This document shows positions 1 through 58,085 of a stretch of 58,085 nucleotides of DNA, piece by piece. The DNA is from a virus: the IMG/VR virus record IMGVR_UViG_3300043398_000262, positions 1 through 58,085 of that record. One strand, written 5' to 3'. The translations under genes were made by a program, and so were the position numbers. The notes below the pieces were generated by a model, which had not been told where the DNA came from, did not search any database, and was given only the letters and a program-made list of their open reading frames with translations. Position 1 is the first letter of the stretch, and every line of letters starts with the position of its first letter.

Positions 1-24
1 GATTGCGACCAGCAGCTCCAGGGT
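1..24. repeat. Left copy of a 24-bp near-identical terminal repeat
   Basis: Bases 1-24 match bases 58062-58085 at 23 of 24 positions; the difference is A at 8 against T at 58069. On the minus strand both copies encode eight helicase codons in frame (TLELLVAI and TLELLDAI). It may be a tandem repeat within the gene or an inexact assembly overlap of a circular or circularly permuted genome. Confidence 0.85.
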
Positions 25-27
25 CAT
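1..27 (-). CDS. First codons of the SNF2-type helicase (rest at 56193-58085)
   Basis: The minus strand opens with an ATG at 27-25 and reads MTLELLVAI to the window edge. The right end of the window carries an open reading frame in the same frame (TLELLDAIG...), so joining the ends gives one continuous helicase gene. The ATG overlaps the stop of the preceding small gene as ATGA. The two ends share a 24-base near-repeat, so the true N-terminus is either MTLELLDAIG or MTLELLVAITLELLDAIG, depending on whether the repeat is real or an assembly overlap. Confidence 0.7.
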
Positions 28-179
28 TTCTTTTTCGAAGCCAGAAGCCCAATTAAGCTGACCCCGATACCTACTAGGCTAGTCAGAGACATCCAAATCG
101 GCGCGCTCGCTACGATGTTACAAATGAAAGTCCCCACGTTTAGACCTAGCACAACTGCCACGTAGTCTCTAAACGTCAC
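24..179 (-). CDS. Small two-segment membrane protein (51 aa)
   Basis: GTG start at 179 with an AGGAGA ribosome-binding site a few bases upstream. The protein is almost entirely hydrophobic: residues ~6-26 and ~29-47 look like two membrane helices, followed by a KKK tail. Its start overlaps the stop of the previous gene (GTGA) and its stop overlaps the start of the SNF2-like helicase (ATGA), so it is translated within the early operon. No family is recognised. Small membrane proteins of this kind in phage early operons are often involved in exclusion or host takeover, but nothing here shows that. Confidence 0.6.
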   Translation of the reverse strand: MTFRDYVAVVLGLNVGTFICNIVASAPIWMSLTSLVGIGVSLIGLLASKKK

Positions 180-331
180 GGCTTTCTCCTAGTTTCAGCG
201 GCTTCGGCAACGGCGGTCCAAGCCGCACGGCTGGCCAAAGTCAAATCTTTCCAGGCCGGGTATTTCTCCAGGCCCATCATGGTACAGTACGCCTTATAGG
301 CTAGTCGGCCAACGTCGAGCTTAGTGGTCAT
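176..331 (-). CDS. Small unknown early protein (51 aa)
   Basis: ATG at 331 overlaps the stop of the upstream gene (ATGA); the stop overlaps the next gene's GTG. The protein has the pattern LAYKAYCTMMG...YPAWKDL...SRAAWTAVAEAA. This pattern of conserved Trp and Ala-rich helices resembles small uncharacterised proteins seen in many tailed phages. It looks soluble and helical. Function unknown. The tight overlaps on both sides argue that it is a real gene despite its size. Confidence 0.6.
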   Translation of the reverse strand: MTTKLDVGRLAYKAYCTMMGLEKYPAWKDLTLASRAAWTAVAEAAETRRKP

Positions 332-582
332 ATGCGTCTATTCTTGAGTTGACGCGCACATTGCATGAGTTCAGCGGCTACGCCGTGTAGAGCTTGACTC
401 GCAAAGGCCGCACTGCGGATTTGCCAGCAACTAACTAATTCTTCATCTGATACCGGAACTGATGTGGCGCTATTTAGTGCGGCTTGAAGCGCTGCGCGCA
501 TTGCTTCGCGCGGCATCACCAAGCCGACGTCGATTTCCGCGTCTAGGGCCGCGTCTAGCATTTTATCTGTTACTTTATTCAT
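328..582 (-). CDS. Unknown early protein (84 aa), C-terminal CARQLK motif
   Basis: A small helical protein without membrane segments or recognised domain. Its C-terminal third (SDEELVSCW ... CARQLKNRRI) resembles the end of the protein encoded at 2915-3247 (TDEQLVAEWE ... CARQLKERKL), so the two may share a small domain. Both ends overlap neighbours by ATGA junctions. Function unknown. Confidence 0.65.
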   Translation of the reverse strand: MNKVTDKMLDAALDAEIDVGLVMPREAMRAALQAALNSATSVPVSDEELVSCWQIRSAAFASQALHGVAAELMQCARQLKNRRI

Positions 583-1715
583 CGCAGCCCTCGCACGATA
601 TTGGTCGCAATCAACGACAACGCGTTGACCAGCACGCTACCGGCCGGCGTGCGGGTATCCAACACAACAGCCGACAACTGACGGTCACGTACGATTTGCG
701 CTGCGTAGTGGCACAGCAGCGCTGCTCCCTGACCGTACTGAACCAGCCGCCAATCGGCGAACTTCATTTGCGGGAACTCGGCGTGAACTAGCTTGTTGGC
801 TTCGTGCTCCACAGAGCCACCAGTCCACAAGCGTCCGCTGTCTAGCGGTGCGCAATCGACGTACAGCGTGAAACCTGTGTCCATGGGCGCCTCTTCTTTT
901 AGACTAGAGCGGTCAATTCCTACGATTCCAAAGTCTTCAAACGAACCAGCGGCTACTGCGATTTTGACGCCTTGTTCGGTCAACTCTTGACTGATTTCGT
1001 CGAATACTCCTCCAGGCGCAGGGGTGAAGTGGGACAAAATATCTGCTTGCTCTTCGGCTGATATTGCGCCCACGTTGACTAGACCTTGTACGATCTCAAC
1101 GATGGATTCGCGAAGAGTTGGGTTCTCAGTCGACTCAGACTTGCCGACAAACACGGGTTTGTCCTCTGCCGATACGAACCCGTGGGCTACCCACCCATCT
1201 ACAGTTGCGGCGCGCTCAGCCCGCTTGGCGCGAATGGCCTTGCGCAACCCCGTCTCCCGCAACTTGGAGCCGGCTGCAAATGCGCCAATCGCCAGCCCGC
1301 ATTCCAGCAATTCGGCCTTGGTCATCGACTCCAAGTCGTCAGTAGTCGGTTGCGGTGCAACGATGCCCTGGATGGCAGCTAGCTCTTCTGGCGTAGCAGC
1401 CAACTGAGCGCCCTCTGGCGAGTTAATGTATCCTGACTCTGGCTTCGGAGGCGTCGTGTCTGGGTTGTACGCCGGTAACTGGGCTGCGATTGCACGCAGC
1501 CGCTCCGCTGCGTCGGTTGCGGGCTGCATGGCGCTTAGCGACGCAACCGGGTCAGGCTCCAGAAATTTTGTGCTTATAAGCGCAGCAACGTACTCATCGT
1601 TTGCCTTCTCCATGCTGGACTTACGCGGTGGCAACGGAGGCGCCTTGCGAGGCGGCAAAGGCGGGGGTGCTTTGGGGCTGCCGGACATAGCGTTCTTGAA
1701 ATCTTCGATGGTCAT
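579..1715 (-). CDS. Unknown 378-aa protein with tandem proline-rich PPLPPRK motifs
   Basis: Soluble protein of unknown family. Residues ~16-32 contain two consecutive copies of a proline-rich motif ending LPPRK. The copies use different codons (for example CTT-type against TTG/CCA/CCG choices), so the peptide rather than the DNA appears conserved. The motif fits the PxxPxR pattern of SH3-domain ligands. The middle (about 130-240) is helical and Ala/Glu-rich; the C-terminal ~110 residues (from FTLYVDCAP) look like a compact alpha/beta domain. It lies between a 60-aa gene and an 84-aa gene with ATGA overlaps, in the same operon as the PD-(D/E)XK nuclease. It could be an adaptor or an inhibitor of a host protein; that is inference only. 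Confidence 0.75.
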   Translation of the reverse strand: MTIEDFKNAMSGSPKAPPPLPPRKAPPLPPRKSSMEKANDEYVAALISTKFLEPDPVASLSAMQPATDAAERLRAIAAQLPAYNPDTTPPKPESGYINSPEGAQLAATPEELAAIQGIVAPQPTTDDLESMTKAELLECGLAIGAFAAGSKLRETGLRKAIRAKRAERAATVDGWVAHGFVSAEDKPVFVGKSESTENPTLRESIVEIVQGLVNVGAISAEEQADILSHFTPAPGGVFDEISQELTEQGVKIAVAAGSFEDFGIVGIDRSSLKEEAPMDTGFTLYVDCAPLDSGRLWTGGSVEHEANKLVHAEFPQMKFADWRLVQYGQGAALLCHYAAQIVRDRQLSAVVLDTRTPAGSVLVNALSLIATNIVRGLR

Positions 1716-1894
1716 GGCGTCTGACTCCTCTTGCCGCGTTTCTCAGGCGAGACATAAGCAGCACCTTCACGTGCTTTGCGGCGTGCTTCTTTCATCTGAC
1801 GCCGGACATACAACCGGAGCTCTAGATGCTGACCAGGGGTCAATTGGCGCATGATTTCGTACGCATCGTCATTGTCATCAGGCAGCGAGCTCAT
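1712..1894 (-). CDS. Small basic unknown protein (60 aa)
   Basis: Short protein with an acidic N-terminus (SSLPDDNDDAYEI) and a strongly basic C-terminal half rich in Arg/Lys (RRQMKEARRKAREG), suggesting nucleic-acid contact. No domain is recognised. It overlaps the nuclease gene upstream (ATGA) and the proline-rich protein gene downstream, and is probably co-translated with them. Confidence 0.55.
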   Translation of the reverse strand: MSSLPDDNDDAYEIMRQLTPGQHLELRLYVRRQMKEARRKAREGAAYVSPEKRGKRSQTP

Positions 1895-2694
1895 ATTGCA
1901 TCCTCCATACTAAACGAGGCGATTGGCAGGCAACGGTCAAAATAGGCGCAGCGGTCGCGGAACGCATAACAGTAACTGGGGCTCTTGGGCAAGTCGTCAC
2001 CAGAGCGGGCCGAAGCCAACCAAGCCTGCATGACACCAGCTTCGGAGTCCAGCTCAATCATCCGCTCGACGACTTGTGCCAACGTCAGCTCGAACCAAAC
2101 CTCACGCGTTCGACCAGTCGGCTCAACCCATATCCAGCGGCCCAAGACGCGCTTGGCGCCACCCAAAAAGGCCTCCCAGAAATAGATGGCTACGGCCTTG
2201 TCCTGGGTCAGCTCAGCTGCCGTCTTGGCGTTGCTGAGCTGCGAAGTAGTCTTCCAGTCGTGAATTACTGTGACGCCAGTAGTCCCCAGCTCGGCTGGTT
2301 GGCCGGTCACAACGTACGACCGCAACTTGTTACGACTGCGTGGCGTCGGCAGAACGTCTTCCCAGTATGGTTCTGCATCCAGAATCCAGTCATAAGCCAA
2401 GTCAATTCGCGCCGTCCACGGCGACGACGGCGTCTCAAACATCCCCAGCACTTCGACGGCTGCCATACCCAGCGGTGGGTGGTATTCTTTCAGCGCCAGC
2501 GCCATAACAGACTGGGGCTGGATGCCCAGCTTGCCGTACATCTCCAACTCCAGATGCACCGCCGTGCCCTGGGCTGTTGCCTTGGTGTCGCCTTCAGGTA
2601 GACCGTCCAGCTTCCTGTAACCCACACGGGCCTTGCAGCCCTCCCAAGTCTTCAGGGTCGAGGCGCTAGCGCGCACCAGGTGTCGTTTCGTCAC
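1891..2694 (-). CDS. PD-(D/E)XK exonuclease, RecB/Cas4-like, with four-cysteine pattern
   Basis: 267 aa. The nuclease signature is visible: H47 in a GTAVHLEL helix, D98 in ARIDLAYD, and D146-x-K148 in VIHDWKTT, followed by a helix. This is the H...D...DxK order of RecB-type PD-(D/E)XK nucleases. One cysteine precedes the core (C20) and three follow it (C242, C249, C255), an arrangement like the iron-sulphur staple of AddB and Cas4 nucleases. Family knowledge suggests a metal-dependent DNA exonuclease for recombination or end processing. It sits in the early operon near the helicases. Whether a cluster is really bound cannot be judged from sequence alone. Confidence 0.85.
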   Translation of the reverse strand: MTKRHLVRASASTLKTWEGCKARVGYRKLDGLPEGDTKATAQGTAVHLELEMYGKLGIQPQSVMALALKEYHPPLGMAAVEVLGMFETPSSPWTARIDLAYDWILDAEPYWEDVLPTPRSRNKLRSYVVTGQPAELGTTGVTVIHDWKTTSQLSNAKTAAELTQDKAVAIYFWEAFLGGAKRVLGRWIWVEPTGRTREVWFELTLAQVVERMIELDSEAGVMQAWLASARSGDDLPKSPSYCYAFRDRCAYFDRCLPIASFSMEDAI

Positions 2695-2918
2695 ACTTTA
2701 CCGCCTTGAAGCAACTGCAGAACGGCAACGCCGTGTTTTTCGCCGAACTGTGCGATTGCCGTATTCAGCCACAGCTGACGATACCATGGCGTCTCATAGG
2801 TCGCTTGTTCGATTTTATCGGGTATCGTGTCTAGTTGCCTGGGGGCAGCCTCTCCTGGCTTGCGCATCAGAATACGTCGTCCAATTAGGACGACGTATGA
2901 CGTCTGGGTGCGCTTCAC
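2691..2918 (-). CDS. Unknown early protein (75 aa)
   Basis: The GTG at 2918 is preferred over an ATG at 2948: it forms a GTGA overlap with the upstream stop and is preceded at good spacing by AAGGAG, which lies inside the upstream coding sequence. The protein begins VKRTQTSYVVLIGRR and has a Trp/Tyr-rich middle (YETPWYRQLWLNTA). No recognised domain. Its stop overlaps the start of the PD-(D/E)XK nuclease gene, suggesting coupled expression. Confidence 0.6.
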   Translation of the reverse strand: MKRTQTSYVVLIGRRILMRKPGEAAPRQLDTIPDKIEQATYETPWYRQLWLNTAIAQFGEKHGVAVLQLLQGGKV

Positions 2919-3247
2919 AGCTTGCGCTCCTTGAGTTGTCGGGCGCACTTACGGTAGGCGTTAGCCAACTGCTGAGTTTCGACGAGCCCAGGCATAGACC
3001 GCTCTTGATTTGCACTCTCTTCCCACTCGGCTACTAGTTGTTCGTCGGTTAGAGGCTCCTCGTAAAGCTGCCAGTTGTCGCGACCAATCACGCCGTCCAG
3101 GCCCATGCCCGACACATGGCCGACTTCGTCACCTGGCAACAAACTGTACAGGCTGCAGCCGTTCAGGCGAAATAGAAGACAAGAAAGGCTTGGGCTATGA
3201 ATAGTTTTGCCGTCCGCCAGTGCCTTGAGTGCTTCTCTGCCGTTCAT
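2915..3247 (-). CDS. Unknown early protein (110 aa)
   Basis: The N-terminal ~70 residues (REALKALADGKTIHS ... WQLYEEPLTDEQL) resemble the small DUF-type domains found in many phage early proteins, in which a predicted beta-rich module ends in WxxYEEP. The C-terminus (CARQLKERKL) echoes the protein at 328-582. Both ends overlap neighbouring genes. Function unknown. Confidence 0.7.
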   Translation of the reverse strand: MNGREALKALADGKTIHSPSLSCLLFRLNGCSLYSLLPGDEVGHVSGMGLDGVIGRDNWQLYEEPLTDEQLVAEWEESANQERSMPGLVETQQLANAYRKCARQLKERKL

Positions 3248-3534
3248 TTTGTCTCTCCTACCTTGGTCATATAGGCAATCAACTCATCCGACACAGGCGG
3301 CACTTCGACCGTTGAGATTCGGTGGTACGGCCTAGTGGGTTCATCGTCAACCAGCGTGACGTCGATGTCTAGCTCAGTCTGACGACTGGCCAAATCGGCT
3401 TCAATAGCCATTGGGGTGGCGCGCTTGGGGTCATACTCGACCACAGTCCACGGGTATTGGCTGACCACGGTGAACGCGGGCTGCTCACGGAGCTTGCGTT
3501 CTTTGCGACCGAAGAATTTTGACATCAGTGACAT
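3244..3534 (-). CDS. Unknown protein (96 aa)
   Basis: The N-terminus is short and basic (MSLMSKFFGRKERKLRE); the rest is acidic with VTLVDDEPTRPYHR. No recognised family, no membrane segment. It overlaps the downstream gene by ATGA. It lies just downstream of a GIY-YIG nuclease gene, with a 32 bp gap that probably marks one edge of the nuclease insertion. Confidence 0.6.
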   Translation of the reverse strand: MSLMSKFFGRKERKLREQPAFTVVSQYPWTVVEYDPKRATPMAIEADLASRQTELDIDVTLVDDEPTRPYHRISTVEVPPVSDELIAYMTKVGETK

Positions 3535-3566
3535 CTTACTTCCTCCAACCGCAATAATAGACGCTC

Positions 3567-4307
3567 TTAAGATTGAGCCGTCAACTTTTTCTTGGCGGCT
3601 TTAGTCTTAGCTATGGCTGCTACTCGCTTGGCTACATGCTCTGGATTTTGAGGACGTCCGACTAGTGACGCTACACGCTTCTTGGCAACATCTGGTGGAA
3701 CTATACGGCCTCTAGCCTTTGCGGCTATTTTTTCTCTGGTTTCGAGGCTGCGCTTGCTGCCTAAGTGCCTAGCCACTACTTTAGCTATCGTCTCAGGGGT
3801 TTGTTTGCGGCCAGTGCCTGCTGCAGCCAGTTTGGCTTTGTGTTCGGGCGAGAGCGGCCTGCCCTTGTTCACGGCAAGTGCGGCCGCTCTTACGTGCTCG
3901 GGTATTTTCTTTCCTTTGTTGGCGGCCTTGATTTTTGCTTTGGTTGCGTCGGACATGCGCCTACCTAAGGCCTTAGCAGACATTTTGGCAAGAATCTCGG
4001 GCGGGTGCACATATCCAGCGGACCCCTCGCCCCCGCCCGTGCGGTTGTAACCGTAAGGCGCTCTACATTCGAGTACGTAGATTGCGTGCATCTCTGCCTG
4101 AAATGCTTCCTGCTCTGAGATGTCTTTCGTTAGGAACCGAAGCTCGAACGCAGCTACGCCATGCTTGCGAATTGCGACACTTAGAATGGACTTCCTAAGA
4201 GCAGAATCTCTCAGGTGAGCGTAGGCTCGGTCTCCCTTGCCCTTGCCGACATACTGCTTTCCGTTAATTCTATTCGTCCAGCAGTAGACGTAGAAGCTAT
4301 TATCCAT
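3567..4307 (-). CDS. GIY-YIG homing endonuclease with NUMOD3-type repeats
   Basis: 246 aa. The N-terminal nuclease domain starts FYVYCWTN...KQYVGKG, the GIY-YIG core in variant form, followed by a conserved R/H stretch and the acidic end of the domain (EMHAIYVLE). From about residue 100 there are repeated basic segments (for example SPEHKAKLAAAGTGR, TPETIAKVVARHLGS, NPEHVAKRVAAIAKT) typical of NUMOD3 DNA-binding modules of mobile endonucleases. The gene overlaps the end of the primase-helicase gene by 8 bases. No intron is evident, so it appears free-standing. It probably cleaves intron-less alleles of a neighbouring gene to spread itself. Confidence 0.9.
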   Translation of the reverse strand: MDNSFYVYCWTNRINGKQYVGKGKGDRAYAHLRDSALRKSILSVAIRKHGVAAFELRFLTKDISEQEAFQAEMHAIYVLECRAPYGYNRTGGGEGSAGYVHPPEILAKMSAKALGRRMSDATKAKIKAANKGKKIPEHVRAAALAVNKGRPLSPEHKAKLAAAGTGRKQTPETIAKVVARHLGSKRSLETREKIAAKARGRIVPPDVAKKRVASLVGRPQNPEHVAKRVAAIAKTKAAKKKLTAQS

Positions 4308-7131
4308 GGCGCTCTACCGTAGCCCACGAAAACTCCTTGTCCAACAGCTCTTGACGTTGCGCCGACAGACCTAGCCATAAATCGAAGGCTTCGCCGATTG
4401 GCGGGAAGGCAAGCTCAATCAACGGTTCTCCAGAGGCAATCAATACTTGAACATCATCTTTGGAGCGCCAAAACCACGCATACTCTAGTAGGGCAGACTG
4501 CGTCTCATTATCTTCCTGTGTGAACAGTTCGCTGATGTTATCCTGCGTCCAGGAACTTGGGGCAACATCCCCCTCAACCATCACTGAACAAGATTTGGTT
4601 CGCCTAGGCAGCCTAAGGCGCCCTTGGGCTTGCTCCAGCTCGTTTGCGGCACATTGCACCCATTCAATGTCAGCGGCTTCTCCCACCAGTCCCAGCTGAA
4701 ATAGCGTTGGCTTCAGCGCGAACCGTGGCGTGCCAAACATGTACGCAACCGAGCATTCAGTGGCGCTGCCTTGCTGCCACTGGTTCAGACCGCGCAACGC
4801 TCCGTAGTGTGCCACCTGGACTAATCCGCCACGCAGCCGTACCGGGTCGTTTCTTAGCGCTTCTGCGATAGCGCGGAACGTCACGAACAACACCCTGGGT
4901 GGGTCGTATTGCTGAGCTTCTTCTAGGGCTCGCTCCAACGCTGCATCGACCAACGGCCACGGTATCCCGATTGGCTCTCCTGGCTGCGCCTCGCGTCGCA
5001 CACGGCGGCCCGACGTCTCATCCCAGTAGCTGGTGGTCAGTGCCTTGGAGCCACGACCACCGCGCAGAATCATCACACGCTTGACAGGCGCGCCGTCGGT
5101 GACCGAACAGCTGCGTACAGCAAACCCAGGTAACGCAGCCATCATCGGCGTAGCCGACAGCAACACGCCTTTGCGGGCCACCAACTGCTCGTGACAGGCA
5201 TCAGGCATCATCGCCTGTAGTGGCGTGTGCCCGCGATGCTGTAGCCCTTCTACGGGCTCACCGTCGGCAATACGGGCACCCAGCCGCACAACAGCATCAG
5301 CAGCCCTCAGCAGCTCGGCTTCTGCTGCTGAAGGCCTGGAGTCCTCGCGGACTGACAAACGACGCCACTCACCAGCAAGTGCGATTGCGTTACCCAGCGG
5401 CGTTCCTTCGGGGCCCCAGACAATTTCTCCTGGTTCGGTACCGGTCGACCAGGCGCGTGCCAACTCGCGCACTACTTTGGCGATGGTGGCTGGCGCTGAC
5501 GGCAGCTCTGCCGTCACTAGTGCCTGCAGTTGGTTTGGCGTAACCTGAACTTGCTCATAGGTGCCTGGCATCTCGTCAACAATCAGCTCGATTCCCAAAC
5601 CCTTGTCTTTGCCATCAGCGTCCAGCCCGAACACCTGGTTGATGCCAGCGTGTGAGACAAAAATTACGTTGGCGCTAGCCAAGGAACGTTGGCGTTCTTT
5701 AGCAGCAGCGTAAGCTTCACATTCTTGCCTAAGCGGGCAGCGTGGGCAAATCTTACCCAACAGAGACACGCCGAACTCGAATACCTGCGATTTCAGTTCG
5801 TTGGCGCGGCCGCACACTGGCTCACTGCCGACTTGAATTAGCGGGCTATGCTGGTGCACAGAGCGTGCATAGACGTCTGGCGGCAGATACTGGCGTGTAT
5901 CGTGTGCGACTTCGTGCGTTTGCGTGCAGTAGGCAATCTTGTAGCCGGCTCTGGCGCGCTCTGTAAGAATTATGGCAGCGCTATGACTTTTTCCGACTCC
6001 AGCCGGGTAGTGTATGACAGTCGGCTCTCGGCTAAGAACTGCGTCTCGGATGTCGTCCACTAGCGACAATACGGCCTGGGAGACCGGTACCGACAGCTTG
6101 GGCGAAGCCTGGCGCTGAAGCTGCTCCTCTAGCCGAACCTGGAGCTCGCTGGGGGCACCAAATCGCCCTTGGTCGTCCAGACCCAACGCGGCCAAAATCT
6201 CGCCACGTCGGCAGCTGGCAAAGCATACGACATCGATACCGTTGCCGCTGGCTCGAACGCGAAAACTAGGGGATTTCTGAATACCGTCCGGAGCGCAAGC
6301 TGGACACGGCCCGCGGCGCCAGCCCTCAAAGGCTTCGGCACCCAGCGAGATGCCACGTTGATTGAACACCTTGGTGATGTCCCGTAGAGCTCCTACGGCT
6401 TCGGCCGTCGGCTGCTGATACGGGCGCTGACGTCGACTCGATACCTGGGCGGTAGTCGGGCGACGCAGGATTGCCTCGACATCCAGCGGCCTGCCTGGTC
6501 GAACGTCGAACACAGCCAAATGCGCGCGCTCTGGCGGTGTGCACGGTACGTACCAGCTCTGGGCTGGACGTGCGCTGGCCGGGTCAAATCCACGAGGCTT
6601 AGCCGCTCGCTCTATACCGCTGGCCGTCTCTACGAACCGGCCCAGTACTTCGGCGCGGTATTTTGGGTCATCAACCGGTACTTCGTGGCCGAACAGAGCG
6701 GGCACGAGCACTCGATATTCGTCTGGGGTAACCGGCTTGTCGAACGGTAAGCAGATGCGGTACGCGTCATAAGGGCCACGGGTCCCAGAGTCTGAGTGGG
6801 TTTTGTTTTCATCTCGGTGGCTCCAGCTCGAGTATACGATGAACGCGAGCCCCAAGCCGTCCATGTGGGCTACCGCTGCCTCCAAGTCGCCTATGTCAGC
6901 GCAATCCTTGTCTAGGACGGCCGCATGCAGACACTCCAAGCCAGCCAAGCCACGATTAGCCCCAATACGGTATTCGGCTGCGGCCCACAACTGAACGCTG
7001 TCCTTTGACGGCGCCACCAACTCAGGGAACACAGATTCGACGCCTTCTAGCGTCCAAGGGACGTCGAAAGAGCGGTCTACTTTGGACCCGTGTTTGCCCA
7101 ACGCTTGGAACAAAACGCCCTTGAAGCGCAA
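4300..7131 (-). CDS. Primase-polymerase-like / zinc / iron-sulphur-type helicase fusion (943 aa)
   Basis: A multidomain replication protein. Residues ~50-150 resemble an archaeo-eukaryotic primase (prim-pol) core: LDKDC with a DxD at 74-76, a downstream SWSH, and RICLPFDKPVTPDEY. Residues 276-307 hold a zinc finger (C276, C279, C303, C307) like those of phage primases. A helicase follows: Walker A at 378-382 (GVGKS), four cysteines (C440, C462, C465, C471) spaced like the iron-sulphur domain of XPD/DinG helicases, a DEMP box at 519-522, LLSATPM, and a late QxxGRxRxP motif. Known families imply primer synthesis and unwinding at the fork. The enzyme lies between dCMP deaminase and a homing endonuclease. 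The helicase call is firm; the prim-pol and Fe-S calls rest on motifs only. Confidence 0.8.
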   Translation of the reverse strand: MRFKGVLFQALGKHGSKVDRSFDVPWTLEGVESVFPELVAPSKDSVQLWAAAEYRIGANRGLAGLECLHAAVLDKDCADIGDLEAAVAHMDGLGLAFIVYSSWSHRDENKTHSDSGTRGPYDAYRICLPFDKPVTPDEYRVLVPALFGHEVPVDDPKYRAEVLGRFVETASGIERAAKPRGFDPASARPAQSWYVPCTPPERAHLAVFDVRPGRPLDVEAILRRPTTAQVSSRRQRPYQQPTAEAVGALRDITKVFNQRGISLGAEAFEGWRRGPCPACAPDGIQKSPSFRVRASGNGIDVVCFASCRRGEILAALGLDDQGRFGAPSELQVRLEEQLQRQASPKLSVPVSQAVLSLVDDIRDAVLSREPTVIHYPAGVGKSHSAAIILTERARAGYKIAYCTQTHEVAHDTRQYLPPDVYARSVHQHSPLIQVGSEPVCGRANELKSQVFEFGVSLLGKICPRCPLRQECEAYAAAKERQRSLASANVIFVSHAGINQVFGLDADGKDKGLGIELIVDEMPGTYEQVQVTPNQLQALVTAELPSAPATIAKVVRELARAWSTGTEPGEIVWGPEGTPLGNAIALAGEWRRLSVREDSRPSAAEAELLRAADAVVRLGARIADGEPVEGLQHRGHTPLQAMMPDACHEQLVARKGVLLSATPMMAALPGFAVRSCSVTDGAPVKRVMILRGGRGSKALTTSYWDETSGRRVRREAQPGEPIGIPWPLVDAALERALEEAQQYDPPRVLFVTFRAIAEALRNDPVRLRGGLVQVAHYGALRGLNQWQQGSATECSVAYMFGTPRFALKPTLFQLGLVGEAADIEWVQCAANELEQAQGRLRLPRRTKSCSVMVEGDVAPSSWTQDNISELFTQEDNETQSALLEYAWFWRSKDDVQVLIASGEPLIELAFPPIGEAFDLWLGLSAQRQELLDKEFSWATVERHG

Positions 7132-7136
7132 GACAT

Positions 7137-7556
7137 CTACTCCTGATGAACGACGGCCACACCGTGCTTCTTCAGCATATCCAGCGGCGCTGGGTCACGG
7201 TACTGAACACCGTACACGACTGAGACGATGCCAGCCACAACCAACAGCTTGGCACATGCGGCGCATGGTGAGTGCGTACAGTAGCAAGTGGCTCCCGTAA
7301 TAGCCACCCCGCGCCTAGAAGCGAAACAGATTGCGTTGGCCTCTGCATGCGCCACTTGGCAGCCTCCGTGTGGACCAATATCGCAGCCAGCATCCAGGCA
7401 GTGCGGTGCACCTGGTAAGGCGCCGTTGTATCCACTGACCAGCAGCTGGTTGTCGGCCACTAGAACACAACCAACCCGAAGGCGCTTACAGGTAGACCGC
7501 GTAGCGGCTAGCTGCGCCATGCCTAGCCAGTACTCAGACCAACTAGGCCGGGTCAT
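7137..7556 (-). CDS. Deoxycytidylate (dCMP) deaminase
   Basis: 139 aa, the usual length for phage dCMP deaminases. Zinc and catalytic residues are visible: H70-A-E72 (HAEANA) and P97-C98-x-x-C101 (SPCAACAK). An N-terminal substrate segment, SGYNGALPGAPHC, also matches the family. It converts dCMP to dUMP and so feeds dTTP synthesis. No thymidylate synthase is seen in the window. It is expressed just before the primase-helicase in the early operon. The gene runs from a TGATG junction with the preceding small membrane protein gene. Confidence 0.93.
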   Translation of the reverse strand: MTRPSWSEYWLGMAQLAATRSTCKRLRVGCVLVADNQLLVSGYNGALPGAPHCLDAGCDIGPHGGCQVAHAEANAICFASRRGVAITGATCYCTHSPCAACAKLLVVAGIVSVVYGVQYRDPAPLDMLKKHGVAVVHQE

Positions 7557-7804
7557 CAGAACACCACCGTTCGTTGAATAGCTGGCTTGGTGACCGGCTC
7601 CAGTTCGTTCTCCAAATACACCATGCGTGTCGCGTTGTTTTCGACCTGAATCTCCAGGTCATCGACGTCCTTACACAGGGTGGTCAAGTCGACATTGATG
7701 TCAGACCGCAGCTTGTTGACCTTGTGGGACAACAGCCAAGCATGCACCACCAGGCCAATTACGCACAGCGCCAGCAAAACATCGTACAGCTCAATCGTTG
7801 GCAT
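7556..7804 (-). CDS. Small membrane-anchored coiled-coil protein (82 aa)
   Basis: N-terminal membrane helix at residues ~7-25 (YDVLLALCVIGLVVHAWLL) followed by a polar heptad-like stretch (~28-68, KVNKLRSDINVDL...) likely to form a coiled coil. No lipobox. It could tether a partner to the inner membrane. Its stop shares one base with the start of dCMP deaminase (TGATG). Function unknown; the early-operon position argues against a lysis role. Confidence 0.6.
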   Translation of the reverse strand: MPTIELYDVLLALCVIGLVVHAWLLSHKVNKLRSDINVDLTTLCKDVDDLEIQVENNATRMVYLENELEPVTKPAIQRTVVF

Positions 7805-7979
7805 TTACTACCTCCCTAGATGGCAAAGCCAGTTCAGACTCATGCACGCTATAGTAGTATTGTTCGGGTATCGTCTGGACGAAATAGCGAAACGCCGAGC
7901 CGCCCATGTCGCAGATGATTGTTACCGGCTGATTGACCAGCCCGCAAGCTGTCATCAGTACCGTATCGCCAACCTTCAT
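7791..7979 (-). CDS. Unknown small protein (62 aa), beta-rich
   Basis: The pattern KVGDTVLMTACG...TIICDMGGSAFRYFV suggests a small beta-barrel such as an SH3-like or KOW-like fold, but this is only a secondary-structure impression. It overlaps the following gene by 14 bases and the preceding gene by ATGA. No known family is recognised. Confidence 0.5.
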   Translation of the reverse strand: MKVGDTVLMTACGLVNQPVTIICDMGGSAFRYFVQTIPEQYYYSVHESELALPSREVVNAND

Positions 7980-8173
7980 GGTTGCTCCTGGTTGGAGTGC
8001 TTGACAATGACGGCTCTAAGGAGCTCTTCGGAGTTTGCGTATGCCCGTGACATACCCGCGTCAATTGCTCGCCACTCGGGGCTATCGGTCGCCAAGCATG
8101 CCCTTCGGCTAGACGCCCAACGCCGGTCTAGCTCGTTTGCCAACTCTTCCAGGTCCGTTAGTAGCTTTTTCAT
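7976..8173 (-). CDS. Small helical unknown protein (65 aa)
   Basis: Mostly helical and charged (LLTDLEELANELDRRWASSRR...), probably a short coiled coil or helical hairpin. A GGAGGA-like ribosome-binding site lies upstream at the end of the preceding gene. ATGA overlaps on both sides place it in the leading part of the early operon. Function unknown. Confidence 0.55.
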   Translation of the reverse strand: MKKLLTDLEELANELDRRWASSRRACLATDSPEWRAIDAGMSRAYANSEELLRAVIVKHSNQEQP

Positions 8174-8352
8174 ACGTCCTCCTGAGATAACAAACGTTGA
8201 GCCGCTAGACAGCTGTCATACGACCCGGCAGCTACCTGGCGCCAGATTCGAATACCGACGCCATCGTCCTCAATTTGCGTCAGCACATAATACTGGTGCC
8301 ATTGACTGCTACAGGAGTATTGCTTGGGCCTGATTTCGTATCGAGTTGTCAT
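8170..8352 (-). CDS. First gene of the leftward early operon, unknown (60 aa)
   Basis: A short protein (TTRYEIRPKQYSC...YYVLTQIEDDGVGIRIWRQ) with a predicted beta-hairpin core. No family is recognised. It is the first gene of the minus-strand operon running to position 1. A promoter-like TGGACA-18-TACGAT lies immediately upstream, with the hexamer only 8 bases from the ATG. The segment between them contains CTCCTAG rather than a clear Shine-Dalgarno, so a near-leaderless start is possible. Confidence 0.5.
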   Translation of the reverse strand: MTTRYEIRPKQYSCSSQWHQYYVLTQIEDDGVGIRIWRQVAAGSYDSCLAAQRLLSQEDV

Positions 8353-8360
8353 CTAGGAGT

Positions 8361-8390
8361 ATCGTACGGCCACAGCCGGCTAAATGTCCA
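8361..8390 (-). promoter_or_regulatory. Candidate early promoter for the leftward operon
   Basis: On the minus strand TGGACA (8390-8385) and TACGAT (8366-8361) are separated by 18 bases, close to the sigma-70 consensus. The -10 hexamer lies 8 bases from the ATG at 8352. Confidence 0.4.
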
Positions 8391-8437
8391 CCAGCATTTT
8401 GCGATATCTAGCTACTCCGCTATTGTGCCACCATTAC

Positions 8438-8467
8438 TGTGACAGTCTGTGACATCTAGCTGTGACA
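8438..8467 (+). promoter_or_regulatory. Three direct TGTGACA heptamers between divergent operons
   Basis: TGTGACA occurs at 8438-8444, 8448-8454 and 8461-8467, immediately upstream of the ribosome-binding site of the rightward gene at 8480. The same half-site makes the two palindromes at 13726-13745 and 13768-13785. It looks like a regulator binding region in the divergent control region. Confidence 0.45.
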
Positions 8468-8479
8468 CCGGAGGCAAGC

Positions 8480-8692
8480 ATGTGGCGGCGAATTGTTGTG
8501 TGGTTACTAGGACTGGTGGCTCCCAAGCGCGAACGTCGGCTGGCCGATATCGCGGCCACCAGGATTGCCGAACCGCCTCCGCTGACTCGCCCCGTGTACT
8601 TCAAGCCGGTCACTATTAGTGAGCTGAAGGAAGGGCTGTACTCCGGTGAAGAGAAATCCGGTGTGCATCGCAACATGTGGAGGAAGCCGTGA
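8480..8692 (+). CDS. Small membrane-associated protein (70 aa)
   Basis: The ATG at 8480 is chosen because GGAGG lies at 8470-8474, 5 bases upstream; a GTG at 8462 is too far. An N-terminal hydrophobic helix (WRRIVVWLLGLVAPKRERR) is followed by basic residues, consistent with an inner-membrane anchor and a cytoplasmic tail. The rest (PPPLTRPVYFKPVTISELKEG) is of unknown function. It is the first rightward gene after the divergent region and overlaps the next start (GTGA). Confidence 0.6.
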   Translation: MWRRIVVWLLGLVAPKRERRLADIAATRIAEPPPLTRPVYFKPVTISELKEGLYSGEEKSGVHRNMWRKP

Positions 8693-9036
8693 GCAAGGAG
8701 CCCGTTCGATTATTGGGTGACCATCTGAAGAGCAATCCACGCCGCAAGCTCGGCCCCCAAAAGGCGACTCTGACTCAGTGCGCTAAGCACGGTCAATTCT
8801 TCCCACGTGATGAGCAATGCTGCTGGTGCGAGCCGCCAGTCCGTACCTTCAGGACTATGGGCGAGCGCTATTTTGACCACTGGTGGGCCAACGGCTGCTT
8901 TGGGTTGGTCAGCGACACATGGGAAGAGCTTAGCGCTGAAGAGCAGCTAAAGTGGAACCGCGACGCAATGAAGGTGATTGATGACACATTGCGGCAGCGC
9001 CTGCCTGCTCCCGATTGGGCGATGATGTACCCGTAA
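8689..9036 (+). CDS. Unknown protein with zinc-knuckle motif (115 aa)
   Basis: The GTG at 8689 overlaps the preceding stop (GTGA) and is preceded by GGAGG. C31-x2-H34 and C44/C45-x-C47 form a CxxH...CxxC zinc-binding pattern (QCAKHGQF...CCWCEPP). The C-terminal half is helical with many Trp (YFDHWWANGCF, WEELSAEEQLKW). No known family. It might bind nucleic acid or a host protein. It ends 5 bases before the stop of the convergent lipoprotein gene. Confidence 0.6.
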   Translation: MSKEPVRLLGDHLKSNPRRKLGPQKATLTQCAKHGQFFPRDEQCCWCEPPVRTFRTMGERYFDHWWANGCFGLVSDTWEELSAEEQLKWNRDAMKVIDDTLRQRLPAPDWAMMYP

Positions 9037-9041
9037 GCCAG

Positions 9042-9767
9042 TTAGCGCTTTTGGAGCCAGCAATCCAAGAACGGCTGGTCCTTGGGCAGCGGCCCATACT
9101 GGCAGTTGACCTGGTTGCTGGCTGCTCCAGTGATGACAACACCGGCAAATGGCAGCTCGACTCGAGAGCAGAACGTTGCCCAAGTGTTGTACGAGCGCAC
9201 TGACGTCCAGAACCAGCCGACCTGCGCCAGCGGCCCTCCTAGGTCCTGTGAGCGCCATTGGCTGGGCACGTCATTCAGCTTCAACGAGCGCGGACACCCG
9301 ACGTCACGGTACTCCTGTCGGGTATTCACGCAGGTAGCGCCCCAGAAGTTGCTGTAGCATCGGAACGTATCCGTAGCTGGAAAGACGTACTTGTTCACCA
9401 ATGACATCTGACGTGGGTCGCGCGCTCGATACCAAGAGCCCCAGCTGAAGCGGTCCCACAGTCCTGTCACACCGATGTTATAAACCCACACGTCGTTGTA
9501 GCTTTCCCAGCCCAAATAGTGCTGAGGCGTCAGCTTCATAGACAGCGGCAGTAGTGCAAAATCTGCATCAGTAGGAATCGCCGTCGGCTCTGCTCGGCTG
9601 CCGTTCTGTTTGTCGGTAATAGCCGGCCCGGCGTCGATGATTGGCTCGCTGTCGTAAATGACTTCGTCCACCTGGTCGTTGTGCATGACGTCCGAATCAT
9701 AGTCGGCGCATGCTACTGAAATCATCATAGATATCGCCACTGCGATGTATTTGTACGTGTTGGTCAT
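9042..9767 (-). CDS. Lipoprotein of unknown function (241 aa), possible lysogenic-conversion gene
   Basis: The N-terminus YIAVAISMMISVAC is a type II signal peptide with lipobox SVAC; C20 would be lipidated. After a low-complexity linker containing IIDAGPAITDKQ comes a ~170-residue domain rich in Trp, Tyr and Cys (SYNDVWVYNIGV, FSWGSWYRARD, and four or more cysteines able to form disulphides), as expected of a folded extracytoplasmic protein. It is alone on the minus strand among small plus-strand genes, like a moron gene. It may alter the host surface or block superinfection; this is inference from position and export signal. Confidence 0.7.
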   Translation of the reverse strand: MTNTYKYIAVAISMMISVACADYDSDVMHNDQVDEVIYDSEPIIDAGPAITDKQNGSRAEPTAIPTDADFALLPLSMKLTPQHYLGWESYNDVWVYNIGVTGLWDRFSWGSWYRARDPRQMSLVNKYVFPATDTFRCYSNFWGATCVNTRQEYRDVGCPRSLKLNDVPSQWRSQDLGGPLAQVGWFWTSVRSYNTWATFCSRVELPFAGVVITGAASNQVNCQYGPLPKDQPFLDCWLQKR

Positions 9768-9832
9768 CCGTGCACACTAGCAGCTTTGCATTCCGGCTGG
9801 TCGACACTTGCTGGGATTCGGTGGATGACCCC

Positions 9833-10006
9833 ATGAAGGCCCTCAGGAAGCGTCTGGAGTCGCCCAAAGGCTTTGGCCAGGGGGACGTAGCCATCGCGAC
9901 CAAGTTCGACTTAGCTAGCACTGCGCTACTGGCAAACCACCAGGGGCGAGGCGTCCGGCGTATCCGCCGCAGCGACCGTACCTTGAAGCCTGTGACAGTC
10001 AACTAG
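9833..10006 (+). CDS. Small basic protein (57 aa), tentative
   Basis: The ATG at 9833 is favoured over a GTG at 9770, which would sit only two bases from the divergent lipoprotein start. The product is basic (KALRKRLESPKGFGQGDVAIATKFDL ... RRIRRSDRTLKP in parts) with no known domain. Its TAG (10004-10006) abuts the stop of the convergent gene (10007-10009), a packing that supports both as real. The start has only a weak GGTGGA ribosome-binding site. Confidence 0.4.
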   Translation: MKALRKRLESPKGFGQGDVAIATKFDLASTALLANHQGRGVRRIRRSDRTLKPVTVN

Positions 10007-10204
10007 CTAGCGAGCTGGGCGCGGGGAGGCGGGCTTATTGGCAGCTCGCATCAGCGCCAGTCCGCACCGGGCACACAGCGGATGGGTGTCGTATCGACTG
10101 ACCAGCACCAAGTCGACCAAGGACGTATGCGTCGACTTGCAGTGCGGGCACCGACTGCCGACCAAACCTCGGGCGTTCTCTAGCGTTTGTAGCTGGGTAG
10201 TCAT
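10007..10204 (-). CDS. Zinc-ribbon protein (65 aa)
   Basis: C19-x2-C22 (CPHC) and C44-x2-C47 (CARC) form a classic four-cysteine zinc ribbon, with little sequence outside it. Such small ribbons bind nucleic acids or RNA polymerase. It overlaps the upstream gene by ATGA. Its role in this phage is unknown. Confidence 0.6.
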   Translation of the reverse strand: MTTQLQTLENARGLVGSRCPHCKSTHTSLVDLVLVSRYDTHPLCARCGLALMRAANKPASPRPAR

Positions 10205-10413
10205 CTGAACTCCGACGAGACGATTTGCTCGGTTAGCTCTTTCAAGGCCTCTAGTTCCGCAGCCGTGGCATTCCCCAACGAGGCCTTGCGAACCATCTCC
10301 ACATAAGTGGGGAGCCCGTCAGCGCAGGCTGGACAGTACGTTGAGTACAGCAGCGCCTTGTGTGTGCGCCAGTGATTACGACAGAAGCCCATTTGCCTGT
10401 CAGAATACGCCAT
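10201..10413 (-). CDS. Small putative zinc-binding protein (70 aa)
   Basis: C11-x2-H14 and C27-x2-C30 (GFCRNHWRTH ... YCPAC) form a possible treble-clef or zinc-finger site, followed by an acidic helical tail (AAELEALKELTEQIV). AGGAGAG-type ribosome-binding site 6-8 bases upstream of the ATG at 10413. It overlaps the next gene by ATGA and so pairs with the adjacent zinc-ribbon protein. Function unknown. Confidence 0.6.
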   Translation of the reverse strand: MAYSDRQMGFCRNHWRTHKALLYSTYCPACADGLPTYVEMVRKASLGNATAAELEALKELTEQIVSSEFR

Positions 10414-10440
10414 TTGTTCTCTCCTTGTTGTGCCTAGAAC

Positions 10441-10668
10441 TCAACCAGCCAACCGGCTCATCAGCCGAGCAACCGCGCGCTCAGACGCCTGGTTGACGGT
10501 CTCGGGGGCCAACGCAGCCATGTCCTGCTCCCAACTGCGCGCCAGCTTGCGGTCAGCCAGACGTTCACGCACTCGACGTGCGATGGCCAACCGATAATCG
10601 ACATGGTTGGCTGCGTAGCTGGGGCGTGCGGTCAGTCCGGTCTGGTTGGTCGTTGCTGCGTTGTCCAT
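10441..10668 (-). CDS. Unknown small protein (75 aa)
   Basis: Helical, Ala/Arg-rich (YRLAIARRVRERLADRKLARSWEQD). No domain recognised. No strong ribosome-binding site precedes the ATG at 10668. It could be translated from the same message as the upstream minus-strand genes. Confidence 0.5.
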   Translation of the reverse strand: MDNAATTNQTGLTARPSYAANHVDYRLAIARRVRERLADRKLARSWEQDMAALAPETVNQASERAVARLMSRLAG

Positions 10669-10710
10669 GAGTTAATGTTCAGGCATATCGCGCCAGCCGT
10701 CAATAGGTTG

Positions 10711-10812
10711 TCACATTCCCCTGGTGGACCCGAGCCGGGAGCTGTGGGCGGCAACTTCTTGGCGCGCGGTTTCTTCGGGCTTGGTGTTCTTGGCCAACTC
10801 GCTCAGTGCCAT
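10711..10812 (-). CDS. Very small protein (33 aa), tentative
   Basis: The ATG at 10812 shares one base with the stop of the upstream gene (TGATG), the arrangement used for coupled translation across this genome. The peptide is short, polar and helical (MALSELAKNTKPEETARQEV). Nothing else supports it, and no function can be given. Confidence 0.35.
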   Translation of the reverse strand: MALSELAKNTKPEETARQEVAAHSSRLGSTRGM

Positions 10813-11132
10813 CAACTTGTCGACCTTGGTGTTTTGAGCGCTGTTACGACGCGTTCTTGGAACCAATCAGGCATCTGCTCCATCTGGTCAATACGGCTAT
10901 GGTGCCTGGAGGACAGCCGGTTAAGACGATGCTCGAACACCATGTTGTCGACGGCCTCTGCCATGTCCTCGCCAAACCCGACAGCCACCAGCCGACTGCG
11001 CTGATTGCCATCTGTGCGCATCAGAGCGGCGGATACGGTTTGCACGTACGCATTACCGTTGGGTCCGCGATGAACCTCGGTGCGGCGTACGATGCTGATA
11101 TGGAATGGCTTGAATCGTTTATGGCTGGGCAT
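10812..11132 (-). CDS. Unknown protein (106 aa)
   Basis: Starts MPSHKRFKPFHISIVRR with a GGAG ribosome-binding site 7 bases upstream. The core GNAYVQTVSAALMRTDGNQRSRLVAVGFGEDMAEAV alternates strands and helices and may be a small alpha/beta nucleic-acid-binding fold such as a dsRNA-binding-like or archaeal-Holliday-like domain; that is only an impression. The C-terminus is basic. It is divergent from the gene at 11234. Confidence 0.6.
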   Translation of the reverse strand: MPSHKRFKPFHISIVRRTEVHRGPNGNAYVQTVSAALMRTDGNQRSRLVAVGFGEDMAEAVDNMVFEHRLNRLSSRHHSRIDQMEQMPDWFQERVVTALKTPRSTS

Positions 11133-11196
11133 ATCGTCTCCGTTCTATTGCCAGAATACGCCTAGCTACCAGAAATTCGCCACCAGAAAATGCACG

Positions 11197-11227
11197 TTGA
11201 CGACTGCGACGTGGTTGGGCGTAGAAT
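11197..11227 (+). promoter_or_regulatory. Candidate promoter directly upstream of the gene at 11234
   Basis: TTGACG (11197-11202) and TAGAAT (11222-11227) are 19 bases apart, a long but tolerable spacing. Only 6 bases separate the -10 hexamer from the ATG at 11234 and no Shine-Dalgarno is present, so the transcript would be leaderless. Confidence 0.35.
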
Positions 11228-11233
11228 AGCTGC

Positions 11234-11632
11234 ATGACCGACAGCACGAACAAGACAAATCCGAGTACGGCCATAAAGGCCCCACCAGGCCGTAGAACCG
11301 TCGACGTAGCCGCGTGGCTAGCGAAGCATGAGCTTCTAGAGGAGCATGGGTTGGACGACGAACAGCCCGCAGAAGCCATTCTGGGGTCATTGCCAGGCAT
11401 TCGCGAGCCTGGGGTTCGTACCGATGCCCAGCGCCCCATCAACGCCACGCGTTCTGCGTCCAAGCTGGCGCCCAACGATTACCAGAAGCGGTGCCGGGTA
11501 GCGATGGAGCGCGAGGAGCAGCGTTCGGTGGTTGGTCAGCGTGGCGTGCGCGCCATGCACACATTGGTCATGGATGGACCCGCAATGCCCACGATGGACG
11601 TACGTATGCGAGGAACGGAGTATAAGCAGTAG
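11234..11632 (+). CDS. Unknown protein (132 aa)
   Basis: A polar protein with a disordered N-terminus (TDSTNKTNPSTAIKAPPGRR) and a helical middle. No recognised domain and no membrane segment. It lacks a ribosome-binding site and has a -10-like TAGAAT 6 bases before its ATG. Its stop lies 4 bases from the stop of the convergent polymerase-like gene (11637-13043). Confidence 0.55.
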   Translation: MTDSTNKTNPSTAIKAPPGRRTVDVAAWLAKHELLEEHGLDDEQPAEAILGSLPGIREPGVRTDAQRPINATRSASKLAPNDYQKRCRVAMEREEQRSVVGQRGVRAMHTLVMDGPAMPTMDVRMRGTEYKQ

Positions 11633-11636
11633 CTGG

Positions 11637-13043
11637 CTACTTGGCCACGAACTTGGTTCGAACACCCAAAGCTGCGGCTTCGGCATCGACAGCAGCGCAC
11701 AGCTTGGACGCAAACGTGGTCAAGTCAGTCGGGTTTGATGAGCCGATGGTGATACCGTCGTGGCTGTGTATCGCGACATAGCCTAAGTCGCACACCAGCC
11801 GTGCTTCCTCGTAAGCACGCGCCATCAGCCGTAGCTCATATGTCGAGGCGATGAAGTGCGCCAACGTTGACGGGTTCATGTTGCCGAGCTGGGTCGGGAC
11901 GCCGTACGCATCCACCAGATGCCCCATGCGCTTGGCGCGCTGGGCGATGGCTTTACAGGTTGCTCGTAGTTCCTTGGCTAGCGGACTGCGGCTGATGGTC
12001 GAGGCCAGCTCAGACGGGACGTTGTTGGCGACCAATAGCTGAATCATCTTCTGTGCTCTGGCGCCATACATTTGGCTATAGACGGCTTCTTTCAACTGGT
12101 CTTTGTCCAAAGCCGTCCCAGCGTTCAGCAGCTTGATTACCTGGGGCCATACCGAACCATCTGTGGACTCTAGAACGATATCCAGCATGGGCGTCTCCAG
12201 CGCCAAGCGACGGCAGATGACCTGGTGAATTGCCAGATGAGCAGCTCGCAAGTCCAGGTCTACCCAGTCGGGGCGTAGAATGCGGCGCATGGCGCTGGGC
12301 ATTAGCTGCCAGCCTGTATTGGCGTCTCCTAGCCTGGAGGTGTGACGATTGGCAGCTGGGCTGTACCAGGGTAGTTGCCCGTCTTTGCAGGACTGTACCT
12401 GGGCCCCTAGACGCATCAGCGTGACGATGTTCGTATCGGAGTTGTCTGGGTATTGCTGTTCAGCCCAATCCTGAGCAGCGTCGATGTTGTGGGTTTCTAG
12501 GATGTAGTTGCTGGTCCGAGCATGGCGCTTGAAGTAATCCAGTATCCACTTCTGGTCTTGGATGAAGGTAGGTGTTCGTTCTGGCATGGCGTAATTGCCT
12601 CTGGGAAGACCAGTTTTGATATGGACGTCGGAATCGGCCTGAGACCAGCGGCGTCGTGACCTTAGTTTGTACGCAGAAGCCAACGATTTCAACGTGATTG
12701 CTCTGGTTTTGTTGCCGGAGTCGAATGGGCCGTTGAACTGGTAATCGAGCACCTGCTCGCCTTTGGCGGCTGCGTACTGCTGGAGCCAGTCAGCATTGTC
12801 CAGCGTCTGTTTCGCGTTGGCTTTGTGATGCCCCAGGCGACATTGGTTGATGACTTGGTAGGATACTGGGGCCGTTGGTTCACCATCTAGTCGTTCATCC
12901 TCCAGCCGGAAGTGGCCTCGTAGTGCGAAGCTCTCCAAGGCGGCGTAATCGTCGCTAGGGTTCTCGAGCAACAGCTCAGCTCGGACGTCTGGGGCAACAA
13001 ACATCCAATGTGGCTGAGCGGGCAACTTGTCTGGAGGTGACAT
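11637..13043 (-). CDS. Compact second family A-type polymerase (468 aa)
   Basis: The C-terminal two thirds carry family A polymerase landmarks in order. T235-S-R-L ... W-Q-L-M-P249 corresponds to the TGRLSS..PNLQNIP segment. Motif A is WVDLD264LRAAH269L, where the usual Glu five residues after the Asp is His. Motif B is K318-x3-Y322-x3-Y326-G327, matching K/F/Y/G of the O-helix, with K314 at the Arg position. Motif C is H428-D429-G430 in place of HDE. There is no 3'-5' exonuclease domain; the N-terminal ~230 residues are unrecognised. A full replicative polymerase is encoded at 49527-51434, so this is an extra enzyme: possibly a primase, a translesion or terminal polymerase, or a divergent single-subunit RNA polymerase. 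It reads away from the repeat-rich non-coding region at 13044-13823; a TATAGT hexamer lies 9 bases upstream of its ATG. Confidence 0.72.
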   Translation of the reverse strand: MSPPDKLPAQPHWMFVAPDVRAELLLENPSDDYAALESFALRGHFRLEDERLDGEPTAPVSYQVINQCRLGHHKANAKQTLDNADWLQQYAAAKGEQVLDYQFNGPFDSGNKTRAITLKSLASAYKLRSRRRWSQADSDVHIKTGLPRGNYAMPERTPTFIQDQKWILDYFKRHARTSNYILETHNIDAAQDWAEQQYPDNSDTNIVTLMRLGAQVQSCKDGQLPWYSPAANRHTSRLGDANTGWQLMPSAMRRILRPDWVDLDLRAAHLAIHQVICRRLALETPMLDIVLESTDGSVWPQVIKLLNAGTALDKDQLKEAVYSQMYGARAQKMIQLLVANNVPSELASTISRSPLAKELRATCKAIAQRAKRMGHLVDAYGVPTQLGNMNPSTLAHFIASTYELRLMARAYEEARLVCDLGYVAIHSHDGITIGSSNPTDLTTFASKLCAAVDAEAAALGVRTKFVAK

Positions 13044-13184
13044 TAGTCAGAAACTATAGCAGCACCTAGAGCTAGCCGTGGACAACTAAAGACGCCAAAG
13101 AACACTCTCTGAATAAGGCGGCCCCGCCAAGGCTACACACCTCATATAACTACGCGTACTTAGGTGGTCTGTAAACCTGAGTAT

Positions 13185-13200
13185 TGAGAACGCATTCTCA
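13185..13200. repeat. Small palindrome TGAGAA-CGCA-TTCTCA
   Basis: Perfect 6-bp arms around a 4-base centre, within the non-coding control region upstream of the second polymerase gene. Could be an operator; no other copy was noticed. Confidence 0.3.
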
Positions 13201-13282
13201 TCGACTAATCTGTCGTCTTGTTCATCTAGACTACCTCAGCGCACCTCGGTTGCTTTCTACCTAAATTCACCCCTAGAAGACT

Positions 13283-13334
13283 CTTAGTTCGCTTTTTCCT
13301 AACCGGTTCTTAGTTCGCTTTTTCCTAACCGGTT
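13283..13334. repeat. Perfect tandem duplication of a 26-bp unit
   Basis: Copies at 13283-13308 and 13309-13334 are identical. Each contains TTCGCTTTTTCCTAACC and ends in the palindrome AACCGGTT. The unit looks like an iteron, or a pair of protein-binding sites two to three helical turns apart, and is the clearest origin-like element in the window. Confidence 0.75.
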
Positions 13335-13431
13335 CATAAGACGCCCCCTAGCGCGCAAGTGCAACAGTACCCTGGTGATGGCCGATAACGACGGCTTATC
13401 GCTCGCTAGGCTCGCGATGTTCGCTCCTACG

Positions 13432-13477
13432 GAGCTCACCACGGCTTCGCTACGCTCCAGCCGCTATCGGTGAGCTC
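13432..13477. repeat. Inverted repeat with 9-bp arms
   Basis: GAGCTCACC at 13432-13440 pairs with GGTGAGCTC at 13469-13477 around a 28-base loop that is itself GC-rich. It may fold as a stem in RNA or single-stranded DNA. Confidence 0.5.
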
Positions 13478-13686
13478 GGGCGCCAGCCGACCCCATACCC
13501 CCCGGCCGCTGCCGGCTTTGAGCCGATATGAATACGGTTCCGAAAAATCTGTCTCTGCCGACTAGATGGCATATACTACCCATGCGTACATTACTTGTAC
13601 CGTAAATGCCCGTTGTCGCCGGCTAGCCAACGATGTGCAGATTTTGCACGTAGCCGCTGTAATGACGACTTGGCTCATCAGCGGAA

Positions 13687-13707
13687 CAACACCCCAATGG
13701 GGTGTTG
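13687..13707. repeat. 21-bp near-perfect palindrome
   Basis: Ten-base arms (CAACACCCCA / TGGGGTGTTG) surround a single A at 13697. The sequence GGCCAGTTATATTTT follows, so it could act as an operator or, as RNA, as a short stem with a weak U-rich tail (terminator-like). Confidence 0.5.
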
Positions 13708-13725
13708 GCCAGTTATATTTTCTTA

Positions 13726-13745
13726 GTGTGACACTTCTGTCACAC
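13726..13745. promoter_or_regulatory. Operator-like palindrome GTGTGAC-N6-GTCACAC
   Basis: Perfect 7-bp arms with a 6-base spacer. A second site with the same half-site TGTGAC and the same spacer length lies 41 bases downstream (centre to centre), about four helical turns. Together they resemble paired binding sites for a dimeric regulator controlling the operon at 13824. Confidence 0.6.
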
Positions 13746-13767
13746 CTGGACCTTAGCCTGCAGGCAC

Positions 13768-13785
13768 TGTGACGCCGCTGTCACA
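13768..13785. promoter_or_regulatory. Second operator-like palindrome TGTGAC-N6-GTCACA
   Basis: Perfect 6-bp arms identical to those of the site at 13727-13744, with a different 6-base spacer (GCCGCT against ACTTCT). Conservation of the arms but not the spacer is typical of protein-binding sites. Confidence 0.6.
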
Positions 13786-13823
13786 CCGGGCTAGGAGCCG
13801 TCCTGAACCGTCAACATGGCTGG

Positions 13824-14228
13824 ATGGCAGCCGACGACGATACGACGGTCTATGAGCGCTCAATAGCCGACCTACGCCAAGCGTTCCGAGCTATCGACCT
13901 GGTGTTCTTTGGCGGCGCCTGCGGGCTGGATGGAGTGCGCATCAGGTGGCGTCGGTACGTCAAACGCAAGGATGAGTTTCTCTGGGGTCAGTACTTTCCC
14001 GACACCAAGCATATCGAGATAAACGACAGGCTAAGAGAGCACGATGTTCCAGATTACGTTCTGCTACACATCATACATCATGAGTGCTTGCATCACGTAA
14101 TCTCGTTTGACCATGACACCAAGTTCAACGAAGCCGAGTCGCGCTACCCGTGGCATTGGAAAGCCGAGAAATGGGAAGACGAGTTCATGCTGGCGATGGG
14201 AAAGCCTGTTACGCTGAAATTATGCTGA
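13824..14228 (+). CDS. SprT/YgjP-like zinc metallopeptidase (134 aa)
   Basis: H86-E87-C-L-H90 is an HExxH zinc and catalytic motif in the context IIHHECLHHVISFDHDTKF. A further His (H97) and an acidic helix with the ending SRYPW match the small gluzincin-like proteins of the SprT and YgjP (DUF45) groups. Upstream, WGQYFPDTKHIEIND also fits the beta-strand that precedes the active helix. No signal peptide, so it acts in the cytoplasm, possibly on a host or DNA-crosslinked protein. It is the first gene after the operator-like palindromes. The start at 13824 is uncertain, with no clear Shine-Dalgarno. Confidence 0.75.
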   Translation: MAADDDTTVYERSIADLRQAFRAIDLVFFGGACGLDGVRIRWRRYVKRKDEFLWGQYFPDTKHIEINDRLREHDVPDYVLLHIIHHECLHHVISFDHDTKFNEAESRYPWHWKAEKWEDEFMLAMGKPVTLKLC

Positions 14229-14404
14229 CTAAGCCCGTAGAATTGCACCGAACAATCGAGGCGGCTGCCGAAGCTGCGCATGACACGTACTACCATATAA
14301 CACCCGACACGTCGGATATGGGCTATGCTTTTCTCAGCCAACGAGAAAAGCAGCATTGGCGCGAGGTTGTGCTGGCTGTACTGGGCGCAGTCGATAAATC
14401 GTGA
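14222..14404 (+). CDS. Unknown small protein (60 aa)
   Basis: The ATG at 14222 overlaps the end of the peptidase gene by 7 bases and is preferred to an upstream start buried in it. Helical protein (ELHRTIEAAAEAAHDTYYH ... LSQREKQHWREVVLAVLG) of a type seen in many phages, with no assigned function. Part of the operator-controlled operon. Confidence 0.55.
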   Translation: MLTKPVELHRTIEAAAEAAHDTYYHITPDTSDMGYAFLSQREKQHWREVVLAVLGAVDKS

Positions 14405-14448
14405 TGCCTGCGGGAAGCATACGTCCGGCAATGCCGTATAGTCACAAC

Positions 14449-14673
14449 ATGAACAACATTCTAGTTGCCTGCGTAATCGCAATCTCTGTAACCGCTCTGG
14501 GGTGCCATGGCTGCCCGTTGCTGCCGACTCCGGTCGATGGTGGCGCCGATGCTGGCTCCCAGCCTATGGACGCCTCCACGGAGCTCCTGGACGCCAGCGT
14601 GCCGGCCGACCCGGTCTCCGGCATGGACGCCGGGTTGGAGCAGCCGCCGGTCATCATGGAGCCGGCACCGTGA
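14449..14673 (+). CDS. Small lipoprotein with Asp/Ala/Gly-rich linker (74 aa)
   Basis: Signal peptide NNILVACVIAISVTALGC with lipobox TALGC; C19 is the predicted lipidated residue. The mature part is a low-complexity, unstructured chain (DGGADAGSQPMDAS, MDAGLEQPP), a composition familiar from secreted lipoproteins of Myxococcota. The ATG at 14449 is chosen because it starts the signal peptide; TATAGT lies 6 bases upstream with no Shine-Dalgarno, so a leaderless message is possible. The short downstream membrane gene overlaps its stop (GTGA). A lipoprotein followed by a small membrane gene might suggest spanins, but the lysis genes are far away. Confidence 0.6.
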   Translation: MNNILVACVIAISVTALGCHGCPLLPTPVDGGADAGSQPMDASTELLDASVPADPVSGMDAGLEQPPVIMEPAP

Positions 14674-14768
14674 GCCGCTGGAGCTGGGCGACCGTGGTCG
14701 ATGCCTGGACCACGGTCATGGTTGCCGGTATCGCCGGCTTGGCGCTGGGTGAGTGGCTATTGCGGTAA
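14670..14768 (+). CDS. Tiny membrane protein (32 aa)
   Basis: The GTG overlaps the lipoprotein stop (GTGA) and is preceded by GGAG. Nearly the whole chain (residues ~6-31, WATVVDAW...GIAGLALGEWLL) is a single membrane helix. Function unknown; probably acts with the lipoprotein encoded just upstream. Confidence 0.5.
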   Translation: MSRWSWATVVDAWTTVMVAGIAGLALGEWLLR

Positions 14769-14786
14769 TCCGGTACTGGCGGCTAG

Positions 14787-14814
14787 TTGACTTGCCGGCT
14801 CACCTAGCTACCAT
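14787..14814 (+). promoter_or_regulatory. Candidate promoter upstream of 14823
   Basis: TTGACT (14787-14792) and TACCAT (14809-14814) with a 16-base spacer. The -10 hexamer ends 8 bases before the ATG and no Shine-Dalgarno is seen. Confidence 0.3.
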
Positions 14815-14822
14815 ACGTTTAT

Positions 14823-15101
14823 ATGGTATCTTGCTTAGCCCGTAACCCCCCCAGGTCAATTAAGTCGATTTGTCGAGCGTCTGGTATTCCGCTGGACGGC
14901 CATTCTCGAGCCGACGTAGCCGCGTTCTTGGATTCGGCGCTGTTCAATCTGTGGGAAGCAGCCTGTAACCAGCACGGCGGCGAATATGCCGCCTGTATGA
15001 TGTGGCTGGTGGTCAGCTGTGACCCACGATTCGCGATTCCTTATTGGCTTCAGTGCCGATTACGTGCACACTCCAGAGCAGTACTTCAACTAGCGGGGTA
15101 G
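14823..15101 (+). CDS. Unknown protein (92 aa)
   Basis: Cysteine-containing small protein (SCLARNPPRSIKSICRASG ... CMMWLVVSCDPRF). Residues 25-36 (DGHSRADVAAFLDSALF) and the following helix look amphipathic. No known family. It starts a run of small plus-strand genes leading to the packaging genes. Confidence 0.5.
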   Translation: MVSCLARNPPRSIKSICRASGIPLDGHSRADVAAFLDSALFNLWEAACNQHGGEYAACMMWLVVSCDPRFAIPYWLQCRLRAHSRAVLQLAG

Positions 15102-15104
15102 CGT

Positions 15105-15191
15105 ATGCCTGAAAATTGCACCAAGGTCGCCTTTACGCGAGCCAACGCAAAGAAATGCGCTTTGCTGTGGCGCCAGCGGGCGTATCGGTGA
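15105..15191 (+). CDS. Very small basic protein (28 aa), tentative
   Basis: ATG three bases after the upstream stop, preceded by GCGGGGTAGC. Basic peptide (MPENCTKVAFTRANAKKC...). It ends one base before the next ATG. Its close spacing on both sides is the only support. Confidence 0.35.
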   Translation: MPENCTKVAFTRANAKKCALLWRQRAYR

Positions 15192-15192
15192 C

Positions 15193-15411
15193 ATGGTCAC
15201 GTGCTATTTCCGGGCATACGACAAGCGGCACCAATTCAGCGTCCCCAGCGGCACGGTTGGCCAGCTGGTGGCTATCGACCCGGCGTATTGGGACGGTGTG
15301 CGGTTTCAGGACGTCGCCACGGTGATGTTTGCCCACCACCAGCCGCCCTTCTCGGCGCGCGTTCGGCTGGAGTCGCTACAGTTGGCTGGTGGCGGGCCTG
15401 GGCCGCTATAG
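15193..15411 (+). CDS. Unknown small protein (72 aa), beta-rich
   Basis: Predicted strands (VTCYFRAYDKRHQFSVPSG, VGQLVAIDPAYWDG) suggest a small beta domain. No family is recognised. One base separates its ATG from the previous stop, so it is likely coupled to that gene. Confidence 0.45.
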   Translation: MVTCYFRAYDKRHQFSVPSGTVGQLVAIDPAYWDGVRFQDVATVMFAHHQPPFSARVRLESLQLAGGGPGPL

Positions 15412-15438
15412 TCCGCTCTCTACTAGTGTGATTTGCGT

Positions 15439-15927
15439 ATGACCCAAGCTAAGCAAGCATCGGCACTGCCGGTCGAAGTTACCCCCATGACCCCAGCGGA
15501 CAAGAATTTCGTCCACTCGGCATGGAAAAAGTCTCACCGTCAGGCACCCAAGCAGGCCCAACTGCCGTCAAACGTCTATTATGGGCGCGCAAACCCCGAA
15601 ATTGACGATTTGATTGAGCATTCCAACGTTCTGGTGCTGCGAGACGCCGAGAAACCCGACTTTCTGTACGGTTTTATCGTATACGAGCTGGGCACCGACG
15701 CCATTTGCGTACACTTTACCTATGTAAAGCGCGACTGGAGACGTTACGGGCTGGCCAAGAAGCTGTTGGTGGCCGTCGTCCGTGCCGCTGACCGCGCCGG
15801 ACTGGACGTAGACAGCAGCAATCTGATGTATACGCATGAGTCTAGATTCAACGCAGTTGCCCAACGGCTGGATTTCACCTATGTGAACCCGTATCGCTGG
15901 GCGCGGAATCATCGGATTGTAAAATGA
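15439..15927 (+). CDS. GNAT-like N-acetyltransferase (162 aa)
   Basis: Residues ~75-125 show the GNAT fold core: FLYGFIVYELG (strand 3), CVHFTYVKRDWRRYGLAKKLL (strand 4, with the R-x-x-G/A acetyl-CoA loop in the form RRYGLA) and the helix after it. NAVAQRLDFTYVNPYRW matches the end of the fold. Such enzymes transfer acetyl from acetyl-CoA to an amine; the substrate is unknown. In phages they sit near head genes or act on host proteins. The ATG at 15439 is used; it overlaps the next gene (ATGA) at its end. Confidence 0.7.
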   Translation: MTQAKQASALPVEVTPMTPADKNFVHSAWKKSHRQAPKQAQLPSNVYYGRANPEIDDLIEHSNVLVLRDAEKPDFLYGFIVYELGTDAICVHFTYVKRDWRRYGLAKKLLVAVVRAADRAGLDVDSSNLMYTHESRFNAVAQRLDFTYVNPYRWARNHRIVK

Positions 15928-16178
15928 GCACGCAATTCAAGTTCGTTCGGCTGGCGAAGGAAATGCAGGACCCTGGTTTGGTGCGTGGTTCGACCAATAC
16001 CCGTGACGAGTTCTCGGCACCGGCATACGGACTGACGCTGGACGATAATCTACTGACCGTGACGCATATCGAATCCGGTATCACCCACGTTGTGCCGTGG
16101 AGCTGCGTACTGTACGCAATTCGGCTACCGGTTGCCGCTTCCGAGCCAGCCCCCAAGCCCCGAAAGGTCTCCAAATGA
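15924..16178 (+). CDS. Unknown protein (84 aa)
   Basis: Beta-rich (FKFVRLAKEM, YGLTLDDNLLTVTHI) with a Pro/Lys-rich tail (APKPRKVSK). Both ends overlap neighbours by ATGA. A small phage structural or DNA-binding adaptor is possible; no family match is recognised. Confidence 0.55.
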   Translation: MSTQFKFVRLAKEMQDPGLVRGSTNTRDEFSAPAYGLTLDDNLLTVTHIESGITHVVPWSCVLYAIRLPVAASEPAPKPRKVSK

Positions 16179-16411
16179 ACGCAATAGAACAAGTTGTTTC
16201 CGTGCTGGCGACTAGTGATGGCCTAGGTGTAAAGAACGTGGCGTGCAGCTACGCCCCTGAAACCGGCAACATTCACTTTTTTTGCTCGCTTCAAGCCGCT
16301 GACAGGGCCCCAAGAGCGTTAGCGTTCAAGATTGCCCCGCCACATGACGAGCAGTCACTAGTGGACGCCATAACTACTGCGTATGACGAAGCCACTAGGA
16401 GCCTGGCATGA
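16175..16411 (+). CDS. Unknown protein (78 aa)
   Basis: The ATG at 16175 overlaps the upstream stop. An amphipathic helix (AIEQVVSVLATS) is followed by alternating strands (IHFFCSLQAAD). No known family. Coupled to the next gene by ATGA. Confidence 0.5.
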   Translation: MNAIEQVVSVLATSDGLGVKNVACSYAPETGNIHFFCSLQAADRAPRALAFKIAPPHDEQSLVDAITTAYDEATRSLA

Positions 16412-16788
16412 GCAATCAGGACGAACGCAAGAATGCTTTGGTGGGCGTCGACGCTGCCCCCATGATTCGCCAGGCGCAGCGCGAAATAGCCGAGGGTAGG
16501 CGTCAGATTCTTCGGCAAATCGAAGTTGACGGGCCCCGTGCCCAGACCAAGCTGACGCTGGATTGTATGTCGTTCAAGGAGCCGAACGGCGTGTTTCGGC
16601 TCGAGACCATCAAAGAACCGTTTGACGGCTGCGGCAACATTGTCGTACGCGAGCGGAACGAACGATTCCTGGCGGCAGAGATGCGCTGGGCTTTGGTCGC
16701 CAAGATGGTTGAGAACCGGTGGTGCAACGAGGCATCAGCCCGCACCCAGGCCTCGAACGCCGTTATCTTGATTCACGGGTCAGTATGA
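16408..16788 (+). CDS. Unknown protein (126 aa)
   Basis: N-terminal helix (PMIRQAQREIAEGRRQILRQIEVDG), then a strand-rich middle with FDGCGNIVVRERN, and a C-terminal helix (AEMRWALVAKMVENRWCNEASARTQASNAV) that resembles a helix-turn-helix. It lies three genes upstream of the portal among packaging genes and may be a small virion or packaging accessory protein. Function not recognised. Confidence 0.55.
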   Translation: MSNQDERKNALVGVDAAPMIRQAQREIAEGRRQILRQIEVDGPRAQTKLTLDCMSFKEPNGVFRLETIKEPFDGCGNIVVRERNERFLAAEMRWALVAKMVENRWCNEASARTQASNAVILIHGSV

Positions 16789-16898
16789 CGCTAGTGTTCG
16801 CTTACAGTTTGGTCGTATTGGTGCCTTGGGCGCTGGGCGTGTACCACTGGGCCGCAAACACGCCTGAGTTGTTTTACGGCAAGGACTTATCTCAGTAA
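16785..16898 (+). CDS. Tiny membrane protein (37 aa)
   Basis: ATGA overlap at its start and TAATG overlap with the terminase small subunit gene at its end. Residues ~3-21 (LVFAYSLVVLVPWALGVYH) form a membrane helix. A membrane peptide directly ahead of the terminase is unusual; function unknown. Confidence 0.5.
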   Translation: MTLVFAYSLVVLVPWALGVYHWAANTPELFYGKDLSQ

Positions 16899-17626
16899 TG
16901 GCACCCCGAAAGCGCAACCCCAATAGCGACCACCAAGGCGGCAACTACGACGGCACCATCCGTCGTCGTCAGACGGGCGGTAATGGCGGACCGTGGGATT
17001 ATACGGGCCGCGAAGAGGACATGGTGCTGCCCAAGTCCGGGGCAAATGAGGACGTGCCCAAGCCGTCTCTGGAGCACGTCCAGGTCAAGTGGGGCACCGC
17101 CAGCCGCAAAAGCCGTCTGAATCCAGATAACGTCCACCAGATGCAGCTACTGGTGGCAGCTGGTACGCCCATACCCACGGCTTGTACGGCCATCGGAGCC
17201 GGCCAGGCGTGGAAGCGGTGGAACACCGACGCTAGAGACCACGAGCGGCTGGGTATCCAGCCTGGTTGGGATGAGGACTGCAGCCCTGAGTTGTTCTGGC
17301 TGTACGCTATGGAGCAGGCCAAGGCGGCATTCGAGACGTCCATGGTAGCTAGGGTGGGCGCAGCTGCGGTTACCGATTGGCGAGCCGCTGCGTGGCTGCT
17401 GGAGCGTCGCGCCTCACAGCGCTGGTATCCACGCTCCAAGCTGGAGATACATGCCAACGGCGAGAAGCGAGCCGAAATCTCCGCTATGAGCATGTCCAAG
17501 CTGATTGATATTGCACGTGGCGTTATTCCCGACACGTCGGACATTAAGGTGCTACAGTCTGGCGATGACCCAGGGCATTCTGGTGGGCAGCGCGAGATTA
17601 TCGAGGCCGAAATCGACGAAGGGTGA
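16898..17626 (+). CDS. terS: Terminase small subunit
   Basis: 242 aa. Residues ~72-95 (NVHQMQLLVAAGTPIPTACTA in part) form a helix-turn-helix of the kind used by TerS to bind the packaging site. They are followed by the conserved helical oligomerisation region (WLYAMEQAKAAFE, WRAAAWLLERRAS) and an acidic C-terminus thought to contact TerL. The N-terminal ~60 residues are polar and disordered. The large subunit is 21 kb away (38019-39509), rather than adjacent as in most phages. Its position upstream of portal still matches a packaging role. Confidence 0.8.
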   Translation: MAPRKRNPNSDHQGGNYDGTIRRRQTGGNGGPWDYTGREEDMVLPKSGANEDVPKPSLEHVQVKWGTASRKSRLNPDNVHQMQLLVAAGTPIPTACTAIGAGQAWKRWNTDARDHERLGIQPGWDEDCSPELFWLYAMEQAKAAFETSMVARVGAAAVTDWRAAAWLLERRASQRWYPRSKLEIHANGEKRAEISAMSMSKLIDIARGVIPDTSDIKVLQSGDDPGHSGGQREIIEAEIDEG

Positions 17627-17629
17627 CCA

Positions 17630-17815
17630 ATGAGACCGATGCGTCAACCATCCCCATGCTGTCAGGCGAAGCGCCTTCATTCAGATAAATGGGACCGCTA
17701 CTACTGTTCGCAGTGTTTCGTCTGGCTTGAGAAGGCATGTACTTGCGCACTTGATAGCCGGTGCGAGTACGCTGGGTGCACTGCGGCTGACGCTTCGGAC
17801 CCAGCTGACCAATGA
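17630..17815 (+). CDS. Small zinc-ribbon protein (61 aa)
   Basis: C10-C11 and C26-x2-C29 (YYCSQCFVW) form a zinc-ribbon, with more cysteines at the C-terminus (CTCALDSRCEYAGC). Three bases after TerS. Possibly a nucleic-acid-binding cofactor in the packaging or transcription of late genes. No family recognised. Confidence 0.55.
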   Translation: MRPMRQPSPCCQAKRLHSDKWDRYYCSQCFVWLEKACTCALDSRCEYAGCTAADASDPADQ

Positions 17816-17843
17816 ATCGAGGCTGAGTTAGAGGGAGTAGCGG

Positions 17844-18005
17844 ATGAGCCGTACTACAAAGAAAGAGCCACCCAAGAAAGGCAGTGCGTGCCGTGGGTGT
17901 ACGTCTTGCAGTTGGTACCCCAGACGGCTCCAGGCTAACGGTAGGCGGCTAGAGAAGCTTCGCCGGTTGGAGCAGGCCCTGGAGAGCATAGAGGCCTGCG
18001 AATGA
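17844..18005 (+). CDS. Small basic protein with CxxCxxC cluster (53 aa)
   Basis: GGGAG 7 bases before the ATG. Basic residues frame a C16-x2-C19-x2-C22 cluster (ACRGCTSCSWYP), then a helix (RRLEKLRRLEQALESIE). Could bind metal and nucleic acid. Overlaps the next, membrane-peptide gene by ATGA. Confidence 0.5.
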   Translation: MSRTTKKEPPKKGSACRGCTSCSWYPRRLQANGRRLEKLRRLEQALESIEACE

Positions 18006-18070
18006 TTGTCGCCATGGTCGTGGCCGCAATAGGCCTGGCCATGTTCGTCCTCAGGGCGTACCGAAAATAG
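18002..18070 (+). CDS. Tiny membrane peptide (22 aa), tentative
   Basis: ATGA overlap with the preceding gene. Almost the whole sequence (IVAMVVAAIGLAMFVLRAY) is one membrane helix. One of several very small membrane genes in this phage. Supported only by overlap and composition. Confidence 0.35.
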   Translation: MIVAMVVAAIGLAMFVLRAYRK

Positions 18071-18096
18071 AGTTGCGGCGCGCGGCTAAATAATCC

Positions 18097-18462
18097 ATGC
18101 TGGTAAGCATGTCCAATATTCTCACCAAGCGCGAAACCCCCCAGGTGCTTAACGCCAAGCGTCGCAAGTGCCTAGATGTCGCCCGCAAGATTCCTGCGCA
18201 GGATTTGCGCATTCTGCCGCTGGCCAACGCCTTTGGCGTCGGTGCCACGACTGTGCGGCGCTGGCTGAACGAAGCCGGCATTCACGTTGCAGCGCGGCGA
18301 GGCCGGCCCAAGGCCGGTCAGTCGATGGGCTTCAAGGAGATTGGCGAGCTGGTTGCCAGCTGCGAATCGATGGGGCAGAGTAACTTCGATTTTGCTGAGC
18401 AGCAGTCGACGTCACCTGACGAATCATGGAATGATGATGCGGACATGGAGCAACCCCAGTGA
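18097..18462 (+). CDS. Helix-turn-helix protein (121 aa)
   Basis: Residues ~35-75 (DLRILPLANAFGVGATTVRRWLNEAG) form a clear helix-turn-helix of the MerR/homeodomain-like or resolvase-like type, followed by RGRPKAG (AT-hook-like GRP). The C-terminal third is polar and acidic. It may be a transcription regulator or an accessory to the terminase. The start is either ATG at 18097 or ATG at 18109; TAAATAAT lies just upstream of 18097 with no Shine-Dalgarno. Confidence 0.6.
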   Translation: MLVSMSNILTKRETPQVLNAKRRKCLDVARKIPAQDLRILPLANAFGVGATTVRRWLNEAGIHVAARRGRPKAGQSMGFKEIGELVASCESMGQSNFDFAEQQSTSPDESWNDDADMEQPQ

Positions 18463-18677
18463 CTCCTGAGCAATTTGTGGCGCTGTGTAAGGAATTGCAT
18501 GCGCTGGGAGCCAGCGAAGTTCGCTTCGGCGAGAACTATTGTCGTTTCACGGTGGCTGTTCCGGTAGCCACCTTGGCGGCAGCCCGCCCGACGGCTCATG
18601 CCGCCCAGGTGGATGAGGACTTGTCGCCTGAGGACCGCAAGCGCAACCAGCGGCTCAGGGAATTGGGCCGCAAATAG
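18459..18677 (+). CDS. Unknown small protein upstream of portal (72 aa)
   Basis: The GTG overlaps the previous stop (GTGA). Helical N-terminus (EQFVALCKELHALGA), then a beta segment, then charged residues (LSPEDRKRNQRLRELGRK). This DUF-like arrangement is commonly found next to phage portals; function unknown. Confidence 0.5.
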   Translation: MTPEQFVALCKELHALGASEVRFGENYCRFTVAVPVATLAAARPTAHAAQVDEDLSPEDRKRNQRLRELGRK

Positions 18678-18701
18678 TACTGACAGGCCATCTTATGGAC
18701 A

Positions 18702-20618
18702 ATGGCCCAAAATGAAATCTGGCATCAGCGAGCCAAAAACGATGCGCACGTCGGCGTTTTTCAGGCCATTCGCTACATAGCGACCCAGCAGTCAGAGCAG
18801 CGCGAAGATGTGCTGCATTACATGTCACTTTACAGCGCAGGCAATATTAGTGGACTAGGCGACGGTATTTCGGCCATTGCCGACCAGCTCGCTGAGTATA
18901 TGTATCGTGCCGACCATTCCACACGGTTCAATCTGTGTGCGGCAGTTGTCGACACGGCTTGTAGCCTGATTGCCCAGTCGCCGGTTGTCCCGATGGTGCT
19001 CACGACCATGGGCGACTTCGGCTTGATTCGCAAGGCTGAGCGGCGTACGCAAGTTCTCCAAGGCCAGTTGAACCGTGACCGGCAAGAAATCATCAAGCGT
19101 GTCTTCTTGGACGCGGCCAAGACTGGTACCGGGCTGGTATTCGGCTACCACGACCCGTTGACGGGGCTGCCCGAAATCGAACGCGTCCACATGCTGGAGA
19201 TGTTCGTTGAGCACCTGGACGGAGCGTACGGCAAGCCCAGGTCCATGCACCGTCGGAAGCTGGTGCCCAAGGCCGTTCTGGCTGGTCAGTTCCCCAAGTA
19301 CGCCACTCAGATTGAGATGGCTGCTTGCGTCGAACATGACAGCATTACCGACTTCTTGCTGGCCAACGTTACCGGTGACTTCCACGATTTCGTTGAGGTT
19401 GTCGAGTCCTGGTGCCTGAGGACTTCTCGCAAGGGCTCCAAGGGTCGCCACACAATTTGTATACCCAACTTAACGCTGCTCGACGAATCGTATCAACACG
19501 ACAAGCATCCGTTCGTCGTCATTCGCTACCGCGACCGCGACTTCGGCTTCTGGGGCGCTGGGCTGGTTGAGAGCGTTCGCTATGCCCAGAATCGCATCAA
19601 TGACTTGATTGCTCGTGTGTCGCGTGCCCAGGATTTGGGCTCGACGATGGTTATCCTGAACCCCAACGGCGAGAACTCGGTTCGCAAGGAAGAGTTCAGC
19701 AACGACCTGGGGCTGGTGCTGAATTACGACCCGTTGGTTGGCCCCCCGCAGCTGGTGACCTGGAATGGCACCATGGACGATTTGCAGCAGCAAATTGACC
19801 TGGAGTACCAGCGCGCGCTGCTGGTCGAGGGACTATCCCAGGAGCAGGTAAACGGCCAGGGCGCAGGGCGCGGCCTTGAGAGTGGCGTCGCTGTGCGCGC
19901 CGCTGATGACGTCCAGAGTCGCCGGCTGGTGCCGTATGTCTCGCGATACCAACAGGGGTGCCTGGAGATTGCCCGCCTGTTCGAGCGGCTGAACGACGAT
20001 GCTGCGGCTCGTGACCCAGATTTCAGTATCATGGGCGAGTCCAAAGCTGGAGCGCGCACGTTCTTGCGTACCTCTAAGTGGGCTGACCTAGATATTCCGG
20101 TTGGCCATGCTAACGTCACTATGTCCCAGATGTCGGCACTACCGACTACACCTGCAGGACGTTGGGCTGCCGCGATTGACTGGGTCCAAAGTGGCTTCAT
20201 TTCAAAGACTTACGCGCTTGATTTGATGGGTATGCCTGATATCGACACGTACGCCGCTATCGAGAATGCGCACATCGACCTGGCTAAATGGCAGGTAGAA
20301 CGCATTCTGGATGGCGAGATGGTCGAGCCGATTCCACGGCAGGACTTGACTGTCGCCATGGATTTAGCGACACGTAGTGAACTCCAGGCAATGGTGATGG
20401 GAGCAGCCCCAGAAGTTATTGACGGGTTTGAAGCGTTCTTGACCTATTGCCAGCAAATGCTAGATAAAGCAACGGCGCAAGCAGCACCGCCCGCTCCTAC
20501 AGGCCCTACACCGACTCCAGTAGCAGGTGGCGCGCCAATGCCGGAACTCGCTCCGGCTATGCAGATGGCCCCGCCTCCACAGGGCACCCAGGCGCTGGGT
20601 CTCTCACCCAACCTTTAG
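18702..20618 (+). CDS. Portal protein (head-tail connector)
   Basis: 638 aa, in the range of podovirus portals. Identified from the order portal-scaffold-capsid and from portal-like features: helical N-terminus, a central mixed domain (FHDFVEVVESWCLRT ... HPFVVIRYRDRDFGFWGAGLVES, the wing and stem entry), NRINDLIARVSRAQDLGSTM (stem/tunnel helices), and a Pro/Ala-rich C-terminus that may form the barrel or be disordered. It forms the dodecameric gate through which DNA is packaged and ejected. Its last 62 bases overlap, in antisense, the end of an HNH nuclease gene. Confidence 0.85.
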   Translation: MAQNEIWHQRAKNDAHVGVFQAIRYIATQQSEQREDVLHYMSLYSAGNISGLGDGISAIADQLAEYMYRADHSTRFNLCAAVVDTACSLIAQSPVVPMVLTTMGDFGLIRKAERRTQVLQGQLNRDRQEIIKRVFLDAAKTGTGLVFGYHDPLTGLPEIERVHMLEMFVEHLDGAYGKPRSMHRRKLVPKAVLAGQFPKYATQIEMAACVEHDSITDFLLANVTGDFHDFVEVVESWCLRTSRKGSKGRHTICIPNLTLLDESYQHDKHPFVVIRYRDRDFGFWGAGLVESVRYAQNRINDLIARVSRAQDLGSTMVILNPNGENSVRKEEFSNDLGLVLNYDPLVGPPQLVTWNGTMDDLQQQIDLEYQRALLVEGLSQEQVNGQGAGRGLESGVAVRAADDVQSRRLVPYVSRYQQGCLEIARLFERLNDDAAARDPDFSIMGESKAGARTFLRTSKWADLDIPVGHANVTMSQMSALPTTPAGRWAAAIDWVQSGFISKTYALDLMGMPDIDTYAAIENAHIDLAKWQVERILDGEMVEPIPRQDLTVAMDLATRSELQAMVMGAAPEVIDGFEAFLTYCQQMLDKATAQAAPPAPTGPTPTPVAGGAPMPELAPAMQMAPPPQGTQALGLSPNL

Positions 20619-21357
20619 TAGCCAGGTCTTCGCGAAATACTTCGACAGGACGCCCAGCCCAAGGCGCCAATAGGACTATAAAGTGGTCCTGCTTAGAGGT
20701 ATTGCAGGTCATACACATTGGCTGGATATTGGCTATCCAGTTAGTACCGCCGTGCTTCAAAGGGACGACGTGGTCTACGGTAGCCTTGCGCTTGCCGTCG
20801 ATATCGTCGACAGTACCGGAATCATGCAGCGGTACCCCACACTGAGGGCACTGCCAGCAGTATTTCTCCAGACAAGCAAGCCACTCTGCACCAGAAAACG
20901 AGCCATCGGCGGAACGCACTCTAGCCTTCCTGGCCACCTGGAGCGCCCTAATTTTCTCAGGATACTTCTCTGCGTAGACGCGAGCACGCTTATTATGGAG
21001 CTCTTTCAACGTCGGGTCATTCGCTTTACGTAGACGTCTTGTCTCGTTATCGCGAGCAAGTTTCGCTGTGCGTATTTCTGGGTTCTCTGCTTGGCGCTTC
21101 TTCACGGCCTTGCGTTGTCTCTCGTTACGTCTCGCTCGAGCAACAGGGTCAGTTTGCTGATGTTCTCTATATCTATCGCACTGCTCGTAATGCTTCGCCC
21201 TATTTTCAGGCTTAGCCATCCACTTCTCTCGTGCTTTTGCCGCAGAAGCATTGTGGCTAGCTCGGCCCTTTGGCGTATTGCGCCAAGCCTTAGAAGTTTC
21301 CCTTTTAGTGCAATTTTTGCACGTGCCGCAAAGGCAACTTGGTTTCTTTCCACCCAT
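20557..21357 (-). CDS. HNH endonuclease, antisense between portal and scaffold
   Basis: 266 aa. An N-terminal CxCxxCxxC cluster (C8, C10, C13, C16) and a basic helical middle precede a C-terminal HNH domain: CWQCPQCGVPL, then VDHVVPLKHGGTN with catalytic-type histidines, then CMTCNTSKQ, in the Cys4-HNH form. The 3' end runs 62 bases into the 3' end of the portal gene on the other strand. It is probably a free-standing homing endonuclease; HNH proteins beside terminases and portals can also aid packaging, but the antisense orientation favours a mobile element. Confidence 0.87.
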   Translation of the reverse strand: MGGKKPSCLCGTCKNCTKRETSKAWRNTPKGRASHNASAAKAREKWMAKPENRAKHYEQCDRYREHQQTDPVARARRNERQRKAVKKRQAENPEIRTAKLARDNETRRLRKANDPTLKELHNKRARVYAEKYPEKIRALQVARKARVRSADGSFSGAEWLACLEKYCWQCPQCGVPLHDSGTVDDIDGKRKATVDHVVPLKHGGTNWIANIQPMCMTCNTSKQDHFIVLLAPWAGRPVEVFREDLATKGWVRDPAPGCPVEAGPSA

Positions 21358-21452
21358 AGACCCATTCTAGTGGCTGGACCGTCAACTTTCAAGTCATGAC
21401 ACCTTGGTGTTGTCGGGCAACCGACTGAGCCAAGCATGGAGATTTATTACAA

Positions 21453-22616
21453 ATGACGACTGAAGCAGCGGCACCAGCCGCAGAAGCCACTGAAGCGCCC
21501 CAGGCCAAGACGAGCACCGACGACGCAAAGCCCGCGAAGTCTGAGTCAAAGGAAGAGCGCAAGGCCGCTACCAAGAACAAGTTGCGTGAGTATCTGGCCA
21601 ACAAGGCAGCTGCCGAAGAGGCAGAAGCCGACGACTTCGGCAACGATGAACCGCCTGCAAAGCAGCCCTCCAAAAAGGAGCCAGCCAAGGCCAAAGCCGA
21701 AGCTAAGCCTACAGCAAAGACGACTGCCAAGGAAGAGTCCGCTCCTACCAAGGCTGCCGAGCGTGCCGAGGCCAAGGTAGACAAGATTGAAGAGTTGGGC
21801 GGTGATGCTCCCGACCAGAAAAAGAACGAATCGGACAGCCAGTACGACATTCGATTGGCCAAGACGCTGCGTGACTTGCGTGACGCCAAGGCCGAGGCCC
21901 TGAAGGCGACCAAGGAAGCCGCACAGTTCCAAGGCGAGGCCCGCAAGCTCCAAAAGATTCTGGACGAGGGCAAGGCCAACCCGCTGAAGGTTCTTGAGCA
22001 CCTAGGCATTACCTATGAGGACTTGACCAAGGGCATCGTAGAGGAAAAGTACAAGCCGGCACACAAGCGCAACGACTTGCCACCAGAGATTCTCGAAAAG
22101 ATTGAGCGGCTGGAAGCCAAGGAGAAGGAACGCGAAGCCGAGGCTGTTCGAGCTTCCGCCCAGGCCCAGCGGTCCCAGCACGTCAGCGCCGTACAGAAGT
22201 ACATCGATGACAATAGCGAGGACTACCCGCTCGCTGCTACGATGAAGTGGGTTGCCGAAGACGTTGTCGCACGCGGCTATGCCACTGGCGGCGAGTTTGA
22301 CGCGCTGCCGATTCTGCAGGAGCTGGAAAGCAACCTTGCGGCCAACGTCGGCACGTTGCTGGGGTCTGACAAGGCCACCAAGGCGCTGCTGAAGAAGAAT
22401 CCGGCGCTGAAAAAGGCACTAGAAGCCGCTATGGGGCTAGAGGCAGCAGCCAAGAAGCGTGAAGAGGAAGACGAAGAGCTGCCGATTTCGGTTGCTATGA
22501 CGTCAACCGAGGCGCCCACTAGGACTAAGTTGTCGCGGGCCGAAATGAAGGCGCGGCTAGCTGCTGACCTGAAGCGGCGCAATGCCGAGCAGCTGGACTC
22601 GGACGACGAGGACTAG
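21453..22616 (+). CDS. Scaffold (capsid assembly) protein
   Basis: 387 aa, highly charged and Lys/Glu/Ala-rich with long low-complexity helices and little predicted core, between portal and major capsid, the position of scaffolds in T7-like and many other phages. It would guide procapsid assembly and then leave. The C-terminal basic region (TRTKLSRAEMKARLAADLKRR) probably contacts the capsid protein. GGAG lies 11 bases upstream. Its last bases overlap the stop of the convergent recombinase gene by 4. Confidence 0.85.
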   Translation: MTTEAAAPAAEATEAPQAKTSTDDAKPAKSESKEERKAATKNKLREYLANKAAAEEAEADDFGNDEPPAKQPSKKEPAKAKAEAKPTAKTTAKEESAPTKAAERAEAKVDKIEELGGDAPDQKKNESDSQYDIRLAKTLRDLRDAKAEALKATKEAAQFQGEARKLQKILDEGKANPLKVLEHLGITYEDLTKGIVEEKYKPAHKRNDLPPEILEKIERLEAKEKEREAEAVRASAQAQRSQHVSAVQKYIDDNSEDYPLAATMKWVAEDVVARGYATGGEFDALPILQELESNLAANVGTLLGSDKATKALLKKNPALKKALEAAMGLEAAAKKREEEDEELPISVAMTSTEAPTRTKLSRAEMKARLAADLKRRNAEQLDSDDED

Positions 22617-23545
22617 AGCAGCCCACCTGTGCTGAAAACGTCCACGTCTCGGCTGTAGCGGGCTAGCATCGCAATCGACTTGTGCCCAGTGGTTTTCTGG
22701 ACGTCGATTACGCTGCGGCCCGCCTGTAGAGCAGCCGTGACCATGCCAGCTCGCAACGAGTGACCGCTGAAGCAGTCGACATCCAAGCCGACTGACAACG
22801 CTGCTCGCTTGACGATTCGGGCAATATCGCGCCCATCGATTCGGCTGCCGATGTTGCCGTGCCTGTCAATGCTGCGAAACAGCGGGCCGTAGCTAAGTCC
22901 GCTGACGCTCAGCCAGGCGTTGACTGCCGATACTGGGCACGTCTCGGGCGCCCCGAAACTGACGCCGATTTTGCGACCTTCGCCGGTTTGGTCAGTTTTC
23001 GACCTACGAACGGTAGTGACAATTCCTTGGGTTGTGAACTGCAAGTCCGACACGTCCAGGGCTGCCAACTCCGAGCGCCGGAACGCACCCGCCCACCCCA
23101 GCAGTAGGATGGCCCTGTCGCGGACGCTGGCGTGAGACACCATTGCCTTGAGCTGGTCTATGCTGATTGGCGATTTCTGGGTCTGGGCGGTTCCGTGGGT
23201 GCGCTTGACGCCCTTGAAGACTTCACGCACTACGTTGGCGCCTCTGGGAGACACGTAGCCGGCAATCTCGTGCATCTGGCTGATAGCTGCCAGTGCCTGG
23301 GCCAGGGTGGCGGGTTTGCGGCCCTCAGAGGCGCGAGCTGCCAGATACAATGCCACGGTCTCAGGAGCCGCCGGTAGCGGCACTAGATTCTGGGTGCAGC
23401 ACCAGTCGGCAAAGAATGCCCACTGCTTGCTGTACGCCAGCCGGGTGTTGCTGCTACGGGCTGCGGCTGCATAGGCGGCTGCTTGGCGTCCTACTAGCTC
23501 CAGATTCTCTAGAGTTGCTGCTGAGTGCTGGATGGCTTCGGTCAT
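22613..23545 (-). CDS. int: Tyrosine recombinase / integrase
   Basis: 310 aa from the ATG at 23545 (a TTG at 23581 would add 12 residues). N-terminal SAM-like core-binding domain (TRLAYSKQWAFFADWC). The catalytic set is complete: R156/R157 in AFRRSEL, K183, H262-S-L-R265, H288 in TGHKS, and Y297 in LARYSRD. It should integrate the phage by site-specific recombination. Odd placement: on the opposite strand between the scaffold and capsid genes, rather than near an attachment site and repressor. No attP could be identified. It could also resolve dimers. Confidence 0.9.
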   Translation of the reverse strand: MTEAIQHSAATLENLELVGRQAAAYAAAARSSNTRLAYSKQWAFFADWCCTQNLVPLPAAPETVALYLAARASEGRKPATLAQALAAISQMHEIAGYVSPRGANVVREVFKGVKRTHGTAQTQKSPISIDQLKAMVSHASVRDRAILLLGWAGAFRRSELAALDVSDLQFTTQGIVTTVRRSKTDQTGEGRKIGVSFGAPETCPVSAVNAWLSVSGLSYGPLFRSIDRHGNIGSRIDGRDIARIVKRAALSVGLDVDCFSGHSLRAGMVTAALQAGRSVIDVQKTTGHKSIAMLARYSRDVDVFSTGGLL

Positions 23546-23590
23546 ATACCCAGAGTACGTCCGGACCGTCAGCAGACGCAACTGCTAGTT

Positions 23591-23773
23591 TTATTTCTGC
23601 CGACTAACTGCAGGCGACGAGAGCAAGTCCTGGTAGGCCACTAGGGCAGTCAAGCGCAGCGAAACGCACACGAGCAAAGCAGTGAGCCCTATGCCTGGCA
23701 GGCGAGCAAAGAAGCGCCAGGGAGACACATCCCAAACGTTTCTACCTCTCAAAACTAGGACATAGACACACAA
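23591..23773 (-). CDS. Possible small membrane protein upstream of int (60 aa)
   Basis: A minus-strand frame begins at 23773, on the same base pair as the start of the capsid gene on the other strand, and ends 45 bases before the int start. A hydrophobic helix (GIGLTALLVCVSLRLTALVAY) is visible. A GTG a few codons in is an alternative start. No further support; it may be a chance frame in the capsid leader. Confidence 0.3.
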   Translation of the reverse strand: MCVYVLVLRGRNVWDVSPWRFFARLPGIGLTALLVCVSLRLTALVAYQDLLSSPAVSRQK

Positions 23774-25002
23774 TGGCTAACTCAACTACCAGTACTCTCG
23801 ATTACCTCTATAAGCGTCTTTACGCCAAGGGACTCGACAAGGACATCCTTGAGTCCGGTAACCAGCTTCTCAAGTGGGTGACCAAGGACACGAAGTTCGC
23901 GTCTTCCCAGGGCAAGGTCATTCCGGTTCCGCACACGAACCAGCAGGGCATCGGCAGCACGCACGCTACGGCGGCGACTGCGGCGCGTCCTGGCAAGGGC
24001 GTGGCGTTCCTGGTGACCCAGTCCAAAATGGTGAACAATATCCCGATTGACGGCGATGTGGTCCAGAACGCACAGAACGGCGGCGACGAGGCCCAGTTCA
24101 TCGACGCGTTCATGTTCGAGATTGATGGCGCGACGAAAAATTTCGGTCAGGAACTTAACCAACGCCTGTACGGAGACGTGCTTGGTGGTCGTGCGCTGGT
24201 TCACGCCTCGACGGCGCCCAGCACGACCACGCTGACGCTGGCCAACCCCAGCGACACGCAGTTCTTCGAAATCGGCATGCTTGTGTCGGCGTACGACACG
24301 GCTGCCGGAACCATCCGCAACGCCGGCGCGTCGGTAGAAATCACGGGCGTCAACCCCGTGGCTGGCACGCTGACGGGCTCGACTAGCTGGACCACGACCA
24401 TCGCCGCACTGGCAGTGGGCGACACGCTGGTTCGCGCCAACATGTTCAACGCCTCCATCAGCGGTCTCCGCGGTTGGGTGCCCACGACGGTTGCTGGTGG
24501 CGACTCGTTCTTTGGCGTGAACCGCAGCGTGTACCGTGAGCGTCTTGCTGGCGTGTATTACGATGCGAGCGGCTATAACGTCCGTTCAGGCTTCATCAAC
24601 GCGTTCGCGTTTGCTGAGACCCAGCTGTCGGACGTGACCAGCGGCGAGGCGCCCATCTTCATGCACCCGCTCAACGCTGCGCAGCTTGTGCAGTCGGTTG
24701 AGGGCGTCAAGGTGGTCGATATCAAGCTGACCAACGAGTACAATGTCGGCCTGGATGCAATCCAGGTTCTCGGCCGTACCATCGTCAAGGACCGTCACTG
24801 CCCCGTCAACAATGCATTTATCGTGCCCAAGGGCGCGTTCACGTTGGGCACGGCGGGCAAGTACGACCTTGAGACCAAATCTGGCACGAAATTTTTCTTC
24901 GATCCAGATGTCGGCACTGTCAAGGCGTCGATTCTTATGCTCGGTAACGGCTACTCGACCCAGGTGAACCGTCTTATGCGGTTCGCGCTTCCGACGGTCT
25001 GA
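23773..25002 (+). CDS. Major capsid protein
   Basis: 409 aa, downstream of scaffold, with strong composition for a highly expressed HK97-fold protein: N-terminal helix (KRLYAKGLDKDILESG), a central mixed region (GKGVAFLVTQSKMVNNIPIDG), and a C-terminal domain (EAPIFMHPLNAAQLVQSVEG ... GAFTLGTAGKYDLETKSG) in short pieces typical of P22/T7-like coat proteins. Codon use is more even and GC-rich than in neighbours, as expected of an abundant virion protein. A strong terminator follows. Confidence 0.85.
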   Translation: MANSTTSTLDYLYKRLYAKGLDKDILESGNQLLKWVTKDTKFASSQGKVIPVPHTNQQGIGSTHATAATAARPGKGVAFLVTQSKMVNNIPIDGDVVQNAQNGGDEAQFIDAFMFEIDGATKNFGQELNQRLYGDVLGGRALVHASTAPSTTTLTLANPSDTQFFEIGMLVSAYDTAAGTIRNAGASVEITGVNPVAGTLTGSTSWTTTIAALAVGDTLVRANMFNASISGLRGWVPTTVAGGDSFFGVNRSVYRERLAGVYYDASGYNVRSGFINAFAFAETQLSDVTSGEAPIFMHPLNAAQLVQSVEGVKVVDIKLTNEYNVGLDAIQVLGRTIVKDRHCPVNNAFIVPKGAFTLGTAGKYDLETKSGTKFFFDPDVGTVKASILMLGNGYSTQVNRLMRFALPTV

Positions 25003-25023
25003 GCTAACTAGCATCTGAAAGAG

Positions 25024-25061
25024 CGGCCTCCTGCTTGATGGCGGGAGGCCGTTTTGCTTTT
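25024..25061 (+). terminator. Rho-independent terminator after the capsid gene
   Basis: CGGCCTCC (25024-25031) pairs perfectly with GGAGGCCG (25044-25051) around a 12-base loop and is followed by TTTTGCTTTT. It lies 21 bases past the capsid stop and would limit read-through from the high-level capsid transcript. Confidence 0.9.
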
Positions 25062-25145
25062 GGGCCGACTACTCGACTAGTTAGCTAGTTTGTCTACCGG
25101 TGCCGCCATTTTCGGCGCGCATGAACACGGAAGGCTACGCTAAAA

Positions 25146-25520
25146 ATGATTGAGAATTACGCACTCTCGCCCATCAAGGGCTACGGCTTTGGGAATCTCG
25201 TCGCTGCCGTCCGGTTCGTGCCGGGCGCCACGCCGACCATCCAGGAGTCCTGGGGCGTCAAGACGGTTGCCCGCAACGGCGGCGCAGGACTGTACCGAAT
25301 CACGCTGGCTGACAAGCCGCCGGGACTCGTGGCGCTGGCCGGCTACAGCGAGAACGATACGACATTGTTCCACTTTGTGCGTGTCGAGGCATTCAGCGCC
25401 GCGAACGGTACCGTAGACATCAGTCACAAGTCGGTGGCGTTCGCGTCCATCGCTTCTGGCCCCACTGCCAGCGATACGGTCGATGACTTGACCGTGTTCG
25501 TGTATAGCCGAGGCCAGTAA
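25146..25520 (+). CDS. Putative capsid-associated or decoration protein (124 aa)
   Basis: Beta-rich (FVPGATPTIQESWGVKTV, FSAANGTVDISHKSVAFASI in short parts) with no membrane segment. GGAAGG is upstream of the ATG. The position right after capsid and terminator matches decoration or head-completion proteins, but no family is recognised. Confidence 0.55.
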   Translation: MIENYALSPIKGYGFGNLVAAVRFVPGATPTIQESWGVKTVARNGGAGLYRITLADKPPGLVALAGYSENDTTLFHFVRVEAFSAANGTVDISHKSVAFASIASGPTASDTVDDLTVFVYSRGQ

Positions 25521-25810
25521 TGGCGTTCGGTGGCAAGAAGCCGGGCGGCAAGGGTCCGGCACTGGTGATTTCCGTTGGCCCCTCCAAGGGCCACTCGGAG
25601 CCGCCTATGGGTGACGCGATGGAAGGTGACGATACTGAGTCCATGGACCCTGGTATCGAGGCCTCCAAGGCGTTCATCGCGGCAGTCAAGTCCGGTAGCC
25701 CCGAGGGTGTCTGGGAAGCCTTCCAGGAGCTCCTGGCGAATGCTGACAGCGAAGGCGACCCTCTGGAAGAGCCCACGGACGACTTCGCACCCGACGAAGA
25801 CGCAATCTAG
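25520..25810 (+). CDS. Unknown acidic protein (96 aa)
   Basis: TAATG overlap with the preceding gene. Low-complexity N-terminus (GGKKPGGKGPALVI) and very acidic C-terminus (PLEEPTDDFAPDEDAI). Seen beside capsid genes in other podoviruses as short unknown virion or assembly factors. Function unknown. Confidence 0.55.
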   Translation: MAFGGKKPGGKGPALVISVGPSKGHSEPPMGDAMEGDDTESMDPGIEASKAFIAAVKSGSPEGVWEAFQELLANADSEGDPLEEPTDDFAPDEDAI

Positions 25811-25839
25811 TTGCACTAACCAGCGCTTGTTTGTACAGT
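25811..25839 (+). promoter_or_regulatory. Candidate promoter of the HNH gene at 25847
   Basis: TTGCAC (25811-25816), exactly 17 bases, then TACAGT (25834-25839). The ATG follows after 7 bases with no Shine-Dalgarno, so the endonuclease may have its own promoter and a leaderless message. Confidence 0.45.
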
Positions 25840-25846
25840 CTAGGGC

Positions 25847-26497
25847 ATGACTAAGTGCTCTGTGACAAATTGCGCTAACAAGCGCTGGGCTCGCGGGCTC
25901 TGCAGTGGACACCTAGCCAGGCTCAAGAAAGGGCTGTCGCTAGACACCCCGCTCGCTACAAAAAGACGATTTCCCGACCCAGCCGAGTTTATCGACGGTG
26001 TTTGGCGCATTCCTTTAGATAAAGGCAGGTGCGTACTTGTCGATGAACAAGACACGCACCTGGCTAAGCACTTTTGGTACGTGCACGGAAAACCAGGCAA
26101 CGAATACGCGGCTCGGAAAGAAGCCAGACGAACCGTTCTGCTACACCGCGAGATAACGAACGTCGCAAATGATGCGTTAGTCGACCACATAAACGGAGAC
26201 GCATTTGATTGTCGCAGAGCCAACTTAAGAATCTGCTCGCACGCGGAAAACACACGGAATGCGAAACTAAGTCGAGCAAACACATCAGGCTTCAAAGGTG
26301 TGTATTTCCACAAACCCAAAAACAAGAAAGGGTCTTGGGCATTTACTGTTCGTGTCAACGGCAAACAGGTCACGAAGACGGGGTTTGAATCCGCTGCAGC
26401 AGCCGACGCAGCTAGACGGCCTGTAATTGAGCGCCTGCACGCAAATTTTGCGAACCACGGGGATGGCTGTGTCATGGGCTCTAGAGCAGCCAAATAG
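25847..26497 (+). CDS. HNH homing endonuclease with AP2-type DNA-binding domain
   Basis: 216 aa. An N-terminal Cys-rich segment (CSVTNCANKRWARGLCSGH) is followed by LLHREI and VDHINGDAFDCRRANLRI, the HNH core (D-H-x-N-G-x2-x-D-x-R-x-N-L-R), and then an AP2-like module (NTSGFKGVYFH ... SWAFTVRVNGKQV). Paralogues of the same plan are at 48898 and 53695. It is inserted between capsid-region and tail-adaptor genes, apparently with its own promoter. A typical free-standing phage homing endonuclease. Confidence 0.92.
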   Translation: MTKCSVTNCANKRWARGLCSGHLARLKKGLSLDTPLATKRRFPDPAEFIDGVWRIPLDKGRCVLVDEQDTHLAKHFWYVHGKPGNEYAARKEARRTVLLHREITNVANDALVDHINGDAFDCRRANLRICSHAENTRNAKLSRANTSGFKGVYFHKPKNKKGSWAFTVRVNGKQVTKTGFESAAAADAARRPVIERLHANFANHGDGCVMGSRAAK

Positions 26498-26514
26498 GCT
26501 AGTGTGCTGAGTAG

Positions 26515-27207
26515 ATGGCCACCGTATTTAGTATAGACAACATCGTCTCGGATGTGGCGCGTAGGTGTAATATACCTACTATCACTTCTAGTACGAATAC
26601 GACTACATCCCAGATTACGTTCTGGATTTGTCAGTCAGCGCGGTCCCTTAGTGCCTTGTTTCGCCAAAAGCATTGCGAAGACAACGACTTAGTGACGTCA
26701 GCCACGCTGACGACCATTCCCGATTTCGAGCTAGTGAGCCTGCCTGCAGATACAGGAGAAATACACGCGCTCATCTGGCAGAAAAGCTCTACCGACTACC
26801 GACTACTGATGCCTTCATCACTAGATGACCTGGAAGACGGTATTGCGCCGACGACGGCTTGGGATTGCGCTCCTACATACCGTCTAGAGGGCAACACCAT
26901 CCGGTTCACGCCTGCCAGCACCGAGGCCGAGACGCTGACGTTGCTGTATACGAACCACATGAACTTGGACGGTGAAACCAACTTCCAGAGTCGGCTTGAC
27001 GCTGACTTGTGGATTACGTTGACGGTATGCGAGCGCGTTCTTGGCGCCAAGGGCCGTGACTACAGCGCCATTTCGGCTGAAAAGCAGCTGCTCGAATTGA
27101 ATCTATTTAGCCCTGCGCGTCGCCGTGACGCCTATGGGCCCAGTACCATCCGGGACACCCGTCAGCGAGCGCGCAACCACACATACCGCAACTACTGGCG
27201 GTACTGA
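26515..27207 (+). CDS. Tail adaptor (tail tubular protein A-like, head-tail connector)
   Basis: 230 aa, near the ~200 aa of T7 gp11-type adaptors. Features: an initial helix (NIVSDVARRCNIP), strand-rich middle (LVSLPADTGEIHALIWQ), and C-terminal helices (LDADLWITLTVCERVLGAKGRD). Order capsid, adaptor, large tail protein matches T7-like podoviruses. It would bind the portal and carry the tail nozzle. The assignment rests mainly on order, length and pattern. Confidence 0.65.
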   Translation: MATVFSIDNIVSDVARRCNIPTITSSTNTTTSQITFWICQSARSLSALFRQKHCEDNDLVTSATLTTIPDFELVSLPADTGEIHALIWQKSSTDYRLLMPSSLDDLEDGIAPTTAWDCAPTYRLEGNTIRFTPASTEAETLTLLYTNHMNLDGETNFQSRLDADLWITLTVCERVLGAKGRDYSAISAEKQLLELNLFSPARRRDAYGPSTIRDTRQRARNHTYRNYWRY

Positions 27208-27512
27208 TGGATACGCTGGCCGAGCTGCTTCGGCGCCTAAGCATGAGCCTGGCTGACTTGGCCGCGCTGGTGCAACGGGTCAACCAGAACGCCCTCACCA
27301 AGTACAACTTGGTTACCGTCACCATTCCAGCCGGTGAAACAACCGCTATGGCCTACCATGGCCTGGGGCACTCACACAACGGTGCGACCATTGTTGCCTG
27401 TAACGTACCGGTCACAGCTTGCGTTGACGTAGCGGAAGACAGCTTGCGCATTGAAGTGACGCTAGCTAGCGTGCAACTGGTTGACGTTACTCTGAAGGTT
27501 TTGGTGTTCTAA
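27207..27512 (+). CDS. Unknown small virion-cluster protein (101 aa)
   Basis: N-terminal helix (LAELLRRLSMSLADLAALVQRV) and a beta-rich C-terminus (TVTIPAGETTAMAYHGLGHSH, VDVTLKVLVF). One-base overlap (GATGG) with the adaptor gene; one base before the next ATG. Could be a small tail component or chaperone. Confidence 0.55.
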   Translation: MDTLAELLRRLSMSLADLAALVQRVNQNALTKYNLVTVTIPAGETTAMAYHGLGHSHNGATIVACNVPVTACVDVAEDSLRIEVTLASVQLVDVTLKVLVF

Positions 27513-30500
27513 ATGGCGCAAGCGGACCAGAAAACCAGCATTCTCCTGTCGGGAGGCGTTGACCAACAACAAGCTGACGAATTGTTCGGCGCAGTCGTCC
27601 AACAGGGAGCCGCCCCGCCACTGAAAGTCAGCCTGAACACGCGGCTTAGTGTCAAAAAAGGCGTTTGCGTCCGGGCTCCAGAGTGCTCCATTCCGGCTGC
27701 AGGTCAGTTGACCGCGGCGCGTGAGTCCTTTGGCGTTGTTAGTGACGGTCGACTTGAGAAGACAATCGTCTATAGGGCCCCAGATGCAGGCAACTACGTG
27801 TTGGCATCTGATGGCATGTCCGAAGACGGGTCCGGCCTGCTGGTGGATTCCCTGCAAGAGGGTAGGCAGAGCGCGTACTTTCCGCTGCACATCGACGACG
27901 CAGGAGCAATCCCCGGGTGTGAATCAGCGTCACAGGTGGCAACTACCGGCCAGTGGTTTGCTTGGATTCGCTCCGATAACTTTGGAGGAGCTCTCCAACT
28001 CTGGGTGTGCTGTGTAATCGACGGCGTTCTGATTGTTCCGCCTACGCAGCTCCCTGAGGCAGATTTCAGCCCGTCAACGGTCAAAGTCGGGCTGACGGCG
28101 CATGATGAGACCGCAGCCGTTTGGTGGACCGAAGAGCCAGAGGACCCTGAAACAGACGGCGTGCTGCCGGTTGTTTGGTATTCGGTGCTGTCTGTGAACG
28201 GCAATCAGGTGGCCTATGAGACGCCAGTTGAAGCGGCTATTGGCCAGCATGCAGATTGGGACGTTGCTCCGCTAGATAGCGGTTATGCAGTGCTGGCAGG
28301 AGCCGACGAATCAGTTCAGGACGATGGGGCGCTGTACCAGTACGAACTAGCGACTGGCGGGCGCACTCTGGTGGCGACCTTCGCTAACGCGGTCCAAGTC
28401 GGCGGCGATAGCTACGCTGCTGTGACCCATACGCCCAGCGTTGGCGTGGCGGTGGCCTATTCGTCTACTGACGCAAATTCTACTACGTACTGCTTCTATA
28501 CGTACAACGTCCTACTGGCTGAGTTGACGCCAGCCTACGCAGCCGATTCTATCGGCAGCACGTCAGGCCGAGTCGCGGTTCAGTTCTTGGTAGCACCTGA
28601 CGCCGGACTGAGTCATCTGGTTCTGGGAGTCGAGATTCACAGCGGTTCTTGGAGTGACGTAACGCTAGTGAGCGGTATAACGCAGCAATACGTTCAGTTC
28701 TTCACGGTTTCTACAGAGTCCAGCGGAGAGACCAGCTGTGAGACGATGTACTTCAACTCGCTGCAGAACCGAGGCGGGCAAGTAGTAACCGACAACGGCA
28801 CGTACCCGCTGTTCTTCCTGGCCAAGACGTATTCATCGGATTCTGAGACCACGATGCCCGGCGAAGATGACTATGTCGATGACCCGGCAGTAGTCGGGTA
28901 CTTGTTCGGGCCGTCGTATGGGACGCCAATCGCGATGGGCTCCCCGGTGCTGCGGTTCGGTAGCGTCCGTGGCGTAATGGCCCCTGCCTATACGCCCATA
29001 ACGACCATGGCTGGTGGCGCGTTGTCAAACGGTATCGGGACCATGCTAGTCCCTTACCGAAAGCAGTCGTTTGGCACAGAAAACCTGTACGGGCGGTACG
29101 TCAAAATCAGTTACGAAGCCAGGCAACCGGCTGTAGCCATTGATAAGGACGGTGCCGCTCTGGTCGCTGCCGGATTGCCTGTTCAGTGGGACGGTGTTGA
29201 GACAGTCGAAATCGGGGGCCCGCTCCACGCCCCGAAGCTGAAAGTTGTTCTCGATGCCACGGGCGGAATTATCCCCCCAGCCGGCGTCTACAGCTTGGTA
29301 GCGCACTACCAGTGGACTGACGCTGCTGGCCTGGTGCATCGGTCACGACCAAGCCAAATCAAGACTGTGACGGCCAATGGCACAACCGAACGTATCGGCG
29401 CATTGGTAACCCGACCCGATTCGCTGAAAAACTCAGGGTTTCCTTGGGCTGCTGTCGACGTGCTGTTGTACGCAACCGACACCGATGGGCTTACCTATCA
29501 TTTGGTTGACACAGCACCCGTCTACACCAGCGACTACGCCAAATGGGACGGTATCGGGCAGTCCTTGTCTGGCGGCGACCAATTCGTAAATACGTCTAAC
29601 CCGACCATCTACAGCACTGGTACGGCCGGCGAAGAGCTTACGCCACAACCGCCACCTCCCTTGCGCGATATCTGTATTGTCGGGTCGCGCTGCTGGGGCG
29701 TCGATGCTGAGATTCCTACGCGCCTGGTGTACTCCAAGCTCAGAATTTCTGGCGTCGGGTTTGAGTTCTTCCCTGCAGGTGACGTGTTGCTGCCTTCTGA
29801 AGCGGGCAATATCTTGGCTATTCGAGAGATGGCCGGCACCTTGGCGGTGTTCACAGAGCGAGCAGTTTTCCAAGTTGCTGACAGTGGTCCCAATAATACT
29901 GGTACCGGCGGCACCTTCGGTCCGGCTTACAAGATTTCGGACGTCGGGTCATTGTACCGTCTTGCTGTTCAAACAACGCCAGCCGGTATCGTGTTTCTGA
30001 CGACCACGGGCCGCTTCTGTATGCTGGCTGGTGGAGCCGTGACTCAGCTACCAGGTATCGAGCTTACGACTGGTGTGCTCACGCCTGACCAGGTCTCCGG
30101 GTGCTTTGTCCTGGACGATGCTGACGAGGCGGTATTTGTCGTAGAAGACGAAGCCAAGGTCTACAACTTCGCCACCCAGCGTTGGACTACGTGGGAGCTG
30201 CCTACGACTCCCAGCATCGTCGCCCAGTCGAATACTTCGCGCAATGTCGCGCTGCTGTACGAACCTACCGAAGGCGCCATCCGTCGGCTGGAGTCGGATT
30301 CTCTAAGTACCACCGCCAACATGCGTTGGGAGACTGACTGGATTTTGCTTAACGGCGATTTCCAGGACCATGTGCTTATTCGCCAGGTCATTTTGTCGGC
30401 CTATGCCTTGACGCCTTGCGGTGTAACTCTAGAGGTGTATACAAATTACGACAGTACCGCCAGTACGTCATTGAGCTGGTCTGCTGCCGAAATCACTGCG

Positions 30501-30710
30501 CTACTGGCGGGCGGAACGCGATTCTCGGTGCGTATCGAGCCACGCCAGCAGCCCACCAGAGCAGTCAAGTTTGCCGTTATCGAGGCAGCCGACGCGACCG
30601 AAGAGCCAACTGTGCGGCATGGTATGCGGCCCATATCGCTGACCCTGATTCATGCGTTTGAGTCGATGAACTACGAAGAGGCGTTCGGCCCCAACGCCTT
30701 CAAGGGCTGA
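27513..30710 (+). CDS. Large tail protein, tail tubular protein B / nozzle-like (1065 aa)
   Basis: Predominantly beta-strand protein with many repeated Gly/Ser/Thr turns. Tail-nozzle-like features include PAGVYSLVAHYQWTDAAG...RSRPS, FTERAVFQVADSGPN and FATQRWTTWELP, motifs that suggest a beta-propeller or stacked beta domains. It follows a TTPA-like gene and is longer than T7 gp12 (~800 aa). It would form the tubular tail tip through which DNA and ejection proteins pass. Confidence 0.65.
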   Translation: MAQADQKTSILLSGGVDQQQADELFGAVVQQGAAPPLKVSLNTRLSVKKGVCVRAPECSIPAAGQLTAARESFGVVSDGRLEKTIVYRAPDAGNYVLASDGMSEDGSGLLVDSLQEGRQSAYFPLHIDDAGAIPGCESASQVATTGQWFAWIRSDNFGGALQLWVCCVIDGVLIVPPTQLPEADFSPSTVKVGLTAHDETAAVWWTEEPEDPETDGVLPVVWYSVLSVNGNQVAYETPVEAAIGQHADWDVAPLDSGYAVLAGADESVQDDGALYQYELATGGRTLVATFANAVQVGGDSYAAVTHTPSVGVAVAYSSTDANSTTYCFYTYNVLLAELTPAYAADSIGSTSGRVAVQFLVAPDAGLSHLVLGVEIHSGSWSDVTLVSGITQQYVQFFTVSTESSGETSCETMYFNSLQNRGGQVVTDNGTYPLFFLAKTYSSDSETTMPGEDDYVDDPAVVGYLFGPSYGTPIAMGSPVLRFGSVRGVMAPAYTPITTMAGGALSNGIGTMLVPYRKQSFGTENLYGRYVKISYEARQPAVAIDKDGAALVAAGLPVQWDGVETVEIGGPLHAPKLKVVLDATGGIIPPAGVYSLVAHYQWTDAAGLVHRSRPSQIKTVTANGTTERIGALVTRPDSLKNSGFPWAAVDVLLYATDTDGLTYHLVDTAPVYTSDYAKWDGIGQSLSGGDQFVNTSNPTIYSTGTAGEELTPQPPPPLRDICIVGSRCWGVDAEIPTRLVYSKLRISGVGFEFFPAGDVLLPSEAGNILAIREMAGTLAVFTERAVFQVADSGPNNTGTGGTFGPAYKISDVGSLYRLAVQTTPAGIVFLTTTGRFCMLAGGAVTQLPGIELTTGVLTPDQVSGCFVLDDADEAVFVVEDEAKVYNFATQRWTTWELPTTPSIVAQSNTSRNVALLYEPTEGAIRRLESDSLSTTANMRWETDWILLNGDFQDHVLIRQVILSAYALTPCGVTLEVYTNYDSTASTSLSWSAAEITALLAGGTRFSVRIEPRQQPTRAVKFAVIEAADATEEPTVRHGMRPISLTLIHAFESMNYEEAFGPNAFKG

Positions 30711-30760
30711 TGGGCATTTTCTTCTAGGCAGCTTCGCTGGTTTGTGGCGTAATACTGAGT

Positions 30761-31255
30761 ATGAAGTTCGTCGCGCTAGTGCTGGCAGTCCTGGTGGTTG
30801 GTTGTGCCGAGTGGGAGCCGGACCAGTTCCCAGTAGCTGTCAATTTGGATAGCACCCTTAGCGCCGAACAGAAAGACGCCGTAGAAACCGCCGCTGAGCG
30901 CATCAACGATGCAGCTGGGTTTGAAGTCTTACGCACCGAAGAGGACAACGGGCGCCAGATTCAACGCAACCGAATCCAGGTAAATGACCACTCTCCAGAT
31001 AACGGAGCCGTTGGTGTGGCTATCCAAAGACACCGCAGCTGCCGTGTACGTCTGGGAGAGGTGACTATGGCGCCTGTAGATACAGCAACCCACGAAATGC
31101 TACATTGTCTAGGGCTTGAGCATGAAAGGAGCGACCCAGAGTCGATTATGTCTCCGGATGGTTCTGATAAGGATTTCAGCCAACAGATTCGCCCTAGGCA
31201 CGTTGACTATTTGCGTGAACTGGCCGGGCTGGAGCCGATTGACTGGAATCAGTAA
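30761..31255 (+). CDS. Metzincin-type zinc protease lipoprotein (164 aa)
   Basis: Signal peptide FVALVLAVLVVGC with lipobox VVGC; C15 is the predicted lipidation site. The catalytic signature H111-E-x2-H115-x2-G118-x2-H121 (HEMLHCLGLEHE) and a Met-turn (ESIM130SP) complete a metzincin fold, as in matrixin and archaemetzincin peptidases. It would be anchored at the outer or inner membrane, facing the periplasm or outside. It lies between the large tail protein and the internal virion proteins. TAATAC is seen just before the start, with no Shine-Dalgarno. It may open the host envelope, process virion proteins, or act on the host when expressed from the prophage. Confidence 0.85.
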   Translation: MKFVALVLAVLVVGCAEWEPDQFPVAVNLDSTLSAEQKDAVETAAERINDAAGFEVLRTEEDNGRQIQRNRIQVNDHSPDNGAVGVAIQRHRSCRVRLGEVTMAPVDTATHEMLHCLGLEHERSDPESIMSPDGSDKDFSQQIRPRHVDYLRELAGLEPIDWNQ

Positions 31256-31302
31256 CTCTTCTCCAGGGACCGTAACTACCCCCAGCATGTCAGCTTAGGT
31301 GC

Positions 31303-32415
31303 ATGGCTACTAGAGGCGCAACCAGGCGGCGGAAGGCTCGACAGCTGCGCAAGCAGGGGCCCCAAAAAACTTATTTGGGCGGCACTAAGGAAGCCCAAGA
31401 AAAGTTCATTGACCAGGCCGGAAAAGAACGTGCTGGCGCTCAGACGCGCGAGCGCCAGGCGGACACGGATTCGCGTAAGGAGCTGAACTATCAGCGCCAG
31501 CAAGAGTCCAAGGCCGGGCAAGAATACGACGCTGACCGTCAGACGGCAAGCGGCTCACGAGGCGGCTATGAGAGCGCCATTGGTGGCATTGGCTCAAGCG
31601 CCCAGAACGCCATGGGTATCCGCAACAACGCGCTGGCTCAGAATCAGTTGACTGGTTCTGCAGAGAGCATCCTAGCTCAGCGTCAGGCACAAATGGCTGG
31701 AGTGCCTACTATCGGCCAAGCGACCGATACGGGTATTGCCCAGAACTACAAGAACGCCCAGACGGCGCTTGGGCAGTCCCTGGGGCTCCAGGGTCGTCAG
31801 ATGCGCGGCCAGGCCGCTGGTCTGGGTGAAGGCGGCGCGCTTGCTATGCAGCAAGCGTTGGCTTCGGGTGGGGCCAATGCAGCCGACTTGATGGCTCAGA
31901 ACCAAGCCCAGCAGAACCAGCTTGCGTCTCAGATGCGGTTCAACGCGGCCATGACGCAGAACCAGCAAGATGTTGATGCGGCCAACCAGGCAGTAGATTT
32001 GCGTATGGGCGCAGCTGAGCAAGAACGGCAAGCTGCTCTAGGATTCGCTGACTCTAATGCCGGCATGGCTTACGATGCAGGACTCCAGGGCTTGAATGCG
32101 CGAGGCGCACTCATGCAGCAAGACGCTGCCACTAGAGACACTAGCGGTGGCCGGCAGCTCAACATGCTTGGGATGCGCGGCGATATGACCCAAAATAGAG
32201 CCAGCGCTGCGCAGCAAGGCGTGCGCGACGCCAATCAAAATCAGCAATTCAACTTGGGCACCGCGGCGGGCATCGACCAAACCAACTCCGCGAACGCTTA
32301 CCAGAATGCCATGGCTAACTCGCCAATGGCCAAGCTTACCAACATCGTCGGCGCCCATGACGCAATCAAGGGTTCTGCTCCTCTGTCGAATCTGTTCGGC
32401 TTCGGGAACAAATAA
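31303..32415 (+). CDS. Internal virion (ejection) protein, Gln/Ala/Asn-rich (370 aa)
   Basis: Basic N-terminus (ATRRRKARQLRKQG) and then a long helical, Gln/Ala/Asn-rich chain without hydrophobic core signals (GQAAGLGEGGALAMQQALA, AQNQAQQNQLASQ), as in podoviral internal core proteins. Position between tail and terminase large subunit matches T7-like gp14-16. Probably packaged and ejected into the host. No enzymatic motif seen. Confidence 0.6.
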   Translation: MATRGATRRRKARQLRKQGPQKTYLGGTKEAQEKFIDQAGKERAGAQTRERQADTDSRKELNYQRQQESKAGQEYDADRQTASGSRGGYESAIGGIGSSAQNAMGIRNNALAQNQLTGSAESILAQRQAQMAGVPTIGQATDTGIAQNYKNAQTALGQSLGLQGRQMRGQAAGLGEGGALAMQQALASGGANAADLMAQNQAQQNQLASQMRFNAAMTQNQQDVDAANQAVDLRMGAAEQERQAALGFADSNAGMAYDAGLQGLNARGALMQQDAATRDTSGGRQLNMLGMRGDMTQNRASAAQQGVRDANQNQQFNLGTAAGIDQTNSANAYQNAMANSPMAKLTNIVGAHDAIKGSAPLSNLFGFGNK

Positions 32416-32417
32416 AA

Positions 32418-32927
32418 ATGTTCGACTTCTCAAGTCTGATGAACATGGGCGGCGGCCAAGGCGGCGGGCTGGGCGGTCTATTTGGCGGCGGTGGCGAAGG
32501 CGGGGGCTCAGTCAACAAAGCGCTGGAAATGACCGGCTCTAAGTACCAACTACCGGACGCCGCAACTTCGGCAACAGGAGCTCCGGCTGATGGGGCTGTT
32601 GCGCCTGCTCAGACACAAGCGACGGTTCCGCCGCCTGAATCAACGCCCATGCTTGAGAACAAGCCTTTGGTCAAACCGAACCAGTCTGACGTCGGAAATA
32701 TCGCCAGTGACGTTGCGAATGTGACGTCTATTGGTGGCGCCGACGGCCAGCAGAACAACCTAATGAACAGCAACTTGCGCAAGACGGTCAAAAAAGTCGC
32801 GAGCGCCGTTGCTTCGTTCTACACAGGCGGTTTGGCGTCAGCTGCAACTAACATGCTTGGTTCGCAAATGGCTGAAAATAACCCCAAGGGCGCTGGCGTC
32901 GTCAGCACAGCAGGGTCGCTTCTATGA
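32418..32927 (+). CDS. Putative internal virion protein, Gly-rich (169 aa)
   Basis: N-terminal glycine-rich stretch (GGGQGGGLGGLFGGGGEGGG) and an amphipathic C-terminal helix (LRKTVKKVASAVASFYTGGLASA) that could enter membranes. GGGA upstream of the ATG. It overlaps the next gene (ATGA). By position likely part of the ejected complex. Confidence 0.55.
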   Translation: MFDFSSLMNMGGGQGGGLGGLFGGGGEGGGSVNKALEMTGSKYQLPDAATSATGAPADGAVAPAQTQATVPPPESTPMLENKPLVKPNQSDVGNIASDVANVTSIGGADGQQNNLMNSNLRKTVKKVASAVASFYTGGLASAATNMLGSQMAENNPKGAGVVSTAGSLL

Positions 32928-34774
32928 AATCTAGCTTCGACAAACGTCTAGTTTCAGAGGCGCTAGAGAAGTCTGGCGGCGATAGCTCGTGGCTAGAAGC
33001 AGATAACCAGCAGTCAAAGCCTGAGCTGGTCGACCCGCTAATGTCGATTCCTGAGGAGTCCGAATCGTCGGCTGTTCAGGACTCCGGGCCGCTTGCGTCA
33101 ATTGCACCTCAAATAGAGGAACCGCCCGCTCCCAGTATACCGGCACCCGTTGAAACGCCCTCTACTGTACCTACGTCCAGCAAACGTCCTGCAACCAAAC
33201 AGTCTACCCAGCCCGTCACCACCGACGAAGCGCCAGCATCAACTGTCGTAGAAAAGCCTGTCGACGTCGAAGACCGAACATTCAACCCGAAAGCGTCTAG
33301 TAAAACGCTGCAGACCGACCTGCAGGAGGGTCAGAACCGCCAACTCGATTTGACCGAAGCGACCAAGGGAGGAATTGCGGCCGAAGGCTCGGCGGCCCAG
33401 GCCGATGAATTCGGAAAACTGCGCGAAATTCAGAAGAGTCGGCGGGAAGCAGTAACTAATCGCCTAGACCTAAACCGAAATCAGAAAGAGGTTTTCGAGC
33501 AGCGAATGTTTGCCAAGGTAGACGAAATGTCTAATCGTATGCGCCATCCGCCGCAAGATACTACAAACATTATGCTGAGCATTTTGGGGTCTGCTTTGTC
33601 CTCAAAAGGCGGCGCTGGAGCTGCGATTTCTAAAGGCATAGGCATGGCCATGCAGCAAAAAATGCTGGATTGGCAAGCCGGCGTAGCCGCGGACCAAGCC
33701 GAATTTGCCGGCATTAAGTCGCTCTTCGATTCTCAAAATCAAGACAGCGAATCGGAGCTGAGGCAGGAAGCCAATCTAAGTGCATTGGCTACTTCGGAGT
33801 TCGATTCGGCTCTGAAACAAATCGCAGCCTCCACCCAGTCCAAGGAAGCCAAGGCAGCTGCTGAGGCGGCGCGACTGGAGCTAAGGCAGAAGTTTGTCCA
33901 ACATCAGCTTGACATCCGAAAGCGTGCCGCCACTACAGGTCAGCAAGACGAAATTATTAAGTTCGTTGCTAGTCAGCCGACCCCTGAGCTTCAAGCTGCA
34001 GCAGCAGCAAAGCTGGGCAAGCGTGGGCTCCAGGCCTTGGTCGAGATTCAAAAGGGCGTCAAGGGTGCCGCGGATATCAGTGCTTCGGCACTCGGTGGCG
34101 CCAAGACGGCTGAGGAAATTGCTGGAGTCCAGGCCAACACGGCCAAGACTCAGGCTGAGGCTGCGAAGCTTCAGCAAGAAGCCGGCTTGCTGGGCTCGGC
34201 CCAGGAGCCCTTGTCTGGCTACAAGGTCGACAAGCCGCAGGTGTGGAACAGTCTGGAGAAGTCTGTAAAAGCCGATTTCACCAAGGGCGCCGCCTCCATT
34301 CCAGGGCTTATGCAGCAGCTTAAAGACTACAAGTCTTTGGTCGCTAAATACGGCACCGAGAACCTTCCGACTGAAGCAAAAGCCAAAATGCAGGGGCTTC
34401 ACGCAGGTATCCTCAGTGGTATTAAGGAAGCAGCTGAATTGGGCGCCTTGGACAATGGTGTTATTGGTCTAGTGGAACGCCAAATAGGCGACCCAACCGG
34501 TTGGAATCTCGGGTTTGGCAATGTGTGGGAGCAGGCCGACACTAAGGCCGACACTACAATGCAGACCATTAGAAACTCGGCTGCATCCAAGGCACGCGCC
34601 TACGGCCTGGATATCGGTGAAGGAACTCTTGGGGTAGATGTGTCTACGACGGCGCCTCTGGCTTCTACCTCTGGACCTGTTCCTATGGTAAACCCCCAGA
34701 CGGGTCAAAAACTAGACGTGGACCCTTCCAAGATTGCCAACGCCGAACGGCTAGGCTTTACGCGCGCAAGGTAG
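32924..34774 (+). CDS. Putative internal virion protein (616 aa)
   Basis: A disordered Pro/Ser-rich N-terminal third (SIPAPVETPSTVPTSSK) is followed by long helices (~150-500). ADISASALGGAKTAEEIAGV and neighbouring helices are Ala/Lys/Gln-rich. Helices and position agree with T7 gp15-like ejection proteins. The C-terminal VPMVNPQTGQKLDVDPSKI resembles the terminal segment often found in structural or lysozyme-containing ejection proteins, but no enzyme motif is visible. Confidence 0.55.
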   Translation: MKSSFDKRLVSEALEKSGGDSSWLEADNQQSKPELVDPLMSIPEESESSAVQDSGPLASIAPQIEEPPAPSIPAPVETPSTVPTSSKRPATKQSTQPVTTDEAPASTVVEKPVDVEDRTFNPKASSKTLQTDLQEGQNRQLDLTEATKGGIAAEGSAAQADEFGKLREIQKSRREAVTNRLDLNRNQKEVFEQRMFAKVDEMSNRMRHPPQDTTNIMLSILGSALSSKGGAGAAISKGIGMAMQQKMLDWQAGVAADQAEFAGIKSLFDSQNQDSESELRQEANLSALATSEFDSALKQIAASTQSKEAKAAAEAARLELRQKFVQHQLDIRKRAATTGQQDEIIKFVASQPTPELQAAAAAKLGKRGLQALVEIQKGVKGAADISASALGGAKTAEEIAGVQANTAKTQAEAAKLQQEAGLLGSAQEPLSGYKVDKPQVWNSLEKSVKADFTKGAASIPGLMQQLKDYKSLVAKYGTENLPTEAKAKMQGLHAGILSGIKEAAELGALDNGVIGLVERQIGDPTGWNLGFGNVWEQADTKADTTMQTIRNSAASKARAYGLDIGEGTLGVDVSTTAPLASTSGPVPMVNPQTGQKLDVDPSKIANAERLGFTRAR

Positions 34775-34780
34775 TAATAA

Positions 34781-37700
34781 ATGGCGACTCCCGAAGAGCT
34801 AGTTGACCTGCAGACGCCCGCTTCTCCAGGTTTGCTGGACGCAGAGACAATCGCCGACTTACAAACGCCGGCTGCGCCTACTCGTGTCTATAACGAGATG
34901 ACTGGCGAGCTAGGGTATATCCCTGCATCTCAGACAGACGCACTGGGCGGCAGCTTGCGGCTGGCTACTCCTGAGGAGATTGCCAACCAGGACCGCATTG
35001 ACGAAAACAGTGGATTTGGCTCCAAGATGCTCGGTCGTACCGAGGCGTTCTCGCGGGGCGCTACACTAGGAACCAGTGGCCTGGTTGGTGACCTAGGTGC
35101 AGGGCTGGGCGCGTCTTTGGCTTCGCCCGAAGCCCCCAGGGTTGCCGGTCCAGGAATTGATGCACCCCTAGATGCAACTGGTTCGAACTTCTCACGAGGT
35201 TTTGAGCAGGCAACGCTAGATAGAGAAGCGCGCCAGGCCGCTCTCGGTGGCGAGGCCTATGCTTGGGAGGCCCTAGGGGCAATCGCACCTGCTGCCCTCA
35301 GCGGCGGCGGGACGCTGGGCGCCAAGGCGTTGGCGGCTACTCCAGCAGCTCTGCTAGAGCGAGCTGGAGCCGGTCTAGCCGGCAAACTGGGTGCTGGCGC
35401 AGCCGGCTCTACGGTGCTGCAAAACGCCCTAGGTAGGGCCGCAGGAGGCGCCCTAGAAGGCGCCGTAGGGTCAGCGGTAACGACCGCAGCCGATTTGGCA
35501 CCCGAAGTTGTCGAGGACCCAATCGGCGCAGCCGAAGCTGTTGGTATGTCAGCGGCTACTGGGTTGCTGATTGGCGGCGCGGCAGGTGGACTTTTTGGCG
35601 CTGGTGAGGGGTTGCTGCGGCGTGCTGGCAACCAGCTTGACAACGCTGCTCCTGTTGCGGCAGAACTGGCCGAGCCGCCGCCTGTCCAGGCTACAGCTGA
35701 CGATATCGTCGCAGCCAACACTGTTCGGCCGATGTCAGCGGCAGAGCTTCCGGCTCCTCAGCGAGGTAAAATCCAGGAGCTGGTAGACCGTCAAAATGCG
35801 CTGAACGGCGATTATGACAAGGCAGCCGATGAAGCTAGTCGAAAGCTGTGGCGCGAGATGGAAGCGCAATCGCGCGACCAGGAGCAGTTCGACCTACTGA
35901 CAGGAATCGCAGCCAAGCGGCGAGCTAACGCTGTCCTGTCCGAGGAGCTTCTGGCAGAAGCCGCTGACCCGCTTGACCTGGCTCCAGAAGAGCTAGTCGC
36001 AGCTCAACCGTTCGATAACGGAGTCGTGCGTAGCCAAAGCAAAGGCAATCAGTGGTTCTCTATACCGCAGGAAGGCGCGCCGGCTGATGCGTCTGTCCAC
36101 GACGCGTTGGCGCGCGCGCGAATCTCAGAAACAGAGTTCCCTGACCTTGTTACGGTGAAGTTGATAAACGCTAGGCGGGGAGGGCTTGGCAAGGGTTTCG
36201 GGTCGAGGATATATGCTGACATCGCAGATTTCGCTGAAGAGCGAGGCAAGCGCATGGCCAGCGACGCAACCTCAGACCGTTCTGAGTTTGCAAATGCTTG
36301 GTGGCAGAAGCGAGTAGCCGAGGGTGTTGCGGAGTTCGACGAAGCCAGAGACAGATATGTCCTGACCGGGCGTATTCGCGGGCAGCGTCCGGTCGCTGCT
36401 GAGCAACCAAAGCAGCTCTCGCCTAAGATGGCTGCTAGACGTGATTCAGCGCAACAAATGGTCAAGGGGCTAGTCGACGAAATCAACGGATATCGAGCCG
36501 GTCTGCCGGACGCTGATACCCAGGGCCTAGCGCCGCTCTCCAAGGCGCTTCAGACCGACTTGGACCACGTCTATAGCGCTCTTGACCGCGGAGATTTGGC
36601 CGAAGGTTTCGACATTCTTGACCAACGCGTCCGACGTCGTCTAGGTGAAGTTGCCAACAACGCAAAGGACAAGCATATCAAGGACTTGGCCAAGAAGTTG
36701 TACGGCAATGCCCAGCAGTTCCTAGAAGACGAAGGCTTGTGGGGGCAACTGGCCCAAGCTCAAAAACAGGCTAACCCGACGTGGTCTGACCGCATCACTA
36801 AGTCGCAGGACTCCTATTGGCGTGGCATGTTCAACCAGGGCCTAGAAAAAGGCTCCGATGGTTGGGGTAACATGCGCGACGTGCGGTCAGACGCCGTCAA
36901 TGGGCTTGTGCGGTCTCTAGGGGACCCTGGCGCCGACAGCCTGGAGCGTTCTGTGCGGACGAATCTACGGGCCAGCGTAGCCGATGCTGCGAACCGCTCC
37001 AAAGCTTGGGGCTCGCCCGAAGCCCAGGCACTGGCCGACCGCATGGCCAAGCGAGCGGCTGATATCGAGAATCACCTAGACCGCGTGGCACTGGTGAAGC
37101 GCGACTACTTGGCAGCTCAGACGCCAGACACGCCCTTGAACGCTCTTAGAGCCGCGGTCTCCCAGGTCCCGGTAGTCGGGCCGGTGGCTAGTGCAGCAGC
37201 CAGCGCAGGCGCTAGAGCCAGTATGGGTCTGTTTGCGCGAGCCTATAGGAACGCTGGCAGCGGCATAACCAAGGCAGCCCGCAGCGCCGTCAAGACGGCT
37301 GCTGAGGGCGCCTCCAAGGTGGCGCGGTATGCGCCCATGGCGTCGACGGTAACGGAGTCCAAGCGCCAGGAGCTGGTTAGCGAAGCCCAGGCTCTACAGG
37401 ATATGCGGTCGCCCCAGACTCAGGCACTGTTGCGCCAAGCAGCCCGCATCGAGCAAACCAATCCGGTGCTGGCAGAGGCGATGGTCAACCACAAGTTGAC
37501 CCAGGCAGAATACATTGTCAATAAGCTGCCTACTCCACCTTCTAGTAGCCAGTTCGCACCGCCTGCAAAGCTTGACCCGGTATCAGCTCGCTCGATGAAT
37601 CGGACCGTGGCGGCTATCTCGGACCCAGCCAAGGCTGTCGAGCGCATGGGCAGCGGCTCAGCTAGCCCCGAAGACATTGACGTCGTTCAGAAGCTGTTTC

Positions 37701-37978
37701 CGGCCACATACAGCCGGTTTACCCAGGCTGTTGCGACTGAAATGCAGCGGATGAAGATTCCGCCTAGTTTGCAGCAGCGGCTGCGAATAGGTCGCATAAC
37801 TGGGCTGAACGTTGACTCCAGTTTGGAGCGAGTAGGCGACCTACAGGCGCGAGCCAAAGCACCGGCGGGTGGCGAAGCCGAAGAGGAACAACCCGCCCAG
37901 AGCGGTGCTGCGGTACCACGCATGAATCCAGACGAAGTCTTCGGCACTCGGGCCGACCGAATTCTCAGTGGCTCCTAA
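34781..37978 (+). CDS. Large internal virion (ejection) protein (1065 aa)
   Basis: Ala/Gly-rich N-terminal third with long hydrophobic runs (ALGAIAPAALSGGGTLGAKAL, AAEAVGMSAATGLLIGGAAGG) that may form a membrane-spanning channel on ejection; the remainder is helical with alternating charged residues. The length and position before TerL resemble T7 gp16-type proteins, though no transglycosylase motif was recognised. LARISETEF...VKLINARRGGLGKGFGS may be a second domain. Function assigned by position and composition only. Confidence 0.6.
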   Translation: MATPEELVDLQTPASPGLLDAETIADLQTPAAPTRVYNEMTGELGYIPASQTDALGGSLRLATPEEIANQDRIDENSGFGSKMLGRTEAFSRGATLGTSGLVGDLGAGLGASLASPEAPRVAGPGIDAPLDATGSNFSRGFEQATLDREARQAALGGEAYAWEALGAIAPAALSGGGTLGAKALAATPAALLERAGAGLAGKLGAGAAGSTVLQNALGRAAGGALEGAVGSAVTTAADLAPEVVEDPIGAAEAVGMSAATGLLIGGAAGGLFGAGEGLLRRAGNQLDNAAPVAAELAEPPPVQATADDIVAANTVRPMSAAELPAPQRGKIQELVDRQNALNGDYDKAADEASRKLWREMEAQSRDQEQFDLLTGIAAKRRANAVLSEELLAEAADPLDLAPEELVAAQPFDNGVVRSQSKGNQWFSIPQEGAPADASVHDALARARISETEFPDLVTVKLINARRGGLGKGFGSRIYADIADFAEERGKRMASDATSDRSEFANAWWQKRVAEGVAEFDEARDRYVLTGRIRGQRPVAAEQPKQLSPKMAARRDSAQQMVKGLVDEINGYRAGLPDADTQGLAPLSKALQTDLDHVYSALDRGDLAEGFDILDQRVRRRLGEVANNAKDKHIKDLAKKLYGNAQQFLEDEGLWGQLAQAQKQANPTWSDRITKSQDSYWRGMFNQGLEKGSDGWGNMRDVRSDAVNGLVRSLGDPGADSLERSVRTNLRASVADAANRSKAWGSPEAQALADRMAKRAADIENHLDRVALVKRDYLAAQTPDTPLNALRAAVSQVPVVGPVASAAASAGARASMGLFARAYRNAGSGITKAARSAVKTAAEGASKVARYAPMASTVTESKRQELVSEAQALQDMRSPQTQALLRQAARIEQTNPVLAEAMVNHKLTQAEYIVNKLPTPPSSSQFAPPAKLDPVSARSMNRTVAAISDPAKAVERMGSGSASPEDIDVVQKLFPATYSRFTQAVATEMQRMKIPPSLQQRLRIGRITGLNVDSSLERVGDLQARAKAPAGGEAEEEQPAQSGAAVPRMNPDEVFGTRADRILSGS

Positions 37979-38018
37979 GCCGGTCAACACTCAGACCTAG
38001 GTTGCTAGGCTGTGAAAG

Positions 38019-39509
38019 GTGTATACCGCCAGAGAAGCCGAACGTGAGCTACAGCGCCGAGTCCAAGAAGAGCTGGTCAAGCGGCGTATAAACCAGCCGG
38101 AGCTGTACAAACGTGAGGTAATAGCGGCGCTTCGGGCTGAGTTGTTCCCTCAGCAGCTGGCTGTGATGGATGACCCAGCACGTCGTATCTCGTTGTGCTG
38201 CAGCCGACGTGCTGGCAAGTCCGAGGTAGCCGCCCGCATGATTGCGATTTCGCTGTTATCCAGCAATCGCAACGAATACACGCTGTTCAGCGCTAGGACG
38301 ATGACCCGTGCCAAGCAAATCATATGGGACCTGTTGTCGCGAATTAACGACCAGTTCCAACTCGGCTGGCACATGCAAGCACACATCGGCGAAATAAAAG
38401 CACCGAACGGCGCCATGTTTATGCTGCTGGGCGTAGACGATGCCATTGCTGCCGAGAAGGTGCGCGGTTCCAAGTATCGGTTGGCTGTGTGTGACGAAGC
38501 CTCGACTTACGAAGAGCACCTGGACATGCTGGTCACAGACTGTATAGCGCCGGGGACCCTTGATTTTTCGCCGCCTGGGAAAATCGTCATAGCAGGTACG
38601 CCGGGCAAGGTTCGCAAGGGCTACTGGTATGATGTAGCATGTGGTAACAAGCCGGCCTACAGCAACCATCACTGGACCCTACGGCAAAATCCGCACATCA
38701 GAAACGCTGAGCAGACGCTGGCTGATGAGCGAGCCGCCAACAACTGGACCGAAAACGACCCAGTCTATTTGCGCGAGTACGAAGGCATCTGGGCGGCTGA
38801 CGAGACGACGCTGGTGTACGCCTATAATCAGACGCGCAACGACGTCAAGCAGCTGCCCGAGGCGCCTCTAGGGTCCGATGGCCAGCCGATGCCCATGGAC
38901 GTCTGGATTCGAGAGCAGTGGTTGACTACTGTGGCCGCAGATATCGGATACAACGACGACTTCGCCGTAGTGTGTCTGGGAAGCCCACCGCACTCCAAGG
39001 ACGTCTATGTCATTCACGCCGAGCGGCAGAGCGGGCTCCTGGTAGGCGTCCAGGCCGAACGAATCAAGGCCATCCGCGACAAGTACCGCCCAAGCCGAAC
39101 AGTCATCGACGCTGGCGGTATGGGCAAACTGACGTTCGAAGAGTACACCCAGCGCTACGGCAAAGCCCAGGGCGGGCGTACCATACGCGCCGAGAAGCAC
39201 AATAAAATCGACGCCATAGGTATGTTCAACTCGGACTTGCGGTCCGGAACCATCAAGGTTCTACAGCCGCAGTGCGGCGTCCTTACTGAAGAGTGGCGTA
39301 CTTTGCCGTGGCAGGACGAAAGCCGTGAGAAGGAACATCGTGCGTTCCGCAACAATACAGCGGACGGTTGTCTCTATTGTTGGAGAGCACACAAGGCTTT
39401 CATGGCCATGCCAGCGCCCAACGAAAAGACGCCAGAGGAACGCGAACGCGAAATCGACGAAGAGAGAAATCGCCGGGTGCGCACAGCAATGACCAAGCGA
39501 CGGCGTTAG
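38019..39509 (+). CDS. terL: Terminase large subunit
   Basis: 496 aa. Motor: Walker A R63-R-A-G-K67-S68, Walker B LAVCDE with D159-E160, coupling IAGTP. Nuclease: AADIGYNDD (D308, D313/D314) and a later VIDAGGMG. This two-domain order is that of TerL. The start is a GTG at 38019; a good ribosome-binding site is lacking (GAAAGG lies within a few bases of it). TerL lies at the end of the virion cluster, as T7 gene 19 does, while TerS is 21 kb away. It packages DNA into the head and cuts concatemers. Confidence 0.95.
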   Translation: MYTAREAERELQRRVQEELVKRRINQPELYKREVIAALRAELFPQQLAVMDDPARRISLCCSRRAGKSEVAARMIAISLLSSNRNEYTLFSARTMTRAKQIIWDLLSRINDQFQLGWHMQAHIGEIKAPNGAMFMLLGVDDAIAAEKVRGSKYRLAVCDEASTYEEHLDMLVTDCIAPGTLDFSPPGKIVIAGTPGKVRKGYWYDVACGNKPAYSNHHWTLRQNPHIRNAEQTLADERAANNWTENDPVYLREYEGIWAADETTLVYAYNQTRNDVKQLPEAPLGSDGQPMPMDVWIREQWLTTVAADIGYNDDFAVVCLGSPPHSKDVYVIHAERQSGLLVGVQAERIKAIRDKYRPSRTVIDAGGMGKLTFEEYTQRYGKAQGGRTIRAEKHNKIDAIGMFNSDLRSGTIKVLQPQCGVLTEEWRTLPWQDESREKEHRAFRNNTADGCLYCWRAHKAFMAMPAPNEKTPEEREREIDEERNRRVRTAMTKRRR

Positions 39510-39695
39510 TCACTGCCACCAGTCGCACAGTCGCCGCCAATCAGGCTCCTTGGCCACCAGCTCAAGCGGTTGGGGCTCCTCTTGGAGCAGTATGGCGATT
39601 GTACGCTCCTGGCGAATCAGGAATGCCACCAGCTCTGGAGGCGTTTCGTACGGAATGACTACAGGCAACGTTGAAGCTTTTTTTGCTTGAATCAT
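39510..39695 (-). CDS. Unknown small protein (61 aa)
   Basis: ATG at 39695 overlaps the upstream mini-gene stop (ATGA). MIQAKKASTLPVVIPY, then a helix (ELVAFLIRQERTIAILLQ) and a Trp-rich end (WRRLCDWWQ). Stop 1 base after TerL on the other strand. Unknown function; may regulate or be remnant. Confidence 0.45.
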   Translation of the reverse strand: MIQAKKASTLPVVIPYETPPELVAFLIRQERTIAILLQEEPQPLELVAKEPDWRRLCDWWQ

Positions 39696-39766
39696 GACCA
39701 AGACTCCATTTCAGCTAACAAGTCCGCGTAATCTGCCCAGATTTGCTTCAGCTCGCGCATCGACAT
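39692..39766 (-). CDS. Mini-gene (24 aa), tentative
   Basis: Reads MSMRELKQIWADYADLLAEM and a few residues more, an amphipathic helix. It starts four bases after the stop of the upstream gene and overlaps the next by ATGA. Supported by spacing only. Confidence 0.35.
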   Translation of the reverse strand: MSMRELKQIWADYADLLAEMESWS

Positions 39767-39770
39767 AGGG

Positions 39771-40073
39771 CTAGTGGTCCTGGCTCGTCCCGACGAACCA
39801 AGCGGCTTCAGCGGGCTGTATGGCTCCGTCGCGCTGAACCCAGATACGGGTGGGTTCGTCTTCGTCGATGAGCTCATCGTCTGAATGTACGTCCAGACGG
39901 CATTCACCGAACTGTCTGAGACCTTGCAGAAAGGGGTCGTTGGCCGCAAATGACTCGGCTGTCTTGAAGTCTTCTAGCATTGCTGCGTGTGCGGTTTGCA
40001 TGGCTGGCTGCTCCTGGTCGGCGTCGGGTGTTGATTTATTCTCCATGCCCCAGGTTACGACGTCAACGGGCAT
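39771..40073 (-). CDS. Unknown acidic protein (100 aa)
   Basis: Strong ribosome-binding site AAGGGAAGG before the ATG at 40073. Helical, acidic, with a Trp-containing strand (TRIWVQRDGAIQPAEAAWFV). No known family. Downstream of a GIY-YIG nuclease gene on the same strand. Confidence 0.55.
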   Translation of the reverse strand: MPVDVVTWGMENKSTPDADQEQPAMQTAHAAMLEDFKTAESFAANDPFLQGLRQFGECRLDVHSDDELIDEDEPTRIWVQRDGAIQPAEAAWFVGTSQDH

Positions 40074-40101
40074 TTTCCTTCCCTTGGCTCCGGGCCGATA
40101 T

Positions 40102-40821
40102 TTAGACTCCTGGAGGAACCCACACTGCCGACTTACCGATGCCGCGCACTACCCAGCCTGCGGCTTCTAAAGCTCTAGTTAGAGTCTTAGCGCACATTTT
40201 GTGAGCTTTGGCGTGTTTCCATGCATTGTCGCCTTTGAACGAAGTGACTGCGGCGGCGATGCGAGGTGCGTGCTTAGCACGCATTGCAAGACTACGGGCA
40301 AGACGACAAGCCTCAGACGGTACCCTGCCAACCTGGGCTGCCGAAATCTTGGCCTTCCATTCAGGGGTCTTAGATGCCAAGACGCTTTCTCTGATACGCC
40401 GCTTAGCTTCTGGAGACCTAGCTAAAGCTGCACGTGACATGTTAGCGCGGGCTTCATCTGACCGCGTTGCCCCTAGGTTGGCCCGCCGTAGTTTCTCGGT
40501 ACGCTCAGGTGATGAGACGTAGCCTGACAAGCCGTCTCCACCATCCGTAAGATTGTAGCCCCAACGTCTACAATCGTAGGCCTGAATAGCTGCCACCTCC
40601 AGAGCCACAGCCAACGTCTCGTCTAGACCTAGTGCCAAGTACTGCAGACTGAAGCTATCACGCCCGTATTTGCGGATAGCAGCATAGAACGCCGGGCATT
40701 GAACTCCACCCTTCTCAGCCCACCTCAGATGACAACCGGCCCTGCCTTTTACCCCTTTACCGACATATTTTTTCTTGTTGGTTAGATTGGTCCACACGTA
40801 AACGTAGAAGTCATTCCGCAT
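40102..40821 (-). CDS. GIY-YIG homing endonuclease with NUMOD3-type repeats
   Basis: 239 aa. N-terminal nuclease: FYVYVWTN...KKYVGKG (GIY-YIG variant), R27-type Arg in KGRAG, and EVAAIQAYD. The middle has repeated basic SPE(R/A)xxKL and SDEARANMSRAALARSP segments; C-terminal KMCAKTLTRALEAAGWVVRGIG forms a small winged or helix-turn-helix. It resembles the protein at 3567-4307. A TATAAT hexamer overlaps its start codon. It lies between tail/terminase and tailspike genes. Confidence 0.9.
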   Translation of the reverse strand: MRNDFYVYVWTNLTNKKKYVGKGVKGRAGCHLRWAEKGGVQCPAFYAAIRKYGRDSFSLQYLALGLDETLAVALEVAAIQAYDCRRWGYNLTDGGDGLSGYVSSPERTEKLRRANLGATRSDEARANMSRAALARSPEAKRRIRESVLASKTPEWKAKISAAQVGRVPSEACRLARSLAMRAKHAPRIAAAVTSFKGDNAWKHAKAHKMCAKTLTRALEAAGWVVRGIGKSAVWVPPGV

Positions 40822-40882
40822 TATATGGTGACTTTAGCATCAACTCGGACCGGGGCACGCACGCATCGTCAATATTTGAGGC

Positions 40883-41269
40883 ATGAGTGTAATAGGCGAT
40901 AAGGCTGATGCTATCCAGGCTCCGACAGTAGCGGCTGACTCGACCGGTCTCTACGGCTGTTGGCGCATTTCCGGCATAACTACAGCGGCTTCGGTCGCCG
41001 TACCCGCAAGGTACCGCAACCATTATTTACGGCTAAAGGCTCGCGACGCCGATATCCAGATTGGTTTCTCGAACGGCGCGGCTGGCGCCACGCTGGTTCT
41101 GAACCAGGCGTCGACGGTGGGAACCGGGCATGTAAGCGCAGGCTTTACACTGACTAACGGCGAGTCCATCGACGTGCTGGTCCCGTATGACGCGACCTTT
41201 CTGAACTACATCGTGGTCAGCGGTACGGGGCGGCTGGAGGGCTTCGTTTCCGAGGCTCGCATTCCGTGA
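40883..41269 (+). CDS. Unknown beta-rich protein before the tailspike (128 aa)
   Basis: Predicted beta protein (YLRLKARDADIQIGFS, TVGTGHVSAGFTL) with Gly/Ala turns. It overlaps the spike gene (GTGA). It may be a spike adaptor or head-fibre-like module. No family is recognised. Confidence 0.55.
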   Translation: MSVIGDKADAIQAPTVAADSTGLYGCWRISGITTAASVAVPARYRNHYLRLKARDADIQIGFSNGAAGATLVLNQASTVGTGHVSAGFTLTNGESIDVLVPYDATFLNYIVVSGTGRLEGFVSEARIP

Positions 41270-43710
41270 CGGTATCTACCCTAGAGGTCTACCCGCCAGA
41301 GGGCACCGTGTATCCAGACGCCAATGGCGTTCCGATTACGGCTGCTGGCGCTGTTGTTGACGTCTCCAAGTACATTTTGGATGCGATTCGATTCGGCTAT
41401 TTGGTGTCTCCAGATGACCCGTTGGACATCTACGAACCTGATGACCGTACGGGTACCAATCCAGACGGCGGGTTCGGAGCCGCGCTTCAAACTCAGGCTG
41501 AGCTGGAGGCATCCGCCATTCCGGCCAGCATCGACGCACTGGAGATACTTGGCTGTCTGGCAGCAGGCGACGGCGGGGGCGGAACAGTTAAGCGCATAGC
41601 AGAAGACTCACTCCCACCAATAGGTTTCACCGGCGCAAGTACCGGCACCTTGACGGCTGGTGACGGCTCCAGATGGGTGTACGTGCCCGATTCTAGAGGC
41701 GTCAACGTGCGGTTCTTTGGCGCTCTAGGGGATGACATTTCGTCTCCTGAGGAAAATGCTTTAGGCATCAACGAAGCGCTATTTTTCGATATGTATTACG
41801 CTAGACAAGGGTGTACCTATATACCCGCAGGTACCTACACTCTAGCTGATACAATCCACATTGGCTATGGCGTAACAGCGAGTAGCTATCGGTCAACCAC
41901 TCTGGAAGGTGACGGGAAAATGTACGCAGGGTCCTCTCCTTTTGGAGGAACTGCGTTGATACCTGTAAACACAGACCGGCCAGTGATTGCGGTACAGGGA
42001 ACCCGAAGCCCCAGAATTAAGAGACTGGCTATACAAGGGCCGAATAGAGATTTCATTATCGTCAATAATCTAGGAAACTTCGACCCAGCTGTTGACGATA
42101 CTGACATAAACGAGTGGCTGGGCCCGTCATTGCACGCTAACGCTAATTCTCGATATGCCCCGTTTGCCGCCATCGCAATAGACCCTTATGCAGGGCCGCG
42201 ACCTGCGGTGTCGTACCCTGACGTAGTGTACCCGGAGTCTTTCGGCGCGGTCGCACAATACGATAAGCTATTCTCTAGCGATGTTTCGATGCAAGACTTG
42301 TTCATCGGCGGGGTTGTAGTCCCGATTGTCGTTCAGCCCTGCGACGCGGATGGTAATGCTGATTTCACGTCAATTCGAGACTGCTCTTTTGAGCAAAACG
42401 TCTACGGATTTGTGAGCGCGGGCAACTCTCAATCGCGAATTTTACAGGCTGATAACTGCATCGCGTCGCAATTTCACACAGGGATTGCTAACGCAGTACA
42501 TGGGCGGCAGATTGGGAAGTTTGGCTCAGAATGGCGAAATTGCCACTTTGGTGCCTGTATACAGTGGATTGACCTACCTAACGGCCCGTATGCCGGACCC
42601 ATGCGGTTTGTCGGCTGTTATGGAGAACAGGTATGGCGCATAGGTAACTATGGCAACGTCAGCGCTTCAAACCAGCCGCTGACGTTTGACAACGTGGATT
42701 TCTCTTTCGATTCACAGGACCCCGTCTCGAACGCGTTGCGAGGCGTTCCTCCTGATGTGCTGTCGGTGTCTCTATCCAGCGTCACGTTCAAAGACGTCAC
42801 CTTCACGCACTATGAGTCAACACTGCTGTTTGACGGAGACGCAAGGTTTTTCACGTTCGAAGGAACTCAAACATACTCTGACCATCCCAGGGCGAATATG
42901 TACGAAAAAATCGCGCATAACTTCACTTGCGATGGGATAATGTTTGCTATTTCGCAGACTATCGACCGGCCGAGCCGGTTCAAGAACAAAATGGCCAAAC
43001 GTTATAATCTTTCAACTGGCGGAGACTTGTTGACTGATGTGGTTTCTGACGTAGCCGTTAGCTCCAGGGCCATAGGCTTTCCTGCTTGGGCTCGCACCGC
43101 AGTAGCCGAGTCGACGCCGGACTACACAGCCGATGCCCCAAGTCCTTGGATTATGGTTCTGGCCAAATCGTCGCTGTCGTTTTCAATGAGCGGGCTGACT
43201 CTTACTGTCACCAGTTGGCCACTCAATACGTATCAGAATTCGCTGGGTGGGATGCCTGGTGATGTTATTTACGATAGCCAGAGTGGCTCTATTTTTTTCG
43301 TGCGTTCCTATAGTGCCGGAACGTTGATTGCTGAGTTGCAGAACAACTACATCGGGACAACCCCCCGCGTAGCTATTTCGCCTACGAGCGGAGATTTCTA
43401 TGTCGGTTTGTCTCGAATTTATTTACCGGGCTCTTACTTGAGCGCAACTTTTTCGGCCTCGACAACTGTGTCTAACGTCGCCAGGGCAGATGGAGTCGGT
43501 ACTAACTTGACGTCGCTGATTTCTGACGGGGACCGTATGTACGCTGGGCTAGGGCATGTGAAACTAGACTTCACATACGTTGACTCTACTAACGTAATCT
43601 CCAGCGTAACCAACGGCTCCCCTGGGTCTTTCGTCATCGGGGCTAACCCAGCCACGACAGGGACTCGCCCTATAGGGTTCTTAGTGAGACAGGCGCCAGC
43701 CAATGTCTAG
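41266..43710 (+). CDS. Tailspike with pectate-lyase-like beta-helix (814 aa)
   Basis: GTG at 41266 overlaps the previous stop. After an N-terminal ~140-residue head-binding region, GVNVRFFGALGDDISSPEENA opens a parallel beta-helix of the pectate lyase 3 type, followed by CTYIPAGTYTLADTIHIG and many further strand repeats to ~residue 620. The C-terminal part (VISSVTNGSPGSFV) is also beta. Such spikes bind and often cleave surface polysaccharide, so this protein probably sets host range. Catalytic residues cannot be assigned from sequence. Confidence 0.85.
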   Translation: MTVSTLEVYPPEGTVYPDANGVPITAAGAVVDVSKYILDAIRFGYLVSPDDPLDIYEPDDRTGTNPDGGFGAALQTQAELEASAIPASIDALEILGCLAAGDGGGGTVKRIAEDSLPPIGFTGASTGTLTAGDGSRWVYVPDSRGVNVRFFGALGDDISSPEENALGINEALFFDMYYARQGCTYIPAGTYTLADTIHIGYGVTASSYRSTTLEGDGKMYAGSSPFGGTALIPVNTDRPVIAVQGTRSPRIKRLAIQGPNRDFIIVNNLGNFDPAVDDTDINEWLGPSLHANANSRYAPFAAIAIDPYAGPRPAVSYPDVVYPESFGAVAQYDKLFSSDVSMQDLFIGGVVVPIVVQPCDADGNADFTSIRDCSFEQNVYGFVSAGNSQSRILQADNCIASQFHTGIANAVHGRQIGKFGSEWRNCHFGACIQWIDLPNGPYAGPMRFVGCYGEQVWRIGNYGNVSASNQPLTFDNVDFSFDSQDPVSNALRGVPPDVLSVSLSSVTFKDVTFTHYESTLLFDGDARFFTFEGTQTYSDHPRANMYEKIAHNFTCDGIMFAISQTIDRPSRFKNKMAKRYNLSTGGDLLTDVVSDVAVSSRAIGFPAWARTAVAESTPDYTADAPSPWIMVLAKSSLSFSMSGLTLTVTSWPLNTYQNSLGGMPGDVIYDSQSGSIFFVRSYSAGTLIAELQNNYIGTTPRVAISPTSGDFYVGLSRIYLPGSYLSATFSASTTVSNVARADGVGTNLTSLISDGDRMYAGLGHVKLDFTYVDSTNVISSVTNGSPGSFVIGANPATTGTRPIGFLVRQAPANV

Positions 43711-44452
43711 TAGACGCGCACGAAGGTCACGAGCAGGGCTAAGAGTTATCCCGAGTTTGCAGAACGCGTTCCGCCGTCTGTTCAGCGCGGGGGATGTCTG
43801 GTTTGATGCAAGCAATGTTACGCCAGACGGCGTGTCCGGCAAAATGTTGTCTATGGTCGACTATATCGATTCGACGCATTTGCTCACGCAGGCCGACACT
43901 ACAAAACAGTACGCTTTACCTTCGGCCAACGCTAATTTCGGAGGCGCCTTGACCGTCACAGGTACTGGGTCGACTTGGCATCGGTCGAATCGCTCGAACG
44001 CTTCTTGGGCTTTTGCCGACAGGGCCGGAACCCTAGTTTGTGTGTTTAGACCTACTTCTGATGCATTGCGAATAATGCTAAGTACAAGCGCCAACACGGC
44101 TGCAGGCGGGCTTGATTTGACGCGGTCCGCTGCCGACTCGCTTCGTTTGCGAGCGGTAGGACCTAGCTCCAGTACAACAACCGGCTGGACGGTAAACACT
44201 GCCACATATGTAAGAACGTCGTTGGGCTCGGCGGCCTGGGAAGTATTCAGAAAATCCGCTTCTGTAGCTAGCGGAACTGGGACACTGTCAACGGATACCG
44301 CCAACGTCAGACCGTTGACGACAGGCGAAGGAACAACCTTTAATTTCGAGGGCGAAATTAGAGCTATTTACGCCTTTCAACGTGTCATCGACGCAGCTGA
44401 CTGGTTGACAGTGCAGCAGTTCATACAAGCTGATACAGGTATCACTCCGTGA
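43703..44452 (+). CDS. Putative second receptor-binding protein, lectin-like (249 aa)
   Basis: Basic N-terminus (SRRARRSRAGLRVIPSLQ) then a beta-sandwich pattern (GTLVCVFRPTSDALRIMLS, FNFEGEIRAIYAFQRVI) of the concanavalin/LamG type, which carries C-terminal receptor domains in many phage spikes. It overlaps both neighbours and may be the tip or a companion of the tailspike. Confidence 0.6.
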   Translation: MSSRRARRSRAGLRVIPSLQNAFRRLFSAGDVWFDASNVTPDGVSGKMLSMVDYIDSTHLLTQADTTKQYALPSANANFGGALTVTGTGSTWHRSNRSNASWAFADRAGTLVCVFRPTSDALRIMLSTSANTAAGGLDLTRSAADSLRLRAVGPSSSTTTGWTVNTATYVRTSLGSAAWEVFRKSASVASGTGTLSTDTANVRPLTTGEGTTFNFEGEIRAIYAFQRVIDAADWLTVQQFIQADTGITP

Positions 44453-45132
44453 CGAAATCTGTACACGCCTTATTCGTCCATGGTATTGGCCAACAAGACT
44501 CCAAGTTTGCTGACCAAGCACAGAAGCGTCTGGCGGCAGCTCTGAGCCCCCGTGGCGTCACGCTGTATGGGCGCAGTGTTCATTGGGCTCCGCTGCTTGA
44601 TACCGTTGAGGCCAAGGCGCTGCGACAAACCAAGCGGCTGGGGGCGCACGGCAAGCTGATGCAGCGTGTGACAATGGGCACGCTGGCGGACGCACTCAGC
44701 TATAGACACCACCAGGTCGGCATCAACTATTTGATGGACTACGAAACCAAGCAACTGCGTGCTGACGAGATTCATATCTTCGGACATTCGCTGGGCTGTT
44801 TGCTGGTCGCCGACTATCTAAGAAGCCGCACAGGGGTCAAAGTTGCCCATCTGTATACAATGGGTTGCAACCTCCAGCTGTTCTTCCTGGGCGCCGAGGA
44901 CCAGTTCGACTGCCCGCAACAGCTCAAAGCAACCGGCAAGTGGACGAATCTGTTCAGTCCCAACGACGCAATCGGCTTTCCACTACGGGCCTGGCTGCCC
45001 CAAGTCCGAGACGTCGAAGTGTCTGTAGGCAACATCTTCACAAAGTGGTGGGGCGCAGCACATGGGGCCTACTGGGGCGACAAGCGGCTTTGGTCTGATA
45101 CCATACCAGGACTGTTGCTAGGGGAAACATGA
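44449..45132 (+). CDS. Alpha/beta hydrolase, lipase-like (227 aa)
   Basis: A GTG start overlaps the previous stop. Oxyanion loop VHGIGQQ at ~9-16 and nucleophile elbow G-H-S114-L-G (IFGHSLGC) define a serine hydrolase; D173 (SPND) and H205 (AAHG) fit the rest of the triad. No signal peptide or transmembrane helix. It sits between receptor-binding and lysis genes, so it may attack lipids during lysis or act on an esterified surface polymer as part of the tail. Confidence 0.8.
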   Translation: MTKSVHALFVHGIGQQDSKFADQAQKRLAAALSPRGVTLYGRSVHWAPLLDTVEAKALRQTKRLGAHGKLMQRVTMGTLADALSYRHHQVGINYLMDYETKQLRADEIHIFGHSLGCLLVADYLRSRTGVKVAHLYTMGCNLQLFFLGAEDQFDCPQQLKATGKWTNLFSPNDAIGFPLRAWLPQVRDVEVSVGNIFTKWWGAAHGAYWGDKRLWSDTIPGLLLGET

Positions 45133-45138
45133 CAGTTT

Positions 45139-45579
45139 ATGGTCATGCCGCCCACTGACCGTAGCATCCTAATCAGTCTAGCCAAAATCGGCGAGCGGCA
45201 AGAGTCGTTGGCCAAAGCCATGGAGGCTAGAGACGACCACAACGCCGAGCGTTACGAGTCCCTGGTGGCTCGACTGGATGAAAGGCACGAGACGCTGCTC
45301 CAGCGCCTAGAGGCCCAAGAAGAGGCCTTCTTGGAGCGTCTAGAGGCGGCCAAGGGCCGAGTGACCGACAGCATCCGTGCTGAGATGTCTTCAATGCTTG
45401 AGCCGCTGAGTCGCCGAGTCGCTGACCTGGACAAGGCGCGTACCAAACTGGTGGCCATGGGTAGCGGTGCAGGCATGCTTGCTACTGTAGCAGCCTGGGT
45501 AATCGACCACTTCCTGAAGATTCTGCCGGTCATAATCCTGTGCGGGCTGGGCGCTGCGCGTTGGCTTCTTTCCGGTTGA
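45139..45579 (+). CDS. Holin-like membrane protein with coiled coil (146 aa)
   Basis: A long heptad stretch (~15-105: SLAKAMEARDDHNAERYESL and LQRLEAQEEAFLERLEAA) then two C-terminal hydrophobic segments (GSGAGMLATVAAWVIDHFL and ILPVIILCGLGAARWLL). This design is common in phage holins of the XhlA-like or class II type. Located in the lysis cassette just before the endolysin, it would form the pore or regulate it. Confidence 0.6.
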   Translation: MVMPPTDRSILISLAKIGERQESLAKAMEARDDHNAERYESLVARLDERHETLLQRLEAQEEAFLERLEAAKGRVTDSIRAEMSSMLEPLSRRVADLDKARTKLVAMGSGAGMLATVAAWVIDHFLKILPVIILCGLGAARWLLSG

Positions 45580-45722
45580 CGCACTGCGTCGCTCTGGGTA
45601 TTCTCGGGCTGTTCAGTTATGGGCCCATCGCAGGGCGAAAGAGGCTGGGGCAATGGTGCTCTGGCCTCTTCCTTTTTTGCTTCGTCTGTTATACCGTTAC
45701 TGGGTGGCATTCAAAAATCTAA
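45576..45722 (+). CDS. Possible overlapping small membrane protein (48 aa)
   Basis: A TTG at 45576 overlaps the holin-like stop (TTGA); the product has two hydrophobic segments (CVALGILGLFSYGPIAG and WCSGLFLFCFVCYTVTGW). It overlaps the next gene by 70 bases in another frame, as lysis genes (for example Rz1-like or holin partners) sometimes do. Tentative. Confidence 0.35.
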   Translation: MTHCVALGILGLFSYGPIAGRKRLGQWCSGLFLFCFVCYTVTGWHSKI

Positions 45723-46171
45723 GCGCCCAGGTGGCCGAAGAGTTTGGCGAGTTTACTGAAAACGCTTTCAGCTTGCACCAGGAGCTTCTGCTTCGGCGCA
45801 AGCAAGCGCTGGCCCTAGATAGGCAGGCAGGGCTGGTACCGGAGCCCAGTAAGCGTACGAAGCCGCCCGAAACAGCCGACCAGGCCGAGAAGCGTCGCGA
45901 GTATAACCGGGCCTGGATGCGTATGCAGCGAGGCAAGGAGAAGGCTAATCGTCCTGCCGTGTCACCTTCCGAGACTGCCAGGCGTGCCGCCAAGAAGCTG
46001 CCCCACAGGCTTACGCCTGACCAGCGTCGTCTGGTGTTGAACCTGGAGGTTCCGGCCAGCGCCGTGGCTAAAAAACTGAAACTGGCCGAGTCGACGGTAT
46101 TTTACCACCGGCGGCGAGCCGCCCAGGGTGTACAGCCTTGGGCCAGGAAACCCGTCCTAGGAGCAAAGTAG
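45653..46171 (+). CDS. Membrane-anchored coiled-coil / helix-turn-helix protein (172 aa)
   Basis: Hydrophobic N-terminus (LWPLPFLLRLLYRYWVAF), a helical middle (EEFGEFTENAFSLHQELLLRR), and C-terminal basic helices with a helix-turn-helix (RRLVLNLEVPASAVAKKLKLAESTV in short parts, then YHRRRAA). The first part resembles a small inner-membrane spanin; the last resembles a resolvase-type DNA-binding domain. Neither is certain. It precedes the endolysin gene in the lysis cassette. Confidence 0.5.
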   Translation: MVLWPLPFLLRLLYRYWVAFKNLSAQVAEEFGEFTENAFSLHQELLLRRKQALALDRQAGLVPEPSKRTKPPETADQAEKRREYNRAWMRMQRGKEKANRPAVSPSETARRAAKKLPHRLTPDQRRLVLNLEVPASAVAKKLKLAESTVFYHRRRAAQGVQPWARKPVLGAK

Positions 46172-46175
46172 TCGT

Positions 46176-46613
46176 ATGGTGAACGGCGATTCAGATACCC
46201 CCAGCTGGCTGGCCCGCGCCAGACGCGAACTAGGCGTGCGTGAAGGTAAGGACGATACACGTATTCTGCAGTACCACCAATGCACAGGGCTCAAAGCCCG
46301 CAGCTCAAAGGTCCCTTGGTGCGCCAGTTATGTGTGTTTTTGCTTGGAGCAAGAAGGCGTCAAGTCGACGCGTTCAGCGGCTGCCGCCAGCTACAAGATG
46401 TTCGGCAAAGAGTCCGAAGTACGTCCAGGGGCGATTATCGTATTTGGGCCCAAAGACTTAGACTCCGGACACACAGGCCACGTCGGGTTCGTTAACGCGA
46501 CCCCTAAAGGTCTATATGTACAAGTCGTCTCGGGGAATCAAAATAATAGAGTGACCCTTAAAAACTATAGAATATCTGATGCCGTTGCAATTCGTTGGCC
46601 GGAGTTTCCTTAG
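46176..46613 (+). CDS. Endolysin, CHAP/NlpC-like cysteine peptidase (145 aa)
   Basis: AGGAG precedes the ATG. The sequence follows the TIGR02594-type plan: WLARARRELGVREG, then VPWC49ASYVCFCLE with the nucleophile, GAIIVFG, then TGH102VGFV and an ASN-like position (SGN121). These form the Cys-His-Asn active site of peptidoglycan amidase/endopeptidases. Without a signal peptide, it depends on a holin. Gene order holin-like, endolysin supports this. Confidence 0.85.
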   Translation: MVNGDSDTPSWLARARRELGVREGKDDTRILQYHQCTGLKARSSKVPWCASYVCFCLEQEGVKSTRSAAAASYKMFGKESEVRPGAIIVFGPKDLDSGHTGHVGFVNATPKGLYVQVVSGNQNNRVTLKNYRISDAVAIRWPEFP

Positions 46614-47566
46614 TGGCACAAGTCTACTTAGTGACCTGTTTACCGACCGGTAAACGTTATGTCGGGTTCACTTCGCGGTGCTTTAAGGAACGCTGGGCGC
46701 GGCACAAGCTAGATGCCAAGAAAGGTTCTGGCTATCTGTTGCATCGCGCCATACGCAAGCACGGCGAGGCGAACTTCACAGTTCGTTTGCTGCTTGAGTG
46801 CACAGAATCTGATTTGGCTCTAAAGATGGAGAAGTTATGCATTTCTGAGCTAGATAGCCTTGCGCCTTCAGGACTGAATTTAGCTTCTGGCGGTCAGCGC
46901 CCTGAATGGCACCCTAGCTCTAGAGCAAAAATAGGGGCCAGGACTAAAGCCAACTGGCGCAAGACTTCATACAGGAATAAAATCCTGGCAGCTAGAGCGA
47001 CTCCAGAGGATAGGGGTCGCGCCAGAGCCGCGAATTTGGCGGCGCAGGGCAACCCTGAACTACGAAAACGAATCGCGGAAAAGCTGAAGGCGCTATCAGC
47101 CACTCCTGAAGTGCGTGAACGCCTTAGTAAGCAAGCCACAATGGCCTGGGCGTCTGCTGTCTACAAAACCCGGCAGGCGGAAGGTTTGCGCAAACACTAC
47201 GCCGACCCTGCGATTCGCCTGGCCGCATCGATTAGAGCAAAGCAGGCTTGCACCTCTACGCTTCGGCAAAAACTGTCAGAAAGTCACGGAGTCTCCGCTG
47301 CAACCAGAGAAGCTATAGTTGCCCAATTAGCAGATGGCGCCAAGCCGCAAGTCGTAGCAAAGGCTCTAGATATTTCACCCGGTGTGGTCTTGAGATGGGG
47401 TCGAGAGTACGGCGTTTACCCACCTGCTAAACCGCGGCGTAACCTACGCCCAAGTATAGAGACGCTGCTCTCTGAAGGCCTCAAGCAAGCCGAAGTATGC
47501 AGGAAACTATCTGTAGCCCCTGGCTACGTATCTAGAGTGGCAGCAGCCATGAGAGGGGCACCATGA
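46613..47566 (+). CDS. GIY-YIG homing endonuclease with two C-terminal helix-turn-helix motifs
   Basis: 317 aa from GTG 46613, which overlaps the endolysin stop (a TTG 18 bases upstream is less likely). Nuclease VYLVTCLPTGKRYVGFT...RCFKERW. A lysine/alanine-rich middle (SPLKALSATPEVRERLSKQ-like) corresponds to NUMOD-type binding. At ~255-280 and ~290-315 two resolvase-like HTH units (VAQLADGAKPQVVAKALDI, LLSEGLKQAEVCRKLSVA) occur. It adjoins the endolysin, the likely homing neighbour. Confidence 0.88.
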   Translation: MAQVYLVTCLPTGKRYVGFTSRCFKERWARHKLDAKKGSGYLLHRAIRKHGEANFTVRLLLECTESDLALKMEKLCISELDSLAPSGLNLASGGQRPEWHPSSRAKIGARTKANWRKTSYRNKILAARATPEDRGRARAANLAAQGNPELRKRIAEKLKALSATPEVRERLSKQATMAWASAVYKTRQAEGLRKHYADPAIRLAASIRAKQACTSTLRQKLSESHGVSAATREAIVAQLADGAKPQVVAKALDISPGVVLRWGREYGVYPPAKPRRNLRPSIETLLSEGLKQAEVCRKLSVAPGYVSRVAAAMRGAP

Positions 47567-47760
47567 GGGCCAGCGACAGTGCGGACTATTTGGTTGCGGC
47601 CATTGAGGCTGACTTGCCGACGCTGCATTGGAGCACTGAGCGCAAGCAGCTGGTAGAAGCCAGCTACAAGCGCTACTTGGTCCAGGCCGTGACGTCGGGG
47701 CTGGTGGGCGAAGAGCTGGCTATCCGGCTGAGCGCTTACCGCGCTGCTATCGGCTACTAG
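47563..47760 (+). CDS. Unknown small protein (65 aa), last rightward gene
   Basis: ATGA overlap with the endonuclease gene. Helical (DYLVAAIEADLPTLHW, GEELAIRLSAYRAAIGY). Its TAG (47758-47760) overlaps the TAG of the convergent gene on the other strand (47757-47759), marking the meeting point of the two arms. Function unknown. Confidence 0.5.
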   Translation: MRASDSADYLVAAIEADLPTLHWSTERKQLVEASYKRYLVQAVTSGLVGEELAIRLSAYRAAIGY

Positions 47761-47927
47761 GAGCGAGACTTCGGCTTGCGGCTCTTGCGGCAAGCTCTGT
47801 TCTCGGCCCGTAGCTCAGTGACAAACGCCTCCAGCTCAGCTGGGTCGATGTTGTAGCATTCGGCTGTCATCTCGATTGAGGCGCCGCCGCTGATGACATC
47901 GTTTGCCGCTTCGTACATCTTTGCCAT
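47757..47927 (-). CDS. Unknown small protein (56 aa)
   Basis: GGAGAG before the ATG at 47927. Helical and acidic N-terminus (YEAANDVISGGASIEM), Lys/Arg-rich C-terminus (RKSRKPKSRS). A clear promoter (TTGCCA-18-TATATT) lies at 47959-47988. Last gene of the minus arm at the convergence point. Confidence 0.55.
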   Translation of the reverse strand: MAKMYEAANDVISGGASIEMTAECYNIDPAELEAFVTELRAENRACRKSRKPKSRS

Positions 47928-47958
47928 GTTGCTCTCCGGGCTCGTTGCTGACTTGATA

Positions 47959-47988
47959 AATATACGTCAACGCCCTGGATGCTGGCAA
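47959..47988 (-). promoter_or_regulatory. Promoter upstream of the gene at 47757-47927
   Basis: Minus-strand TTGCCA (47988-47983) and TATATT (47964-47959) are separated by 18 bases; both are 5 of 6 matches to the sigma-70 consensus. Leader of ~31 bases with a Shine-Dalgarno. Confidence 0.5.
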
Positions 47989-48001
47989 GCGTTATCGGAC
48001 G

Positions 48002-48187
48002 CTAACGACGCCAGCCAAGTTTCTCTACAGCCTCTTCGGCCGATAGCGCCACCATTAGCATCTTGTCCGGACCGAAGTGCACACAGCACACGTCGTCGGA
48101 CTCGGGCTGAATCATGAACACCTGGGTAGCATCCACATAGACGAACTCATCTGGGATAGTACGCGGGAGCTTGACAAACTTGCTCAT
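48002..48187 (-). CDS. Unknown small protein (61 aa)
   Basis: AGGAG precedes the ATG (48187). Predicted beta-alpha fold (FVYVDATQVFMIQPESDDVCCVH in parts, VALSAEEAVEKLGW). No known family. First gene downstream of a frameshifted gene. Confidence 0.55.
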   Translation of the reverse strand: MSKFVKLPRTIPDEFVYVDATQVFMIQPESDDVCCVHFGPDKMLMVALSAEEAVEKLGWRR

Positions 48188-48196
48188 CTGATTCTC

Positions 48197-48398
48197 CTAG
48201 TTGCGCTGCTTCAGGTCATCGACATTTTCTAGGTAAGCTTCGCGGACGTCCACTAGGAATTCATCGCGGTACCTGGCGAACAGACCAGCGTCCATGTTGC
48301 CGATACACAGCAAGTCTCCCTGGGCTTCGTACGTAAAGGGCACGTCGAACGATGCACCCAGACTCAATCATCAAGTCGACGTACGAATAACTGCCCAT
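48197..48398 (-). pseudogene. Small gene with a +1 frameshift (66 aa if repaired)
   Basis: A reading frame starts at ATG 48398 (TAATG overlap with the RusA gene) and reads MGSYSYVDLMIES, then must shift by one base to continue GASFDVPFTYEAQGDLLCIG ... LENVDDLKQRN to a TAG at 48199-48197. The shift falls at GGG (48359-48357). Both halves are protein-like and the spacing to neighbours is normal. It is a one-base sequencing error, a real mutation or a programmed +1 frameshift. Without the shift the frame ends at residue 45. Confidence 0.6.
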
Positions 48399-48901
48399 TA
48401 TTTCGACTTCCTTTTGCGTGCCTGCTTGATTGTACGTGGCCTGCGGCGCGCCGTCACTGCCTTTTTGCGACCTGATTTGGCTTGGCGCTTCTCCATTTTG
48501 CGTTCGTGCGCCAGACGGTATTTCTCGGCTTCCTTGGGTGTGAGCTCCTGGAGCACTTCGACGGTGATACGCGTCCGTGGAGACGCCTTGTCATAGTGAC
48601 GAGTTGCCTCCATCTCGGTGACCATAACGTCGTCAAAGAAGGCGGCTCCGTTCAACCCATCGAGGGCCGCCTTGCAATAGTTATCCACGTCGCCAAATCT
48701 ACGCGAACCGCAGAAGAATGCCATCGTGACTCGATACACGGCAGCCATCGGCCAACCGTCTTCTCTAGCCTGGGAACACGCTTCGTTGATGCGCATCTCC
48801 TGGTCTATGGTCTTCTGTGGTGTGAATACACGTCCACCCCTACCTAGGCGTGGTCTCTGTTTGACTGCTGGCTCCCCAGCTACTACGAAGCTTAGTCTCA
48901 T
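48398..48901 (-). CDS. rusA: RusA-type Holliday junction resolvase
   Basis: 167 aa. RusA acidic and basic residues are in register: D71, D73 and N74 with K77 (GDVDNYCKAALDGLNGAAFFDD), D81 and D90/D91. It would cut four-way DNA junctions symmetrically before packaging. The C-terminal tail is unusually basic (KRQAKSGRKKAVTARRR). Overlaps the next gene by ATGA and the previous by TAATG. A long basic C-terminus is additional to the core RusA fold. Confidence 0.92.
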   Translation of the reverse strand: MRLSFVVAGEPAVKQRPRLGRGGRVFTPQKTIDQEMRINEACSQAREDGWPMAAVYRVTMAFFCGSRRFGDVDNYCKAALDGLNGAAFFDDVMVTEMEATRHYDKASPRTRITVEVLQELTPKEAEKYRLAHERKMEKRQAKSGRKKAVTARRRPRTIKQARKRKSK

Positions 48902-49530
48902 ACGCGGCCACCAACGATTTCATAGACACTGCTTGTCGACAACTCAACCCAGGACGCTACGTCAGCGACTGTGGCGCCTAGAGCTCGCAACATTCGCACC
49001 GTTTCAGCGTGTCTTGTCATCTTGTTGCGCTTCTGTCGTTTGCCAACGTCCCCCTGAATTTCGTTAGGGTTAGCAAAGCTGCCGTGCAAAGCTACAGCCG
49101 CCCTGTCGTAGGCTGCCGCTGCGTCCTCCTTTGTCGGGAAGTGCCCCAGCGCGTATTTGACCTTGTTGAATTGAATCTGGGCTATCCAGCTGTTGCACTT
49201 GGCGGACCAATGCACCCCTTTGATTCCTGACTTGCTGGACAGGTATGCAGGCTTGTTGCAATTGTTCCCTGTCCTATCACTGACGCGTAGATTCTCTCTG
49301 CGGTTGTCTAGGCCATCACCGTTGATGTGGTCAATTTCCACCTTGGGGTCAGTCACTCCTAGTACCACTCTGTGCAGTCTGGCAGGTTTCCCAAACATCC
49401 TGCCGCACATGGCGTATCGAGTTCGCATCCCGGGACGCGCCCAAGAGCACCAAGTGAAGTCTTTGACTTGCTCGAAAACGTCATCATCCACCAGGGCCAC
49501 ACGTCCGCAAGATAGCTTTAGCTCTTTCAC
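48898..49530 (-). CDS. HNH homing endonuclease with AP2 and HTH (210 aa)
   Basis: HNH core LHRVVLGVTDPKVEIDHING...NRRENLRV, then an AP2-like module (SGIKGVHWSAKCNSWIAQI). The C-terminal 30 residues (MLRALGATVADVASWVELSTS in part) form an extra HTH not seen in its paralogues at 25847 and 53695. It overlaps the polymerase start by four bases (ATGA), so it appears inserted between polymerase and RusA genes. Confidence 0.9.
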   Translation of the reverse strand: MKELKLSCGRVALVDDDVFEQVKDFTWCSWARPGMRTRYAMCGRMFGKPARLHRVVLGVTDPKVEIDHINGDGLDNRRENLRVSDRTGNNCNKPAYLSSKSGIKGVHWSAKCNSWIAQIQFNKVKYALGHFPTKEDAAAAYDRAAVALHGSFANPNEIQGDVGKRQKRNKMTRHAETVRMLRALGATVADVASWVELSTSSVYEIVGGRV

Positions 49531-51434
49531 TTTCTAAGCTCCCAAGGTATTAGCACCCCGTTCTCGTATACTGGGTCAGAAGCGGCTTTTGTCCAGCGCA
49601 ACATGGCTGATGGTTCTGCAGTCATCGGAACCTCCTTCACTACTGAATCCGCCCCAGAACAGAACAAATCTCGGATGTGGTGAGACTTTTCATGCAGACC
49701 CTCTAAAGGTACTTCTCCAAGCCATTCGTCGTGAAGCCACCCCTGCATACGGCAGCCGTAGACAGGAGATTCTGGGTCTGCATAGCAGGCATACATGACC
49801 TTTACGAAGCCTGCTTTGCCTGCGTCTGCAGCTAAACCCTGGAATAACGAGTTAGCGAATTCACAGTAGGACACGTCCCCCCGGACGCGTTGCGAGACGA
49901 AGTGCGTTACTTCCCCCCTAGCTCCACGCCTGCCTAGTTGGTCCGCGACCCACTCAAGGTACGGGGCTGCCTCTCTCCACTTCCTTTTCCAGGCCGCGAT
50001 TACTTCGGCTGCTCTGGCTTCGGTTATTTTGACTCCGTAGGTGGTAGCTGCGTACTCTATGAACGTCTTCTTACCCAACCCACCTGGCAGTCCGAAGCCG
50101 GCTGCCTTGGCTAGTTGCCGGAGTTCCTTGAACTTGGGCTTGTCCGTTTTCTTGAGTGCATACGCTTCATCGACGCTCAACCCATAAATCAACGCCCCCA
50201 GCTCGACGTGGGGGTCTCTGGCAGGGTCCTTCAGAACTTCTCCCAGGTCAGAAAAGTCAAAGAGCCACTTGCACACAGCTGCCCACGTTCTAAGCTCCGC
50301 TTGGTTGAAGTCGATACTCACAAAGGCGTACCCGGGTCGTGCCACGAAGCATTCGCGTACACCTTCGGCTCTCGGCGGATTCTGTATCTGGCATACATAC
50401 GCGCTATACGGCTGTCCAGGCTTCGGGTCATCGCCTTGGCGACATGACGTTCGGCCAGTAGCCACCAACGTGTTCATCGACGGTTGAATCAATGGGTGTT
50501 GAAGACGCTTGATTTTGCTTAGAAGAGTGTTTGCTTGCCCATAGCGGGTGTAGGCCGCCAGGATTTCATCCTCGGCTCCCAGACACGCCTCTTCGTCGAG
50601 CTTGACGTTCCCCGGCTTGCCGGCGGCCAGCATCTTCTCTGTTGGCTCTCCGCGTGGCTCAGACTTGCCCAGGCGCCTATAGGCGTCCACCAGCATCTGC
50701 TCAGCCTTGGCTTTGTCCTTAGAGCAAGAGCCGTCTGGCTTGAACTTCAGCAGTCCAGCTTGTGCCAGGACTTTGCGGTCCAGCTCAATCTCTGTCACTG
50801 TGGCGTCGTACAGCTTGCTTGCTGCGACTGGGTCTGTCCTGAGACCCCATGCACTAGACAGCGCCAGTGCTACGGCTGCCTCCACCTGTGGGTGCTCGTT
50901 GACGAACCAGCGGTCTCCCTGGGCTGCCTGGGCTCGCCACAGGTCGCGTACGGCGATATCCCCCTTGGCATAGTCGACTGCCTCTTGGGGCCATTGCTCG
51001 ACGTCCAGCCCATATAGAGAGCCAAACCGCACCCGCCAGGAGCACTGCTTGTCCAGCTTGATGGGGATACCGTGCGCCTCGAGGCAGTCATCCAGACCAA
51101 AGCCCTCACGCCGGTCGCCCTTGCCGATCCTCAGGAGCTTTTCGCGCAGCATCGTACAGCTGAAACCGCCTGCCTTCAACTTGGCGAACACCAACGGACG
51201 CCAGTCGACACTATGTGCCAGCATGGTCAGGATTTCGTAGGACGCGTTGTGGGCGACTATTTGTACCTGTGGGTCCTTGAGGGCCTCTGTCAACAGCTTG
51301 CCCAGACGTCCATCGCGTACGTGCCACAGCTCCGTGGGGGCATCGTCGATGGCGAACGACATGCACACCAACGGAGGAGCCTGTAGGCCAGGAGCTGTTA
51401 GAAACGTCTCAAAATCAACCCACAGCTTAGTCAT
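49527..51434 (-). CDS. DNA polymerase I family (family A) replicative polymerase
   Basis: 635 aa. 3'-5' exonuclease residues: D7-x-E9, H62-N63, and Y155-x3-D159. Polymerase residues: TGRTS (326-330), motif A D375-FNQA-E380, motif B K443-x3-F447-G-L-P-G-G, and motif C H568-D569-E570. The variant motif B with PGG is typical of many phage polymerases. It would copy the genome. A second, shorter relative without exonuclease lies at 11637-13043. Confidence 0.95.
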   Translation of the reverse strand: MTKLWVDFETFLTAPGLQAPPLVCMSFAIDDAPTELWHVRDGRLGKLLTEALKDPQVQIVAHNASYEILTMLAHSVDWRPLVFAKLKAGGFSCTMLREKLLRIGKGDRREGFGLDDCLEAHGIPIKLDKQCSWRVRFGSLYGLDVEQWPQEAVDYAKGDIAVRDLWRAQAAQGDRWFVNEHPQVEAAVALALSSAWGLRTDPVAASKLYDATVTEIELDRKVLAQAGLLKFKPDGSCSKDKAKAEQMLVDAYRRLGKSEPRGEPTEKMLAAGKPGNVKLDEEACLGAEDEILAAYTRYGQANTLLSKIKRLQHPLIQPSMNTLVATGRTSCRQGDDPKPGQPYSAYVCQIQNPPRAEGVRECFVARPGYAFVSIDFNQAELRTWAAVCKWLFDFSDLGEVLKDPARDPHVELGALIYGLSVDEAYALKKTDKPKFKELRQLAKAAGFGLPGGLGKKTFIEYAATTYGVKITEARAAEVIAAWKRKWREAAPYLEWVADQLGRRGARGEVTHFVSQRVRGDVSYCEFANSLFQGLAADAGKAGFVKVMYACYADPESPVYGCRMQGWLHDEWLGEVPLEGLHEKSHHIRDLFCSGADSVVKEVPMTAEPSAMLRWTKAASDPVYENGVLIPWELRK

Positions 51435-51442
51435 TCATGTAC

Positions 51443-51994
51443 CTATAAATATTCAGCCAGCCTATCGACCAGGTACAAAACCTCTGCATAGTCAACAGCT
51501 CTGAAGGCATTCTGTCCCTCGGCATTCCGATTCCACGGCCGGTCAAGCAGAATACCGACTCCACCAGCGTCTACGAACGCCTGGACGTTATCGGGGTGGT
51601 CATCAATCAGAACGTCGCCACGCACCAGTGCCTTGTCCGACGCAAAGACGATTTGCCTACTAGTAAACCTACGGTCGCGTAACCACTGAGCACGTTCGTA
51701 GCACCAACGTGGTGTATTCGCTGGACTCGTAACTGCTACAACCTGCCCGCGAGTTCTTAGCGCCTCTAGAAACACCATGGCGCCTGGGTACTCCTCTAGC
51801 CTAGAGACGACGTCAGGACGCTCAATTAGGTGCCAGACTTGGGCGTCTTCCTCTGGGCTGGCCACGGACTTCGAGAAGTCCCACGTAGTGACTTCGTCTT
51901 CAGAGTGAATGCGTCCGGTCAATACCACTAGACATTCCAGATACGTCTGAGCGAACCGACAAATAACGCCGTCGATGTCTAGCAGAATTCTCAC
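51443..51994 (-). CDS. 5'(3')-deoxyribonucleotidase-like HAD hydrolase
   Basis: 183 aa. HAD motif I D6-x-D8 (LLDIDGV), motif II VAVTSPAN, and motif IV LIDDHPDN (~126-133). These and the length match the small HAD family of deoxyribonucleotidases. It would dephosphorylate deoxynucleotides and adjust the pool with the dCMP deaminase. Overlaps the next gene start (ATGA). Confidence 0.8.
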   Translation of the reverse strand: MRILLDIDGVICRFAQTYLECLVVLTGRIHSEDEVTTWDFSKSVASPEEDAQVWHLIERPDVVSRLEEYPGAMVFLEALRTRGQVVAVTSPANTPRWCYERAQWLRDRRFTSRQIVFASDKALVRGDVLIDDHPDNVQAFVDAGGVGILLDRPWNRNAEGQNAFRAVDYAEVLYLVDRLAEYL

Positions 51995-52326
51995 TTGGGC
52001 TCCTTCAAGGCGCGTCGTCCCCAGGCCTTGATGTCAAACCACAGCACGAATAGCGTGTTGGTGGCCAGATGAGCAGCCACCAAATATCCGCTTTCATCAT
52101 CCCACACCTTGCCGTCAAGTAGCTCGGCCCAGTGGCGACCAGCAGCCGCTACGTACGTGTCTCGGGTGAACGGCAGCCGCTGCCAGCTGCGTGGCTCGTG
52201 CTTCTTGGCGCCGAACGTCAGAATCTCGGCAATCGCCACCAGCGGCTCGCCTGGGAGCAAGTCCATCCTGGGCTTCTCAGCCTTGGCGGCTGCGGTCTGA
52301 ATCACGTGGTCGGACGCCGTGCTCAT
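51991..52326 (-). CDS. dATP/dGTP diphosphohydrolase-like protein (DUF5664 type)
   Basis: 111 aa. KPRMDLLPGEPLVAIAEI, FGAKKHEPRSW, AAGRHWAELLDG and ESGYLVAAHLATNTLF follow the helical MazG-like pattern of DUF5664, in which a H/E pair is proposed to bind metal. It probably hydrolyses dNTPs. Overlaps both neighbours. Homologues are widespread in phages, and some are linked to base-modification pathways; that link is not shown here. Confidence 0.7.
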   Translation of the reverse strand: MSTASDHVIQTAAAKAEKPRMDLLPGEPLVAIAEILTFGAKKHEPRSWQRLPFTRDTYVAAAGRHWAELLDGKVWDDESGYLVAAHLATNTLFVLWFDIKAWGRRALKEPK

Positions 52327-52841
52327 TTCTGTCTCCAGGTCAAGGCTTCTTTTACTAGGACGGGAGCGGCTCTGTCGCCATCTACAACTAGGTGAATGCG
52401 TTGCATTATGCTGGCGTGCATCCGCCGGCCGATTTCGTCGGCTTCAGTTTCAGACTGAGACCGCCCATAAGCCGCATACGGCTTGGTCCTGCGAACCCAG
52501 ACGTTGAAGTTGTCGTAAAAATCGAACAGTCGCGAGATGTGCCCGCGATATTCGTCGCTATCGTACACCCCTCGGACGTAGAACAGCGATTTCAGCAGGG
52601 GCGCGTCAGTAAGTATGTAGTCTACCTGGCCCACTAGGCGTCGCAGCCGACGGTCTTGTTCCGCCAGCATGAACATCTCATTTTCCATCGTCTGCCAAGC
52701 ACCGTCGTAAGTCAGCTCCTTGGCAAACTCTTCTACGACTTCGACTTTGAAGCCGGCCAACTTCATCTCGAAAAACAGACCTGCCTTGGTTGTGGATTTA
52801 CCCGCACCTGGACCTGCGAAAAAATTGACGACTACAGTCAT
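52323..52841 (-). CDS. P-loop nucleoside/nucleotide kinase-like protein (172 aa)
   Basis: From ATG 52841 (ATGA overlap), with Walker A G10-P-G-A-G-K-S-T (AAA_28/NadR-type). ILTDAPLLKS is the Walker B-like strand. It fits small phage kinases predicted to phosphorylate nucleosides or nucleotides. Operon partners are nucleotidase, diphosphohydrolase and phosphoesterase. Confidence 0.75.
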   Translation of the reverse strand: MTVVVNFFAGPGAGKSTTKAGLFFEMKLAGFKVEVVEEFAKELTYDGAWQTMENEMFMLAEQDRRLRRLVGQVDYILTDAPLLKSLFYVRGVYDSDEYRGHISRLFDFYDNFNVWVRRTKPYAAYGRSQSETEADEIGRRMHASIMQRIHLVVDGDRAAPVLVKEALTWRQK

Positions 52842-53662
52842 CGGATGGCTCTCGAGACTTGGGCAAGCATAGACTCGCCGCTTACAATCGGGACGTTGAT
52901 ATGGATGAACCGGCCGGACTTCGAAACTACCTCCAGCCCGTAGCCGTGCGCCCACTGAGAGACGTTTGTGTGCATATACAGCGGCTGAATACGAGCCAGC
53001 GTGCCGGGCGACCACGCGCCGAACAGACCCTTGTCGACTGACCTGCCGTGAACGCTGACAGCACGATGGATATGCCCGAAAACAACGTTTGCGCCGAACT
53101 TACTCAGGTGCACAGCAGCTGCGTGTGCCGAGGCACTTAGCCCATGCGTCACGTACACCGACGTTCCGCCAACGGTCAGTTTCAGCGTACCTGGGATACT
53201 GCAGCCCGGCATGAACTCGTTACGCTCAATGTAGCGAATACCGCGCGTCTTCAACTTCAGCGCCGCGGCGGGGCCCATAGCCGCCAAGTAGCTATCGGCG
53301 TCTTTCTTGTTGAAGAAAGTGGATGTAGCCCATTTCTCTACCCGAAATTCGTGGTTCCCAGCCACGTACCAAATACGTGCCTTGGGTGCCGCCTTGTGGA
53401 TTGCGTCCAGAAATTTGTTGGTGAACGCGACATCGTCTTCGTAAGACTCAGCCATTTCGTTGGTATATGACCGACTGTGCGTCGTAAAAATACCGCCACA
53501 ATCTAAATGGTCGCCCAGCATGACGATTTCGTCAGGAGCCAACCGCTTCAAGTCGGCTAAGAACGCAGCTTCTGCTGCTGGGTCGATATGAGCGCCATGG
53601 CTGTCAGGAATGAACACCCTGGTGACGTCTTTCGATTGAACTGCTTTTGCTCTAGTCGCCAA
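52838..53662 (-). CDS. Metallophosphoesterase (274 aa)
   Basis: Motifs DSHGAH (~19-24), GDHLD, GNHE (~102) and GHIHR (~203) are the calcineurin-like dinuclear metal site. Substrate unknown: could be a nuclease of the Mre11/SbcD type or a phosphatase. Next to a P-loop kinase; the pairing of kinase and phosphatase recalls end-repair modules but is not proved. Confidence 0.85.
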   Translation of the reverse strand: MATRAKAVQSKDVTRVFIPDSHGAHIDPAAEAAFLADLKRLAPDEIVMLGDHLDCGGIFTTHSRSYTNEMAESYEDDVAFTNKFLDAIHKAAPKARIWYVAGNHEFRVEKWATSTFFNKKDADSYLAAMGPAAALKLKTRGIRYIERNEFMPGCSIPGTLKLTVGGTSVYVTHGLSASAHAAAVHLSKFGANVVFGHIHRAVSVHGRSVDKGLFGAWSPGTLARIQPLYMHTNVSQWAHGYGLEVVSKSGRFIHINVPIVSGESMLAQVSRAIR

Positions 53663-53694
53663 AGTGTAACTCCAATTCTTGGGGTAAAGACAGG

Positions 53695-54201
53695 TTATGG
53701 TGACACGCCACGACTCTTGGGCCAGCTAGTTCTGGCGAAACTGCCGTGCAAAGCTTTTCTCGCCTCACGAACAGCTGCAATAGCGTCGTCTTTGTTCTCA
53801 AAGTACCCGACAAAGACCCGTTTTCCTTTGAACCCAACGCGGGCGAGCCATTTGCCGTACAGCGGGAACCAGCAAACACCCTTTTCGCCTGAAGTATTGT
53901 TCTTAGGAGCGCCTTTGTTCCAGACATTCTCGGCATTAGAACAGAGCCGCAGATTCTCTCTGCTGTTGTTAAGCCCATTGCCGTCTATGTGGTCAACTTG
54001 CAGACCCTTAGGCGCATTTAGTAGGAATCGGTGAAGATACTGGGTAGAGTCTCTGCCGTTTACCCTAATGTGCCGCAAAACATAGGCTGAGTATTTATTA
54101 GGCTTCTTTTCCAGATGCCAAGGGCCCGCTTCTTTGACTGCCTCTAAGTCAGCGTCATCCACGATGACCACGAAGCCTGAACGTATTTCGAAGCTAGCCA
54201 T
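53695..54201 (-). CDS. HNH homing endonuclease with AP2-type domain (168 aa)
   Basis: Core LHRFLLNAPKGLQVDHIDGNGLNNSRENLRL in pieces, then AP2-like SGEKGVCWFPLYGKWLARV. Closely follows the plan of those at 25847 and 48898, without the extra HTH. It lies between the phosphoesterase gene and a zinc-HTH gene. Mobile element. Confidence 0.9.
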   Translation of the reverse strand: MASFEIRSGFVVIVDDADLEAVKEAGPWHLEKKPNKYSAYVLRHIRVNGRDSTQYLHRFLLNAPKGLQVDHIDGNGLNNSRENLRLCSNAENVWNKGAPKNNTSGEKGVCWFPLYGKWLARVGFKGKRVFVGYFENKDDAIAAVREARKALHGSFARTSWPKSRGVSP

Positions 54202-54221
54202 TGAACTTGCCTCCTGGCCAC

Positions 54222-54470
54222 CTAGCTTAGTTTGGCGATATTCTTTGTCAGCAAAGACTGAATGGTCTCACCAATGTCGGCTGCGTCCATCGCAACCTGA
54301 CACAGATATGCCTGAATTGCATCCAGCCACTGGTCAGGCATCACCACTTTGCCGTGCCACGTAGACTTCTTGACCAGCTCGGCCAAACGCCCCGCCAGCA
54401 CCGGCAACGTGCCCTGGTGCATTGGCACCACCAGAGGCAGCTGGGCGTCAGTAATGCCGGCATTTATCAC
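54222..54470 (-). CDS. Unknown protein (82 aa)
   Basis: The GTG at 54470 is preferred; it overlaps the 3' end of the zinc-HTH gene, and an upstream ATG at 54551 would lie deep inside that gene. Pattern QGTLPVLAGRLAELVKKSTWHG...MPDQWLDAIQAYL suggests a small helical protein. No family recognised. It may have lost its original start when the zinc-HTH gene was inserted. Confidence 0.45.
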   Translation of the reverse strand: MINAGITDAQLPLVVPMHQGTLPVLAGRLAELVKKSTWHGKVVMPDQWLDAIQAYLCQVAMDAADIGETIQSLLTKNIAKLS

Positions 54471-54930
54471 GAGGCGACTGCGGCTCTGAGATGGTTCCGC
54501 GCATTGCAAACGCCGCAGATTCCACCTCGCGCTGCGCAGCACTCGCGTCAAACCGTGCCCTTGCTACGCGAAGGATCCAGGGGAACGTTCGGACGATCCT
54601 TAGTAGCGCGAGCCCTGCCGCGGAAGTCTCTCCAGCCTTCCAGCGAGCAATGGTACGCGGCGCCAAGCCAAGCGCGCGCTCCATGTACGCCATCGTAACT
54701 CGCTCCTTTTCGAGCGACTCGATGATGAGCCTCAAGGAAGCCTTATCGGCTTCGGCGATGGCTTGTCGGACAACCTCTGTTGCGCCGTCGTCCTGGTACC
54801 CTTCGTCGCAGTTCCGGCACTTCACCATGGGAACTTCATAATTGACGGCGGTTCCATAGGGAGGCTCATAGCGGCGGCGATCCAGCCTGCGCTCGACTTG
54901 AGTTGAACCGCATATGCGACACTTTTGCAT
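54448..54930 (-). CDS. Zinc-finger/HTH protein, MqsA/YgiT-like (160 aa)
   Basis: N-terminal zinc site C4-x2-C7 and C38-x2-C41 (CRICG..., KCRNCDEG), then a Xre/Cro-type HTH at ~78-100 (ERALGLAPRTIARWKAGETS) with following helices. This layout is that of MqsA-type antitoxins and related regulators. No partner toxin is evident. Three of the six GATC sites found in the whole window are in this gene (54574, 54595, 54879), and its GC-rich codon use differs, so it looks recently acquired. It could be a prophage or transcription regulator. Confidence 0.75.
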   Translation of the reverse strand: MQKCRICGSTQVERRLDRRRYEPPYGTAVNYEVPMVKCRNCDEGYQDDGATEVVRQAIAEADKASLRLIIESLEKERVTMAYMERALGLAPRTIARWKAGETSAAGLALLRIVRTFPWILRVARARFDASAAQREVESAAFAMRGTISEPQSPRDKCRHY

Positions 54931-54938
54931 CTCTACCT

Positions 54939-55088
54939 CTACGCCCGTGGCCCATGCAAAGACTTGAGGGCGTGTTCGGCTTCAGCTGACTCGCCACACA
55001 GCCCCAGGGCACACTGCTCCAGCGGAATGAACTGACCGTCCTTGCGGCCCATAGCCAGCACCATTTCGTTGTACTCGAATCCGAACAT
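54939..55088 (-). CDS. Unknown small protein (49 aa)
   Basis: GGAGG lies 7 bases before the ATG at 55088. Starts MFGFEYNEMVLAMGRKDGQ; two Cys in CALGLC. No domain recognised. First gene after the structured 55.1-55.4 kb gap. Confidence 0.5.
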   Translation of the reverse strand: MFGFEYNEMVLAMGRKDGQFIPLEQCALGLCGESAEAEHALKSLHGPRA

Positions 55089-55106
55089 TGCTTGCCTCCA
55101 AACACA

Positions 55107-55181
55107 CTAAAGAAGTCACCAAATGTACCGCAGCTGCCGCAGGGATTAGTCCCGATTGCCGTGGTTTGGTGGCTTCTTTAG
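55107..55181. repeat. Inverted repeat with 17-bp arms (one mismatch)
   Basis: Arms 55107-55123 and 55165-55181 pair at 16 of 17 positions around a 41-base loop that contains a further GC-rich hairpin (CAGCTGCCGCAGGG region). It lies 19 bases upstream of the start codon of the gene at 54939-55088, so its minus-strand RNA would form a stem in the 5' leader. Confidence 0.6.
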
Positions 55182-55183
55182 GG

Positions 55184-55270
55184 CGACGACTCAGCAGCTG
55201 TTTCATGCGGCGAAACAGTAAAAACACCTGTCGCAGGCTCTCCCTGCGCACCATGGCTGCTGAGTCGTTG
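55184..55270. ncRNA. Predicted three-way junction structure, possible RNA
   Basis: A 12-bp perfect outer stem (55187-55198 with 55256-55267, extendable to 15) encloses two hairpins: CTGTTTC/GAAACAG (55198-55218, 7-base loop) and CGCAGG/CCTGCG (55232-55248, 5-base loop). The fold is possible on either strand and no gene overlaps it. An untranslated RNA, a riboswitch-like leader or a single-stranded-DNA structure are all possible. Confidence 0.45.
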
Positions 55271-55418
55271 CAAAATAATAGAGTCAACCGCGCAAGTATT
55301 CGCCGGCCGGGGCATGCTGCAGCTGTTTCCCGACTACTGTAGGCAGCGTACTTGGACGCGGTTGGCTAAGCTAAACCCGGCGGCTTGCTGAGAACAACCC
55401 AGCACGCAACCCGTGGAA

Positions 55419-56084
55419 CTAAGCCGAAACTCCGAAGCGGGCCTTGAACTCGGCCAGCTCAATGCACTCTGACGTAGCCTCGTTGAACACGAAGCTGGAG
55501 TCATCAGGATGCACCTGGAAACCTTGGGCCACTAGCTCGTTGGCCAGCGTCTTGACGACGGCAGCACGCGTTGGCAGCGCCGGCTTTGCCTTGACGGGCT
55601 CGGCCGTCGCTGGCTCGTTAGCCGAGTGCGGATAGAACTCGTAAAAGACAGTCGGATTGCCTTCCTTGTTCGTCCACGGAACCGCCTCAACCACCACACG
55701 ACGCCCCTTGAGAGGGCTGACAGGGCGGCTGATTGCACTCTGGTACCGCACGTTGTCGATTTGGTTGGCGTCACCAGCCTCTAGACCGCAGATAGCGGCC
55801 ACGGTGCGCTTGATTTTCCCAAGCTCACGCTGATAGGCGCTATCGCGCGGCATGCGTCCGCCACCCTTGGCGTCGTGCGGATAGACCTTGAAATCAGCGC
55901 GCAAGCCAGCGGCACTGGGGCCGGACTCAACGGTGAACTCGACGATGAACCCCTTGCCCTGGAGACCAGTGTGCTCCTTGACGTCCTGGACGATTACCAC
56001 GTGCGTGCCGGGCTTGAGCTTTTCCTTGGCCGTCTTGTTGCCAGGAATATACGCGCTACCCATATCAAAGCTGTCGTTACCCAT
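55419..56084 (-). CDS. Unknown early protein, possibly ssDNA-binding (221 aa)
   Basis: The ATG at 56084 is preferred (GGAG 9 bases upstream); a frame starting at 56141 has no ribosome-binding site. Beta-rich N-terminal half (GTHVVIVQDVKEHTG, GKGFIVEFTVESGPS) suggests an OB-type fold. PSAAGLRADFKVYPHDAKGG and a Pro/Ala linker precede a small C-terminal helical domain (LIELAEFKARF-like). Positioned between SNF2 helicase and polymerase genes; similar domain order occurs in DUF669-type recombination proteins. Function is inferred. Confidence 0.55.
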   Translation of the reverse strand: MGNDSFDMGSAYIPGNKTAKEKLKPGTHVVIVQDVKEHTGLQGKGFIVEFTVESGPSAAGLRADFKVYPHDAKGGGRMPRDSAYQRELGKIKRTVAAICGLEAGDANQIDNVRYQSAISRPVSPLKGRRVVVEAVPWTNKEGNPTVFYEFYPHSANEPATAEPVKAKPALPTRAAVVKTLANELVAQGFQVHPDDSSFVFNEATSECIELAEFKARFGVSA

Positions 56085-56192
56085 CTGCGGAGTGCTCCAT
56101 TTCAGTTCTAATTGGTGCCAAATGCGGTTAGCCAGAAGCACGATGCACTAGGGAAAATCTACGTGCAAAATGTTTCTTGCAGTAGCCTGTCA

Positions 56193-58085
56193 CTATTTGG
56201 TCCAGCGTGGTCCGCCCAGCTCGGCCAACGCCTCCAGCGACGGTAGTTCGCCTTCTGCGTAGACCAGCTTCTGCTCAGTCTGGGTGAATATTTGCTGGAA
56301 GACGGCTTTGCTGTCCTTGGCTTTGAGCAAGCTGGCGAGATGCTGACGGCACCCAATATACAGCCAGGACTGGACAGCAGCGGCTTCTTGACCAGGACGA
56401 TGTAGCCGCCCCAGCGCCTGTTCATCGGGTACCGTCATAAATAGCTGCTTGGACCAGAATTTCTGCAGATTGCGTCCACGTCGGTTCGATTGAACGGAGC
56501 ACACGGCTGGGCCGCCCTGATGTTTCATGATGAACTGCTTGGTTTTGGCGTCAGTTCCCTTGGCTCCGTAGTACGGGCACCCGACACGTTCGGCTATACG
56601 TTCACCCAACTCAACGCCTCGGACCCAAATCAACCCACCGTGTTCGCGTGCCCAGTCGCCTGCGGCTATGACTGCGTCGTCAGCCAACCAAACTACTTCG
56701 CTGGGGGGCTCCTCCAGCCCCGTCTCGGCCGTGTAGCGCTTCTGGGCAGCGTCCCATGCCGCCAGCTTTCCCTTGTCGTTATACAGGCGCCTACGGACAG
56801 CCCGCTCCATACGAGCAACCGAGTCGATGCCACGGCGGTTACTGGCAATCGCGTCGCGGCACCACTTCTGCCATTCGCGTCTGGCATCTAGGAACCACTT
56901 GGGCGGCTGTGGGTCGCTGAACCGCCCCCAGTAGCCATAGCCAGCCGTTTCCTGGTGCCGTCCGACGGCGAATTTATCCTCGAGAATGGTCCCGTCAGGC
57001 AACTGCTTCTTTTTGATGCAGCCGAAGAATTCGTCGATAGCGTCGTTCTGGGGCTCAGCTATCAACGACAACATTTCCAAGCCAATCTCTCGGCCCGAAT
57101 CGTCGACCAGCCGACCCTCCTGGGAGCTGATGACACCGGCCGTATTGTAGATGCGCCGAGAGACTGCGGTCCGCACAATATTCCGCTTGTCCTCGTATCC
57201 AGGCGTGGCGTCGTATTCAGCCCGCTCAGCAGCGTTCAAGAAATGCAGCAGAGCACCGACTTCGGTGTTGCTGGGTGCGACGTCCAAATAGGACGCCCAC
57301 GCCCGAAGCTCGGTGTAGCCGACGGCTGGACGTGGCAGCGGAGATTTGTCACCCAGCGCCATTTCCAGCAACACGGCCGGACCGTAAATCGAGTCCTTGA
57401 ACGGCGTACCCGTCAAGACGATGACTGGTGTGCCTGGGTATTTACGCAGATACGCTCGAATGCGCTTCAGTGCGACGGCTGCGTGTGCTCCGTGGGCCTC
57501 ATCCAGCAGCAGCATGTCGGGCCGAGCCCGCTCCAGAATCGACTGCCTAGAGATGCTGCCGTCGTCGCCCAGCTCTTCGCCACCAGTTGGCGCGCTCAGC
57601 ATTTCGTAGCTGAGGAACGGTAGCTGAGGTATCTGCCAGTGCTGGCGCAGCCGGGCAAACTCGCCGATGTCACCTTTTCTAGGATTGCCCATGACGTCTT
57701 CGCGCAACGAAGCAGGCGCGATATACAGCGGATTGCGAGCTCCAAGCACAGTCGGCAGCAAACCCGCCGTAAGCGTTTTGCCGGCGCCTACGCGCAAGAA
57801 TCCAGCAAGCCCGCGACACTGCCAAGCCTCGTGAAGAGCGGCTGCCTGCATGGGGCGCAGTCCACCTGGATAAGGCATCTGGGTGGTCGCTAGACGCTGG
57901 GTCAAGAACGCCCCCAAGTCCACTAGCTCTGGATTGCTGGGCGCTGGAGGAGGACGCTTGGCCAACGCCAAAATGCGCATCAGCTCTGGTCCCTCAGGGA
58001 CTACAGGGAAGCTGATGGTCTCAGCGTCGCCACTGCCGCCCATCTCCTCCAGCGTTGCCCCGATTGCGTCCAGCAGCTCCAGGGT
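56193..58085 (-). CDS. SNF2-type helicase (most of the gene; N-terminus at 1-27)
   Basis: 630 codons in the window, open to the right edge. Motifs counted from the internal Met at 58043: Walker A G86-A-G-K-T90 (VGAGKTLT), DEAH at 181-184, TGTP at 211-214, and late QALGRLHRPGQ, the arginine-finger motif. This is the SF2/SNF2 organisation found in phage early operons. It would use ATP to move along DNA. It is followed by the unknown genes at 55419 and below. The gene continues across the junction to position 27. Confidence 0.88.
   Translation of the reverse strand, partial: TLELLDAIGATLEEMGGSGDAETISFPVVPEGPELMRILALAKRPPPAPSNPELVDLGAFLTQRLATTQMPYPGGLRPMQAAALHEAWQCRGLAGFLRVGAGKTLTAGLLPTVLGARNPLYIAPASLREDVMGNPRKGDIGEFARLRQHWQIPQLPFLSYEMLSAPTGGEELGDDGSISRQSILERARPDMLLLDEAHGAHAAVALKRIRAYLRKYPGTPVIVLTGTPFKDSIYGPAVLLEMALGDKSPLPRPAVGYTELRAWASYLDVAPSNTEVGALLHFLNAAERAEYDATPGYEDKRNIVRTAVSRRIYNTAGVISSQEGRLVDDSGREIGLEMLSLIAEPQNDAIDEFFGCIKKKQLPDGTILEDKFAVGRHQETAGYGYWGRFSDPQPPKWFLDARREWQKWCRDAIASNRRGIDSVARMERAVRRRLYNDKGKLAAWDAAQKRYTAETGLEEPPSEVVWLADDAVIAAGDWAREHGGLIWVRGVELGERIAERVGCPYYGAKGTDAKTKQFIMKHQGGPAVCSVQSNRRGRNLQKFWSKQLFMTVPDEQALGRLHRPGQEAAAVQSWLYIGCRQHLASLLKAKDSKAVFQQIFTQTEQKLVYAEGELPSLEALAELGGPRWTK
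58062..58085. repeat. Right copy of the 24-bp terminal near-repeat
   Basis: Matches bases 1-24 at 23 of 24 positions, in the same orientation; see the left copy. Confidence 0.85.

Follow-up and report, generated by a model that had tools for sequence, protein, structure and literature searches.

The locus and its genomic setting

Does a phage with a complete family A DNA polymerase encode a second, degenerate-looking enzyme of the same kind, and what would such an enzyme do? The question is raised by a single leftward gene, P0001, in the analysed window, which is an entire IMG/VR virus record (58,085 bp). A preliminary description made from the sequence had proposed that P0001 is a compact, exonuclease-less family A polymerase, encoded in addition to a full one at 49.5–51.4 kb. 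The full enzyme is indeed present: P0002 combines an exonuclease with a family A polymerase and is presumed to be the replicative polymerase. The open reading frame of P0001 is also real, with a coding score of 0.20 as against -0.30 in the wrong frames and a codon usage like that of the other phage genes. The features considered here are collected in Table 1.

The ends of the record carry a 24-nt direct repeat (1–24 and 58062–58085, one mismatch), and when they are joined the frame of a helicase-like gene (56193–58043) runs on across the junction. The genome is therefore probably circular or circularly permuted, and complete although the record is linear. When it is read as a circle, the leftward genes (48.9–58.1 kb, then 0.3–13.0 kb) make up a single block beginning at 13.0 kb, and P0001 is the first gene of this replication and metabolism block. 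A rightward block containing the head, portal and terminase genes runs from 13.8 kb. Its first gene (13824–14228, + strand) encodes a 134-residue protein with a metallopeptidase-like HExxH motif (HHECLHH).

The intergenic region between the divergent blocks is a possible control region or origin. P0001 had been described as starting directly at a repeat-rich, origin-like region; it does adjoin this divergent region, but the region is not strongly repeat-rich, containing a 26-nt repeat in a single tandem pair together with two palindromes. The palindromes, which are 41 nt apart and precede the rightward block, are CRP-like and operator-like. Consensus searches of the intergenic region returned neither sigma-70 promoters nor terminators.

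Several other genes of the phage concern replication and nucleotide supply. Residues 57–146 of the candidate primase/helicase P0003 share 33% identity with the 'putative primase' of Pseudomonas phages KPP23/RSP, a weak match (E 9e-3). A nucleotide metabolism set (7137–7556, 51443–51994, 51991–52326 and 52323–53015, all on the - strand) comprises a deoxycytidylate deaminase-like protein, an NT5C nucleotidase, the N-terminal domain of a dATP/dGTP diphosphohydrolase and a thymidylate kinase-like protein. The genome also carries five homing endonuclease genes, three GIY-YIG and two HNH (3567–4307 (-), 40102–40821 (-), 46595–47566 (+), 48898–49530 (-) and 53695–54201 (-)), one of them directly downstream of the P0002 gene. 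In motif B of P0002, PGG stands in place of Tyr-Gly (FGLPGGLG), as it also does in Manatee Spring phage MW202816.

Table 1 Features of the P0001 locus and of the related replication genes.
Feature	Position	Strand	Details or basis
P0001, second polymerase gene	11637..13043	-	468 aa; ORF and coding score
P0001 N-terminal region, residues 1-230	12354..13043	-	no recognised domain
TGR equivalent, T235 S236 R237	12333..12341	-	hhalign global and MAFFT alignment
LQNIP/AQIP equivalent, Q246 L M P249	12297..12308	-	hhalign global alignment
Motif A, D264-L-R-A-A-H269 (favoured register; alternative catalytic D259)	12237..12254	-	hhalign; divPolA2 alignments
Motif B fingers helix, K314-D-Q-L-K318-E-A-V-Y322-S-Q-M-Y326-G327	12063..12104	-	profile score
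Motif C, H428-D429-G430	11754..11762	-	sequence and hhalign global alignment
Intergenic region between divergent blocks	13044..13823		780 bp; layout
26-nt repeat, two perfect tandem copies, nowhere else in the genome	13282..13333		
Two palindromes, TGTGAC-N6-GTCACA	13727-13744 and 13768-13785		sequence
P0002, normal family A DNA polymerase with 3'-5' exonuclease domain	49527..51434	-	PF00476 E 2.5e-13; PHROG 17 E 4.5e-50
P0003, candidate primase/helicase	4300..7131	-	943 aa; AEP primase-like VLDKD, YSSWSH; CHC2-like zinc finger; P-loop

Searches for homologues

Relatives of P0001 were sought with family models, sequence searches and motif patterns. The protein matches no family in Pfam, NCBIfam, PHROGs, PADLOC (hence no defence family) or PDB sequences; a direct comparison with PF00476 gave no match at E <= 10, and one with PF00940 gave no match. 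Viral, phage, plasmid and bacterial collections yielded no homologue, and neither did a related-locus search of viral and genome contigs, tblastn searches of phages and plasmids with the whole protein and its halves, nine related records, or relatives reached through the terminase, portal, capsid and normal polymerase. Degenerate motif patterns (four in viral contigs, one in genome contigs) retrieved ordinary polymerases or chance matches only. The pattern K-x2-[VI]-Y-x2-MYGA, taken from motif B of P0001, is selective for the family: about 116 of its 120 matches in viral contigs are family A polymerases.

The N-terminal region was searched separately. For residues 1–230, a Pfam scan gave nothing beyond a chance-level E of 0.14, and tblastn gave no phage match below E 4. 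Pfam and PHROGs scans thus name no domain in this region, in agreement with the earlier account of about 230 unrecognised N-terminal residues and an absent exonuclease. The region is a possible substitute for the thumb.

Fit to family A polymerases

Similarity to family A was measured with a profile built from 63 DNA polymerases of that family, among them E. coli PolA, T7 gp5 and P0002, each trimmed to the part that runs from the TGR motif to its C-terminus. In a global hhalign alignment, residues 230–468 of P0001 score 26.37 with all motifs in register: TSR is paired with TGR, QxxP with its counterpart, D264 with D705, K318 with K758, Y322 with F762, Y326 with Y766 and H428-D429 with H881-D882. 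Plain shuffles score 2.89 +/- 2.17 (maximum 11.7). Since most of the profile sequences had been gathered by patterns drawn from P0001 itself, a control that keeps the motif B residues matters; 200 such shuffles score 3.12 +/- 2.30 (maximum 12.95), which places P0001 about ten standard deviations above them. None of 301 natural decoy windows reaches P0001, the highest (24.57) being a genuine T7-type RNA polymerase and the next scoring 15.4.

The local alignment is in register from motif B to beyond motif C, with an E of 4.4e-4 for a single comparison. Its score comes mostly from motif B and is equalled by 9 of the 200 motif-B-keeping shuffles, and with an earlier, smaller family A profile the score of P0001 lay within noise. 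The assignment to family A therefore rests on the collinear global fit. At the level of sequence, this fit supports a family A palm/fingers domain in the C-terminal half of P0001, and with P0002 present it bears out the proposal of a compact, exonuclease-less family A-type polymerase beside the replicative one.

Structure prediction had been named in the preliminary description as a check on the fold. AlphaFold2 run without an alignment gave a useless model (pLDDT 35). A second run, guided by a 44-row alignment to family A polymerases, reached a pLDDT of 64.5 overall and about 70–86 across most of the stretch from motif B to C, and the best fold match of this model was T7 DNA polymerase (Foldseek E 3e-5; VIA-align Z 15.2, rmsd 4.2, 233 residues). 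Because the alignment came from the family that was then matched, the fit of the guided model to palm and fingers serves as a consistency check only.

Catalytic residues and the register of motif A

In family A enzymes, two Asp residues bind metal, a Lys of the fingers assists phosphoryl transfer, a Tyr of the fingers stacks the nucleotide and the Arg of the TGR motif contacts the template/primer. In E. coli PolA the steric gate is Glu710; when this residue is removed, sugar choice becomes relaxed. P0001 carries both Asp residues, the fingers Lys and Tyr and the TGR Arg. The superfamily A hairpin Arg that precedes the palm is present as R237, aligned with TGR by both hhalign and MAFFT, and its counterpart is E. 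coli PolA Arg668. The fingers signature [R/K]xxxK plus Tyr-Gly appears as K314xxxK318...Y326G327, with a motif B profile score of 21.3 bits at K318 and of -3.3 at the next best position. Of the palm Asp pair, D429 is certain, and its motif A partner is D264 or D259. The Glu residues of canonical family A enzymes are absent from both motif A and the HDE of motif C, H269 (or D264) and G430 standing instead, and the Asn/Gln of the QG helix is altered too. The motif positions given previously (TSRL 235, WQLMP 245–249, DLRAAH 264–269, K318/Y322/Y326/G327 and HDG 428–430) are right.

The choice between D264 and D259 depends on the alignment. With canonical polymerases, hhalign places D264 in motif A and H269 at the Glu position, whereas MAFFT selects D259, reading DWVDLDLR as DYSQIELR, so that D264 supplies an acid at the Glu position and the Arg is kept. 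The ungapped profile scores of the two registers are nearly equal. The diverged phage PolA proteins named divPolA2 (Yutin et al. 2024, PMC11348598) favour D264 at the motif level: in several of them motif A is D-[FY]-[KR]-A-x-H-P-[AS]-I, and hhalign and all three MAFFT modes align R237, Q246 and D264-L-R-A-A-H269-L-A-I of P0001 with them. Judged by these alignments, D264/H269 is quite probably the true register. The claim that motif A is D264 with a His five residues on thus stands as the better of two registers, but it is not certain, since MAFFT with canonical polymerases prefers D259. A lost steric gate, which depends on this register, is likewise no more than probable. As the steric-gate Glu seems to be His, sugar choice in P0001 may be less strict.

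A His at this position occurs in other phage proteins. It is found in 6 of 11 divPolA2 proteins fetched, the others having Glu (four) or Trp (one). In the divPolA2 homologues L256, L257 and L259–L262, motif A reads D-[FY]-[KRS]-[AQS]-x-H-P-[ASR]-I, with His at the steric-gate position; the consulted text of the 2024 paper makes no mention of a His there (PMC11348598). Phage family A polymerases from IMG/VR (L051/L095) have the motif A DFSQEHLY/DYSQEHLY, again with His at +5, and HDS as motif C. An exonuclease-less polymerase-like protein of 476 aa (L080:2169-3389, L110:7210-8640) has DYDAFHLRL, with His at +5, followed by SNLYG and YDS; its gene adjoins baseplate-like genes of a contractile-tailed phage. 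Taken by itself, His at +5 is not unique to P0001. Since the residue recurs in divPolA2 and in two other phage polymerase groups, its effect on sugar choice is testable on several proteins at once.

Proposed function and alternatives

By computation, P0001 has a family A domain with the catalytic residues kept, lacks an exonuclease and coexists with a full PolA. The best explanation is a superfamily A polymerase that has diverged very far: its exonuclease has been lost, and an N-terminal domain peculiar to it stands where the exonuclease/thumb region would be. As to its role, we lean, with modest confidence, towards an accessory, non-proofreading DNA polymerase of superfamily A beside the normal PolA. 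In such an enzyme, D429 and the Asp of motif A (D264 or, with lower probability, D259) would hold two metal ions that join nucleotides; the incoming nucleotide would be acted on by K318 of the fingers helix, and the template/primer by R237. Synthesis is predicted to be primer-dependent and to proceed without proofreading. We infer that the protein is active, makes DNA and would serve gap filling, repair, recombination or the start of replication, the last near the 13.0–13.8 kb region.

Other readings would explain parts of the same evidence. A chance resemblance, with P0001 adopting another fold, would agree with the failure of every family library and sequence search to find it and with the non-significant score against the smaller profile; it is highly improbable given the distance of the global score from the motif-B-keeping shuffles, the motifs all being in order and no decoy scoring as high. 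A family A-like protein that is decayed or has no catalytic activity, and that instead binds DNA or acts as a regulator of the replicative polymerase, would account for the extreme divergence and for the altered motif A Glu, HDE Glu and QG helix. We consider this improbable, because P0001 retains the metal-binding Asp pair, the fingers Lys, Tyr and Tyr-Gly, the TGR Arg and the motif C His, in an intact frame with normal coding usage. Equally improbable is a single-subunit RNA polymerase transcribing the phage genes, a role that the preliminary description had raised from the missing Glu residues. T7 RNA polymerase does belong to superfamily A, His and HDG replace the steric-gate Glu and HDE, and P0001 opens its block beside a divergent control region; such a role was also thought possible for divPolA2 by Yutin et al. 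(PMC11348598). However, a profile of 13 T7-type enzymes scores P0001 at 0.63 in global alignment, compared with 3.02 +/- 2.31 for shuffles, and on this fit a T7-type identity was rejected. Both the spacing of the motifs and the TSR and QxxP that precede motif A follow the pattern of DNA polymerases, and P0001, with 468 aa, is much shorter than the T7-type enzymes fetched in full length (about 805–883 aa). Dispersed repeats before genes, as phage promoters would be, are absent too: no 13-mer is present at least three times in the genome, although this is a weak test for a promoter family.

P0001 might instead make primers, or be a mixed primase-polymerase, and initiate replication at the control region next to it, a role that is possible but not favoured, and on balance unlikely. 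Some of the TV-Pols, predicted prim-pols (Iyer et al. 2008, PMC2579912), likewise combine a minimal superfamily A core with an N-terminal domain that is uncharacterised, the P0001 gene adjoins the divergent intergenic region with its repeats, and exclusion of ribonucleotides may have been lost. Against this, P0003 is a separate primase/helicase candidate, which makes a primase role for P0001 less likely, and no D5-type helicase was recognised next to P0001. Slightly less likely still is that P0001 forms its own superfamily A branch between canonical PolA (by motif B) and divPolA2 (by motif A), with a His at the sugar-selecting position, and uses both rNTPs and dNTPs, synthesising primers or strands of mixed RNA and DNA at the control region beside it. 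Of these readings, the accessory DNA polymerase has the best support.

Comparison with known polymerases

Canonical phage family A polymerases, of the T7 gp5 type and including P0002, share with P0001 the order and spacing of TGR, QxxP and motifs A, B and C, fit the same profile and provide the best fold match of the guided model. P0001 differs from them in lacking the exonuclease, the motif A Glu, the HDE Glu and the QG helix, in its low identity (10–22%) and in having no Pfam match. With T7-type RNA polymerases it shares the superfamily, a motif B of K-x2-V plus Tyr-Gly and an HD[S/G] without Glu, but it does not fit their profile, has the DNA polymerase-type TGR/QxxP and is much smaller. 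The likeness to TV-Pol, by description, lies in the minimal core and the N-terminal domain that some TV-Pols carry, and the difference in that no D5-type helicase was recognised beside P0001.

The closest parallel in layout is divPolA2, a diverged PolA that occurs beside a regular DNA polymerase; its palm looks active, an exonuclease is missing, and its N-terminal domain has no kinship with known domains (Yutin et al. 2024, PMC11348598). It is encoded by barbaviruses, ICP1-like phages and Aeromonas/Vibrio/Shewanella phages, its representative being AUR84708 in MG592441 (430 aa), and its proposed role is that of a repair polymerase or RNA polymerase (PMC11348598). P0001 is similar in size, likewise has an exonuclease-less palm with catalytic residues and its own N-terminal domain, and lies in a genome with a regular DNA polymerase; its DLRAAHLAI is similar to the divPolA2 form of motif A, D-[FYL]-[KR]-A-x-H-x-[AS]-I. 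However, P0001 keeps the Tyr-Gly of motif B where most fetched divPolA2 proteins have Asn-Ala/Gly/Cys, its motif C is HDG rather than HDS/HDA/FDE, and its partner polymerase is PolA rather than the PolB of barbaviruses. Similarity in sequence between the two is not significant (BLASTP E 2.2; hhalign local score 16.8, compared with 12.6 +/- 2.0 for shuffles; no HMMER match), and a full-length hhalign comparison gave no N-terminal alignment. Membership of P0001 in divPolA2 is accordingly not claimed. In view of this and of the motif B and C differences, P0001 is classed with the divergent polymerases of superfamily A, as one whose layout is like that of divPolA2.

Phages with a second, degenerate-looking PolA beside the replicative enzyme were reported only in 2024. 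Since an extra polymerase of a similar kind is thus on record from other phages, P0001 is a new, isolated variant, distant from those described, and does not make up a category of its own. With P0001, the range of such genes widens to a sequence that no current family model reaches, and to a small phage (58 kb) in which the regular polymerase is a PolA too.
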